Shown here: positions 1 through 64,000 of the stretch, piece by piece
Layout: every line of letters begins with the position of its first letter
Position numbering within the stretch: position 1 is the stretch's first letter
The notes under the pieces: model-generated
Told to the model about the DNA's origin: nothing
Database searches by the model: none
Seen by the model: only the letters and a program-made list of their open reading frames with translations
From: Lathyrus oleraceus
Taxonomy: Eukaryota > Streptophyta > Magnoliopsida > Fabales > Fabaceae
Assembly (NCBI RefSeq): GCF_024323335.1
Contig: NC_066581.1
Coordinates: forward strand, 177,561,330-177,625,329
Reading direction: 5' to 3'
DNA: 64,000 nucleotides
Made by a program: the position numbers and the translations under genes

Positions 1-77
1 TTTAATAAATCATTTTACCTTCAAATAATTAAATTAAATAATATTTAATTTAATCTAATAATATTCGGGGTGTTACA
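1..77 (-). repeat. Inner edge of the Tekay 3' LTR
   Basis: These 77 bases match 6398-6474 and end with the terminal TGTTACA. On the minus strand this is the first part of U3 of the 3' LTR. The rest is off the left edge. Confidence 0.93.
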
Positions 78-92
78 ACTCTCCCCCACTTT
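78..92 (-). other. Tekay polypurine tract
   Basis: On the minus strand this reads AAAGTGGGGGAGAGT and abuts the LTR terminus. It is the expected plus-strand primer, lying between the gag-pol stop codon and the 3' LTR. Confidence 0.88.
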
Positions 93-119
93 AGAAGTTT
101 TCGTCCTCGAAAACATACC

Positions 120-3100
120 TCAAGCAAATAGAGTCGGATACGACTCCTTCATCTGATCTTCACGCTCCCAAGTCAAGCTCTCACCAGCGGGACCTCCCCA
201 AACAACCTTCACTAGAGCAATCTTCTTACCCCTCAGGGTCTTCTCTTCTCGGTCACCTATTCGAACTGGCAACACCTCCACGGTCAAATTATCCCTCACC
301 TGGATATCATCCAACTGAACAACATGCGAAGGATCCGCAATATACTTTCTCAACTGAGATACATGAAACACATCATGCAGATTAGAAAGCGACGGCGGTA
401 AAGCTATCCGATACGCCACTTCCCCAACCCTCTTCAAAATCTGATACGGACCCACAAACCTCGGAGTAAGCTTTTTAGACTTTAAAGCTCTACCCACACC
501 TGTCGTCGGAGTAACTCTCAAGAACACATGATCTCCCTCTTGGAACTCAAGTGCCTTTCTCCTCTTATCATGATAACTCTTCTGACGACTCTGAGAAATC
601 TTCATTTTCTCCTGAATCATCTTAACCCTTTCTGTCGTCTGCTGCACAATCTCAGGTCCGAGTACAACACTCTCACCTGATTCATACCAACACAATGGAG
701 TTCTACACCTCCTACCATACAATGCTTCATATGGAGCCATACCGATACTAGCATGAAAACTATTATTATAAGTAAACTCCACCAACGGCAAATAACTATC
801 CCAAGAACCACTCTGCTCCAACACACAAGCTCTCAACAAATCTTCTAAGGATTGGATTGTTCTTTCAGTCTGACCATCAGTCTGAGGATGATAAGCTGAA
901 CTCAACCTCAACTTAGTCCCCAACGCTTTCTGCAAACTTTCCCAAAATCTAGAAGTAAACCTGGGATCTCTATCAGACACAATACTGGATGGAATACCAT
1001 GCAGCCTCACTATCTCCTTAATATACAACTCTGCCAACTTCTCTAAAGAGTGATTAATCTTCATCGGCAAGAAATGCGCCGACTTAGTCAATCGATCCAC
1101 AATCACCCAAATAGAATCATTACCTTTCACCGTCCTCGGCAACCCCGTCACAAAATCCATAGAAATGCTATCCCACTTCCATTCAGGAATCTTCAAAGGT
1201 TGCATCATACCTGCCGGCTTCTGATGTTCAATCTTTGACTTCTGACAAGTCAAACAGGCATACACGAACTTAGCAACATCTCTTTTCATACCAGCCCACC
1301 AAAACAACTTCTTCAAATCTTGATACATTTTAGTTGCACCTGGATGGATACTCAATCCACTCCTATGGCCCTCTTCAAGAATACTCTTTTTCAATTCAGA
1401 CACCTCAGGAACACAAACTCTACCTTTAAATCGCAGGATGCCATTCTCATCAATCTCAAAATTACCACCATTACCCTGGTTAACCATAGTAATATGATCA
1501 ACTAGAGCGACATCAACTTGCTGACCATTCCGAATGTCTTCCAGAATTCCACTAGTCAACTTCAGCATACCCAACTTTACACTATCAGCGGAAACTTCAC
1601 AACCCAAACTCATATCACGGAACTGTTCAATTAATTCAAGCTCCCGAACCATCATCATAGACATATGTAGAGACTTTCTACTCAGCGCATCTGCAACTAC
1701 ATTAGCCTTACCGGGATGATAACTCAATTCGAATTCAAAATCCTTCAGTAATTCTAACCACCTTCTCTGCCTCATATTTAACTCTTTCTGATCAAACAGA
1801 TACTTCAGACTCTTGTGATCACTGAACACTTCGAATCTGGAACCATACAGATAATGCCTCCACATTTTCAACACAAATACAACAGCTGCAAGCTCTAGAT
1901 CATGCGTAGGATAATTCCTCTCATGAACTTTCAACTGTCTAGAAGCATAAGCTACAACTTTACCATTCTGCATCAAAACACCGCCAAGACCCATCAAAGA
2001 AGCATCACAATAAACAACGAAGGACTCACCAGGATTAGGCAAGATCAACACTGGAGCACTGGTCAACCGCCTCTTCAACTCAACAAAACTCGCTTCACAA
2101 GCTGCATCCCACACATATACTTGACCCTTCTTAGTCAACTGCGTCAACGGCAATGCCAACTTAGAGAAGCCTTCAATAAATCTGCGATAATAACCAGCTA
2201 ACCCCAGAAAACTGCGTATCTCAGTAGCAGACTTCGGAGTCTCCCACTGTAATACGGCATCAACTTTAGCAGGATCAACGGAAATCCCACCACTCGAAAT
2301 CACATGGCCAAGGAAACTCACTTCCTTCAACCAGAACTCACATTTAGATAACTTTGCATATAATTTCTTTTCTCTTAACACCCGCAAAACAATTCTCAGA
2401 TGTCCTGCATGCTCTTCTTCCGTCTTAGAATATATCAATATATCATCTATGAACACCACAACAAAATTATCAAGGTACGGATGAAATATACGATTCATAT
2501 ATTCCATAAACACACCTGGAGCATTAGATACACCGAACGGCATCACAGTGTATTCATAATGACCATACCTCGTACGGAAAGCAGTCTTCGCAATATCATC
2601 TGACTTCACTCGGATCTGATGATAACCCGACCGCAAATCAATTTTACTGAAAACATGAGCTCCAACCAACTGGTCCATCAAATCATCGATCCTCGGCAAT
2701 GGATACCGATTCTTGATAGTCACCTTATTCAACTGCCGATAATCGACACACAACCTCATCGTACCTTCTTTCTTCTTCACTAACAATACTGGTGCACCCC
2801 AAGGAGAAACACTTGGACGCACAAACTTCTTCTCAAGCAATTCTTCAAGTTGCTTCTTCAATTCAACTAATTCAGTTGCCGACATTCTATAAGGAGACAT
2901 CGACACTGGACTCGTACCTGGTACTAAGTCAATGGCAAATTCGATTTCACGTTCTGGAGGTAAATCACTTACATCCTCCGGAAACACATCCTGAAATTCA
3001 CAGACAACAGGCAAATCTACACTCACCACTTTCTTATCCGCTTGCAGAGACGCAAATAAAGCGAATATCTGAGCTTCATTCTTCCCAAAATCCCCCACCT

Positions 3101-4487
3101 GCCTAGCAGATAGAAATCTTGCCTCATCATTCTCACCAACTTCAGAAAACCGCACCGTCTTACTATAGCAGTTTATAAACACGCCATAGAATTCTAACCA
3201 ATTCATTCCCAGGATAATATCAATTTGGTGCAAGGGTAAGCACACCAAATCAACTACGAACTCTCTCTCGAAGATCGTCAAATGACAACCTCGACAAACA
3301 ACAGAAGTCTTCACAGAACCATTAGCAGGAGTATCTATCACCATACTTCCGCCTAGGGACGACATAATCACACCAATCCTGGTCGCACACTCATACGAAA
3401 TGAACGAATGAGTAGCACCAGTGTCAACAATAGCAAGCAATTCAACATTATTAATCAAGCAAGTACCTTTAATCAGGTTATCTTCTTTAGGAGCTTCAGT
3501 CCCACTCAGAGCAAACACCCTACCAGTAGTATGAGCTGCAGTAGCCACCTTCTTCGGTTTCGAGCACTGCGAACTGATATGGCCTTTCTCGCCACAATTA
3601 AAACATGTCGGACCAGCATCCTTACATTCGGTAACTCTATGACCAGCCTGACCGCATCGGAAACATCTCAGCACTTTCTTGGTACAGCTATCAGCACGGT
3701 GGCCTGGCTCGCCACACTTGAAACATTTACCAGTTATGGAAGATCCTCCCCCACTTGGCTTCTTCTCATCTACCACTTTCTGCTTACCTTTACCATTCGG
3801 AGATGCATAAGGACTACCACGATCCTTATTCTTCTTCTCACTAAGACTCTTGTAATGAGCAGTCCTAGCCCTGCTATCTTCATCAAATATCCTGCACTTA
3901 TTAACCAGTGTAGGAAACCTACGAATCTCCTGGTAACCAATGCCTTGTTTGATCTCGGGACGCAACCCGTTCTCAAACTTGACACACTTGGATTCCTCAG
4001 CATCAGCACCATTATAATGAGGGCAATACTGCACCAGCTCCTCAAACTTCGAAGCGTAATCAGCAACAGACATGTTACCCTGCTTCAGTTCTAGAAATTC
4101 CATCTCCTTCTTACATCGCACATCAGCAGGAAAATATTTCTCCAGAAAGACCGTCTTGAACCTTTCCCAAGTCACCTCAGTACCTGGTACTTCAATTCTC
4201 TGACGAGTGTTATCCCACCAGTTTTCAGCCTCTTCAGATAACATATGCGTACCAAACTGCACCTTCTGTGCTTCAGTACACGTCATCACCCGGAAAATCT
4301 TCTCAATTTCCCTCAGCCAATTCTGAGCACCATCTGGATCATAGCGCCCTTTGAATGTAGGAGGGTTATTCTTCAGAAACCTTCCCAAATTCCTAAACTC
4401 GTCGACCGGCGGATTCTGCTGCGCCTGCATAGCCTGCGCTATAGCAGCCAGAGCCTCAACAATCGCAAGGTCATTTTCTCCAGCCAT
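120..4487 (-). CDS. gag-pol: Tekay-type gag-pol polyprotein with chromodomain, intact
   Basis: Single ORF of about 1455 codons encoding all retrotransposition enzymes. Order: gag capsid region (about residues 30-230); three CCHC zinc knuckles ([18 protein letters not shown] and CFNCGEKGH, about 255-320); aspartic protease with [12 protein letters not shown] with the [10 protein letters not shown] active site; RNase H starting near [11 protein letters not shown]; integrase with an HHCC finger and a DFVTGLP catalytic block; and a C-terminal chromodomain-like segment (LVKVVWGG to WEREDQM). The ATG at 4485-4487 (MAGEND) is preferred because the ORF extends upstream only through a TTG. No internal stop or frameshift is visible, unlike every other polyprotein here. 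The chromodomain places it among chromoviruses; targeting to a particular chromatin is family knowledge, not shown by sequence. Confidence 0.96.
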
Positions 4488-4591
4488 ACTCTCTGCACAA
4501 CACAACCACAGCCGTTAAGTATTGACAGTGTCATCTACACTAATCGACCAACAGGGAAAACATCACATTATGACTCGACTCGACCGACAAT

Positions 4592-4603
4592 GCTCTGATA
4601 CCA
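4592..4603 (-). other. Tekay primer binding site (initiator tRNA-Met type)
   Basis: The minus strand reads TGGTATCAGAGC four bases inside the LTR end at 4608. This is the classic complement of the initiator tRNA-Met 3' end used by many plant Ty3 and Ty1 elements. Confidence 0.93.
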
Positions 4604-5588
4604 CTAATGTTACACCCTTCTACCCAAACGACATATTTTATATAGATTATCAGAGTACAACATGTAGAAGAGTTTACATTTCTTTCAACTTAAAACATAT
4701 TATTTATTAAAATTTAAAACTTCGCAGTGGACAACCACACAAATATTATCATTCATCATATAACAATTCATAATAATGTTTCAACATTATCTCAACATAT
4801 TAGTCATCATAAACAACGTAATTAATAACCAATTATCTATCGAATCCCATAACCCCGGTGTCACATGACCAGAGCATTTGACTCGACTCTGTAGAATAAC
4901 TCTACACTTATTCTTCAAACCTCAACAATAGCTACTCCTCTTTATCTGCACATTGCTCATCATAGATGAACATAAACACATGCAGAAGGGGTGAGAATTA
5001 CATTATTAAATAATAATATAACGACAGAAACATAAACATAAATATATTTCACATATGCCAACACAGCTCATCATCACATCATAATCAACATACTCATGAA
5101 CATCAACGAAACAACATATCAAATGCAATGTACACACCCATGCATGACTCAACACGACTCGGTATACCCATTTTGTGACCAACTACAGGATCACCACTCC
5201 CAGATTCATCACCATAGAATCCGAGTTCCCCGCAAGGAACTAAGCCTCTCAACAAGCCCGGAGTCAACAACATCATTGGAACTCAGTCCGTTCATCACTA
5301 GGCATCGGCCTTTCATGAATGCATGCACACCAAACATGCATCATAATCAACATAGCAACAACAACATCATATAGTCATGTTATCATCATCATTAATACAT
5401 TTTATCGCAAAAGCATATCACATCATGCCACAAAATCAAACACAGTATTAGCACACTCTACTAATACCTATACTATTCTAAACAACGGGAAATGAACCCT
5501 ACAACATCATACCTCAGCTAAGTACATCACTCAGCCTAAACAACCAAAAACTGCACGACCACTGTTCAGGAAAATCACAATTCTGCCC

Positions 5589-5878
5589 ATACGCGTACTG
5601 CCTATGCCCATACGCGTATTGCCCAAACCTGGACAAGTCCATACGCGTATTGCCCAAATCCATACGCGTATGCTACGCGTACCACACCTTCGTACGCGTA
5701 CCAACAGAGACACTTTCACGTTCAAAACCTCATCTCTTTCGCTCATACGCGTATGACATACACCATACGCGTACCACATCCAGGGATACGCGTATCACAC
5801 GCGTATGGCGCGTACCAGCGCCAAAACTCCCTTTCCTACGCCCTCTCATACGCGTATTGCCTAGTGCCATACGCGTAT
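5589..5878. repeat. Cluster of about 13 ATACGCGTAT-like palindromes in the Tekay LTR
   Basis: Full or near copies of the palindrome ATACGCGTAT occur at 5589, 5610, 5641, 5662, 5673, 5692, 5745, 5765, 5786, 5797, 5807, 5848 and 5869. Spacers differ in sequence and length, so this is not a simple tandem repeat. On the minus strand the cluster starts about 600 bases into the LTR. Each core is ACGCGT, which fits the consensus bound by plant CAMTA factors; function is inference. Confidence 0.9.
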
Positions 5879-6358
5879 GACCAGAATCCAGTTTTCCAAA
5901 TCTGCTATGGGTTTTCTCTGCTACGAACCTGTCCAATTCAACCGTTCACAGTCCCAATTTCACACAAAATCACTCATATCCTCTAACACGAATCATCCCC
6001 TATTTCGATTTCACAAATCCTAACATCATTACATATCATTTCTACGAATTCCTTCGATTAAAATTCCAACGTTTGTTCATCCAGTATTTCACCGTTTTCA
6101 GCATATTATTGTTTAATAAGTTTCAGACCCCTTACCTCTTTGGATTGAAGGAAGTTCTGAGCAATCTTTTGCCTTTTCCTCTTCCTTTTCTTTCTCTTCA
6201 GCGCTTTCCCTTTTACTCTGACTCTGAGGCAAAAGTACGTGAAAAACACCCTGAGTTCTCCCTTTGGCTTCTTTTATCAAATTCCCACTTTTACCCTTTC
6301 ACTCTTCATATTCCATTTATCTTATTTATTTAATTATTATTAAAATAAATAACATTTA

Positions 6359-6386
6359 TAATAATAATAATAATAATAATAATAAT
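6359..6386. repeat. (ATA)n microsatellite
   Basis: About nine uninterrupted ATA/AAT triplets near the outer end of the Tekay 5' LTR. Confidence 0.95.
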
Positions 6387-6474
6387 TCCCAATATTATTT
6401 AATAAATCATTTTACCTTCAAATAATTAAATTAAATAATATTTAATTTAATCTAATAATATTCGGGGTGTTACA

Positions 6475-7114
6475 TGAACAACACATAAAAAGTTAGGTCT
6501 CAGTGCACTTCAAAATAGTCAGATGAATTGACTGATCAACTTCTCAAGTCCATGATTCATATCTTGATGAATTGATGATTGAGTAAACTTAAATAAGTTC
6601 AAATATGCATGAAATGATGAGTTAAAGAACTTCCCTTGATTGTATTTGATCATGGGCTGAGGTTACTTCAAGAGCAAGGCATTGTGGTACACAGATGAAT
6701 TAAGGTTTCCTTGGGAAACAAACCTCAAACCCTTTGACTTGCTTTGATCAAAATGATGAATTGATATGCTAGGAGGCATATTTGATGGATGAGAGATTTG
6801 GGAACCATTACCATGCTTGCTTTTCTCTTCTTTTGACCATATCTTTGCACCAATGATCTCCTTGAAGCTTTTGACCTTGTGATTGCTCAAGCTACAAAAA
6901 AAAGATGTTAGTGACATATTTTTGTGCTTTTGATTAGTAAACAAAATAAGAAAAGAAATAATATACAATTAAAGCATGCTTGGTGATCTCAAACCACTCA
7001 CAAGAGGTCCCACCCAAAGGCAAAGGGAACCAAGATGCTTATGATCCTTGAGGCTTTGCAAATGCAATGTTATGATGCCATGAGGGACCTTAGGGCCAAA
7101 ATTGGGGTCTTACA
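6475..7114 (-). repeat. Ogre A 3' LTR, surviving end
   Basis: It ends in the Ogre-type terminus AAATTGGGGTCTTACA at 7114, the same end seen at 39641, 53557 and 53660. The final 150 bases resemble the ends of those LTRs closely. The remainder lies beyond the Tekay insertion, off the left edge. The small ORF at 6663-6968 is not supported as a gene. Confidence 0.88.
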
Positions 7115-7419
7115 GATGCCCTTATTTAAGGTCATTCTAGCCGGAGAAGTGAAGGTTAAAATCTTCGTTTCGACGAGGTAGAATGGGCTTAAATAATAAC
7201 AAAGAGACGAATTTTGGTCCCTAAGAGACCTCATGATGCAGATGTATGCATGCAAATGGTAAAAACTCTGTGGGGATATGTGTCCACAAAGGCAAAGATC
7301 AGGAGGAAATTGACAATCCCTATGAATAATTCATTCTATGGGGTAGAGACTCTACTGGGGAGTAAAGGGATGAAAACACGTGAGCAGGTCACGACTTGAA
7401 ACTTGCTGAGAGACACAGA
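7115..7419 (-). other. Ogre A polypurine tract and left part of 3' UTR
   Basis: Starts with the Ogre polypurine tract (GATGCCC...TTATTTAAG on the plus strand) and follows the same 3' UTR sequence as 39642 and 53661 onward. It ends in ACAGA (7415-7419), the target duplication of the Sirevirus. No gene. Confidence 0.85.
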
Positions 7420-8664
7420 TGTTAGACTATGGCACGGATCTAGAAGGGGGGTTGAATAGATCCCAATTAAAAAATTGAATCGGCGCTACCAATTTAAAAG
7501 AAAAATTGGTTTTAAAAATGTTTTTAGGTGCGGAAGCGGCCGAGGAAAATTAGTCTAAAAACGAACCGTTATTGGAAAACCGGATATGCGTTAAGCTAAT
7601 GGATATTTGATTGAAAGAGATACAATTCACTACACACAATGCACAATCAATTTTATAGTTCACTTATTTGCAAACCTAGTTCCAATGAATCAAAATACCA
7701 AATTGAAATACAATGCAAACTTAAGGCAACTTTAGCTTAGGCAATTTTACAAACACTTGGTGTGCACAAACACTCCAAGTGATTTTTGAGTTGAGTAAGT
7801 GATTCGATTTATCCTAGTACAATATGTTATTGTACTTAGTATTCCAACAACAGTTTGCAACACTTTCTCAACTTAAATCAATGTTTGTCAGAAAATTGCT
7901 TAAACTAAAATCACTTAAATTTTAAGCTGAAAATTAAATTGTGCAGAAAATTAAAGAAGACAAAGATTTGATGAGGCAGTTCCCCCGCCGTCCTCGCTTC
8001 GGGGTACGTCTGCCCTCAATTCTAAAAATAGAATTGAGATGATCAATAGATATAACCTGTGATGTTTAATCGTTTTTACAAGGAGTGCAGAGTATGTAAA
8101 CAACAGAATTTCCAATATGTTGAATGATACTTCTTCTCCTTGCCCCTTGATTCAAGATGAATCAAGACCTTTGATTGTTGATGTTTGACCTCCGTTTCCT
8201 GCCACTCGTTGATGAACCTTCCGTTCTTCAACCCCTTGGCCCGGCTGATCACGAACACGAACGAATCAAACCCGGATTCTTCACTACTCAAACACCGACT
8301 CCGCTACTAAACTGATGAAGACTTTCTCTCATCAGTTACCTTCGCTCAGCTGAGAGATAATGAAGCAACCCGTCCAAAAACCCCCAAACGCAAACCGGTA
8401 TTGGAGGATAAAACCCTAATGGTTTTATTCAAGAAAGAACCTGTCAAGACTTCAACTCGAACTCGATTCTTCAATCGCTACCTCGAACCTTATCACCCTC
8501 AAACTGTCACAAATCGCATCAAAAGTTGTTGTGTGCAGTTGATGAATTTCGGACTGTTGAAGATGAAGATGATGAATCTTTGACAACTATTTCACTCTTT
8601 CTTGTTTCCTTGAACACTTGTACTCAAAAATTCAAATGTTAGTTAATAGAAGTGTTTTTACTTC

Positions 8665-8672
8665 TATTTATA
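8665..8672 (-). promoter_or_regulatory. TATA box of the Sirevirus LTR (copy 1)
   Basis: TATAAATA on the minus strand, about 500 bases into the LTR and immediately downstream of the palindrome cluster. It is repeated at 18917-18924. The likely transcription start is about 30 bases downstream; no experimental support is available. Confidence 0.65.
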
Positions 8673-8736
8673 GTAACAGACAAAACCAAACAGACATAAC
8701 AGAAATTTAAACTTTGAAATAACTCAGAAAACTGAG

Positions 8737-8951
8737 GTTGCGCGCGAACGGTCGACCATAGGGTCAGCGCACGCTGACCCGTGGGGCACGCGCCGACTGC
8801 ATGCGTCGACGCAAGGGATTTTTGCGCCGACCCGTGAGTTAAGCGTCGACCCTATGCGTCGACGCAAAGGGTTCTTGCGCTGACTCCCTCCAATTTGGGC
8901 AGAGCCTTTGCGCCGACCCGTGAGCTTTGAGCTGACCCCTATGGTCGACTC
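8737..8951 (-). promoter_or_regulatory. GC-rich TGCGTCGACGCA motif cluster in U3 (copy 1)
   Basis: Two perfect 12-bp palindromes TGCGTCGACGCA (8802-8813 and 8855-8866) lie among variants GCGCCGACC (three times), GCGTCGACC, GGTCGACC and GGTCGACTC, plus the inverted repeat GTCAGCG-CA-CGCTGAC. The cluster ends about 65 bases upstream of the TATA box in the sense of transcription, the place expected for enhancer sites. The same cluster recurs at 18989-19203. Confidence 0.75.
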
Positions 8952-9170
8952 AAAGCCTTTAAATCTGCAAAAAAGCTGTGGTTAGTGATTTTCATATATT
9001 TGGTCATGATCACGCTTTGTTTATATGTCTTTAATAATTATAGTAGCTTTAGGATAACGTGAAAAAGGATATGGTGGGTAATGTGATGCATTTGTTCGTA
9101 GACTTGCATGATGGTCTTTTGTCATCATCGAAACTTGACATCGTATGTTGTATGAGACTTTGTCTTTACA

Positions 9171-10837
9171 ACAGAGAGAATCCGTGAAATAAATCAATGG
9201 AAGGACTCGAGCTGACTCGAAGATGCATGCATTTGGGAATATGCCAATACAGCAAAATTATCCGTAACGGGTACTTCGGATAAAAATCCGGACTCAGGTG
9301 GGGATGTCCACTAAGGACTCAGCTGAGGAAATAACAAATGAGGTATTACCGGTTACTGGGTAATAAACTCAAAAAGAGATCATGTGATCCCACTGGCATA
9401 AGGGTGAGGGAAAAACATTCTCCGGGAGAATGAATATCTAAGACCGGTACAAGGGTGAGAGATATCAAACATCCAAAACGTCTGAGGAAGACCTAAAAGG
9501 TACATTTCAACTCAAGGATTCTGACTTCACAGGGGACAAAAAGGCCATAATAGGGAGCAGAAGGAAGGAACACCAGGGATGCCGGTTACTGGGCATATAA
9601 TAGGTGACCAACCAAAACGTGAGATGGGGAATATTCTCAAGACACTCATCATCCGAAAGAGGGCTAAAAGAAAACTCGATTATGGGATGGACATTCAATT
9701 CCAAAAAGGGATACGAATCTTACTCAACTGGGGAAGAACAAAAGGCTTCGACCAAAAAGTGCATGAGATATATTATCTATTACCGTCAGAATATATATAA
9801 TATACTCGCATGGAAGATTATCCACAACCGGTTACTGGGTTAATAAAGGATAAATCGACCGACAAAGAAAGGCATCGGGATACCGAAACTAGGTATATAA
9901 AGATGACCATTCAGGGGAACAACAAACATTACCGGCAATCGGTATATGAAAGATGACTTGCTGGGGATAAAATGCCTGATCAGAGCAATTATCCAAAAGA
10001 ATGAGGGAATATCAACACCAAATATTGGATAATGATAACCGTCAAGGAGGGGATTACATCTACCGGATACTGGGTAGAAAACCACGGAAGTGTAACCGTC
10101 ATCGATTGCTACGAGAATAAATTTGTGTCCGTTGGACGCTTTCGGCTCTATCATGCCAATCATGTCAATTCCCCACATAGAGAAAGGCCATGGTGATGAA
10201 ATCACATTCAGAAGTGTTGGGGGAATATGAATCTTATCCGTATAAATCTGACACTTATGGCATTTCTTCACGTATTTGCAACAGTCAGACTCCATTGTCA
10301 GCCAATAGTAGCTTGTTCTCAACATCTTTCTAGCCATGGCATGTCCATTGGAATGAGTACCAAATGAACCCTCATGGACCTTAGTCATCAATAGGTCTGA
10401 TTCGTGTCTATCCACGCATCTGAGCAACACTATGCCAAAATTTCTCTTATAAAGCACATCACCATTGAGGTAGAAGCTTCCTGACAATCTCCTCAGAGTC
10501 TTCCTATCTTTCACAGATGCCCCAGGTGGGTAAACCTGGCTCTAAAGGAAACACTTGATATCATAATACCATGGCTTATCATCTTTCACCTCTTCTACTG
10601 CAAATACATGAGCTGGTCTGTCTAAGCGCATCACAGTGATATTGGGAACTTCATTCCAAAGTTTTACCACAATCATTGAAGCAAGTGTAGCAAGAGCATC
10701 TGCCATCCGATTCTCATCTCGAGGAATATGATGGAAGTCAACCTCAGTAAAGAAGGTTGAAATCCTCCTCGCATAATCTCTATATAGAATGAGGCCAGGC
10801 TGATTCGTTTCCCGTTCACCCTTAATCTGATTAACGA
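9171..10837 (-). pseudogene. Duplicated Ogre A fragment (3' UTR, integrase piece, RNase H end)
   Basis: Nearly identical to 19423-21089. It carries part of the Ogre 3' UTR with short hairpins, the integrase N-terminal HHCC finger and the first catalytic aspartate (about 10110-10514), and the end of the second RNase H (10515-10837). It has no continuation on the right: at 10837/10838 the sequence switches to Sirevirus DNA. It was therefore copied together with the adjacent LTR and not inserted on its own. Confidence 0.9.
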
Positions 10838-12309
10838 TTCGTTTCTAGGTAATCAGTAACACCTTCCAGATGCCTAAGACTCCCGGTGACTTGCCGATCC
10901 AAATCTGCATACCGTTCATTTAGGCTTGTGGAGAGATTGTCGAGCCGCTCATTTTGGGTTTGAAGTTGACTGTTAATTTGAGCAAGTCGGTCATCTTGGG
11001 ATTGCATGAATGTTTGTTGGGCAAGTTGCATGCTTCGCATCATCTCCAACAGTTCCGAAGAGTCAGCTTGATGTGGAGGAGATGGAGGAAGTTCTTCCTC
11101 AACTTGGTGATATGGCTGGTAAAATTCACGTTGAGTTGTCCAACCTGAATGTTGCCATTCACCCCATCCACCCCATTGTGGAGCATTTTCTTCATATGTA
11201 TCCGGCTGCTGTACCCAAGCAGAGCCGGAGTAGTCATGCATGCCAACTGGTGAAGGACTTTCATCTCCACCAATGTAAGCATCATTGTGCCTTATTTCTT
11301 CTTCTTCTTCTTCGTCTTCTTGTTCTCTTTCCACTTCATCATCTTGTTCTTCACTTTCATCACTATCAACCCTTGGAGAAACATATCCTCTTCTAACAAA
11401 CTTGTATTTCTTCTGCTCCTTGCACCATACATAGCCCATCATAGACATGGTTTTTGTGCTAAACTCTTTGTCAGGTGAGATTGATTTGAGCGGGAAGGAT
11501 GGATGACTAACATTGGCAGATGTGAGGACTTCTTGGATGAAGGATCCGTAGGTAAGAGCGGTTCCTCGTCCGGAATCCCGAAGGCCATACATTCTACTGG
11601 CAATGTAGTATGGCTAGTTAATTTTTATCTTATTTTTCAGAATGTAAAGCAAATGAACTTCGGGTTGTTCGACTCTAGAGAGACCGCCCTTCTTGGGCCG
11701 CAGGATGCGTGAGACAATCCAGTGGAGAATCCTTTCCCCGGCGCCCAGTTTGCCTGCAGTGACGGTTCGTGGGAACAAGTCACTCTGCACAAAATCGTCA
11801 GGATATGGCTCTTCGAACATGTCATTTAATGCACTCTTAAACTCATAGCCATCAATGTGGTGAGAATCAGTCACTTCAGGCAGGGGGTTTCCAGCATCAT
11901 CCACAGACAAATCAAAATATCTATTCCAAAAGTTTGATTTAACTGATACCTTAGCAGAGCCAACTTTGGAGGAGAGTTTGTGTCCGCGAAAATTCTCATG
12001 AAGACCGGAGTAGAAGACTCGGACAAGGTCTTCACTGTATTGAGAGTTGCACTCCAAGAAATTTATGAAGCCTTGATGCTGCAACAGGCCCACGATTCGA
12101 GCGAGTTGCATGCGTTCAGCGGTAAGCTTGTAGAACGCATGTTGTGGCACAACTCCTCGTTTACCTATGTCTTTGTTGAAGATTTCAACACGAGCAGGTG
12201 GAACGAGAGATACGGCAGATATGGGAAGAGATACACCGGATGATTCACGTGGTCTCTTGCCGGAAGGTCTGCGTGATGAAGAAGCCATTTGAGAGGGTTT
12301 TGAAGCCAA
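10831..12309 (-). pseudogene. Sirevirus extra ORF in the env position, one stop, truncated end
   Basis: ORF from an ATG at 12309, interrupted by one in-frame TAG (11614-11616), then continuing in frame to 10831. The N-terminal part is basic and serine-rich. The first half (FNKDIGKRGV to HLLYILKNK) resembles the plant transposon protein family found in many retroelement ORFs. The second half has an acidic Glu/Asp run (around 11290-11340), Trp/Gly-rich sequence and a Gln-rich probable coiled coil near the C terminus. I see no signal peptide or membrane span, so a classical envelope role is not supported. The last codon and stop come from adjoining Ogre DNA, so the true C terminus is lost. Similar ORFs occupy this position in SIRE1-like elements; their function is unknown. 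Confidence 0.75.
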
Positions 12310-12388
12310 GTGTTTGGGTTTGGAGAGTGGTGTAAGGTTTAGAGAGTGATCCTTCTAGAGAGAGATTTTTCAATTAATAGTGGGAAGG

Positions 12389-12419
12389 TTAGGGTTTTGG
12401 GAAGATGGAAGAATATAGA
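12389..12419 (-). promoter_or_regulatory. Candidate internal promoter core for the extra ORF
   Basis: On the minus strand CTATATTC is followed within 15-20 bases by AAACCCTAA (telo-box) and then a pyrimidine-rich leader before the ATG about 100 bases downstream. The arrangement resembles a plant gene promoter and 5' UTR. Transcription from here is inference. Confidence 0.4.
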
Positions 12420-12555
12420 GCACTGGCTAGTGGGTAGGTGCAGGTTACAATGTAGTGGGTAGTTGGAAGGGTGTGGAGTGTAAATGCACGGTTAATGATG
12501 GAATGCATGAGTGATGATTCAAATTTTTCTGCAGAAAAATGGAATTTTCGAGCGA

Positions 12556-12660
12556 TGCGTCGACCATACCCCTGTATGCGTCGACGCATACTTTTTGATT
12601 TTTGAAAGTATGCAGAAATTAATTATCATGCGTCGACCATAACCCTGCTGCGGTCGACTC
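12556..12660 (-). repeat. Second TGCGTCGAC palindrome cluster, internal
   Basis: Contains the perfect 16-bp palindrome TATGCGTCGACGCATA (12575-12590), two TGCGTCGACC variants (12556 and 12629) and GGTCGACTC near 12652. It is the same motif family as in the LTR U3, about 250-350 bases upstream of the extra ORF's start codon. Confidence 0.8.
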
Positions 12661-12960
12661 ATACTGTACAAATTTTCATTTTCCACTATTTAGCACATGC
12701 AATGACCAGTTTGATGCATAAACAACAGTACATATAACAATACACAACCAAATGGATATATTAATAGTATACATATATAAAACACATCATTTTGAGATAA
12801 AATTTTGAAGTCATGATTTTTAGCAGAGATATAGAGAAAGAGGAACAATATCACCTTAATGCTGAAGTGACTTAGTGAACATTAGACATGTGCTTGCAAC
12901 AACAGAAATTTGTTAGAAGTACAGTATTAAGGCTTAAGATGGAAGAATGTAAACAGCAGT

Positions 12961-15900
12961 TTAGAGTGCCCGTTCCGAAATATCGAGGATGCCAAGTTCT
13001 CGGCGAATATGAAAGAAAGGTTCATTTGCTAGCGGCTTTGTGAAAATGTCCGCTAGTTGATTTTCAGTGTTTACGTGTTCAAACACGATGTCACCTTTCT
13101 CTACATGATCCCGAAGAAAGTGGTGTCGAATTTCGATATGCTTAGTGCGAGAATGTAGCACAGGATTTTTGGTTAGGTTAATAGCACTCGTGTTGTCACA
13201 AAATATGGGAATACGTTTCAGTTTTAGGTTAAAATCCAATAGTTGTTGCTTAATCCATAAGATTTGGGCACAGCAACTACCGGCTGCAACGTATTCCGCT
13301 TCGGCGGTTGACAAAGCAACAGAAACTTGTTTCTTGCTATGCCAACTAACCAAAGAGTTTGAAAAAAGATGGCAAGTGCCACTTGTACTTTTCCTATCCG
13401 ATTTGCAACCGGCAAAGTCGGAATCGGAAAAACCTACCAAAGAGCAATCATTACCTTTGGAATACCATAGTCCGTACTTCGGAGTACCTGATAAATATCG
13501 AAGTATCCGTTTAACGGCTTTTAAATGGAATTCCTTGGGACATGATTGGTATCTAGCACACATGCAAACGCTAAACATAATATCGGGACGAGAAGCAGTA
13601 AGATAAAGGAGTGAACCAATCATACCTCTATACCGTTTTACATCTACTTCCTTACCGTCTTCGTCTTTGTTCAAGTTGGTACACGTAGGCATGGGGGTGT
13701 CTATGGCCTTAGCTTTTGCCATGTCAAATCTCTTGATAAGGTCCAAACAATACTTTGTCTCGCTCACGAAAGTTCCTTCTTTGAGCTGTTTGATTTGTAG
13801 ACCGAGGAAGTATGTGAGCTCCCCCATCATACTCATCTCGAACTCACCCTGCATAAGGTCAGAAAACTCTCTCACAAGTTTCATGTTAGTAGATCCAAAA
13901 ATGATATCATCCACATAAATTTGCACTAGTATCAAGTGCTTTCCTTGACGTTTAATGAAGAGGGTTGTGTCAACCTTTCCTCTTGAGTAACCTTGATCTA
14001 ATAGGAACTTGCTTAGTCTCTCATACCAAGCTCTAGGAGCTTGTTTGAGACCGTACAAAGCCCTTTTTAGCTTATAAACATGATCATGATACTCATGGGA
14101 TTCGAAACCCGGAGGTTGTGCGACATACACTTCTTCATTTATGTGACCGTTAAGGAAGGCACTTTTTACATCCATTTGAAATAGCTTAAAATCCTTTGCA
14201 CAAGCGAAGGCAAGGAGAAGGCGTATAGCCTCGAGTCGGGCAACCGGCGCATAAGTTTCCTCATAGTCGATGCCTTCCTCTTGGTTATACCCTTGCGCGA
14301 CTAAACGCGCCTTATTACGGGTTATTACCCCGTTTTCGTCCAGCTTGTTCCTAAACACCCATCGGGTGCCGATTACTCGATGATCTCACGGAGGAGGGAC
14401 AAGGTCCCAAACCTCATTTATGGTGAACTGGTTAAGTTCCTCCTGCATTGATAAAAACCAGTGTTCATCGAGTAGGGCTTCTTTAGGGTTTTTAGGCTCC
14501 ATCTGCGAAACGAAAGCGAAGTGATAACAGAAATTACTTAGCTTGGATCGAGTTGTTACACCCTTTGTGATATCTCCGATAATGTTGTCGATTGGATGAT
14601 CTTTAGAAGACTCCCAAGCTTGTGGAAGATCATCGTTTGAAGGCGGATGATCTACCTTGGTTTCATCATGGAGTACATCTTTGTCCTCCTCAATTTTGAT
14701 TGTGTCGGGTTGATCAATCCCCGGCTCGCCATTATTGAGTATGTCTTTGGTAGATGTACCTGCACCATGAAAAACACTATCCTTTCCGACGTTTCTCGGA
14801 TTGGATTCATCAAAGGTAACATGCACAGACTCTTCTACTGTAAGTAATCGCTTGTTGTAAATTCTATATGCTTTGCTAGATTGAGAGTATCCGAGGAAGA
14901 TACCTTCGTCGGCCTTAGAATCGAATTTCCCTAAGTTTTCCTTTCCATTGTTTAACACAAAACATTTGCAACCAAAGACATGAAGGTGAGAAACATTTGG
15001 CTTTTGCCCTTTTAAAAGTTCATACGGTGTTTTGTTTAGAATGGGGCGAATGAGCACCCTATTCAAAACGTAACAAGCCGTACTAATGGCGTCGGCCCAA
15101 AAATATTTTGGTAAGCCACTTTCATTGATCATTGTTCTTCCCAATTCTTCCAAAATTCGATTTTTACGCTCCACAACCCCATTTTGTTGAGGAGTGCGTG
15201 GAGCGGAGAAGTTATGATCAATCCCATGGTTACCGCAATATTCTTCAAATAGGTGATTTTCAAATTCACCTCCATGATCGCTTCTAATTGCAACAATGTT
15301 TGTATTTAGTTTATTTTGAGAGAGTTTAGCAAATCGTTCAAAGGCGGCGAATGTGTCACTCTTACTTACTAAGAAAATAGTCCAACAAAATCGAGAAAAG
15401 TCGTCCACTATTACGAAACCGTAATAGTTTCCTCCTAGACTCTTAATCCTAGATGGCCCAAATAAATCCATATGGAGAAGCTCGAGAGGTCTCGTTGTTG
15501 AAACGATGTTTTTGGATTTAAAAGAGATCCTCGTTTGCTTCCCCTTTTGACAAGCATCACAAAGGTGATCCTTGGTGAACTTAATTTTGGGGAGACCTAG
15601 GACTAGATCTTTTGAGACTATTTTGTTAAGTAAGTCAAAATTAACATGTGCTAAACGTCTATGCCATAACCCTGAATCTTCATTCATTGTTACAAGACAT
15701 TTGTCACTTGTTAACGATACTTCATTTAAGTCAAGCATATAGACATTGTTCACACGAAGACCATTAAACATGCTCTTCTTATCATCAGTATGCACAATTT
15801 TGCAACAATCTTTTGAAAACGATACATTGTATCCTTTGTCGCATAACTGACTGATGCTAAGTAGGTTATGTTTAAGACCTTCGACAAGCAATACGTCAGA

Positions 15901-16110
15901 AATAGTAGTGGAAGAGGGATTACCTACACTACCTTTACCAAGTATTGCTCCTCGGTTATTGTCACCATAAGTTACATATCCCTTCTTCTTAGCCACGAAG
16001 TCAATGAAGAGAGATATGTCTCCTGACATATGCCTTGAGCATCCACTATCGAGAACCCATCTTCTCTCGGTAGTCTCGAGGCATTGTACCTGTGATAAGA
16101 TAATTAACAA
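12961..16110 (-). pseudogene. pol: Sirevirus pol (protease, integrase, RT, RNase H)
   Basis: One reading frame broken by a single TGA at 14386-14388. Domains in order: copia protease with VLDSGCSRHMSG; integrase with HHCC finger (WHRRLAH to CDACQKGK) and DDE core (LHMDLFGP, RSDHGGEF, PQQNGVVERKNR); then after the stop RT with YVDDIIFGS and RNase H with [10 protein letters not shown] and DIFTKPL near the end. All catalytic motifs I looked for are present. The stop sits in the linker between integrase and RT, where a CGA codon would be usual. A frame break also separates it from upstream gag sequence near 16100-16120, so full-length polyprotein cannot be made. Confidence 0.92.
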
Positions 16111-16619
16111 AAGGAGGTACCCAATGGCTTATTGGGTCCTGAGTGGTGAGAAGCAAATTGGTTGCATTTGGGCATCCATTGATAAATGCCTTTAGGAACT
16201 AAAAATCTCCTAAATCTACACTTAGCAATGGAATGACCTTTCTTGCAACAATAAAGACAAGAGAACTTTTCATTTTGATTACTTTTGCTATCTTCATCCT
16301 TTATAACATATTTGTACTTTTGATATGGATTAACCATACTTGTTCGAAAATTAGATTTATCAATAGCAAAAGTAATCTTGGGCTCAAGAGCCTTGTTAAG
16401 TTTGGCTTTTAGGTTCCTTACTTCACTTTGCCAAATGTAACAAGTATCGCACCCAAAGTTCATCATTCTACTTTTAAGGTCCTCATAACTAGTTTTTGTG
16501 CTTTCCACTATAGAAGCCTTAAGTGCCTCAAGTTTCCTTTCGGATTCTTGAATTTTTTGTTCTAAATGAGAGAAAATTTTCTTATTTGATATGTTACTTT
16601 TTACTTTCGGATTAACCAT
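16104..16619 (-). pseudogene. gag: Sirevirus gag C-terminal part, frame-shifted
   Basis: About 170 codons starting at an ATG that overlaps the upstream gag stop by eight bases (16612-16619), in a different frame. It has a charged helical stretch, probably coiled coil (HLEQKIQESERKLEALK), and a second zinc knuckle, CLYCCKKGHSIAKC. It ends out of frame with pol at 16104. Sirevirus gag normally carries both features in one protein, so this looks like gag split by small indels. A programmed frameshift at the first overlap cannot be excluded. Confidence 0.75.
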
Positions 16620-17613
16620 ACTTTTTATTCATCGGACAGTCCGGTTTGTAGTGACCCGGCTTTCCACACTTGTAGCACGACCCTCTAGTTGTTTTTCCTT
16701 TGGAGTCATCATTTTTGGAGAACCTAGATTGCTTCCGGAAGTTAACTAAGTTCTTCTCGGAATGTTGGATGCCGTTCTTTCTCACGTAACGGTTGTAGCG
16801 TTTGACGAACAGCCCCATATCTTCACTCTTGTCCTCTTCTTCTTCGTCACTCGTAGAATAATCACTTTGCTCTTTTGCTTGAGACTTTGAGGAGGAAGTC
16901 TTTAGAGCAATTGATTTCTTTTCGCTCACCTTGGCTTTGTCTTTCTTATCTTTCCTTTCATGTTGTTCCAAGCTTAATAGAACTTGTTCGTGCTCTTGTA
17001 GTTTGCCGAACAATGTTGTTAAGTCCAAAATGGTAAGATCGTTTGCCTCTTTGATGGCGGTCACTTTTGGCTGCCATTCCCTGTTAAGACATCTTAAGAT
17101 TTTATTAGTAGCAACATCATTGGAAATAGGTTTACCTAGTGAATGTAATCGATTGATTAGATGAGTGAATCTCTTTTGCATGTCGGCAATGGTTTCCCCT
17201 TGCTCCATGAAAAAGAGATCAAACTCTTGCGTTAGTGTATTGATTCTAGCCAATTTAACATCGTTCGTCCCCTCATGGGCAATTTGAAGTGAATCCCACA
17301 TGGCCTTAGCAGTAGGACAATGGGATACACGATAGTATTCGTCTACCCCTAATGAGGAGATTAAGATGTTTTTGGCTTTCCAATCATAGTTGTATTTCTT
17401 TTCATCATCATCGGTCCATTGTGCTTCAGGCTTAGGCACTATTTCATTATTCTCATTGGTCATGGTTATTTCAATTGGACCATTGAGAATAACATTCCAT
17501 ATTTTTCTATCTATGGAATTTATGTGCACCCGCATACAGTCTTTCCAATAACTATAATTTTCACCATTGAAAACGGGAGCTCTATTGTAAGCCCCTTTAG
17601 GTTCGTTAGCCAT
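16612..17613 (-). CDS. gag: Sirevirus gag, N-terminal part
   Basis: 333 codons from a true ATG at 17611-17613. It carries the copia gag region (NGENYSYWK near the N terminus, then an MQKRFTHLINRL-type segment), an acidic Ser/Asp/Glu stretch and the zinc knuckle CYKCGKPGHYKPDC just before its end. The protein forms the particle and binds RNA. It stops where the coiled-coil continuation begins in another frame. The start lies 58 bases from the 5' LTR, with only the primer site between. Confidence 0.88.
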   Translation of the reverse strand: MANEPKGAYNRAPVFNGENYSYWKDCMRVHINSIDRKIWNVILNGPIEITMTNENNEIVPKPEAQWTDDDEKKYNYDWKAKNILISSLGVDEYYRVSHCPTAKAMWDSLQIAHEGTNDVKLARINTLTQEFDLFFMEQGETIADMQKRFTHLINRLHSLGKPISNDVATNKILRCLNREWQPKVTAIKEANDLTILDLTTLFGKLQEHEQVLLSLEQHERKDKKDKAKVSEKKSIALKTSSSKSQAKEQSDYSTSDEEEEDKSEDMGLFVKRYNRYVRKNGIQHSEKNLVNFRKQSRFSKNDDSKGKTTRGSCYKCGKPGHYKPDCPMNKKYG

Positions 17614-17655
17614 TTTCTATCAACGTTGTATTTTTGAAGCACGGAGTGAACCGGA

Positions 17656-17668
17656 GCTCCTGATACCA
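17656..17668 (-). other. Sirevirus primer binding site (tRNA-Met type)
   Basis: The minus strand reads TGGTATCAGGAGC two bases inside the LTR terminus at 17671. Confidence 0.9.
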
Positions 17669-18916
17669 CTTGTTAGACTATGGCACGGATCTAGAAGGGG
17701 GGGTTGAATAGATCCCAATTAAAAAATTGAATCGGCGCTACCAATTTAAAAGAAAAATTGGTTTTAAAAATGTTTTTAGGTGCGGAAGCGGCCGAGGAAA
17801 ATTAGTCTAAAAACGAACCGTTATTGGAAAACCGGATATGCGTTAAGCTAATGGATATTTGATTGAAAGAGATACAATTCACTACACACAATGCACAATC
17901 AATTTTATAGTTCACTTATTTGCAAACCTAGTTCCAATGAATCAAAATACCAAATTGAAATACAATGCAAACTTAAGGCAACTTTAGCTTAGGCAATTTT
18001 ACAAACACTTGGTGTGCACAAACACTCCAAGTGATTTTTGAGTTGAGTAAGTGATTCGATTTATCCTAGTACAATATGTTATTGTACTTAGTATTCCAAC
18101 AACAGTTTGCAACACTTTCTCAACTTAAATCAATGTTTGTCAGAAAATTGCTTAAACTAAAATCACTTAAATTTTAAGCTGAAAATTAAATTGTGCAGAA
18201 AATTAAAGAAGACAGAGATTTGATGAGGCAGTTCCCCCGCCGTCCTCGCTTCGGGGTACGTCTGCCCTCAATTCTAAAAATAGAATTGAGATGATCAATA
18301 GATATAACCTGTGATGTTTAATCGTTTTTACAAGGAGTGCAGAGTATGTAAACAACAGAATTTCCAATATGTTGAATGATACTTCTTCTCCTTGCCCCTT
18401 GATTCAAGATGAATCAAGACCTTTGATTGTTGATGTTTGACCTCCGTTTCCTGCCACTCGTTGATGAACCTTCCGTTCTTCAACCCCTTGGCCCGGCTGA
18501 TCACGAACACGAACGAATCAAACCCGGATTCTTCACTACTCAAACACCGACTCCGCTACTAAACTGATGAAGACTTTCTCTCATCAGTTACCTTCGCTCA
18601 GCTGAGAGATAATGAAGCAACCCATCCAAAAACCCCCAAACGCAAACCGGTATTGGAGGATAAAACCCTAATGGTTTTATTCAAGAAAGAACCTGTCAAG
18701 ACTTCAACTCGAACTCGATTCTTCAATCGCTACCTCGAACCTTATCACCCTCAAACTGTCACAAATCGCATCAAAAGTTGTTGTGTGCAGTTGATGAATT
18801 TCGGACTGTTGAAGATGAAGATGATGAATCTTTGACAACTATTTCACTCTTTCTTGTTTCCTTGAACACTTGTACTCAAAAATTCAAATGTTAGTTAATA
18901 GAAGTGTTTTTACTTC

Positions 18917-18924
18917 TATTTATA
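18917..18924 (-). promoter_or_regulatory. TATA box of the Sirevirus 5' LTR
   Basis: TATAAATA on the minus strand, 65 bases downstream of the 18989-19203 palindrome cluster. As the 5' LTR copy, this is the one that would drive the element's transcript. Confidence 0.65.
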
Positions 18925-18988
18925 GTAACAGACAAAACCAAACAGACATAACAGAAATTTAAACTTTGAAATAACTCAGAAAACTGAG

Positions 18989-19203
18989 GTTGCGCGCGAA
19001 CGGTCGACCATAGGGTCAGCGCACGCTGACCCGTGGGGCACGCGCCGACTGCATGCGTCGACGCAAGGGATTTTTGCGCCGACCCGTGAGTTAAGCGTCG
19101 ACCCTATGCGTCGACGCAAAGGGTTCTTGCGCTGACTCCCTCCAATTTGGGCAGAGCCTTTGCGCCGACCCGTGAGCTTTGAGCTGACCCCTATGGTCGA
19201 CTC
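18989..19203 (-). promoter_or_regulatory. TGCGTCGACGCA motif cluster in U3 (copy 2)
   Basis: Same array as at 8737-8951, with both perfect palindromes unchanged. The region is GC-rich and CpG-rich inside an AT-rich LTR. Confidence 0.75.
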
Positions 19204-19427
19204 AAAGCCTTTAAATCTGCAAAAAAGCTGTGGTTAGTGATTTTCATATATTTGGTCATGATCACGCTTTGTTTATATGTCTTTAATAATTATAGTAGCT
19301 TTAGGATAACGTGAAAAAGGATATGGTGGGTAATGTGATGCATTTGTTCGTAGACTTGCATGATGGTCTTTTGTCATCATCGAAACTTGACATCGTATGT
19401 TGTATGAGACTTTGTCTTTACAACAGA

Positions 19428-20330
19428 GAGAATCCGTGAAATAAATCAATGGAAGGACTCGAGCTGACTCGAAGATGCATGCATTTGGGAATATGCCAAT
19501 ACAGCAAAATTATCCGTAACGGGTACTTCGGATAAAAATCCGGACTCAGGTGGGGATGTCCACTAAGGACTCAGCTGAGGAAATAACAAATGAGGTATTA
19601 CCGGTTACTGGGTAATAAACTCAAAAAGAGATCATGTGATCCCACCGGCATAAGGGTGAGGGAAAAACATTCTCCGGGAGAATGAATATCTAAGACCGGT
19701 ACAAGGGTGAGAGATATCAAACATCCAAAACGTCTGAGGAAGACCTAAAAGGTACATTTCAACTCAAGGATTCTGACTTCACAGGGGACAAAAAGGCCAT
19801 AATAGGGAGCAGAAGGAAGGAACACCAGGGATGCCGGTTACTGGGCATATAATAGGTGACCAACCAAAACGTGAGATGGGGAATATTCTCAAGACACTCA
19901 TCATCCGAAAGAGGGCTAAAAGAAAACTCGATTATGGGATGGACATTCAATTCCAAAAAGGGATACGAATCTTACTCAACTGGGGAAGAACAAAAGGCTT
20001 CGACCAAAAAGTGCATGAGATATATTATCTATTACCGTCAGAATATATATAATATACTCGCATGGAAGATTATCCACAACCGGTTACTGGGTTAATAAAG
20101 GATAAATCGACCGACAAAGAAAGGCATCGGGATACCGAAACTAGGTATATAAAGATGACCATTCAGGGGAACAACAAACATTACCGGCAATCGGTATATG
20201 AAAGATGACTTGCTGGGGATAAAATGCCTGATCAGAGCAATTATCCAAAAGAATGAGGGAATATCAACACCAAATATTGGATAATGATAACCGTCAAGGA
20301 GGGGATTACATCTACCGGATACTGGGTAGA
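19428..20330 (-). other. Ogre A 3' UTR, right part
   Basis: Non-coding. It holds short inverted repeats such as TATTACC-(8)-GGTAATA, ATGCC-(8)-GGCAT and TTATCCG-(12)-CGGATAA, at offset +10,252 from their copies at 9344, 9579 and 9258. Apparent ORFs here are read-through of repeats. The first part of the 3' UTR and the end of integrase are missing, since integrase joins 3' UTR-type sequence near 20330. Confidence 0.8.
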
Positions 20331-23036
20331 AAACCACGGAAGTGTAACCGTCATCGATTGCTACGAGAATAAATTTGTGTCCGTTGGACGCTTTCGGCTC
20401 TATCATGCCAATCATGTCAATTCCCCACATAGAGAAAGGCCATGGTGATGAAATCACATTCAGAAGTGTTGGGGGAATATGAATCTTATCCGTATAAATC
20501 TGACACTTATGGCATTTCTTCACGTATTTGCAACAGTCAGACTCCATTGTCAGCCAATAGTAGCTTGTTCTCAACATCTTTCTAGCCATGGCATGTCCAT
20601 TGGAATGAGTACCAAATGAACCCTCATGGACCTTAGTCATCAATAGGTCTGATTCGTGTCTATCCACGCATCTGAGCAACACTATGTCAAAATTTCTCTT
20701 ATAAAGCACATCACCATTGAGGTAGAAGCTTCCTGACAATCTCCTCAGAGTCTTCCTATCTTTCACAGATGCCCCAGGTGGGTAAACCTGGCTCTAAAGG
20801 AAACACTTGATATCATAATACCATGGCTTATCATCTTTCACCTCTTCTACTGCAAATACATGAGCTGGTCTGTCTAAGCGCATCACAGTGATATTGGGAA
20901 CTTCATTCCAAAGTTTTACCACAATCATTGAAGCAAGTGTAGCAAGAGCATCTGCCATCCGATTCTCATCTCGAGGAATATGATGGAAGTCAACCTCAGT
21001 AAAGAAGGTTGAAATCCTCCTCGCATAATCTCTATATAGAATGAGGCCAGGCTGATTCGTTTCCCGTTCACCCTTAATCTGATTAACGACGAGGGCCGAA
21101 TCACCATACACATCAAGATGCTTGATCCTTAGATCAATGCATTCCTCCAATCCCATAATACAATCCTCATACTCAGCCATATTATTCGCGCATTTGAAAG
21201 TTAGCCTTGCTGTAAAAGGAATGTGTGTACCCTGAGGAGTAATAATCACTGCCCCAATACCATTTCCATATTGATTTACAGCGCCGTCAAACACCATACT
21301 CCATCTCGAACCAGGTTCTGGCCCTTCATCGAGCGTAGGCTCATCACAATCTTTCATTTTCAAATACAAAATTTCCTCATCTGGGAAGTCATACTGAACT
21401 GACTGATAATCCTCAATCGGCTGTTGTGCCAAGTTGTCAGCCAAGATACTACCTTTAATAGCCTTCTGAGCTCGATACTCAATATCATACTCAGACAACA
21501 ACATCTGCCACTGGGCAATTCTCCCTGTTAAAGAAGGCTTCTCGAAGATATACTTGATTGGATCCATTCTAGATATCAACCAAATCGTATGGTTTAACAT
21601 ATACTGACGTAAGCGTTTAGCAGCCCAAGCCAAAGCACAACATGTCTTCTCAAGCATTGAGTATCGAGACTCACAATCGGTGAACTTCTTGATCAAGTAG
21701 TAAATAGCATATTCTTTCTTTCCTGATTCGTCTTGTTGACCAAGGACACAACCCATCGAATCTTCAAGAACAGTCAGATACATAATCAATGGTCTTCCTT
21801 CCACGGGCGGACACAGGATTGGAGGCTCAGACAGATATTCTTTAATACTGTCAAAAGCTTTCTGGCAATCCTCGGTCCAATCATGGGACTGATCTTTCCG
21901 GAGGAGCTTGAATATTGGCGCACATGTGGCAGTCATATGGGATATGAATCTGGAAATATAATTCAAGCGGCCAAGAAAACCTCAGACTTGCTTCTCAGTT
22001 TTGGGCGCAGGCATCTCTTGTATTGCTTTGACCTTTGCAGGATCAACCTCAATACCTCTTTCACTAACAATATAGCCCACTAACTTGCCGGAATGGACTC
22101 CAAATGTACACTTGTCGGGATTCAGACGAAGCTTATACTTTCTCAAACGCTGAAAAAGCTTCAACAGGTGCTCTACATGTTCAACTTCCATTCGCGACTT
22201 AGTGATCATATCATCAACATATACCTCGATCTCCTTATGCATCATATCATGAAATAAGGTGGTCATGGCTCGTTGATATGTGGCTCCGGCGTTCTTCAAA
22301 CCGAAGGGCATCACTCGATAACAAAATGTTCCCCAAGGTGTGATGAATGTTGTCTTCTCCATATCCTCGGGTGCCATTTTAATCTGATTATATCCGGAAA
22401 ATCCGTCCATAAATGAAAAGACATTGAATTTAGTTGTATTGTCTACTAACATATCAATATGTGGTAGAGGAAAATCATCTTTCGGACTAGCTTTATTCAA
22501 GTCTCTATAGTCCACACACATCCGGACTTTTCCGTCTTTCTTAGGCACGGGCACAATATTGGCCACCCATTGAGGATATGTAGAAGTCACCAGAAACCCC
22601 GCATCAATTTGCTTCTGAGCTTCCTCTTTGATCTTCACTGCCATATCGGGATGAGTTCTTCTGAGCTTCTGCTTTACAAGCACGCACTCAGGTTTCAAAG
22701 GCAGGAAATGTTGCACAATATCTGTATCTAGACCAGGCATGTCTTCATATGACCAGGCAAAGACGTCAACATATTCTCGTAGCAATTCAATCAACCCCTT
22801 CTTAACAGATTCTTCCAGGAGTGCCCCAATCTTCACTTCTCGCACACAATCCTCAGACCCCAAGTTGATTGTTTCCAGATTCTCAAGATGCGGCTGAATC
22901 ATCTTCTCTTCATGCTCAAGTAGACGGGTAATCTCGTCAGGAATATCTTCAACATCATCTTCTTCCGCTTCAAATACAGGGAATTCCAAGTTGGGAGATG
23001 GTGTTGGATCATTATGTTCAATGGGTTTGATTAACC
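20331..23036 (-). pseudogene. pol: Ogre A RT, two RNase H domains and truncated integrase
   Basis: One frame with stops at 21982 (TGA) and 20794 (TAG). RT starts after the intron; its active site YVDD is at 22210-22221. The first, gypsy-type RNase H follows (about 21850-21400). A second RNase H with FDGAVNQYGNGIGAVI, AEYE, YGDSALV and ADALA (about 21310-20930) is the extra archaeal-like RNase H typical of Tat elements. Integrase has its HHCC finger (HEGSFGTH to CHKC) and a WGIDMIG catalytic segment, then switches to 3' UTR-like sequence after AIDD, losing the rest of the core and the C terminus. The element could not integrate by itself. Confidence 0.9.
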
Positions 23037-23297
23037 TGCATAATGATTTTGGATATAAAGCTTTAGAATTTAAACAAGGCAAATCATTATGCAGATGAAA
23101 AGATTGATTTTATTCTATTTTTGAGGATTTATGTGATCACCAATTTCATGCAAAAAAGCGAAAAGGGAAAATAATTGGAAAAACAAACACTTAACATGAA
23201 TCTATTGAATGAAAATATCATTGTATTTATGCGTCAACAATGTTATCACTCCTCCTTTTGGCATGGGAGGAGGGTTTTTAAACACGATGAACATTAC
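23036..23297 (-). other. Ogre intron between protease and RT (element A), 262 bp
   Basis: Minus-strand donor CAAA|GTAATG at 23297 falls at the protease ORF's stop codon, and acceptor TTATGCAG|GT ends at 23036. It is AT-rich and has no ORF. Equivalent donors and acceptors, and nearly the same length, are found in Ogre B (59700-59962) and C (45007-45273). A spliced intron here is established for Ogre elements. Exact borders are my prediction. Confidence 0.75.
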
Positions 23298-26200
23298 TTT
23301 GACTTATGGATAACTGTTGGAATATCCACAACGACCCAATTATTACAGATCCCCCCAGGGATGATGAAGTTGCCAGAATCCTCTTCGTCCTCTTCCAAGA
23401 TGGCAACAGCCTCCTCGTCTTGACTGGTGTGGATGAAACCTCCACTCTTGAACAATCCTTGCGTATTGGAAACCCCGGAAGAATAACCTATGCCAGCCCG
23501 GGACTTGTTGTCTTTCAACTCAATCATTTTCCCTAATCCAGCAGTTGCACCACGCTCAATGGCCAACTTTGCATCTTTGTAGGAAGCAAATGAAGGAGTT
23601 TTCTTCTCAATAGGTTCAACAATAGATAAAGCTTGGAAAGGAGTTCCAACTTCATCCTCAGCATTTATATATGAGAAGGAAGACAAATGGCTAACCAGGA
23701 GAGCCTTTTCTCCCCCTACCACCACCAGCTTCTTATTCTTCACAAATTTCAGTTTTTGGTGTAGGGTGGATGTCACGGCGCCCGCTTCGTGAATCCATGG
23801 TCTGCCCAAAAGACAGCTATACGATGGGTGAATATCCATAACTTGGAAAGTAACCTGGAAATCACTTGGTCCAATTTTGACTGGGAGATCAACCTCACCA
23901 ATCACAGTTTTGTGAGACCCATCGAAAGCCTACACAACTACTCCACTCTGCCTCATGGGAGGCCCTTGATATGACAACTTCGTAAGAGTGGTTTTTGGCA
24001 ATACATTTAATGATGACCTAGTGTCCACCAGCACATTGGACATGGCGTCGTCTTTGCAACCCATAGATATATGCAATGCCAAGTTATGGTCTCTTCCCTC
24101 CTCGGGGAGATCAGAGTGACAAAAACTTAAATTGTTACAAGCAGTAATGTTTGCAACAATGCTATCGAATTGTTCTATCGTGACATCGTGATCCACATAC
24201 GCCACATCCAACACCTTCTACAGAGCATCTCGGTATGTCTCGGAATTCAAAAGCAATGATAACACATATATTTTGGATGGCGTTTGTAGAAGCTGGTCTA
24301 CAACGTAGTACTCGCTCCTTTTGATTAGTCTCAGCATCTCATCACAGTGTTCTTTTGCATTGCCACTTGGGCCAACAGAAGCAGGAGTTCTTAACATAGA
24401 GGAGGGCTTAACAACAAGTGTCGGATTCGGAATGCTCACAGCATTCCTAATCGGGCACTCAACAAAATCAGCATCAACACTTCCTCGAGCATCAGCCTGA
24501 GGTTTCGGCGGTGCTGAAAATACACGACCGCTGCGGGTCAAACCACTAACATCAGCGATGTTAACAACAGACGAAGAGGGCAATGACACCTCTTTCCCAT
24601 TTTCCACTGCTACAACATTGTAGCGATAGGGAACCACTTTCTTGGAGGAGTACGGTACAGGTCCGGTTGGTTTGATGACGAGAGCAGGAGAAGCCTTCTG
24701 CTTGCTACCATCATACTTGATGACAACAGGCTCGGATATCCGGAACACTGGGGAAATCACGTTGACTTCGGGCTCGTCTTCGTCAACATTTCTATTTTGA
24801 AGGATCTCGATGACTCCTTCGTCCAACATTTCTTGCACATCTTTACGCACTTGGCGACAACCTCTCTGATTAATAGAGCATACTCGACATCTATCATGGT
24901 CATGCTCATAATGGCTATAGTCACACAGCAAGCGATGCATCTCAACCAGCGATTGCCGGATATGACTGAAATATTTAACCTTGTACTTGCCAGGGCAGCC
25001 CTGGACCATATTGACAGACTTCCCATGCTCGGGCAATGGGTTCTTCTTAACATTTGGACCTACGTCCTCGAAAAACAAAATCCCACTTCTCACAAGGTCT
25101 TGCACCTTGGTCTTTAGGGGATAACAATTCTCTACGTCGTGTCCGGGAGCACCGGAATGATATACACAATGAAGCTCGGGCTTGTACCACCACTGAGGGT
25201 TAGCAGGTACAGCGGGAGGGTCCCGCGGAGTAATCAATTTTCTATCGATCAGCGAAGGATAGAGTTCGACATAAGTCATCGGAATTGGATCAAAGGTGAC
25301 CCTCTTCCTCTCATAGCTGGTGCTGGCATTGCTGTTGTTATTTCGAGGCTGGTAGGCATGCTGCTGTGGACACTGTTGTTGTTGATGATATTGCTGAGTT
25401 TGCGGTTGCTGATATTGTTGAGCTTCCTTGAAAACAGGTGCTATATGAGCCACCTGATGCTGATTGTTGACCGAGCGGGTAGTCTTCCTCTGCATAGAGG
25501 GTCTTCTCTTGACATGGGAAGACACGGCATGTGCCTCTCCCTCCTTCTTCTTTGCAAAGCTTCCATATCTCTTTGCCGAAGAGCCTTCATCTCGGGTTAA
25601 GCGTCCTTCACGGACCCCCTCTTCCAATCTCATCCCCATATTCACCATCTCGGTGAAGTCTGAGGGAGCACTGGCTATCATCCTTTCGTAGTAAAACGAG
25701 CTCAATGTCTTCAAGAAGATCTTGGTCATCTCTTTCTCCTCAAGGGGTGGCACTATCTGAGCTGCCAATTCGCGCCATCTCTGGGCGTACTCTTTGAAGG
25801 TCTCCTTATCCTTCTGCGACATTGTTCTCAATTGGTCCCTATCTGGGGCCATATCCATATTATATTTGTATTGCCTGACGAAAGCCTCGCCAAGATCGTT
25901 GAAAGATTGGATGTTCGAACTCTCCAAACCCATGTACCATCGGAGAGCGGCACCGGACAGACTGTCCTAGAAATAATGGAGGAGCAGTTGGTCGTTGTCA
26001 GTCTGCGATGACATCTTGCGAGCATACATCACAAGATGGCTGAGTGGGCATGTGTTTCCCTTATTCTTCTCAAAGTCAGGCACTTTGAATTTAATAGGGA
26101 TCTTCACGTTGGGCACAAGGCACAACTCAGCAGCACTTTTACCAAAGAGGTCCTTCCCCCTCAAAGTTTTCAGTTCCTTGCGAAGCTCAAGGCATTGGTC

Positions 26201-26593
26201 CTTCATATCGTCCATCTTCTCATAAACGTCTAGGCCCTCAGATGGCTCAGAGTGGTAGATGGTATCTTCGACCCTTGGTAACGTGTGCACAATGGGAGGT
26301 GGCACTGAAAGGACCAGGCTAGATGCCGGCATAGAAGCAATAGTAGGGGCGAAACCCTCTTGTACAAAGTTTGGGAGCATTCCCCAAGGGAACCCGGCTG
26401 GCATAGATGGCGCAAAATGAGCCGTTGTGGCAGGCACAGTAGAGGTCACGATCTCAGAAATGACCGTCCTCTGGGGAGGAGTTGATGGCGTTGGAGAAGA
26501 TTGACTCTGAGCGGCCAAGAATGACTCCATCAAGGTAATCAACCTGGCTACTTCCTCCTTCAGCTCGCGGTTTTCTTATTCTAGATGATCCAT
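23294..26593 (-). pseudogene. gag: Ogre A gag-protease, several nonsense codons
   Basis: Gag starts at an ATG (26591-26593, MDHLE) with a TAA at codon 6; further in-frame TAGs are at 25967, 24218 and 23930, all in one frame. Gag has an N-terminal probable coiled coil (ENRELKEEVARL), a proline-rich linker, the capsid region (about 26100-25600), a Gln/His-rich low-complexity stretch and a zinc-binding-like CVYHSGAPGHDVENC. The protease core at about 24030 reads VDTRSSLNVL where Ogre B has VDTGSSLNVL, so the catalytic DTG is destroyed. The ORF ends at the intron donor. Clearly dead. Confidence 0.9.
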
Positions 26594-26920
26594 CAGTCTT
26601 GAGGAATTGGCTCTGGTGTAGTACCGGTGAGTCAGCTGTCTTTGAAATAAATGAAGAGCACAGAGTTAGACCATAGGACAAGAAGCCGGGAACAAAACCT
26701 TCTAATGCACATGATGCATGCAATGCTTGTGCACATGATTTGTTTTTATTTTAAAGGAACTTTAGAGTTCTATTTGCAGATATTTGGAAATATTAAACAT
26801 TTATCATGCATGGAAATATCTTATCACTAATATCTGGAAAATAGTTTTACATCAAAGAAGTACAACATGAGTAACTATAAAAAATACATGAGAAAAGGAA
26901 AATGATCATCCTATGGATCC
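26594..26920 (-). other. Ogre A spacer between ORF1 and gag
   Basis: AT-rich non-coding spacer of about 330 bases, matching the 63288-63580 spacer in Ogre B. I see no gene in it. Confidence 0.7.
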
Positions 26921-27531
26921 CTAGAAGCAATCATCTAAAGCTCGAGAAACTAGAAGATAAGATGCACGAAGCCTCTTCACTTCCTCCTTATAGGATGCCT
27001 CCATATCCGCCTTCTCCTTGGCGAGTCGATCGTACTTCCTCTTCCAGAACATGGAAGACTGAGGAAGTAGAGAAGTCCATGCATCATTAGGATCATCAAT
27101 AACTTGATGCTCGAGGAACTCTATCAAAGCATCCTTTTCCTTGATTTGCTGAAGCAACTCTTCTCGTTCATGGATCCAAGCACGTGAACGGTCTTCGTCT
27201 CTCAACTCCTCTACTCCCTGATCAAGGAGGGTTGAAGGCCCAACCATAACCAAAGGTGTAGGTCTCGGATACTCGTATGGCATGAGATACTCACACGCTC
27301 TCTTCCTGACCCAAGCAGTGTAAGGCTCCATAGCAACACAATCCTTAGGACCCAACTCCGTCCTTCCTTTCCTATGAATCTTGTGCCAAGCGCGGACCAT
27401 TCTGCCCTTCAAGTTTTGGGGATCTTTACCCTCCTGAAAGAACACACCCTCTAACAGAATGTTATTAGGTTTATTCTTTAGGGGGAACCCAAGCTGACGA
27501 CGTGCCAAAACAGGGTTGTAGTTAATCCCAC
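26921..27531 (-). pseudogene. Ogre A ORF1, C-terminal part, cut by Ogre B
   Basis: Open from the insertion boundary at 27531 to a stop at 26921, about 203 codons. It begins inside a conserved GINYNPVLARRQ-type motif of the Ogre-specific ORF1 found upstream of gag. A charged, probably coiled-coil segment follows (REELLQQIKEKDALIEFLEHQV) and then KRKYDRLAKEKADME. The N-terminal part should lie beyond the right end of Ogre B, outside the window. ORF1's role is not known. Confidence 0.85.
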
Positions 27532-30500
27532 TGTAGCGGTGTATTCGTCGCTATATGATCCATTGATTAAATCATAAGCAAAGATATACAAAGATTTCGA
27601 GTCGCCACCGCACTTTTATTTATCCAAAGGACTGGCTAAAAAGCGAACAAAAGCCTAAGAAGTTTTACACGTAGAAAACTAATAAAAAGATCAGAGAGTC
27701 TGGGTAAGGGGTAAATTACGCAATGGGAAGGTGTTAGGCACCCACTACGTCCTAGGTACTCCTAGGGAGCCCTTTTCACACTTGTTGTATAAAAATGTTA
27801 TTTGTTATGACATAAGTATTGTGCAAACATGATTGGGATGGTGAGAAAAGAATATACAATTTTATTATTGGGTTTGAACGGATGAACCCGTTGCCTACGT
27901 ACCTTCCATCAAAGGTAAGGATCAAAACGCCGTAGTTCGGCTAAAAGATTTCCAAAAGGTTGGTGGATTCAATTTTAAACAATAGCACTGAGGCTTTTCA
28001 TTATCAATGGGAGAAAACTCGACCAAGACCAACATCCACCATGTGAGGATAGCTTCGACGCACTAGAGGGGTTAACCCTGTTTTCAGTACGGAAGTCTTA
28101 TAGTCGACTCACTAAGGACAGGTAAGATTTACATCAACCACAATGATAATTGAAACCTATGGCTAATGTGAAAAGATTAACAATGGACAAAGCCAAAACA
28201 AGTGTATGGGTGAAGTTAATTGATTATGATTATGAAAGTGGAGTCAAAGTATGATTAAGATTGATTCAAAAGAAGTATTATGAAATGGGGTTTGAAAAAG
28301 TCAAGGACTTGGGGTCCAGGTTTTTAATTGAAAAGCATGAAGATGTTTGCACAATATCTATGTCAAGTTTGAAAGTAAAGTGTGAAAAGGTTTAGGACAT
28401 AATGGGGATGAATGGATGAAGATGGATTGTAAAACTTCTTAGAAGGTTCACCTCTTGAAATCATATAGAAGATGATTCAAGTGTGTCCTTTGGAATAGGC
28501 AATGAGCAATAATAATGTAAGCAAACAAATGATACCGGATGCCACTCAATGGTCTTACTCCAATCTCACAAACAAAGCGGATATCGGATACCAATAGATG
28601 GATTTACACCAATCTCCTAAAACAGAAATGGATATCATAGGCCACTCAATGGACTTATACTAATCTCCTAAAACAAAATGAAACTTGGATACCGGATGCC
28701 AATCTTTCTAGACTTATACCAATATCCAACATATGGTCCTAGGAAAGCAAATGCCAACTTACAGGGACTTACAATTGCATCCTCACACACAATAAACAAA
28801 AGCCAAACAATGGATGTCAGATGCCAATCTATCTGAGCTTACTCTAACATACACAGTATGATCCTAGGAAAACAAATGCCAACTTACAGGGACTTACAGT
28901 TGTATCCTCACATACAATCAAACAATGCAACAGGATCACAGGAAAGCAAATGCCAACTTACAGGGACTTATAATTGCATCCTCACAATCAAACAAATGCA
29001 TCAATCAAAGATAAGATGAGTGGCCAAGGTGATGGTCTTATACTCACTTCCATATCATAGGAGCAATGGCCAAAGGATGGTCTTACAATTGTCCTCAATG
29101 GGAAAACAACAAGGATAATGTCACAGAGACAAATGGAATGATCATGCATTAATGAGCAATAAATGATGATAAATTCATAGAGCATGCAAGCAAACATGTG
29201 TATATGAGGTAAGCAAATCAATCAATGAAAGCATTCAGCACACACTATAACCAAACAAGGAGGCTCATACAAAAGGGTTAGGCATTGAAGCAAACTGGAA
29301 TAGGGTCAAAGGTGCTCTTAACCTTGCCATTGAGGGGCTAAGGTGAAGCAGATGAAAGGATATGAGGGGTGTGCCTCATTGCTCTTATCCCTGGTCAGGG
29401 AGAGCATTTGAATATCAGAAGGTGTGGGAGTTCAGAAAGTAGGAACTCTTTCCACAAGTTAGACTCTATAGATCTTGGGCTTGGATCTCAATGCTACAAC
29501 CATGTAATGGGAGCAAGGAGAAGACTCACAGAATAGTAGGAGATAGGCTACATATCTCTTTGATCTACCAATTGCCTTATTTGAAGGACTTTTCCTGCTT
29601 GGGACAAATGTAAACACACACAAGCATTGCCTCTTAAGGAGGACTTCAGACAGGTGCCTGGCCAAGTAACAGGCCATGTCTTCCAGACTACATGAAGAAA
29701 AGGGATTACCTCAATGCAAATTGCTATTAAGCAAAGCAAAGAAAGTTCAAAGAACTAAGCAACTAAAGGTACCTGAAATAGTCAAACAGAATCAGTACAC
29801 AGCTCACAGATAAGCAAAATGAGATAAGAGTTAACTGTCAACACAAACAGACAAATGTGCAAAGCACAAAGCTCAAGGCATATGAGCCAAGCAACCTACA
29901 AGACAAAGAGGTTAGCTCATGATAATCAAATGAACTCAATCAACTTGTAAAAGTTTCTTTGAGGCAATTGCTTCTCAACCTGAAAACATGAACTCAAGCA
30001 TAAGCAACAGGACCACTAGGACAAGCCTAGGGTCAAAAGGGGATGAGAAAGTCAAAACAGCAAGTGATATTCAATCAAAATCAATTTCAAACATTTAAGA
30101 AACAAACTCAATTGGTTTCATGCTCATATCATGCATCATCCTCATTTCATAAGCAAAAGAAGTCAAAGCATTTCAAATGAGAGCTCATAGAAGTCAACAG
30201 CAAGACTTAACTCAAAACCAATCATAAACAATTCAAAAAATCATCAAATAATTCATGATCAATCAAAATCCATAACATGACATGCATATCAAATTTCAGC
30301 TCAATTTGATCAAGGGAAGTTGGTCAATGAAAATCAGAAAGGCAAGGCAAGTTTAAGCATGCTCAAAGAAGTCAACCAAACATGTGTCAACTTCAAAAAA
30401 TCATAAATCAGTGATAACATATGAGATATGAATGGGATCAACACCATGGAAAAGCTTAAGATGTCTACTAATCACATGTAAAATTTCATGATCATCCAAT

Positions 30501-31943
30501 AAAGTATGAGAATTTCACAAATGAAATGGGAACATGTATCACAAAAAGTCAACATATGATCAAACAGGGGAGAAAAATCCCAAACAATTAGAAAATGCCA
30601 CAAATAATTCCACAAAAAATCACATGTGAACAAGACATCCAGAAGTACATTAATGCAAAAATTCAAGCCAATTTGAGTTCAAGAAGCATGGTAATGAAAA
30701 TCATCAAGTTGCACATCAATGGTGTGACACAAATTCTAACACCCTACTTCAAAAAATCATAACTCCACAACCAGAGATGATAAATTCATAAACTCTACAC
30801 CAAAATCACCATGAATGTGTCTAGTTTATGCACAAAAAATTTCAAGGCCATTGGATAATGCATCATCATTTCACAAAGGTTTTGGCAAAAGGTACAAGAA
30901 ATGGATACATGTCACAAACCCTAGCATCATTAAAAAACCAACCATCCAAAAATTCTGGAAAAAATCATGATAATAAACTAGAGATCCAGATGAACACAAT
31001 GAAAAAATTCTCATCAAAATTGGATTTAAAATGAAGGAGCTATGATTTTTGTAAGTTGATGCATCCAAGTGAAATAAATATTCAAAACAAAATGAAACCA
31101 ACATGATTTAATAGCCAATTTGGACACGGAGTGGCAATTTTGTAAATATTGGAGCCACTAATCAGAACGCGGCGTTTTGGCAAAGGAAACGGAATGTTTT
31201 GATTGGCTGTGGGCTAATGGAACAGTACCATCATGCACACACGTGAAAAATCTGGGAATGCAGATTAGGGTTTATGGGAATAGCGTTTCATCATCTTCAT
31301 CAACCAACTCGAAAATTCAACTAGCCCAGAAATTCAAATTGAACACACTAATAGAACCATCAAGCATCCCACATCATGAATACAACAACCATTTTTAATA
31401 AATCAAGCTAACAAACGAGAAACAAGCAAAAACAATATTGAGCATCAAACTTTAAAACTAGATTTCTCTCAGCACAAGCAACCAAAATGCACGATTCAAA
31501 GCTTAATGAAACCAGCAAAGTGAGATCTATAAGAAGCATGTCATGGTTTAGCAAAATAAGGAGGTCGAAATCTTACTTGTTCTTGAAGAAAATGGAGGAA
31601 CAGTGAGGATTTGGCTTAGTTTGCTCGAAATAGATGTAGCTTCCAGCTTGCAATGATGAATGGTTAGTGACTTGTAGCTCAACAACCCTTGGAATGTCTT
31701 CAAACCAGATCTGCCATGTGAGAGTGCTCTAATGGAACAGTGGTTTTCTTTGTTTACAATTGAAGAATGAGGCTTGCAATGGGCTCAACAGAGATGGTAT
31801 ATCATGAACCAAAGCACAGCAGCATGAGTTTTATGGAGATTTTCTAAAAAGAGTTTAGATGATGAAAAATGAAGTTTTAGAGAAATGAGCTTTTTCTGTT
31901 TTCAATTGGTGGCTGCTAGGGTTCTCTTCTGGCAGAAAATGAG

Positions 31944-31952
31944 CTATATATT
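31944..31952 (-). promoter_or_regulatory. Possible TATA box in the Ogre B LTR
   Basis: The minus strand reads AAATATATAGC, followed about 30 bases on by GAACCCTAGCAGCC. It lies about 1.15 kb into the LTR. Plausible from composition and position only. Confidence 0.35.
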
Positions 31953-32995
31953 TGCTGTTTAGTGAGCTGAGCATGATTAGTTTAAGTTGTAATTGGTATT
32001 TGGTTAAAATGACATGTTTTGACAAAATTGCTAAAAAAACAATTCAAGTTGGTATGGGGGTATGTGCTGCACGAAAATTGGGCTTCAAACATGACCAAAA
32101 CATGATTTCAGAACTTATTCAATTGGCAAAAATGGCTGGAAGTGTTTAATTCAAAATTTCACTTTTGCACCACACTTGAAATTAATTCATGCAAGTCCAA
32201 AAAGGCCATTTTGATTGGTAATGTTTTGATGAATGATGGTTACATATTTGGAAAGAGGGGATCAAATGTGACTTGTAGGAAAAAACCCCACCCAATTTGG
32301 CCAAATGGTTTGAGAGATATGGCCTTTTGAAGTTCAAAAATTTTGGAGAATGAATTGATCATATCTTGCCAACCACACATGGGAATTGAGTGTTCTTGGA
32401 CTTTTTCAAAATGGGAGAACAAGATCTTCAACTTTTATGTTGGGCAAAAATTCATTTGAAGCTTGTATCATGATGTAAGTTTAGGATCAAGAAGTTTCCA
32501 TTTTTGGCAAATTCCAATTACAGGTCAACTTTCTATTTTGGGAAATTTTCTGTTTGACTTCAAATTCTTCCATGATGATGTTTGACATGATGTATGAGGC
32601 TTATATGGACATGAATGAGACCTCCCAAACCAATTTCCATCATCAAATCACTGATTAAATCCACAGTTGACCAACAGTTGACTTTCTAGGGTTTTGGATG
32701 ACTGGGCCATGTTCTGATGAATTCCAAACCCTAATCCCTTGAGATTTTGATTCCAAATGATATCACAAGTCATATGAACTCTTGATGAATGATCATGGTG
32801 CCCAAATTCTTCAAGAATGGCCACCATCCACTGTTCAATGACTGATTTGACTGTTTGACTGTTGATTACTTCAGCTGCAAGTAACATGGTTAGATGACAA
32901 TATTTTTGTACTTTTTGGTTAGTAAACACATGAAAAGCAATGATATACAAATGCAATACATGCTTGGTGATCAAGAACCATACTCACAAGGTAAC

Positions 32996-33000
32996 CCACC
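32996..33000. other. Target site duplication of Ogre C, left
   Basis: CCACC directly before the Ogre C LTR, repeated at 53558-53562 directly after it. Confidence 0.92.
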
Positions 33001-36000
33001 TGTAGCGGTGTATTCGTCGCTATATGATCTATCGATTAAATCATAAGCTATGAGATACATTGAAATTTCGAGTCGCCACCGCACTTTTATTTATCCAAAG
33101 GACTGGCTAAAAAGCGAACAAAAGCCTAAGAAGTTTTACACGTAGAAAACTAATAAAAAGATCAGAGATTCTGGGTAAGGGGTAAATTACGCAATGGGAA
33201 GGTGTTAGGCACCCACTACGTCCTAGGTACTCCTAGGGAGCCCTTTTCACACTTGTTGTAAAATATTGTTATTTGTTATGACATAAAGATTGTGCAAACA
33301 TGATTGGGATGATGAGAAAAGAATGTACAATTTTTATTAGGTTATTGGGTTCGAACGGATGAACCCGTTGCCTACGTACCTTCCATCAAAGGTAAGGATC
33401 AGAACGCCGTAGTTCGGCTAAAAGATTTCCAAAAGTTGGTGGACTCAGTTTTAAACACAAGCACTGAGGCTTTTCATTATCAATGGGAGAAAACTCGACC
33501 AAGAAACAACATCCACCATGCGAGGATAGCTTCGACGTACTAGAGGGGTTAGCCCTGTTTTCAGTACGGAAGTCTTACTGTCGACTCACTAAGGATAGGC
33601 AAGATTTACATCAACCACAAAGATAATTGAAACCTATGGCTAATGCATGAAAAGATTAATGGACAAAGCCAAAACAAGTGAATGAGTGGAGTTAATTGAT
33701 TGTGATTATGAAAGTGAAGTCAAAGTATGATTAAGATTGATTCAAAAGAAGTATTATGAAAATGAGTTTGAAAAAAGGTCAAGGACTTGGGGTCCAGGTT
33801 TTTAGTTAGAAAAACATGAAAATGTTTGCACAACACTTATGTTAAGTTTGAAAAGTAAAGTGTGAAAAGGTTTAGGACATAATGAATGATGAATGGATGA
33901 AGGATGGATAGTAAAACTTCTTAGAAGGTTCACTTCTTGAAATCATATGGCAGATGATTCAAGTGTGTCCTTTGGAATAGCAATTAATAATGACAAACAA
34001 ACAAAGCAAGCAAAAGCGGATATCGGATGCCAATCACTGGTCTTATACCAATCTCCTAAAACAAAATGGGATATCAGATGCCACTCAATGGACTTACACT
34101 AATCTCCACAGGCAAAGAAATAAAAAGCGGATACCGGATACCAATAAATGGATTTACACCAGTCTCCTAAAACAGAACAGGATCTCAGATGCCACTCAAT
34201 GGACTTACGCTAAATCTCCACAGAAGAAAACAAGAATGAAACAGGGAAGTCAACTGCCAGTTTGTCTGGACTTAGGTTAACTCCACAGTATGATCCTAGG
34301 AAATCCAATGCCACATTACAGGGACTTACAATGGATCCTCACATACAAGAACAAAAGCAACAATATGATCACAGGAATGCAAATGCTAACTTACAGGGAC
34401 TTATAATTGCAACCTCTCACACAAACAGATGAACAAACTATGATCACAGGAAAGCAGATGCCAACTTACAGGGACTTATAACTGCAACCTCACATACAAA
34501 TCAAACAGATCAAATTATGATCACAGGACAACAGATGCCAACTTACAGGGACTTATAACTGTATCCTCACATACAAACAGATAAACAGAAGATATGAGTG
34601 ACCAATGAGGTCTTACACTCTATCCTTCCATATCCTAGGAGCAAATGCCAAAGCAATGGACTTACAATTGTCCTCAATGGGCAAACAACAATGATAGCAC
34701 ACAAGCAAATGAGAGGATCATGCACTAATGGCAATTGATGATGATGATAAATGCATAGCATACAGGCAAACAAGTGCACATGAAGCAATCAATCAATCAA
34801 TGAATAACAAACAGCACACTCTATAGCCAAACAAGGGGGCTCACACAAGAGGGTTTGACTTTGAAAGTCCACTGTAATAGGTAAGGGTCGCTCTTAACCT
34901 TGCCATTGAGAGGCTAAGGTGAAGCAGATGAAAGGAGATGAGGGGTGTGCCTCATTGCTTCTATCCCTGATCAGGGAGAGCATATAAGAAAGTGTGGGAG
35001 TTCAGAAAGTAGGAACTCTCTCCACATTATTGACTCGATTGATCTTGGGTTTTTTATCTCAATGCTTCAACCATGTAATGGGAGCAAGGAGAGGACACAC
35101 TGAATAGTGGGGGATAGATTGCTTATCCCTACCTTCCACCAATTGCCTCAAATGAGGACTTTTCCTGCTTGGGACAATTTTACAAACACAGGCATTGCCT
35201 CTTAAGGAGGACTTCAGACAGTTTGCCCGGTCAAATAACAGACCGGGTCTCCAGACTACATGAAGAAGAAAGGTTTATACCTTAAAGCAAATGCTAAAAA
35301 GCAAAGCAAGCAAGCAAGTTCAAAGAACTTGAGCAACTAAAGTACCTGAAAAAGTCAAACTTATTAGCAAACAGTTCAACAGTCAAAATCAAAGGCAAAT
35401 GGATAAACAAAAGTCAACCACAGAGGGATCAATTGTGCAAGGCACAAAGACTCAAGCATATGAGTCACCTACAAAACAAAAGTTAGCACATTAAACAATC
35501 AAACTAAAACACATTTGAATGATCCTCAAGGCATTGGTGCTTAACCTGAAACAGATGAACTCAACATAAGCTTAGAAGACCACTAGGACTAGCCCAGGGT
35601 CAAAGATGAAAGAAAAAGTCAAGGCAGCAAGGAAAAGTCAACCCAAACCAAGTCTAAACATTCAAGAAGCATTCTCAATTGGATTCATAACCAAATCATG
35701 CATCATGGTCATTTCATATGCAAAAGGATGCAAAGCATGGCAAGAGAAGCATACAAAAGTCAACAGCAAAGACTTCATCCAAAAGTCAACTCAAACAATC
35801 TCAAAATTTATGAAATAAATCACACTCAATCCTAACATCTAACATGGCAAGCATGTCAAATTTCATGGCATTTGGATGAGAGGAAGGCAGTCAAGTAAAA
35901 TCATGAAGTCAAACCAAATTCAAGTAAGCATGGTGAAAGTCAACAAGCATAGGTCAACTTCAAAAAATCATATCAATTTGAAAACAGAAGAGAAATGAAT

Positions 36001-39000
36001 GAGATTAACACCAATGCAAAGCTCAAGATGTCTAGTTATCACATATGAAATTTCATGGTCATACAATAAGATTTGAGAATTTCACAAAAGATATGGCAAT
36101 GTGTATCACAAAAAGTCAACAAATGACTAAGCATGGAAGAAAATTCTCAAATAAATGGAAAACAGCATGATTAATTCCAAGAAAATTCATACATAAACTA
36201 GACATGTGATAGATGATTCATGCAAAACTTGGGGTCAATTGGATAAGAGGAAGCATGTGAACAAAAATTGGGAAAATACATGATCATGGTATAGCACCAA
36301 ATGCAACACATAACTTCAAAAATTTGTAACTCACAAACCACAAATGGGAAATGCATAAACTCTATATGGAAACAAAGGTCAATGTGTCTAGTTTCACCAC
36401 AAAAAATTTCAAAGGCATTGGATATAACATGAGTATTTCACAATTGGAATGGCACAATGTATCAATTTTGCATACATGTTGGAAAAACAATTATCATTAA
36501 AAATCCAGACAATGAAAAATTAATTAAAATTCACAATAAAATAGAGGACACATTCATGAGTTTAATGCAAAAAATCCCACAATTTTTGGAGTTAAAATGA
36601 ATTAGAAATGAATTATGGAAGTTGAGTGACATTTGGATGAAACATGAGCAAATAAGCATGGCATATGGGGTCAACCAAGTCAACCGATGGCACAGATGTA
36701 ATTATGCGCTCACTTATCAAAGCTGCGCGTTTGGCAAGGCAAAACGAAATGTTTTGATTGGCTCTCAGCCAATAAAACAGTAACCAGCCAATCCATTTCA
36801 AATTTCATGAGTTTCAAAACCCTAGGGTTTAAGCATGGCAAAGGCATTGGCAACAACAGCAGCACACAAACTCGACCAGCAACAACATCATGCAATCATC
36901 ATGTAGGCATCAAGCAAACAGCATGGTAAAACAATGTTCTTCATGACATAACAACAACACAACATAAGCATGAAAATCTGGGCAGGGTTATGTTCATGTA
37001 ACAGCAGCAACAACATTATACAACAGCACATAAACAGCAGGACATTGGTACAGGAGCATCAATCAATACCAACCAAAACACGAAATTCAAATTTCTGGAA
37101 ATTAAAACATGTAAAGCTCATGAACAGCAGGGTTCTATGATTTTAGAAACAACAGCATACAACCATCATCATCATTCAAACAGCAACCAAACAAAAGCAT
37201 TCAATATTTCACATGGATTTTCTGGTCATGATGTTTGGTTCAAATAACAGCAGCATTCATCATCCTTCATCATTTAAATCATCAATCATAAACAAATTTC
37301 CAGTAGACCTATTCACACAGCATGGCAACTAAACAAAGATGTTCATACTGCATCCTAGCAACAACCAAACAAACAACCAATCGAGCAAATGCTGGGCAGA
37401 GCTATGTTCAAACAACAGCAAAGCATCATGTAAGCATTATAAACAAACATCAAGCAACATCAACCAACGACCAAACCAACATTACTCATGGAAATTCTGA
37501 ACAGGTCATAAATTTGCACAGCAGCAGCATAAATTCATCATCATGCATTCGGCCAAGAACAAAAATTCCAGAAACAGCAATCAAGCATATCATTAGCTTC
37601 AGCATGCATCAAACAACATAAATATGGTAGCCATTTCCATCAACTTCATGCAAACTAAACAAATCGAACCAAAATGCATTTGTACATGAAAATGAGATTT
37701 CAGATTTAAAGCAATATAGTCAACCATTTAACATGATTCAAGCTACAATGGAACAAGCATGGAAAGGACTACAAGACACATGGCATGTTTTGATGAAAAG
37801 AGAAGGTCGAGGGCTTACTTGTTTTTGAAGAAAAACTGGAAATAGTGATGGAATGATGTTGCTGTGCTTGAAAAGATGCAGGTCCAAGTTGGTAATGATG
37901 ATTGTTTGAAGCAACTTGACTTAATCAGCTCAAATCCGGCTCGAGTTCACAATGCCATGGCTGATGCTTGGTACAAAACAGAGTGAGAAAATGAAGCTCC
38001 AGCTGGTGATTAAAGACCCAAAAGGTTTCCAAAGGTTGGCAGGATGTTGAAGGATGCAAGGGAACTCGTGGTCTTTGAGGGTTTCTTTCAAATCGAGCCA
38101 AAATGCAAAGTTGCAAGAGAGTAGAGAATGGAGTTTTTCTGTTTGGTGGCTGTGATTCCCTAGGGTTCAAATGACAGAAAACTTCCCTTATGTAGTCTGT
38201 TTAAAGCCCTTTAATCAAATGGTAAACTTGTTTATGCTTAATGACACATTTTGCAATTTTTCTAATTGGCATGTAAGTGGAGATTGGAGGGTGTAGGCTG
38301 CTCAAATGGGCCTTGGTACAGACAGCAAATGACCAAACAAAATGCTGTTTGTGGTCTGCACATCAATTGTTAACATGTCCTTGCTTATTGAAACCAAATG
38401 TACAAATTGCCAACTTTGAATAAGTGTAAAATGGAGGTGTGAATTTGGTCGAAATGGGCCTCACAACAGGCTGGAAATGATCATGTTTTTTGCTGTTTTG
38501 GTTGTACATGTGAAATGCTGTACTGATTTTACTTATGTGAAGCTTCTTGCAAAATTTTCAAGTTTTTGCATTTTGGTCAAAATGATGGTGTAATGGTGGT
38601 ATGGTTATGATTTTAGGCTTGGAACAAATCACAAATGATATATGGAACATTTCCCCATTGGCCAAATCAAGAAAAAGTCCATAAATCAAAAAGTCAAAGT
38701 TTGGTCAAACTTTGAATTTAAATGAAAAGGTCCAAAAATGCCATTTTGAATGGTAAGGTTTTAGGTCATGAAATTTATATTTTTGGAAAGAGGATGAAAA
38801 ATGTGGTTTGTAGGAAAAAACCCCACCAAATTTGGCCTTATGGTTTGAGAGATATGGCTTGTTGAAGTTCAAAAATTGATGAAAATGAATTGATCATATC
38901 TTGACAACCACACATGGGATTTGGGAGTTCTTGGACTTTTTGAAAATGGGAAGACAAGATCTTCAACTTTCATGTTGGGCAAAAATTCATTTGAAGCTTG

Positions 39001-39641
39001 TATCATGATGTAAGTTGAGGATCAAGAAGTTTCCATTTTTGGCAGTTGAAATTACAGGTCCACTTTCTATTTCTGGAAAATTTCTGATTCTACTTGAAAT
39101 TCTTCCATGATGAGGTTTGACATGATAGATGAGACTTATACAAGCATGAATGAGCTCCTTCAAATCAATTCTATCCATTAAATCATTGATTAAATCAACT
39201 GTTGACCAAGTTTGACTTTTCTAGGGTTTTGGATGATTGGACCACTTCTGATGAAATCCAAACCCTAATTCCTTGAGAACTTGACTTCAAATGATGTCCC
39301 AAGTTGTATGAACTCTTGATTAATGATCATGGTGCCCAAATTCTGCAAGAATGGCCACCATCCATTGCTTTGACTGATCAATGACTGACTTTGACCTAAT
39401 TTCTGATGATTGCTTCAACTGCAAGCAACAAGGTTAGACTGACAATATTTTTGTACTTTTTGGTTAATAAACATATGAAAGCAAAGATATACAAATGCAA
39501 AGTATGCTTGGTGATCAAGAAATCAACCCACAAGGCAACCTACCCACTAAGAGGGGACAAAGGCATGCAATGATCCTTGAGGCCATGATATGAATGATAT
39601 GGGCCATGAGGGATCTTAGGGCCCAAAATTGGGGTCTTACA
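33001..39641 (-). repeat. Ogre C 3' LTR, 6641 bp
   Basis: TGTAGCGG to GGGGTCTTACA. About a dozen differences from the 46918-53557 copy are visible over the whole length. It contains tandem repeats near its outer end (34010-34590) and a low-complexity AACAGCAGCAAC-rich stretch around 36850-37600. The small ORFs occur in both LTRs and show no family features. Confidence 0.93.
34010..34590. repeat. Tandem repeats inside the Ogre C 3' LTR
   Basis: Four copies of a 75-77 bp unit starting TATGATC at 34289, 34364, 34439 and 34516, each containing ACTTACAGGGACTTA. They are preceded by looser ~60-bp repeats of a GGATAYCRGATGCCA phrase from 34010. The same array is in the other LTR at 47927-48507. Confidence 0.85.
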
Positions 39642-39656
39642 GATGCCCCTATTTAA
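39642..39656 (-). other. Ogre C polypurine tract
   Basis: The minus strand reads TTAAATAGGGGCATC directly next to the LTR terminus TGTAAGACCCC. The same sequence occurs at 53661-53675 for Ogre B. Confidence 0.85.
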
Positions 39657-42600
39657 GGTCATTCTAGCCGGAGAAGTGAAGTTTAGAAATCTTTATCTCG
39701 ACGCGGTAGAATGGGCTTAAATAACAGTAATGAGACAAATTTTGGTCCCTAAGAGACCTCATGATGCAAATGTATGTATGCAAAAGACACAAATTCTGTG
39801 GGGAATATGATTCACACAGAAGAAAAGACGATCCATCGGAGTAATACACTCACCAGGAACAGAGACTCTAACAAGACTCTAATTGGGGATAATAAAAGAA
39901 AAAGAAATGTGTGAACAAAACACGCCTCCAAACTGGGGAAAAACAAAACTGACATAACGTGAACAAGACACGACTCTGATTAGGGAACAACAGAAAACAG
40001 ACAGGAGAACTCACTGGGGAGTGAAGGACTCACACTGGGGAAAAGAATTCCAAAGGAAAATAAATCCATTGGAGAGACACAAGCTGACTCCTGAGGAGAA
40101 GCAACAAAAAGTTCCACTGAGGGAAGTAATAAAGCAAATGAGATGTTACCAGGCATACGGGTAACAAAACAGGAAAATCTGACTCCACAGGGGGACCGAG
40201 GTCATAATAGGGAGCAGAAAGGAGGGAACACCAAGGATACCGGTTACTGGGTATATAATAGGTGACCAACCAAAGCGTGAATTGGATTTCACTTCCAAAA
40301 CACTCATCATCCTGAAGAAGGCTAGAAAAGCAAACTTGTTTATAGGATGGATATTCAATTCCACAAGGAAAATGAATCTTACTCAGAGGGGAAAATAATC
40401 AAAAGATTGACCCAAGAGTGAACGAGATATAATATCCATTACCGTCAGAACGTGGATAGAATACTCAGATGATATATATTATTCATTACCGGCAGACCGT
40501 GAATAATATACTCGAGAGGAAAATTATCCTGAACCGGTTACTGGGTTGTTTATAGGATAAAATCCGAAGACGTGGATTGGTTTTCACTTCCAAAACACTC
40601 ATCATCCAAAAGGAGGGCTTGAAAAAGCAAATCGACTTAGGATGGGCATTCGAATCCACAACGGGAAAATGAATCTTACTCAACTGGGGACACAAACCCA
40701 AAGAGTGCATGAGATATAATATCCATTACCGGCAGACCGTGGATAAGAATACTCGCATGAGATATATTATCTATTACCGTCAGAACGTAGATAATAAACT
40801 CGCATGGTGAGAAACACCAGAGATACCGGTTACTGGGCATATAATAGGTGATCTACCGAAGCGTGAATTGGTTTTCACTTCCAAAACACTCATCATCCAA
40901 AACACGAACTGGTTAAAGGATGGCTATTCGATTCTACAAAGAATACGAATCTTGCTCAGTTGGGGAAAATCAACAAAGGATTCCAACTAAAGAGCGCATG
41001 AGATATATTATTCATTACCGGCAGACCGTGAATAACATACTCGAAAGGAAAAGACACCAGAGATACCGGTTACTGGGTATATAATAGGTGACTAACCAAA
41101 AAGAGAGACAATCGATACCAAGCATACGGGTAAACGAAAGACAACTCAAAGGGATAAATTGCAAGCATCCGGCAATTTATCCAACAACAAGAAAATATTC
41201 GACTCCGCAAAGGGAAAAAACGAATCTTACTCGACTGGGGAAACGCAAAAGGCTTCGACTGAAGAGTGCATGAGATATATTATTCATTACCGGCAGACCG
41301 TGAATAATATACTCGCATGGAAGACTATCCACAACCGGTTACTGGGTTAATAAAGGATAAATCAACCGAACAGAAAGGCATCGGGATACCAAATTAGGTA
41401 TATAATGATAACCAATCAAAAGGAGCAACAGACATTACCAACAAAGGGGTAAATGAAAGGCGAACTGCTGAGGATAAATTGCAAGCATCCGGCAATTATC
41501 GACAGAAGACTAGCTGGGGATGCACTGGTAAACAACCAATGATCCGGGGAACAAATCACTAGCATACGGTGAAAAGACCCACTGGGGATAAAATTGCTAG
41601 CATACGGCAATTATCCACAAAAGACTTGCTAGGGATATAAGTGCTGATCTGAGCAACTTATACAAGCAAAGGAAAATCATCATCAAAGACTAGATGAAGA
41701 TAACCACAAAATTAGGGTTTACATCTACCGGATACGGAGTAGAAGACCAACAACTCCACGCGGGGATAGAACAAATCACAAATCCGCACGGGAAACCAAA
41801 ATAGGGTTTATAACAAACCACAAAACCGCTGGAGAGCTGGAAAATAGGATTTACAACTACCGGGTAGTAGGTAGAAAACCAAAACTCTGGCTGGAGAATA
41901 AAAGGTGTATAACCACAAATTCTGTTAAGAAAGCCAGGAAAAGATAGGACTTATAACTACCGGGTATGAGGGTAGAGGCCCAAAAACATTCCGCTGGGGA
42001 ACAACCCACTGGGAAGCACAAGACATTTGACAAATAGCCAATTCGGGAATAATCCGAAAAGACAGACTGAATCAAGACACGTCCTAATGAGGATATAACT
42101 CAAATAGGAAAATCCATCCCAATATATGTGTTGGGAGGGAACAGAAGAAACCGTCATCCACGAGGATATATCTCAGTGGGGAACTGCAGAAGGAAAGACA
42201 ACATTTTCTGCTTATGGGGTTGACTCTATATGGAGAGATTTATAACACCCGACATCTGCTTGGGGAGATCTGTAAAGAGATCTATATCACCGTAGCAGGA
42301 GACACGGCAAACAAAAGATATATGGCAAGAAATGCAACATGAATATCTGAATGTTTTATGAGTATGCATGAATATGCGTGATTTATGTTTGATGAATGCT
42401 GACAAAACAGACAATTCTAACACAAACAGGTTCAGGAACAAAACGTCCGGTATTATACTTCCAGGAGAAAAACCAGCTGGAGAGCCAATCTGCGGAGATC
42501 CACATGCTGAAGAGCAAAGATCTGCAGGTACTGCTGAAGAAGCAGAGAATCATAGATATCAGGAAACAACCCAATCCAGGGTACAGAAAGTCACAACGGG

Positions 42601-44132
42601 CAAAAACAGCCACCAAGACAAATCTGTAGGGGAACAAGAAAAATCCCAAAGTATATCTGCAGGGAATCCCAGTGTCAACTGAGAAACAACAAATGCATGA
42701 GCACGAACTGCTGTAGAAGCAAGTCCAAACAACTCCGTTGGGGGTCCACCCACTGAGGGAGAATGATATCATCCAAATAGAATCTGACTGCATAAGCAAT
42801 TCTACTGGGGAAAACTGTCGGCTACTCTCTTGGGGATCAAACCGCTGAGGGAGGACAGATCAAACAAGTAGATTCTGCAACGAACCACTCCACTTGGGGA
42901 GAATACACATAGCAAACTGACCACAATAAGTAGATTCTGCGATATAAGCCACTCTACTGGGGATCACATACAGTCAGGAAATCAATCCGTTCACTGGAGG
43001 CAAAAGCCATCATCCGACCATATCGGGGATTGAAAGAGTATTCAACAGGCAAAACTGCCACAACAAACATCCTGCAGACGAAGCTGAGGAAAAGATGGAT
43101 GCAATACTAGGATATCAACCCAAATCCAAACTGCTCAGGAAAATAAATCCTGCTCTGCTGAAGAGAATAACTCTGATGGAGAGATAGCAACAATTCCACA
43201 GACGACTTCGCCGGGGAAAAGGTAAAGTACCGGGTATCAAACCACTGACTTACCGAATCTTCAAAAAAGAAAGCAATCATGCTGAGGGAACAGACCAATC
43301 CTGCTAGCACACTGCATGGGGAAAAGAGATAACAACTCCACTTGCAACCCTGGTGGGGATATTAATAACAGCTCTACTCGCGACTCCGAGGGGAGTACCA
43401 ATCAATCAGCTATACTCATGACTGTGCTGAGGAGACAAATAAAGTCTGGGGATACAACCCACTGGAGAAAGTGACGGGGTACCAGGATAACAAACCATCA
43501 ACCACCGAAACTTCACAAGAAAACACCCATGCTAGGGAGAACTGCTGCTGGAGAGAGCGAAGTCTTCAACAACAAATCACTTGCGACTGTACCGGGGAAC
43601 AACCCCAACAACGACTCTGTTTGAGGAACAGCCTCAACAAAGATCTGAAGAAAGAAGATACCACCAAACCAGGAATATGAACGAATGTCTTACCTGTTGG
43701 AAATCATGCCACCCTCGGGAGAGCACTGAGATATTCTTGAGTATCCTTTCAATCTTGTGGATGTTCACTTTGTTTAAAACAAAAATTTTGAAAAATTGAT
43801 TTGTTTAAACAATGATATTTTATCAATTTAAAACATGCAAAACATTTGTTGAATTGAAACAAATAAGAGTGCAAATAAATGGATAAAAAGCTCAAATTGA
43901 TTTGATAGAATGGTAGTCTGCAAATGGCAAGACTCCATAGATCTGTACAAAGTTGAAATCAGTGATATATATTGGAAGAGGGCTACATTGAACATAATGA
44001 TCCTTTCTCTACCAATTTGAATCTCGATGTATCCGAAGCTTCAGTTGACGACGAATCGAGAATCTTCTGACGAAAAGACGGCTGATGAACCAGAAAGTCT
44101 TGTTAGGACGCAGTTACTTGCCAAAATCCCTA
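39657..44132 (-). other. Ogre C 3' UTR, hairpin-rich and repetitive
   Basis: 4.5 kb without a credible gene. From 40140 to about 42000 it is built from repeated phrases containing short inverted repeats: six copies of the TATNNA/TNNATA hairpin, ATACC-(8)-GGTAT-type hairpins, and an 11-bp perfect stem at 41152-41182. From 42200 on it is less repetitive and rich in CTGGGGA phrases. Apparent ORFs are shadows of these repeats. Confidence 0.8.
40433..41306 (-). repeat. Six covarying hairpins in the Ogre C 3' UTR
   Basis: 26-bp hairpins at 40433-40458, 40480-40505, 40720-40745, 40768-40793, 41009-41034 and 41281-41306. Each has a six-base outer stem (TATTCA/TGAATA, TATCCA/TGGATA or TATCTA/TAGATA), an inner three-base stem (CGG/CCG or CGT/ACG) and the loop TCTG on the minus strand. 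Both arms always match. Stems extend to 9-11 bp in several copies. Confidence 0.85.
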
Positions 44133-44289
44133 ATTTTTGCCTAGATTGCCCCAGAGTGAGGTACTCAATCTAGCGGGATGCAAATATTCTTTTTTCCACA
44201 GTCTCTAATTTTTGCCTGGATTACCCTTGCGGGTTCTCCACTGAGACGCTCATTTTTGCCTAAGCCGCCCTTTCGGGTTTTCAACTTAG
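44133..44289 (-). ncRNA. Triple stem-loop cassette after integrase (Ogre C)
   Basis: In the minus-strand RNA, starting about 50 bases after the integrase stop: stem 1 CTAAG/CTTAG (44260-44289) enclosing CCC-GAAA-GGG; stem 2 TGGA/TCCA (44217-44240) enclosing ACCC-GCAA-GGGT; stem 3 CTAGATTG/CAATCTAG (44141-44173) enclosing GAGT/ACTC. Each 3' arm is followed by GGCAAAAAT. Two loops are GNRA tetraloops. It is a predicted structure in the element's RNA, not an independent gene. Ogre B has the same cassette. Confidence 0.65.
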
Positions 44290-44340
44290 CGAGCTATTCT
44301 GTTTTTTCATTCTCTTTTTTTCATTTGCATATACTTTTTT

Positions 44341-44679
44341 CTAGGCAAAGTATCTCTTAACTACATCTGAATTCACAGGACGAGTGAAATCCTCCCCATC
44401 CATTGTTGTAAGCATCAAAGCACCGCCTGAGAAGGCTCTCCTAACAACATATGGACCCTCGTAGTTTGGAGTCCACTTGCCCTTGGAATCGGGCGCGAAA
44501 GACAAAACTTTCTTGAGCACAAGGTCACCTTCTCGGAACACACGAGGCTTGACCTTCTCGTCGAATGCTTTCTTCATTCTCTGCTGATATAGCTGACCAT
44601 GACACATGGCAGTTAATCGCTTTTCTTCGATTAAATTCAGCTGGTCATAACGATTCTGAATCCATTCAGCATCAGTCAA
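44341..44679 (-). pseudogene. pol: Ogre C integrase, C-terminal remnant
   Basis: About 112 codons matching the C-terminal part of Tat-lineage integrases: RYDQLNLIEEKRL, CHGQLYQQRM, FREGDLVLKKV, GKWTPNYEGPYVV and SGGALMLTTMDG. The integrase zinc finger and DDE core are absent upstream, replaced by the A-rich junction. It has no obvious use by itself. Conservation of the frame relative to Ogre B probably reflects youth. Confidence 0.9.
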
Positions 44680-44776
44680 CTAGGGACTTGAGGGTATAAT
44701 TTTCTTTTTTCTTTTGAAAAATCTTAAAAAAATTTTGCTGATTTTTGATTTTTCTTATTTTTCACCCTCTTTTTTT

Positions 44777-44816
<40 letters not shown>

Positions 44817-45006
44817 ATTTGCAATGCCCCAGTTTGACTGTTCTGCTGATTCTCATGATACAGCTGAATGAGCTCCTTTTGTGCTCAAGAAGGCGGGTAA
44901 TCTCGTCAGGAATCCCCTTCAACATCATCTTCCTCTGCCTCAGATACAAGGACTTCAAGATTGGGAGATAGCGTTGGATCATTATGTTCAATGGGTTTAG
45001 AAATCC
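44680..45006 (-). other. Deletion junction joining RT start to integrase end (Ogre C)
   Basis: After the intron the sequence follows the first ~30 codons of Ogre A's RT ORF (PIEHNDP, EEDDVE), gains a one-base shift (GAAGGGGATTCC against GAAGATATTCC), then passes into GGGGCATTGCAAATGC and a long A tract (T on the plus strand, 44771-44814) before integrase C-terminal sequence. Ogre B has the same arrangement. Confidence 0.85.
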
Positions 45007-45273
45007 CTGCATAATGATTCTGGATAATGAAAAGCTTTTTGAATTTAAACGAGCAAATCATTTATGCAGATGAAAAAGCTGTTTTCTTGTTTTTCAGGTT
45101 TTTTTGTGATCACTGATTTCATGCAAAAGCAAAAAGTGAAAACAAATGGAAAAACAAATGTTTAACAATGCATTAATTGAATGAAAACATCATTGTATTA
45201 AATGCTGCCAAAAATGTCATTACTTCTCCTTTTGGCATGGGAGAAGGGTTTTAAACAAAGGTGAACAATTCAC
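45007..45273 (-). other. Ogre intron (element C), 267 bp
   Basis: Minus-strand donor CAGC|GTGAATT at 45273 and acceptor TTATGCAG|GG ending at 45007, aligning with the introns of A and B. Confidence 0.7.
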
Positions 45274-45493
45274 GCTGATTTATGAATGACCATGGGAACA
45301 TCCACAGCGACCCAATTGTGGCAGACACCACCAGGTATGATGAAATTGTTCAGATCTTCTGCATCTTCTTCAAAGATAGCAGCAGCTTCTTCTTCAGGTT
45401 GATCATCATGGATGAATCCTCCACTTGCGAACAAACCTTGCTCCTTAAAGTGCCCCAGAACAGTAGCCAATGCCAGCCCGGGATCGGTCAACC
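45270..45493 (-). pseudogene. Ogre C protease-region C-terminal remnant
   Basis: About 73 codons corresponding to the region after the protease core: GLFASGGFIHDDQPEEEAAA, then NNFIIPGGVCHNW and IHKS at the intron donor. The protease active site is gone. The left edge of the deletion coincides with an 18-bp minisatellite. Confidence 0.88.
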
Positions 45494-45565
45494 AGGAATA
45501 AATCCATCAACAGGAATAAATCCATCAACAGGAATAAATCCATCAACAGGAATAAATCCATTAAA
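45494..45565. repeat. Four-copy 18-bp minisatellite at a deletion junction
   Basis: AGGAATAAATCCATCAAC repeated at 45494, 45512, 45530 and 45548, the last copy slightly changed. It lies exactly between protease-end sequence and gag-start sequence, where about 2.8 kb of gag-protease is missing relative to Ogre B. Confidence 0.92.
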
Positions 45566-46883
45566 AGCACTTAGGGCTGGCAAAATCCTCCTTGGAGTCC
45601 ACAATTCTCTTGCTCAGGATGATCCATCAATCTGGCAGAGTGGGCTCTGGTATAATACCGGCGAGGTGCGTCTTCAAAATAAATGAAGATCGCAGGGTCA
45701 GACCACAGGACGGGAGACCGGAACAAAACACCTGTTTATGCAAATGATGCATGAAGTGTTTATGCATATGCTTGTTTTTTATATCAAAGGAACCCGAGGG
45801 TTTTATTTGCAAACTTTGAAATTTTTAAGCATTTTGATCATACATGAGGATATCTCATCAGATATATCAGGTGAAAAAATTTTCCCGGTTTTTTCATGTT
45901 TTGAAATTTTTTGCAAATAAACTCCTTTGAGTTCCTTGAAAATTTTCTTTTTCTGATGATATGGATGCAGATGAATGTATGAATGTATGAATGCAACAAA
46001 CACACTCAAGGATCAAGCAAAGCACACCAAACAAAGGTCGTGGGAAAGCTCTTTGTATCCCTAATATCAATCATCCATTTTGGTGGATTTAGGTTTTCAC
46101 CTTATCAACACCCAAGTTCCATTGATATTAACGGTACGTGAACCGGTTCAACATTCTTAATATCAACCAGCCGCTTTGGTGGATTTTAGGTTTTACACCT
46201 GATCCGGGATCCATTGATATTAACAATGTTTGAACGACTCAACCACGAATCACGGGTTTGTTGAGAGTCACGAGCATGGAGTCTCGGTTAAGAACCACCC
46301 AAAGGGAGTGTACTAGGGTTTAAACCTGCCAGACATGTTCTATCAGAGGTTCCCATAATCATCGTTCCATCCTTCGAATATTATCGGAGGAACGAATACT
46401 CGTAGTCCAAGAATATTCTCAAGAGAAACTCTTATGAGTGTAGTATCGCGTAACAATCGTATCAGAACTGACATCTGAACGACCTCCGCACTATGGTCCT
46501 AAAAATAGGCCAAGATGGGTTTGGTAAACTACGGTCCTTGGCTTCTGCGGAACATGATTGAAAGAATAATGCCTAACCACAAATAACTTGTGTGACATTA
46601 TTAGTTCAACATGACCTCCACCAAGTGAATGGACTCGCAAGTCAACTGGCTAAGGACTACTCCACACCAGTCAACAAGACTATGCCATTCTCCTATCCTA
46701 GAGAGCACTCGAGTTCGGGTATAGAACTCATCTCACAGATCACCAAAGCAAACAGCAAATGTATATCAAGCAATTCACACATTACAATCAATACAGTGAT
46801 CCCAAATTGTACAAAAATATGTCAGATAAAGAATAACAATATAGCACAACAAGGGTGAAAAGTAGGCAATACAACCAGAGACT
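45566..46883 (-). other. Ogre C gag-start remnant and 5' leader
   Basis: 45566-45720 matches the region around Ogre B's gag start (near 63290-63400). The rest is non-coding leader. It lacks ORF1, which Ogre A and B carry here. It contains two tandem stem-loops (46063-46129 and 46157-46223). The ORF at 46592-46858 is on the opposite strand and unsupported. Confidence 0.75.
46063..46223 (-). repeat. Twin stem-loops in the Ogre C 5' leader
   Basis: AATATCAAT/ATTGATATT arms at 46063-46071 and 46121-46129; TTAATATCAA/TTGATATTAA arms at 46157-46166 and 46214-46223. Each structure spans 67 bases, and the two are 94 bases apart. Both loops include CTTTGGTGGATTT or a close variant, so they are tandem copies. 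Confidence 0.7.
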
Positions 46884-46911
46884 CTGGGTTCGATCCCCAG
46901 CAGAGTCGCCA
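46884..46911 (-). other. Ogre C primer binding site (tRNA-Arg type)
   Basis: The minus strand begins TGGCGACTCTGCTGGGGATC six bases inside the LTR. The plus strand of this interval reads like the whole 3' part of a tRNA: T-stem CTGGG, loop TTCGATC, T-stem CCCAG, acceptor strand CAGAGTC, discriminator G and CCA. Ogre elements are known to use tRNA-Arg. Confidence 0.9.
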
Positions 46912-46917
46912 CTTTTC

Positions 46918-49900
46918 TGTAGCGGTGTATTCGTCGCTATATGATCTATCGATTAAATCATAAGCTATGAGATACATTGAAATTTCGAGTCGCCACCGCA
47001 CTTTTATTTATCCAAAGGACTGGCTAAAAAGCGAACAAAAGCCTAAGAAGTTTTACACGTAGAAAACTAATAAAAAGATCAGAGATTCTGGGTAAGGGGT
47101 AAATTACGCAATGGGAAGGTGTTAGGCACCCACTACGTCCTAGGTACTCCTAGGGAGCCCTTTTCACACTTGTTGTAAAATATTGTTATTTGTTATGACA
47201 TAAAGATTGTGCAAACATGATTGGGATGATGAGAAAAGAATGTACAATTTTTATTAGGTTATTGGGTTCGAACGGATGAACCCGTTGCCTACGTACCTTC
47301 CATCAAAGGTAAGGATCAGAACGCCGTAGTTGGGCTAAAAGATTTCCAAAAGTTGGTGGACTCAGTTTTAAACACAAGCACTGAGGCTTTTCATTATCAA
47401 TGGGAGAAAACTCGACCAAGAAACAACATCCACCATGCGAGGATAGCTTCGACGTACTAGAGGGGTTAGCCCTGTTTTCAGTACGGAAGTCTTACTGTCG
47501 ACTCACTAAGGATAGGCAAGATTTACATCAACCACAAAGATAATTGAAACCTATGGCTAATGCATGAAAAGATTAATGGACAAAGCCAAAACAAGTGAAT
47601 GAGTGGAGTTAATTGATTGTGATTATGAAAGTGAAGTCAAAGTATGATTAAGATTGATTCAAAAGAAGTATTATGAAAATGAGTTTGAAAAAAGGTCAAG
47701 GACTTGGGGTCCAGGTTTTTAGTTAGAAAAACATGAAAATGTTTGCACAACACTTATGTTAAGTTTGAAAAGTAAAGTGTGAAAAGGTTTAGGACATAAT
47801 GAATGATGAATGGATGAAGGATGGATAGTAAAACTTCTTAGAAGGTTCACTTCTTGAAATCATATGGCAGATGATTCAAGTGTGTCCTTTGGAATAGCAA
47901 TTAATAATGACAAACAAACAAAGCAAGCAAAAGCGGATATCGGATGCCAATCACTGGTCTTATACCAACCTCCTAAAACAAAATGGGATATCAGATGCCA
48001 CTCAATGGACTTACACTAATCTCCACAGGCAAAGAAATAAAAAGCGGATACCGGATACCAATAAATGGATTTACACCAGTCTCCTAAAACAGAACAGGAT
48101 CTCAGATGCCACTCAATGGACTTACGCTAAATCTCCACAGAAGAAAACAAGAATGAAACAGGGAAGTCAACTGCCAGTTTGTCTGGACTTAGGTTAACTC
48201 CACAGTATGATCCTAGGAAATCCAATGCCACATTACAGGGACTTACAATGGATCCTCACATACAAGAACAAAAGCAACAATATGATCACAGGAATGCAAA
48301 TGCTAACTTACAGGGACTTATAATTGCAACCTCTCACACAAACAGATGAACAAACTATGATCACAGGAAAGCAGATGCCAACTTACAGGGACTTATAACT
48401 GCAACCTCACATACAAATCAAACAGATCAAATTATGATCACAGGACAACAGATGCCAACTTACAGGGACTTATAACTGTATCCTCACATACAAACAGATA
48501 AACAGAAGATATGAGTGACCAATGAGGTCTTACACTCTATCCTTCCATATCCTAGGAGCAAATGCCAAAGCAATGGACTTACAATTGTCCTCAATGGGCA
48601 AACAACAATGATAGCACACAAGCAAATGAGAGGATCATGCACTAATGGCAATTGATGATGATGATAAATGCATAGCATACAGGCAAACAAGTGCACATGA
48701 AGCAATCAATCAATCAATGAATAACAAACAGCACACTCTATAGCCAAACAAGGGGGCTCACACAAGAGGGTTTGACTTTGAAAGTCCACTGTAATAGGTA
48801 AGGGTCGCTCTTAACCTTGCCATTGAGAGGCTAAGGTGAAGCAGATGAAAGGAGATGAGGGGTGTGCCTCATTGCTTCTATCCCTGATCAGGGAGAGCAT
48901 ATAAGAAAGTGTGGGAGTTCAGAAAGTAGGAACTCTCTCCACATTATTGACTCGATTGATCTTGGGTTTTTATCTCAATGCTTCAACCATGTAATGGGAG
49001 CAAGGAGAGGACACACTGAATAGTGGGGGATAGATTGCTTATCCCTACCTTCCACCAATTGCCTCAAATGAGGACTTTTCCTGCTTGGGACAATTTTACA
49101 AACACAGGCATTGCCTCTTAAGGAGGACTTCAGACAGTTTGCCCGGTCAAATAACAGACCGGGTCTCCAGACTACATGAAGAAGAAAGGTTTATACCTTA
49201 AAGCAAATGCTAAAAAGCAAAGCAAGCAAGCAAGTTCAAAGAACTTGAGCAACTAAAGTACCTGAAAAAGTCAAACTTATTAGCAAACAGTTCAACAGTC
49301 AAAATCAAAGGCAAATGGATAAACAAAAGTCAACCACAGAGGGATCAATTGTGCAAGGCACAAAGACTCAAGCATATGAGTCACCTACAAAACAAAAGTT
49401 AGCACATTAAACAATCAAACTAAAATACATTTGAATGATCCTCAAGGCATTGGTGCTTAACCTGAAACAGATGAACTCAACATAAGCTTAGAAGACCACT
49501 AGGACTAGCCCAGGGTCAAAGATGAAAGAAAAAGTCAAGGCAGCAAGGAAAAGTCAACCCAAACCAAGTCTAAACATTCAAGAAGCATTCTCAATTGGAT
49601 TCATAACCAAATCATGCATCATGGTCATTTCATATGCAAAAGGATGCAAAGCATGGCAAGAGAAGCATACAAAAGTCAACAGCAAAGACTTCATCCAAAA
49701 GTCAACTCAAACAATCTCAAAATTTATGAAATAAATCACACTCAATCCTAACATCTAACATGGCAAGCATGTCAAATTTCATGGCATTTGGATGAGAGGA
49801 AGGCAGTCAAGTAAAATCATGAAGTCAAACCAAATTCAAGTAAGCATGGTGAAAGTCAACAAGCATAGGTCAACTTCAAAAAATCATATCAATTTGAAAA

Positions 49901-52900
49901 CAGAAGAGAAATGAATGAGATTAACACCAATGCAAAGCTCAAGATGTCTAGTTATCACATATGAAATTTCATGGTCATACAATAAGATTTGAGAATTTCA
50001 CAAAAGATATGGCAATGTGTATCACAAAAAGTCAACAAATGACTAAGCATGGAAGAAAATTCTCAAATAAATGGAAAACAGCATGATTAATTCCAAGAAA
50101 ATTCATACATAAACTAGACATGTGATAGATGATTCATGCAAAATTTGGGGTCAATTGGATAAGAGGAAGCATGTGAACAAAATTGGGAAAATACATGATC
50201 ATGGTATAGCACCAAATGCAACACATAACTTCAAAAATTTGTAACTCACAAACCACAAATGGGAAATGCATAAACTCTATATGGAAACAAAGGTCAATGT
50301 GTCTAGTTTCACCACAAAAAATTTCAAAGGCATTGGATATAACATGAGTATTTCACAATTGGAATGGCACAATGTATCAATTTTGCATACATGTTGGAAA
50401 AACAATTATCATTAAAAATCCAGACAATGAAAAATTAATTAAAATTCACAATAAAATAGAGGACACATTCATGAGTTTAATGCAAAAAATCCCACAATTT
50501 TTGGAGTTAAAATGAATTAGAAATGAATTATGGAAGTTGAGTGACATTTGGATGAAACATGAGCAAATAAGCATGGCATATGGGGTCAACCAAGTCAACC
50601 GATGGCACAAATGTAATTATGCGCTCACTTATCAAAGCTGCGCGTTTTGGCAAGGCAAAACGAAATGTTTTGATTGGCTCTCAGCCAATAAAACAGTAAC
50701 CAGCCAATCCATTTCAAATTTCATGAGTTTCAAAACCCTAGGGTTTAAGCATGGCAAAGGCATTGGCAACAACAGCAGCACACAAACTCGACCAGCAACA
50801 ACATCATGCAATCATCATGTAGGCATCAAGCAAACAGCATGGTAAAACAATGTTCTTCATGACATAACAACAACACAACATAAGCATGAAAATCTGGGCA
50901 GGGTTATGTTCATGTAACAGCAGCAACAACATTATACAACAGCACATAAACAGCAGGACATTGGTACAGGAGCATCAATCAATACCAACCAAAACACGAA
51001 ATTCAAATTTCTGGAAATTAAAACATGTAAAGCTCATGAACAGCAGGGTTCTATGATTTTAGAAACAACAGCATACAACCATCATCATCATTCAAACAGC
51101 AACCAAACAAAAGCATTCAATATTTCACATGGATTTTCTGGTCATGATGTTTGGTTCAAATAACAGCAGCATTCATCATCCTTCATCATTTAAATCATCA
51201 ATCATAAACAAATTTCCAGTAGACCTATTCACACAGCATGGCAACTAAACAAAGATGTTCATACTGCATCCTAGCAACAACCAAACAAACAACCAATCGA
51301 GCAAATGCTGGGCAGAGCTATGTTCAAACAACAGCAAAGCATCATGTAAGCATTATAAACAAACATCAAGCAACATCAACCAACGACCAAACCAACATTA
51401 CTCATGGAAATTCTGAACAGGTCATAAATTTGCACAGCAGCAGCATAAATTCATCATCATGCATTCGGCCAAGAACAAAAATTCCAGAAACAGCAATCAA
51501 GCATATCATTAGCTTCAGCATGCATCAAACAACATAAATATGGTAGCCATTTCCATCAACTTCATGCAAACTAAACAAATCGAACCAAAATGCATTTGTA
51601 CATGAAAATGAGATTTCAGATTTAAAGCAATATAGTCAACCATTTAACATGATTCAAGCTACAATGGAACAAGCATGGAAAGGACTACAAGACACATGGC
51701 ATGTTTTGATGAAAAGAGAAGGTCGAGGGCTTACTTGTTTTTGAAGAAAAACTGGAAATAGTGATGGAATGATGTTGCTGTGCTTGAAAAGATGCAGGTC
51801 CAAGTTGGTAATGATGATTGTTTGAAGCAACTTGACTTAATCAGCTCAAATCCGGCTCGAGTTCACAAATGCCATGGCTGATGCTTGGTACAAAACAGAG
51901 TGAGAAAATGAAGCTCCAGCTGGTGATTAAAGACCCAAAAGGTTTCCAAAGGTTGGCAGGATGTTGAAGGATGCAAGGGAACTCGTGGTCTTTGAGGGTT
52001 TCTTTCAAATCGAGCCAAAATGCAAAGTTGCAAGAGAGTAGAGAATGGAGTTTTTCTGTTTGGTGGCTGTGATTCCCTAGGGTTCAAATGACAGAAAACT
52101 TCCCTTATGTAGTCTGTTTAAAGCCCTTTAATCAAATGGTAAACTTGTTTATGCTTAATGACACATTTTGCAATTTTTCTAATTGGCATGTAAGTGGAGA
52201 TTGGAGGGTGTAGGCTGCTCAAATGGGCCTTGGTACAGACAGCAAATGACCAAACAAAATGCTGTTTGTGGTCTGCACATCAATTGTTAACATGTCCTTG
52301 CTTATTGAAACCAAATGTACAAATTGCCAACTTTGAATAAGTGTAAAATGGAGGTGTGAATTTGGTCGAAATGGGCCTCACAACAGGCTGGAAATGATCA
52401 TGTTTTTTGCTGTTTTGGTTGTACATGTGAAATGCTGTACTGATTTTACTTATGTGAAGCTTCTTGCAAAATTTTCAAGTTTTTGCATTTTGGTCAAAAT
52501 GATGGTGTAATGGTGGTATGGTTATGATTTTAGGCTTGGAACAAATCACAAATGATATATGGAACATTTCCCCATTGGCCAAATCAAGAAAAAGTCCATA
52601 AATCAAAAAGTCAAAGTTTGGTCAAACTTTGAATTTAAATGAAAAGGTCCAAAAATGCCATTTTGAATGGTAAGGTTTTAGGTCATGAAATTTATATTTT
52701 TGGAAAGAGGATGAAAAATGTGGTTTGTAGGAAAAAACCCCACCAAATTTGGCCTTATGGTTTGAGAGATATGGCTTGTTGAAGTTCAAAAATGATGAAA
52801 ATGAATTGATCATATCTTGACAACCACACATGGGATTTGGGAGTTCTTGGACTTTTTGAAAATGGGAAGACAAGATCTTCAACTTTCATGTTGGGCAAAA

Positions 52901-53557
52901 ATTCATTTGAAGCTTGTATCATGATGTAAGTTGAGGATCAAGAAGTTTCCATTTTTGGCAGTTGAAATTACAGGTCCACTTTCTATTTCTGGAAAATTTC
53001 TGATTCTACTTGAAATTCTTCCATGATGAGGTTTGACATGATAGATGAGACTTATACAAGCATGAATGAGCTCCTTCAAATCAATTCTATCCATTAAATC
53101 ATTGATTAAATCAACTGTTGACCAAGTTTGACTTTTCTAGGGTTTTGGATGATTGGACCACTTCTGATGAAATCCAAACCCTAATTCCTTGAGAACTTGA
53201 CTTCAAATGATGTCCCAAGTTGTATGAACTCTTGATTAATGATCATGGTGCCCAAATTCTGCAAGAATGGCCACCATCCATTGCTTTGACTGATCAATGA
53301 CTGACTTTGACCTAATTTCTGATGATTGCTTCAACTGCAAGCAACAAGGTTAGACTGACAATATTTTTGTACTTTTTGGTTAATAAACATATGAAAGCAA
53401 AGATATACAAATGCAAAGTATGCTTGGTGATCAAGAAATCAACCCACAAGGCAACCTACCCACTAAGAGGGGACAAAGGCATGCAATGATCCTTGAGGCC
53501 ATGATATGAATGATATGGGCCATGAGGGATCTTAGGGCCCAACATTGGGGTCTTACA
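46918..53557 (-). repeat. Ogre C 5' LTR, 6640 bp
   Basis: Same sequence as 33001-39641 with a few substitutions and single-base length changes. It ends GGGGTCTTACA at 53557 and is followed by CCACC. The tandem repeats at 47927-48507 match 34010-34590. Confidence 0.93.
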
Positions 53558-53562
53558 CCACC
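53558..53562. other. Target site duplication of Ogre C, right
   Basis: CCACC, identical to 32996-33000. It marks the return to Ogre B LTR sequence. Confidence 0.92.
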
Positions 53563-53660
53563 CACTAGAAGGGAAGCTAGGGCATGCAATGATCCTTGAG
53601 GCCATGATATGATATGATATGGGCCATGAGGGATCTTAGGGCCAAAATTGGGGTCTTACA
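53563..53660 (-). repeat. Ogre B 3' LTR, terminal 98 bp
   Basis: Continues the LTR broken at 33000 and ends in ATTGGGGTCTTACA. The Ogre B polypurine tract follows at 53661-53675. Confidence 0.9.
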
Positions 53661-54475
53661 GATGCCCCTATTTAAGGTCATTCTAGCCGGAGAAGTGAAG
53701 TTTAGAAATCTTCATCTCGACGCGGTAGAATGGGCTTAAATAACAGTAATGAGACAAATTTTGGTCCCTAAGAGACCTCATGATGCAAATGTATGTATGC
53801 AAAAGACACAAACTCTGTGGGGAATATGGTTCACACAGAAGAAAAGACGATCCATCGGAGTAATACACTCACCAGGAATAGAGACTCTAACAAGATTCTA
53901 GTTGGGGATAGTAAAACTGACACAGCGTGAATAAGACACGACTCTGATTAGGGAAACAAAAATCAGACTGGAGACCTCACTGGGGAGTGAAGGACTCACA
54001 CTGGGGAAAAGAATTCCAGAGGAAAATAAATCCATTGGAGAGACACAAGCTGACTCCTGGGGAGAAGCAACAGGAAACTTCACTGAGGAAGCACCAAAGA
54101 AATGAGGTGTTACCGGTATAAGGGTAACAAACTCAAGAAGAATGAATACCTAAGACCGGTATAAGGGTGAGAGATATCAATCAACCGAACATCTGAGAAA
54201 GACCTGGAAAAGGTACATAAACTCAGGAAAATCTGACTCCACAAGGGACCAAAGTCATAATAGGGAGCAGAAAGGAAGGAACACCAAGGATACCGGGTTG
54301 TAGGTATGAAACAGGTGACCGACCAGAGACGTGAATTGGTGTATGTGTCAAAACACTCATCATCCTAAAGAAAGCTAGAACAGCAGACTTGTTTATAGGA
54401 TGGATATTTGATTCTGTAAAGAATGCAAATCTTACTCAACTGGGGACACAAACCCAAAGAGTGCATGAGATATAA

Positions 54476-55814
54476 TATCCATTACCGGCAGACCGTGGAT
54501 AAGAATACTCGCATGAGATATATTATCTATTACCGTCAGAACGTAGATAATAAACTCGCATGGTAAGAAACACCAGAGATACAGGTTACTGGGTATATAA
54601 TAGGTGATCTACCGAAAACGTGAATTGGTATATATGCCAAAACACTCATCATCCTGAAGAAAGCTAGAACAACAGTCTTGTTTATAGGATGGATATTTGA
54701 TTCTGTAAAGAATGCAAATCTTACTCAGTTGGGGAAACAAACAAAGTGTTCGACAAAAGAGTGCATGAGATATATTATTCATTACCGGCAGACCGTGAAT
54801 AATAACCTCGCATGGAAAATTATCCTGAACCGGGTTGTAGGTTGTTTATAGGATAAAATCCGAAGACGTGAATTGGTTTGTGTTCCAAGACACTCATCAT
54901 CCTGAAGAAAGCTAGAACAGCAGACTTGTTTATAGGATGGACATTCGATTCCACAAGGAATACGAATCTTACTCTGAGGGGAAAAACAACAAAGGATTCC
55001 AACTAAAGAGCGCATGAGACATATTATTCATTACCGGCAGACCGTGAATAATATACTCGCATGGAAAGTTATCCTGAACCGGGTTGTAGGTTGTTTATAG
55101 GATAAGATCCGAATACGTGAATTGGTTTGTGTTCCAAGACACTCATCACCCTGAAGAAAGCTAGAACAGCAGACTTGTTTGTAGGATGGACGTTTGATTC
55201 CACAAGGAATACGAACCTTACTCTGCGAAGAAAACAATCAAAAGATTGACTCGAGAGTGAACGAGATATAATATCCATTACCGTCAGAACGTGGATAGAA
55301 TACTCACATGGAAGATTATCCTGAACCGGGTTGTAGGTTGTTTATAGGATAAAAATCCGAAGACGTGAATTGGTTTGTATTCCAAAACACTCATCATCCT
55401 GAAGAAAGCTAGAACAGCAGACTTGTTTGTAGGATGGACGATCGATTCCACAAGGAATACGACCCTTACTCGACTGGGGAAGATCAACAAAGGACTCCAA
55501 CCAAAGAGCGCATGAGACATATTATTCATTACCGGCAGGCCGTGAATAATATACTCGAAAGGAAAAGACACCAGAGATACCGAAGTATATAATAGGTGAC
55601 TAACCAAAAAAGAGAGACAATCGATACCAAGCATCCGGGTAAACGAAAGACAACTCAAAGGGATAGATTGCAAGCATCCGGCAATTATCCAACGACAAAG
55701 AATATTCGATTCCACAAAGGGGTAATAACGAATCTTACTCGACCAGAGAAACACAAAAGGCTTCGACTGAAGAGTGCATGAGATATATTATTCATAGCCG
55801 TCAAAACGTGAATA
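54476..55814 (-). repeat. Seven covarying hairpins in the Ogre B 3' UTR
   Basis: Copies at 54476-54501, 54524-54549, 54776-54801, 55025-55050, 55272-55297, 55523-55548 and 55789-55814. Outer stems are TTC, TCC or TCT types with matching partners; inner stems are CGG/CCG or CGT/ACG. Loops on the plus strand are CAGA, once CAGG and once CAAA. Confidence 0.85.
54640..55450. repeat. ~247-bp tandem repeats in the Ogre B 3' UTR
   Basis: The phrase CTGAAGAAAGCTAGAACA recurs near 54653, 54900, 55150 and 55400, spaced 247-250 bp. Each unit contains one covarying hairpin and a TTATCC...GGATAA inverted repeat. Ogre 3' UTR repeats are a known source of satellite DNA. Confidence 0.82.
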
Positions 55815-56230
55815 ATAACCTCGCATGGAAGATTATCCTTAACCGGGTTGTAGGTTGTTTATAGGATAAAATCCGAAAAGAAAGGCATCGGGATACCAAA
55901 CTAGGTATATAATGATGACCAGTCAAAGGGAGCAACAGACATTACCAACAAAAGGGTAAATGAAAGAAGACTCGCTGGAGATGCATTGATGAAAAATCAA
56001 TGATCCGGGGAATACAATCACTGACAAAAGGTGAAAGGACCCGCTGGGGATAAAATTGCTATCATACGGCAATTATCCACAAAAGACTTGCTGGGGATAT
56101 AAATGTTGATCTGAGCAACTTATCCAAGCAAAGGAAAATCAACATCAAGAACTAGATGAAGATAACCACAAAGAGGGAATTGTCATCGGTTGGGATGAAC
56201 AACAAAGTTAACTCTGCAAGTGGAGAAAAC

Positions 56231-56441
56231 GGGGTTTATAACTACCGGTTTGTAGGTAGAAAACCGCAAAGATAGGACTTACGACTGCCGGTTTGTAGGC
56301 AGAGGGCCAAAAAGGTAGGACTTACAACTGCTGGTTTGTAGGCAGAAGGCCAAAAGATAGGACTTACAACTGCTGGTTTGTAGGCAGAAGGCCAAAAGAT
56401 AGGACTTACAACTGCTGGTTTGTAGGCAGAAGGCCAAAAGA
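56231..56441. repeat. 42-bp tandem repeat, five units, each with a hairpin
   Basis: Units start at 56273, 56316, 56358 and 56400, preceded by a diverged unit from 56231. Each contains an inverted repeat around GGTTTGTA: CTACC/GGTAG in the first, CTGCC/GGCAG in the second, CTGC/GCAG in the rest. Confidence 0.85.
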
Positions 56442-58840
56442 TAGTGGGGTTGACCACAAAATTAGGGTTTACATCTACCGAATACGGGGTAGAAAGCCAA
56501 CAACTCCGCGTGGGGATAAAACAAATCACAAATCCGCACGGGAAACCAAAATAGGGTTTATAACAAACCACAAACTGCTGGAGAGCAGGAAAATAGGATT
56601 TACAACTATCGACTGTTAGGTAGAAAACCAACAACTCTGGCTGGGGAATAAAAGGTGTATAACCATAAATTCTGCCAAGAAAGCCAGGAGAAATAGGACT
56701 TATAACTACCGGTATGAGGGTAGAGGCCCGAAAAAAATCCGCTGGGGAACAACCCACTGGGAAGCACAAGACTTTTTGACAAATAGCCAATTCAGGAATA
56801 ATCCGAAAAGACGGACTGAATCAAGACACGTCCTAATAAGGATATAACTCAAATAGGAAACTCCATCCCAATATATGCGTTGGGAGGAAACGGAAGAAAC
56901 CGTCATCCACGAGGATATATCTCAGTGGGGAACTGCAGAAGGAAAGACAAACATTTTCTGCTTATGGGGCTGACTCTATATGGAGAGATTTATAACACCC
57001 AACATCTGCTAAGGGAAGATCTATAAAGAAGATCTACATCACCCGTTGCAGGAAATAACAAACAAAGGGATATATGGCAAGAAATGCAACATGAATATCT
57101 GAATGTTTATGAATATGCATGAATATGCGTGATTTATGTTTGATGAATGCTGACAAAACAGACAATTCTAACACAACAGGTCCAGGAATCAAACGCCCGG
57201 TATTATACTTCCAGGGGAAAACCAACTGGAAAGCCAATCTGCGGAGATCTACATGCTGTAAAGCAAAGATCTGCGGGTACTGCTGAAGAAGCAGAAGATC
57301 AGAGATATCAGGAAACAAACCAATCAGGGTACAGAAAGTCACAACGGGCAAAACATCCACCAAGACGAATCTGTAGGGGAACAAGAGAAGTCCCAAAGTG
57401 TCTGCAAGGGATCCCAGTGTCAACTGAGAAACAAAAAGTGCATAAGCAACGAACTGCTGTAGAAGCAAATCCAAATAACTCCGCTGGGGAACAACCCACT
57501 GAGGGAGAATGATATCATCCAAATAGAGTCTAACTGCATAAGCAACTCTACTGGGAAAAGACTGTCGGCTACTCTCTTGGGGAACAACCCACTGAGGGAG
57601 GACAGATCAAACAAGTAGATTCCGCAACAAACCACTCTCTAGGGAGAATACACATAGCAAACTGATCACAACAAGTAGATTCTGCACTAAGCCACTCTAC
57701 TGGGGATCACAAACAGTCAGGAAATCAATCTGTTCTCTGAATGATAGAGCCATCATCTGACCATATTGGGGATTGAAGGAGTATTCAACAGGCGAAACTG
57801 CCACAACAAACACTCTGCAGACTATGCTGAGGAAAAGATGGTTGAAATACCGGGATATCAACCCAATCAACCACTGCATAGGAAAATAAATCCTACTCTG
57901 CTGAAGAGAAAAAAACTCTGATGGAGAACTAGCAACAATTCCGCAGACGACTTCGCCGGGGAAAGGGTAAAGTACCGGGTATCAAACCACTGACTTACCG
58001 AGTCTTCAAAAAGAAAACGATCGTGCTGAGGAAACAGACAACTCTGCTGGCAACTGCACTGGGAAGAGTGACAACTACTTTGCTCGCGAATCCGATGGGG
58101 ATATCAACAACAGCTCTACTCGTGACTGTGCTGAGGAGACAAATAAAGTCTGGGGCAGGCGACCCACTGGAGAAAGTGACGGGGCACTAGGATGACAAAC
58201 CATCGACCGCCGAAACTTCTATAAGAAAAGCAACCATGTTGGGGAAGATTGCTGCTGGAGAAAACGAAGTCTTCAACAACACTCTGCTTGCGACTATACT
58301 GGGGAACAACCCCACCATCAACTCTGTTTGAGGAACAACCTCAACAAAGATCTGAATAAAGAAGATACAACCAAACCAGGAATATGAACAAATGTCTTAC
58401 CTGTTGGAGATCATGCCACCTCGGGAGAGCACTGAGATATTCTTGAGTATCCTTTCAACCTTGTGAATGTTCACTTTGTTTAAAACAATAATTTTTTGAA
58501 AATTTGATTTGTTTAAAACAATGATATTTTATCAATTTAAAACATGCAAAACATTTGTTGATTTGAAACAAATAAGAGTGCAAAATAATTGGATAAAAAG
58601 CTCAAATTGACTTGATGGAATGGTAGCCTGCAAATGGCAAGACTCCATAGATCTGTACAAATTTGAAATCAGTGATATATATTGGAAGAGGGCTACATTG
58701 AACATAATGATCCTTTCTCTACCAATTTGAATCTCGATGTATTCGAAGCTTCAGTTGACGACGAATCGAGAATCTTCTGACGAAATGACGACTGGTGAAC
58801 AGAAAGTCTTGTCAGGATGCAGTTACTTGCCAAATCCCTA

Positions 58841-58998
58841 ATTTTTGCCTAGATTGCCCCAGAGTGAGGTACTCAATCTAGCAGGATGCAAATATTCTCT
58901 TTTTTTCAAGTCTCTAATTTTTGCCTGGATTACCCTTGCGGGTTCTCCACCGAGACGCTCATTTTTGCCTAAGCCGCCCTTTCGGGTTTTCAACTTAG
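58841..58998 (-). ncRNA. Triple stem-loop cassette after integrase (Ogre B)
   Basis: Same three structures as in Ogre C: stems at 58969-58998, 58926-58949 and 58849-58881, with GNRA loops in the first two and GGCAAAAAT after each 3' arm. Differences from the C copy fall outside the stems. It is a predicted structure within the element's RNA. Confidence 0.65.
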
Positions 58999-59038
58999 CG
59001 AGCTATTCTGTTTTTTTTCATTTGCATATACCTTTTTT

Positions 59039-59370
59039 TTAGGCAAAGTATCTCTTGACTGCATCTGAATTCCCAGGACGAGAGAAATCCTCCCCATCCA
59101 TTGTTGTAAGCATTAAAGCACCGCCTGAAAAGGCTCTCTTAACAACATATGGACCCTCGTAGTTTGGAGTCCACTTTCCCCTGGAATCGGGCGCGAAAGA
59201 CAAGACTTTCTTGAGCACGAGGTCACCTTCTCGGAACACACGAGGCTTGACCTTCTTATCGAATGCTTTCTTCATTCTCTGCTGATATAACTGACCATGG
59301 CACATGGCAGTTAATCGCTTCTCTTCGATCAAATTCAACTGGTCATAACGACTCTGAATCCATTCAGCTC
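59039..59370 (-). pseudogene. pol: Ogre B integrase, C-terminal remnant
   Basis: About 100 codons with LNLIEEKRLTAMCHGQLYQQ, FREGDLVLKKV, GKWTPNYEGPYVV and SGGALML, aligning with the Ogre C remnant. A small deletion near 59368 disturbs the frame upstream of LNLIEEK relative to C. The catalytic core is absent. Confidence 0.88.
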
Positions 59371-59699
59371 AGTCAACTAGGGACTTGAGGGTATAATTTT
59401 TTTTTATTTTTTCTCTTTGAAAAAATTTTCCTGATTTTTTGCTTTCATCTGGATTTTTCCACCCTCTTCTCTCTCTCTTTTTTTTTTTTTTTTTTTTTTT
59501 TACATTACATTTGTAATGCCCCAGTTTGACTGTTGCTGGGTTCTTGAGACGCAGCTGAATGATCTGCTTTTCATTGCTCAAGTGTTTGGGTAATCTCATC
59601 AGGAATCCCCTTCAACATCATCTTCCTCTGCCTCGAATACAAGGATTTCAAATTTGGGAGATGGCATTGGATCATTATGTTCAATGGGTTTAGAAATCC
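59371..59699 (-). other. Deletion junction joining RT start to integrase end (Ogre B)
   Basis: Same arrangement as 44680-45006: the first RT-ORF codons after the intron, the GAAGGGGATTCC shift, GGGGCATTACAAATG and an A tract (T at 59478-59501 on the plus strand). No gene. Confidence 0.85.
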
Positions 59700-59962
59700 C
59701 TGCATAATGATTTTGGTTAATGAAAAACTTCAGAATTTAAACAAGCAAACCATTATGCAGGTGAAAAGATTGTTTTTGTTTTTCAGGGTTTTTTGTGATC
59801 ACTGATTTCATGAAGAAAAGCAAAAAGTGAAAACAAAGGAAAAACAAATGTTTAACAATGCAATAATTGAATGAAAACATCATTGTATATATGCTTTGCC
59901 AACAATGTCATCACTTCTCCTTTTGGCATGGGAGAAGGGTTTTAAACAGAATGAACAATTAC
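59700..59962 (-). other. Ogre intron (element B), 263 bp
   Basis: Minus-strand donor CAGA|GTAATT at 59962 and acceptor TTATGCAG|GG ending at 59700. It aligns with the introns of A and C. Confidence 0.75.
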
Positions 59963-62900
59963 TCTGATCTATGGATGACTGTAGGAACATCTACAGCAAC
60001 CCAATTGTGGCAGACACCACCAGGAATAACAAAATTGTTCATGTCCTCTGCTTCCTCTTCAATGATGGCAGCAGCTTCCTCTTCAGGTTGATCGGCATGG
60101 ATGAATCCTCCACTTGTGAACAAACCTTGCTCGTTGGATGCCCCAGAACAGTAGCCAACGCCAGCCCGGGATTTGTTGTCTTCAAGTTCAATTACTTTCC
60201 CCAAACCAGCAACTGCACCACATTCAATGGCCAGCTTAGCATCACGGTAGGAAGTGAATGAAGGGGACTTCTTCTCGATTGGTTCATCAATAGATAAAGC
60301 TTGGAACGGGGTTCCAACTTCATCCTCAGTGTCAATGTACGAGAAAGAAGACAGATGGCTAACCAGGAGAGCCTTTTCTCCCCATACTACAACCAATTTC
60401 TTGTTTTTGACAAACTTCAGCTTCTGGTGTAGGGTGGATGTCACGGCGCCAGCCTCGTGAATCCATGGTCTGCCTAAGAGACAGCTATAAGATGGGTGGA
60501 TATCCATTACTTGAAAAGTAACCTGGAAATCACTTGGTCCTATCTTGATTGGGAGATCAACTTCCCCAATCACAGTCTTACGCGACCCATCAAATGCTTT
60601 CACAACAACCCCACTCTGCCTCATAGGAGGACCTTGATATGACAGACGAGAGAGTGTGGATTTTGGCAATACATTAAGGGATGATCCAGTGTCCACCAAC
60701 ACATTGGACATCGCATCAGATTTGCAATTCATAGAGATGTGTAAGGCCATGTTGTGGTCTCTTCCCTCCTCAGGGAGATCAGCGTCACAAAAGCTCAAAG
60801 TGTTGCAAGTGGTAATGTTTGCAACAATACTATCAAACTGCTCAAGGGTGACATCGTGATCAACGTACGCCAGATCCAAGACTTTCTGCAGAGACTCCCT
60901 ATGGGGTTCTGAATTCAGCAGCAGAGAAAGAATAGAAATCTTGGAGGGCGTGTGTAGAAGCTGGTCTACAATGTTGTACTCACTCTTTCTGATGAGCTTC
61001 AGCATCTCATCAGATTCTTCATCAACAATGCCACTTGGGCCAACCGAAGAAACAGGAGTCTTTTGTACGGAGGAGGATGGTTGGGCAACATCAAGTGCCG
61101 GATTCTGAACATTCACAGCGGTCCCCACTGGGCGCTCAACAGATTCAGAAGCAACAGGGGCTTTAGCAGGTGCGGAAAACACACGACCACTTCGGGTCAA
61201 CCCACTCACATCAGCAATATTAGTTACGGAAGTTGAAGGCAAAGGAACCTCTACCCCATCTTGAACAGCAACAGGGTTATATCTGAAAGGTACAGCTCGA
61301 TCAGACGAGTAAGGCACAGGGCCTGCAGGTTTAATGACCAAAGAAGGGGAAGCCTTCGGCTTGTTGCTATTATAGCGAATAACAACTGGTTCTGGCAGCT
61401 TGAACACTGGTGAAATGACATTCACCTCAGGCTCGACTTCATCAACATTGCGATTCTGGAGAATCTCAATGGTACCTTCATTCAACATCTTCTGAAGTTC
61501 TTTGCGGACCTGGTCGCAACCCAAACGGTTAACCGAGCAGACGCGGCACTTGTCGTTGTTATGCTCCAAATAGCTGTACTGACACAGCATACGGTGTAAA
61601 TCAACCAACGACTGCCTGATATGGCTCACATATCTAACCTTGTACTTCCCAAGGCATTCCTGAATCATATTGACAGACTTCCCATGCGCAGGCAATGGGT
61701 TCTTGGTGACGTTCGGGCTTGAGTCCTCGAAACTCAGGATTCCACTTCTCATAAGGTCTTGCACCTTAGTCTTCAGCTGGAAGCAATTCTCTATATCGTG
61801 GCCCGGAGCACCGGAATGGTAGACACAGTGCAGATCAGGCTTATACCACCACTGAGGGTTGACCGGTATAGCCGGAGGATCTCTCGGAGAAACCAATTTC
61901 CTTTCCAACAAGGAAGGATAAAGCTCTGCATATGACATCGGGATAGGATCGAAGCTAATCTTTTTCCGGTCATAGTTCACGTTAGCTTGATTGGTTGTAC
62001 TTCCACGAGGTTGGTAAGCCTGTTGCTGTGGACGTTGCTATTGTTGTTGGTATTGTGGTTGTTGATATTGCTGTTGATGCTGATATTGTTGATGTTGATA
62101 TGGCTGATGTTGAGGAGTATTGTCCTTGAAGACAGGTGCTACGTGAGCCACCTGGTGCTGATGAATGGCGTGTCGTGCAGGCTTCCTCTGAACAGAGGGT
62201 CTTCTATGCTTTGGCTGAGATTGCACAGCATGTGCTTCCCCTTCTTTCCTATTAAACGCCCCATACCGTTTAGAGGAAGAACCATCATCCTTAGCCAACC
62301 GTCCTTCACGGACACCTTCTTCGAGACGCATCCCCATGTTCACCATCTCGGTGAAATCAGAGGGAGCGCTTGCTACCATCCGCTCATAATAAAATGAGCC
62401 AAGAGTCTTCAGAAAGATCTTGGTCATTTCCTTCTCTTCCAGCGGTGGAGTAATTTGAGCTGCCAGCTCTCGCCATCTCTGGACATACTCCTTGAACGAT
62501 TCTTTGTCTTTCTGCGACATGGACCTGAGTTGATCTCGGTCAGGCGCCATATCGACATTGTACTTGTACTGCTTGACGAAAGCTTCGCCAAGGTCATTGA
62601 AAGATCGGATGTTGGCACTGTCCAGGCTCATGTACCATCTGAGCGCGGCACCGGATAGACTGTCTTGGAAATAATGAATCAGGAGTTGATCATTATCAGT
62701 CTGTGTTGACATCTTCCTGGCGTACATGACCAGGTGAGCGAGTGGACAGGTGTTCCCCTTGTATTTTTCAAAGTCCGGGACCTTGAATTTGATCGGTATC
62801 TTGACACCGGGAACTAGGCAGAGTTCGGCTGCAGACTTGCCGAATAGGTCTTTACCTCGAAGGGTCCTCAATTCCTTTCTCAGCTCAAGGAATTGGTCGT

Positions 62901-63287
62901 TCATGGCATCCATCTTTTCATGAACATCCGTGCCCTCAGACGGCTCAGAGTGATAGATGGTGTCGTCTACCCTTGGCATGGTATGCACGACAAGAGGAGC
63001 GGCGATAGGGACCGGGCTAGATGCCGGCATTTGAGCAAATGTTGGCGCAGGAATATCTGGCATAAAACCTGGGGGCATGCCCCAAGGAAAACCGGGCGGC
63101 ATGGCATTGGCGCATGGGCGCTGACTGGCACAGTCGAGGTGGCTACCTCTGATATGACCGTCCTCTGAACAGGAGTTGCAGGCGTCGGAGCAGGTTGATT
63201 CTGAGCAGCAAGGAGTTGCTCCATCAAGGCGCCAAGTCTGGCGACCTCTTCCTTCAGTTCTCTGTTCTCTTGTTCCAATTGCTCCAT
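59959..63287 (-). pseudogene. gag: Ogre B gag-protease, one stop and one frameshift
   Basis: Gag starts at an ATG (63285-63287) with a probable coiled coil (MEQLEQENRELKEEVARL). A one-base shift near 63105 moves it into the frame that runs from 63102 through the capsid region (CPLAHLVMYARKM, SGAALRWYMSL), a His/Gln-rich repeat and one TAG (62038-62040). After that it is open to 59959 with zinc-binding-like CVYHSGAPGHDIENC and an intact protease site VDTGSSLNVLPKS, ending at the intron donor. Only two lesions in more than 1100 codons suggests the gag-protease part was maintained until recently. Confidence 0.9.
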
Positions 63288-63580
63288 GACTCTTGCAGAG
63301 TTGACTCGTGTATAATACCGGTGAGTCAGCTTGTCTTCAAAATAAATGAAGAGCAGAGGGTTAGGACAAGAAGACCAGAAACAAAGGGTACCTGTTTATG
63401 CAAGAATGATGCATGCAATGCTTGTGCAAATGCTTTGTTTTCAAGGAACCCTTAGGGTATTATTGCAATATTTTGAATAGTTAAAGCATTTTTAATTCCT
63501 GGAAAATATTTCATTCAATACATCAAGACATAGAAGTACAACATTTTTAATTATTACAAAGAGAAAAGGTAAATGACATC
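63288..63580 (-). other. Ogre B spacer between ORF1 and gag
   Basis: AT-rich non-coding spacer, colinear with 26594-26920 in Ogre A. Confidence 0.7.
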
Positions 63581-64000
63581 CTATGGATCCCTAGAAGCTC
63601 GGGATGCTGGAAGACGAGAAGTGCACAACTTCTTGATCTCTCTCTCATAGGCCGCTTCCATGTCAGCTTTCTCCTTTGCGAGTCGATCATACTTCCTCTT
63701 CCAGAATTTGGAAGACTGAGGAAGCAGAGAGGTCCAAGCGTCGTTCGGATCTTCGATCACTTGGTGCTCGAGGAATTCAATCATAGCGTCCTTCTCCTTG
63801 AGCTGCTGCAGCAATTCCTCCCTCTCACGGATCCAAGCACGCGAAAGGTCTTCTTCTCTCAACTCCTCTACACGTTGGGTAGGGAGGGTTGAAGGCCCAG
63901 CCACATCCAACGGTGTAGGTCTCGGATAATCGTACGGCATCAAGTAGGTAGCAGCCCTCTGTCTGACCCAAGAGGTGTATGGCTCCAAAGCAATGCAGTT
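63581..64000 (-). CDS. Ogre B ORF1, C-terminal part, runs off the window
   Basis: Open from the window edge to a stop at 63581, about 139 codons. It matches Ogre A ORF1: YLMPYDYPRPTPL, then a charged probable coiled coil (REELLQQLKEKDAMIEFLEH), WTSLLPQSSKFWKRKYD and KEKADME. The apparent first codon near 63988 is a TTG inside the ORF, not the real start. ORF1 is an Ogre-specific protein of unknown role encoded before gag. Confidence 0.85.
   Translation of the reverse strand, partial: NCIALEPYTSWVRQRAATYLMPYDYPRPTPLDVAGPSTLPTQRVEELREEDLSRAWIREREELLQQLKEKDAMIEFLEHQVIEDPNDAWTSLLPQSSKFWKRKYDRLAKEKADMEAAYEREIKKLCTSRLPASRASRDP

Follow-up and report, generated by a model that had tools for sequence, protein, structure and literature searches.

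The closest described relatives of the structure analysed here are the hypervariable tandem repeats of Tat/Ogre 3' UTRs (Macas et al. 2009, as cited in PMC7004042). In the available text of PMC7004042, these repeats likewise lie between pol and the 3' LTR, as tandem units in the same lineage, and they also occur in non-autonomous copies without pol, as in the element named Ogre C here. That text treats the repeats as variable arrays and as sources of satellites, whereas the units described below hold covarying hairpins; the terms 'hairpin', 'palindrom' and 'secondary structure' have no occurrence in PMC7004042. Few components of Fabeae genomes are as large as Ogre, which makes up 45% of the L. 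sativus genome according to the available sections of PMC7004042. Its 3' UTR repeats are the source of many Fabeae satellites. Retand, which we take to be a Tat-type relative of Ogre, offers a second comparison. In the portion of PMC11963269 at hand, the POL and 3' LTR of Retand are likewise set far apart by a long region, which holds tandem repeats in about half of the studied elements, and the feature reported is antisense ORFs, not RNA folds; 'hairpin' and 'secondary structure' occur nowhere in PMC11963269. Among openly licensed PMC papers, a scope outside which Macas et al. 2009 lies, no description of hairpins in an Ogre 3' UTR was found in the accessible passages. Nor did we find, in the accessible passages of such papers, a stated function for the long repeated Ogre 3' UTR.

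Retroviral packaging stem-loops are recognised through a loop or bulge while their stems covary, and they usually stand in few copies near the 5' leader. The Ogre array differs in its many copies near the 3' end, and its binding of a protein is putative. In Ty3, of the Ty3/gypsy type, the UTRs (and POL) of the RNA matter for localisation and packaging, and a hairpin-borne palindrome at the 5' end is a candidate dimerisation site, according to the available parts of PMC11381356 and PMC4974528. In those parts, the Ty3 3' UTR measures 214 nt and has no repeated hairpin array, whereas the Ogre C 3' UTR measures 4.7 kb and has many hairpins.

Ogre elements and hairpins of the window

The window is a stretch of 64,000 nt of Lathyrus oleraceus DNA (NC_066581.1 of GCF_024323335.1, 177,561,330-177,625,329), and coordinates below count from its first letter. 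According to ORFs and Pfam domains, all of its Ogres lie on the minus strand.

33001..53557, minus strand: Ogre C, a young element with both LTRs (self-BLAST)
39642..44340, minus strand: Ogre C 3' UTR, between an integrase-tail-like ORF and the 3' LTR
53563..59030, minus strand: Ogre B, 3' LTR start and 3' UTR, up to about the integrase tail

The carrier of the hairpins has very long LTRs and a 5-bp TSD, which we take as defining marks of Ogre (Tat lineage). The LTRs of Ogre C (33001-39641 and 46917-53557) are 6.6 kb long and 99.83% identical by self-BLAST, and the TSD GGTGG stands at 32996-33000 and 53558-53562; the primer-binding-site region and the LTR ends were located alongside it, with the LTR start TGTAAGACC at 39641. 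The insertion site lies ~100 bp into the 3' LTR of Ogre B (self-BLAST). The ORF list of Ogre C holds zero ORFs of at least 250 aa, and its last coding trace is the integrase-tail-like ORF at 44341-44679, assigned by eye without a family search; because this trace ends at 44341, the 3' UTR is taken as ~4.7 kb. Ogre B retains a protease ORF (59959-61980) and a gag ORF (62038-63102) upstream of its 3' UTR. A pol of the gypsy type that includes an additional (archaeal-type) RNase H was found for Ogre A only, whose 390-aa ORF at 20794-21966 carries RT_RNaseH and RVT_3 (Pfam). Between pol and the 3' LTR stand tandem arrays of the kind expected of Ogre, with TRF periods of 295, 249 and 48, that is, tandem repeats of about 250-300 bp and a 48-bp unit.

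The hairpin family F1 reads TATTCA-CGG-TCTG-CCG-GTAA-TGAATA in the sense RNA, with an outer stem of 6 bp, an inner stem of 3 bp, a 4-nt TCTG loop and, in the 3' arm, a 4-nt GTAA bulge. The first-pass annotation had reported six copies in Ogre C and seven in Ogre B, with three outer and two inner stem types, and our search of the window returned the same copies and types. F1 occupies 15 places, each of them on the minus strand, which is the sense strand of the Ogres. Ogre C has six (40433-41306) and Ogre B seven, and one broken copy in Ogre A is seen twice (9774, 20026) because it lies in a recent 3.4-kb repeat, 99.85% identical, that joins 7420-10837 and 17671-21089 (self-BLAST).

40433..40458, minus strand: F1 in Ogre C, outer TCC (TATCCA/TGGATA), inner CGT/ACG
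40480..40505, minus strand: F1 in Ogre C, outer TTC, inner CGG/CCG
40720..40745, minus strand: F1 in Ogre C, outer TCC, inner CGG/CCG; dimer with the 40768 copy, 48-bp step
40768..40793, minus strand: F1 in Ogre C, outer TCT (TATCTA/TAGATA), inner CGT/ACG
41009..41034, minus strand: F1 in Ogre C, outer TTC, inner CGG/CCG
41281..41306, minus strand: F1 in Ogre C, outer TTC, inner CGG/CCG
54476-54501, 54524-54549, 54776-54801, 55025-55050, minus strand: F1 in Ogre B
55272-55297, 55523-55548, 55789-55814, minus strand: F1 in Ogre B
20026..20051, minus strand: F1 in Ogre A, broken core; duplicate at 9774-9799

The helix often extends outward as GAG-TATAT / ATATA-T-CTC, an extension that is interrupted in TCC-type copies. 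RNA folding gives the F1 core in all five B and C copies tried, with z of -4.00, -1.95, -1.60, -1.35 and -3.67, of which the three middle values are a slight gain over shuffles only; the stretch 41271-41316, which includes 10-nt flanks, has an MFE of -15 kcal/mol and z -4.0. RNAalifold predicts the identical nine pairs. In the Ogre A copy, three changes in the 5' arm relative to the TCT/CGT type break the core, and folding does not return it (z -0.57). It had been described as having lost pairing, which is true of the core; the outer flank helix is still present. A covariance model of F1 finds the 15 copies at E <1e-10, all on the Ogre sense strand, where 14 of the 15 were already in the model and the fifteenth is the duplicate of the Ogre A copy; the next matches are palindromic echoes only, at E of at least 0.3. 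Rfam 15 gave 0 matches to 39500-42500 at E up to 1, and so no described RNA family, and scans of viral and genome contig collections gave nothing usable on the hairpins or relatives of the Ogre proteins.

Further hairpin families stand in the same 3' UTRs. The Ogre C places of F3 given here are matches of the covariance model R2, most of them in the model by construction, together with pair counts.

40234..41978, minus strand: F3 in Ogre C, at 40234-40257, 40528-40551, 40820-40843, 41060-41083, 41329-41352, 41722-41745, 41854-41877 and 41954-41978
54107..56726, minus strand: F3 in Ogre B, for example at 54107-54130, 54287-54310, 54824-54847, 55073-55096, 55320-55343, 55837-55860, 56239-56262, 56282-56305, 56472-56495 and 56703-56726
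40353..40377, minus strand: F5, ATTCA-t-TTTCC-ttgt-GGAAT-TGAAT
40926-40950, 54695-54719, 54943-54967, 55192-55216, 55440-55464, minus strand: F5-related copies
41152..41182, minus strand: F2, 11-bp stem GGATAAATTGC/GCAATTTATCC, loop CGGATGCTT; the stretch 41151-41182 has z -4.65

Paired change in F1

Two outer pairs and one inner pair of F1 vary, and both sides change in all 13 B and C copies. The earlier statement that all thirteen copies pair holds: non-standard cells at the three varying pairs number 0 of 39, against a tree-based null with a mean of 10.7 and a minimum of 1 (2000 simulations). This null scatters an equal number of changes over the flank tree; it is a home-made procedure modelled on R-scape rather than a run of that program. 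Pair 4-21 alone reaches p 0.09 only. The F1 stem pairs take ranks 1-3 of 262 variable column pairs by covariation score, the third tied with a flank pair, and ranks 2, 3 and 7 by G statistic. In the pair counts for F1, two measures lie above all 500 shuffles, namely the covariation score and the count of cells in which each side has changed; the number of pairs changed on both sides is not above shuffles in F1 (A1; 160 or 100 of 500 shuffles reach it) or in F3 (A2; 89 of 500). Covariation exceeds phylogenetic expectation at the three F1 pairs jointly and in F3, and does not do so at F1 pair 6-15. The copies are not all separate witnesses, since 40720/40768 and 54476/54524 are one dimer by descent, with the same 48-bp TRF unit shared by B and C. 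The compensatory changes that had been called independent are paired as claimed, and independence between copies is the part that falls.

Genome-wide figures come from the window's own 3.8-Gb assembly (the window lies in C3) and count copies, not mutation events. The search put no constraint on the four variable outer letters. At the variable inner pair it counted 13,104 copies with G-C and 18,691 with T-A, and the single-arm types T.C and G.A occur in 15 and 20. Paired and single-arm copies therefore stand at 31,795 versus 35, where independence would predict ~7,700 for either single-arm type. Of the 100 listed T-A places, 96 have matching outer letters, and of the 100 listed G-C places, 98. 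The first-pass annotation had proposed to weigh single-arm against paired change and to look for covariation in excess of phylogeny. At the variable inner pair, paired change prevails by far, and because the excess over tree-based nulls is found as well, both in the window and in the fetched sample described below, the covariation of F1 is well supported.

Such counts could also arise by palindrome-correcting mutation, that is, quasipalindrome template switching, in which a strand folds back during reverse transcription or replication and one arm is copied from the other; a single event would then alter the two arms together, and no selection on RNA would be needed. This process is known in E. 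coli (PMC7202029, available part), and it would account for the change between G-C and T-A, which has no wobble path and yet leaves only 35 single-arm copies beside 31,795 paired ones. Perfect stems of at least 8 bp are also above shuffles in coding regions of the window, with 4 versus 0.5 in the gag-pro of Ogre B; the corresponding figures are 7 versus 1.4 in a copia element and 4 versus 0.15 in the Ogre C 3' UTR. Correction over both stems should, however, tend to erase the F1 bulge. A search with a free loop (4-16 nt) and bulge (0-8 nt) gave 10,219 matches, and in all 100 of those listed both loop and bulge are 4 nt; the unerased 4-nt bulge is therefore an argument against the perfecting of palindromes, and we rate this explanation as rather unlikely.

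The fetched sample comprises 60 stretches (264,760 bases) with 244 F1 copies and 43 distinct cores. Its first 40 stretches come from ~45 element clusters, grouped in the 100 listed of the 10,219 places, with five clusters left unfetched (C1 40.28 and 42.05-43.21 Mb). These 40 were picked via a perfectly paired TTC/CGG copy and the other 20 via the T-A inner pair listing, so that TTC/CGG and T-A types are over-counted. Copies were gathered without gaps, at up to 14/46 mismatches, and those with indels are missed for that reason, as they are for F3 and F5. Non-standard cells at the three varying pairs occur in 4, 1 and 1 of the 244 copies, against null means of 128, 65 and 115 and minima of 30, 4 and 28 (400 simulations). 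With the ascertained type removed, 113 copies remain in the first 40 stretches, and each of the nine pairs is Watson-Crick in 108-112 of them. Core variants present in at least three stretches are fully Watson-Crick (8 of 8, representing five stem combinations, the remainder differing in loop or bulge); those in two stretches comprise 2 that are paired, 5 with G.U and 1 with A.C, and the 27 in one stretch comprise 10 paired, 6 wobble and 11 mismatched. The earlier suggestion that pairing decays once selection stops thus draws on these single-stretch mismatches (11 of 27 versus 0 of 8) and on the one Ogre A copy.

Pairing could also be inherited without selection, if a few early, perfect master hairpins were amplified with Ogre and moved as whole cassettes by recombination. 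A published hypothesis, cited in the available text of PMC7004042, derives the arrays from co-packaged copies that recombine or undergo strand transfer. The 48-bp dimer common to B and C fits such a founder effect, as do the nature of our figures, which count copies, and the occurrence of a few chimaeric hairpins with mismatched halves (3 of the 15 T.C copies, by eye). Against it, all six outer-by-inner combinations occur, with 94, 55, 39, 32, 14 and 2 copies, which agrees with the claim that the two stem types combine freely, though they do so unevenly. The copy at 55789-55814 has the inner pair T-A (CGT/ACG) with a loop (TTTG) and a bulge (GCTA) unlike those of the common T-A units; unit exchange could explain it, as TCT units with its loop and bulge exist (3 copies). 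Chance founders would, moreover, include unpaired ones, and none of the eight variants in at least three stretches is unpaired. We consider a founder effect without selection unlikely.

RNA or DNA, and a possible docking role

The other two pairs of the inner stem, both CpG, behave differently from the variable pair, and here the expectation of rare single-arm change fails. Single-arm types number 4,030 (U.G) and 370 (C.A) copies at pair 6-15 and 467 (G.U) and 643 (A.C) at pair 7-14, 5,510 copies in total, and the double change to T-A at pair 6-15 is rare; its 72 copies, against ~47 expected under independence, make this pair a case of weak covariation at best. These single-arm changes look like, for the most part, decay of methylated CpG after insertion. 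They persist, whereas palindrome correction should repair them.

Correction is also blind to strand, and G.U and A.C should be equally frequent under it. The ratio is 4,030:370 at pair 6-15 and 169:40 at pair 8-13, and is reversed at pair 7-14. When counts are arranged by CpG, with the two strands of one site compared, they read 4,030:643 and 467:370. The totals without the 4,030 class favour A.C (G.U 636 versus A.C 1,053). The strand bias hence depends on a single class, whose size could reflect the amplification of one lineage or a few, though among the 100 listed places it occurs with all three outer types (TCT, TCC, TTC). Within the 244 sampled copies, G.U and A.C stand at 22:10 by cells (p 0.025) and 17:9 by distinct cores (p 0.08). 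Elsewhere the ratios are 9:9 in F5, 1:1 in F3-beta, 15:23 in F3-gamma and 16:3 in F3-alpha, and a bias that is missing or reversed at pair 7-14, in F5 and in F3-gamma counts in favour of palindrome correction. In a blind enumeration of stem-loops with mismatches, C and B point in opposite directions (G.T 9 versus A.C 2 in C; 3 versus 10 in B).

These mixed results, and the fact that perfect inverted repeats in double-stranded DNA look alike, leave some room for palindromes that act as DNA, as a cruciform or as a site for a dimeric DNA-binding protein. The antisense strand folds at least equally well: its windowed folding z in the proximal 3' UTR is more negative than that of the sense strand (by 0.57 for Ogre C, 0.45 for Ogre B and 0.87 for Ogre A), perhaps owing to the T-richness of the sense strand. 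Stem letters that change around a mostly constant loop and bulge are, in contrast, the opposite of a DNA half-site; short, bulged arms of 3-6 bp would make poor cruciforms, and G.U is in excess at two of the three inner pairs. We hold a DNA role to be highly improbable and lean cautiously toward an F1 array that acts as RNA. The first-pass annotation, which had offered a selected RNA fold or palindrome correction, is partly supported: its covariation is well supported, and of its two causes we lean to RNA.

The reading that we favour, with modest confidence, is that the 3' UTR is a cis-acting array of RNA hairpins, kept paired by selection, that docks a protein. It draws on the paired change in three families, the constant 4-nt loop and bulge in the listed places, and the presence of the hairpins in the ORF-poor, young Ogre C. 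The 3' UTR RNA of Ogre would form an array of short hairpins (F1, F3/F2, F5), in which selection on the sense RNA would keep pairing while stem letters drift. We infer that the hairpins serve as repeated docking sites in cis. The likeliest reader would be the Gag/nucleocapsid of a helper Ogre, in genome packaging or dimerisation; alternatively, a host RNA-binding protein might read them, for export or stability. A purely speculative role of the GTAA bulge as a splice-site decoy was dropped. A tandem array would multiply the docking sites, and recombination between co-packaged RNAs probably moves hairpins between units. A tentative and rather doubtful extension sees the 3' UTR repeats as a multivalent RNA device in which several hairpin families, with fixed loop types on covarying stems, recruit the particle protein of a helper; coding-dead Ogres, C among them, would spread by it, and satellites derived from it would start as structured RNA modules.

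Because the two arms vary together in thousands of genomic copies, the "junk" repeats of the Ogre tail look like conserved RNA structure that is probably used in the element's own copying. Covariation on a genome scale makes it possible to test whether a protein reads the hairpins, which one it would be, and whether the hairpins decide which defective Ogre copies spread. The genome also supplies natural variants of a single fold by the tens of thousands, rare data on compensatory change, and our results suggest that satellite repeats born from the Ogre 3' UTR could inherit RNA structure.

Further hairpin families of the 3' UTR

F1 is not the sole hairpin of this kind: F3 and F5 in the same 3' UTR also show paired change, less perfectly than F1, which a founder effect confined to a few master hairpins does not readily explain. 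F3 has a stem xxCC - 8-nt loop - GGxx, with loops such as CAGTAACC, TACAAACC and CTTATACC, and its stems include AACC/GGTT, ATACC/GGTAT, ATGCC/GGCAT, CTACC/GGTAG, CTGCC/GGCAG, GTTACC/GGTAAC and ATTACC/GGTAAT. F3 cells changed on both sides number 18, against a shuffled mean of 5.6 (0 of 500 shuffles as high), and the stem pairs take ranks 1-3 of 161 variable column pairs by covariation score. Folded one at a time, F3 hairpins show no gain over shuffled sequences (z -1.06, +0.61, +0.46). Three tandem copies within 56325-56432 (Ogre B) have a terminal C.A mismatch, and C.A variants of F3-gamma are common to 11, 5 and 2 stretches. The alignment A2 holds 21 F3 copies and the tree-based scoring 28 window copies; the seven extra are the three tandem C.A copies, the beta-type near-duplicates 55088 and 54839, and the short-stem copies 54165 and 19705. 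A copy near 41970 with a 9-nt loop belongs to neither set, and the outer-stem tally of F3-beta is excluded, as two registers are mixed in it.

F5 is a 10-bp bulged hairpin, ATTCG-T-ATTCC-TTGT-GGAAT-CGAAT, with z of -4.20 and -5.67 and the paired variants ATTTG/CAAAT, ATTCA/TGAAT and ATTCT/AGAAT. The window holds 11 copies, 7 of which are in alignment A3. Stems common to at least three stretches are fully paired in 4 of 5 cases, and one T.T variant is shared. F2 carries its CGKATGCYW loop on several different stems, and the loop type also occurs at 40144-40166 (TGTTACC/GGTAACA) and near 41480-41620. In a single example, the F3 copy near 55586, the loop is reduced to TTCG in ATAC-TTCG-GTAT, a UUCG tetraloop.

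Variant hairpins in Ogre B and elsewhere in the genome

In Ogre B, one of the Ogre LTR-retrotransposons in the window, two features concern F3, the 3' UTR hairpin family with an xxCC stem, an 8-nt loop and GGxx:

56236-56444, tandem array of F3-type hairpins, 42-bp period
55576-55607, F3 hairpin with the usual loop lost, reading ATAC-TTCG-GTAT

Three F3-type copies in the array carry an identical C.A terminal mismatch (CTGCC/AGCAG) and neighbour one fully paired copy (CTGCC/GGCAG); the C.A type is present in 11 of 60 F1-bearing stretches fetched from the same assembly. The hairpin at 55576-55607 retains its stem, and its TTCG loop is a UUCG-type tetraloop.

For F1, the 26-bp 3' UTR hairpin, seven copies among the matches listed, all at 368.7-374.2 Mb of G000:C4 (a contig of the searched assembly), have two wobble changes in common, T.G in the outer stem and G.T in the inner stem. 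These copies probably result from segmental or array amplification.

The repeated segment of Ogre A

A Ty1/copia element sits as an insertion within the Ogre A 3' UTR, and TCTGT, as judged by eye, adjoins its LTR ends.

7420-10837 and 17671-21089, 3.4-kb direct repeat, copies 99.85% identical

Each repeat copy links Ogre RNase H, Ogre 3' UTR and copia LTR. It looks as though a tandem duplication of ~10.25 kb took place and LTR sequence was then lost, or else as though the region had been misassembled.

Other features of the window

44770-44814, plus strand, poly(T) run of 45 bases (poly(A) in the Ogre sense)
5584-5873, cluster of ATACGCGTAT palindromes in ~20-bp tandem repeats

The poly(T) run lies near the integrase tail of Ogre C and may mark where a small inserted retroposon ends. 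The palindrome cluster belongs to another element, on the left side of the window.
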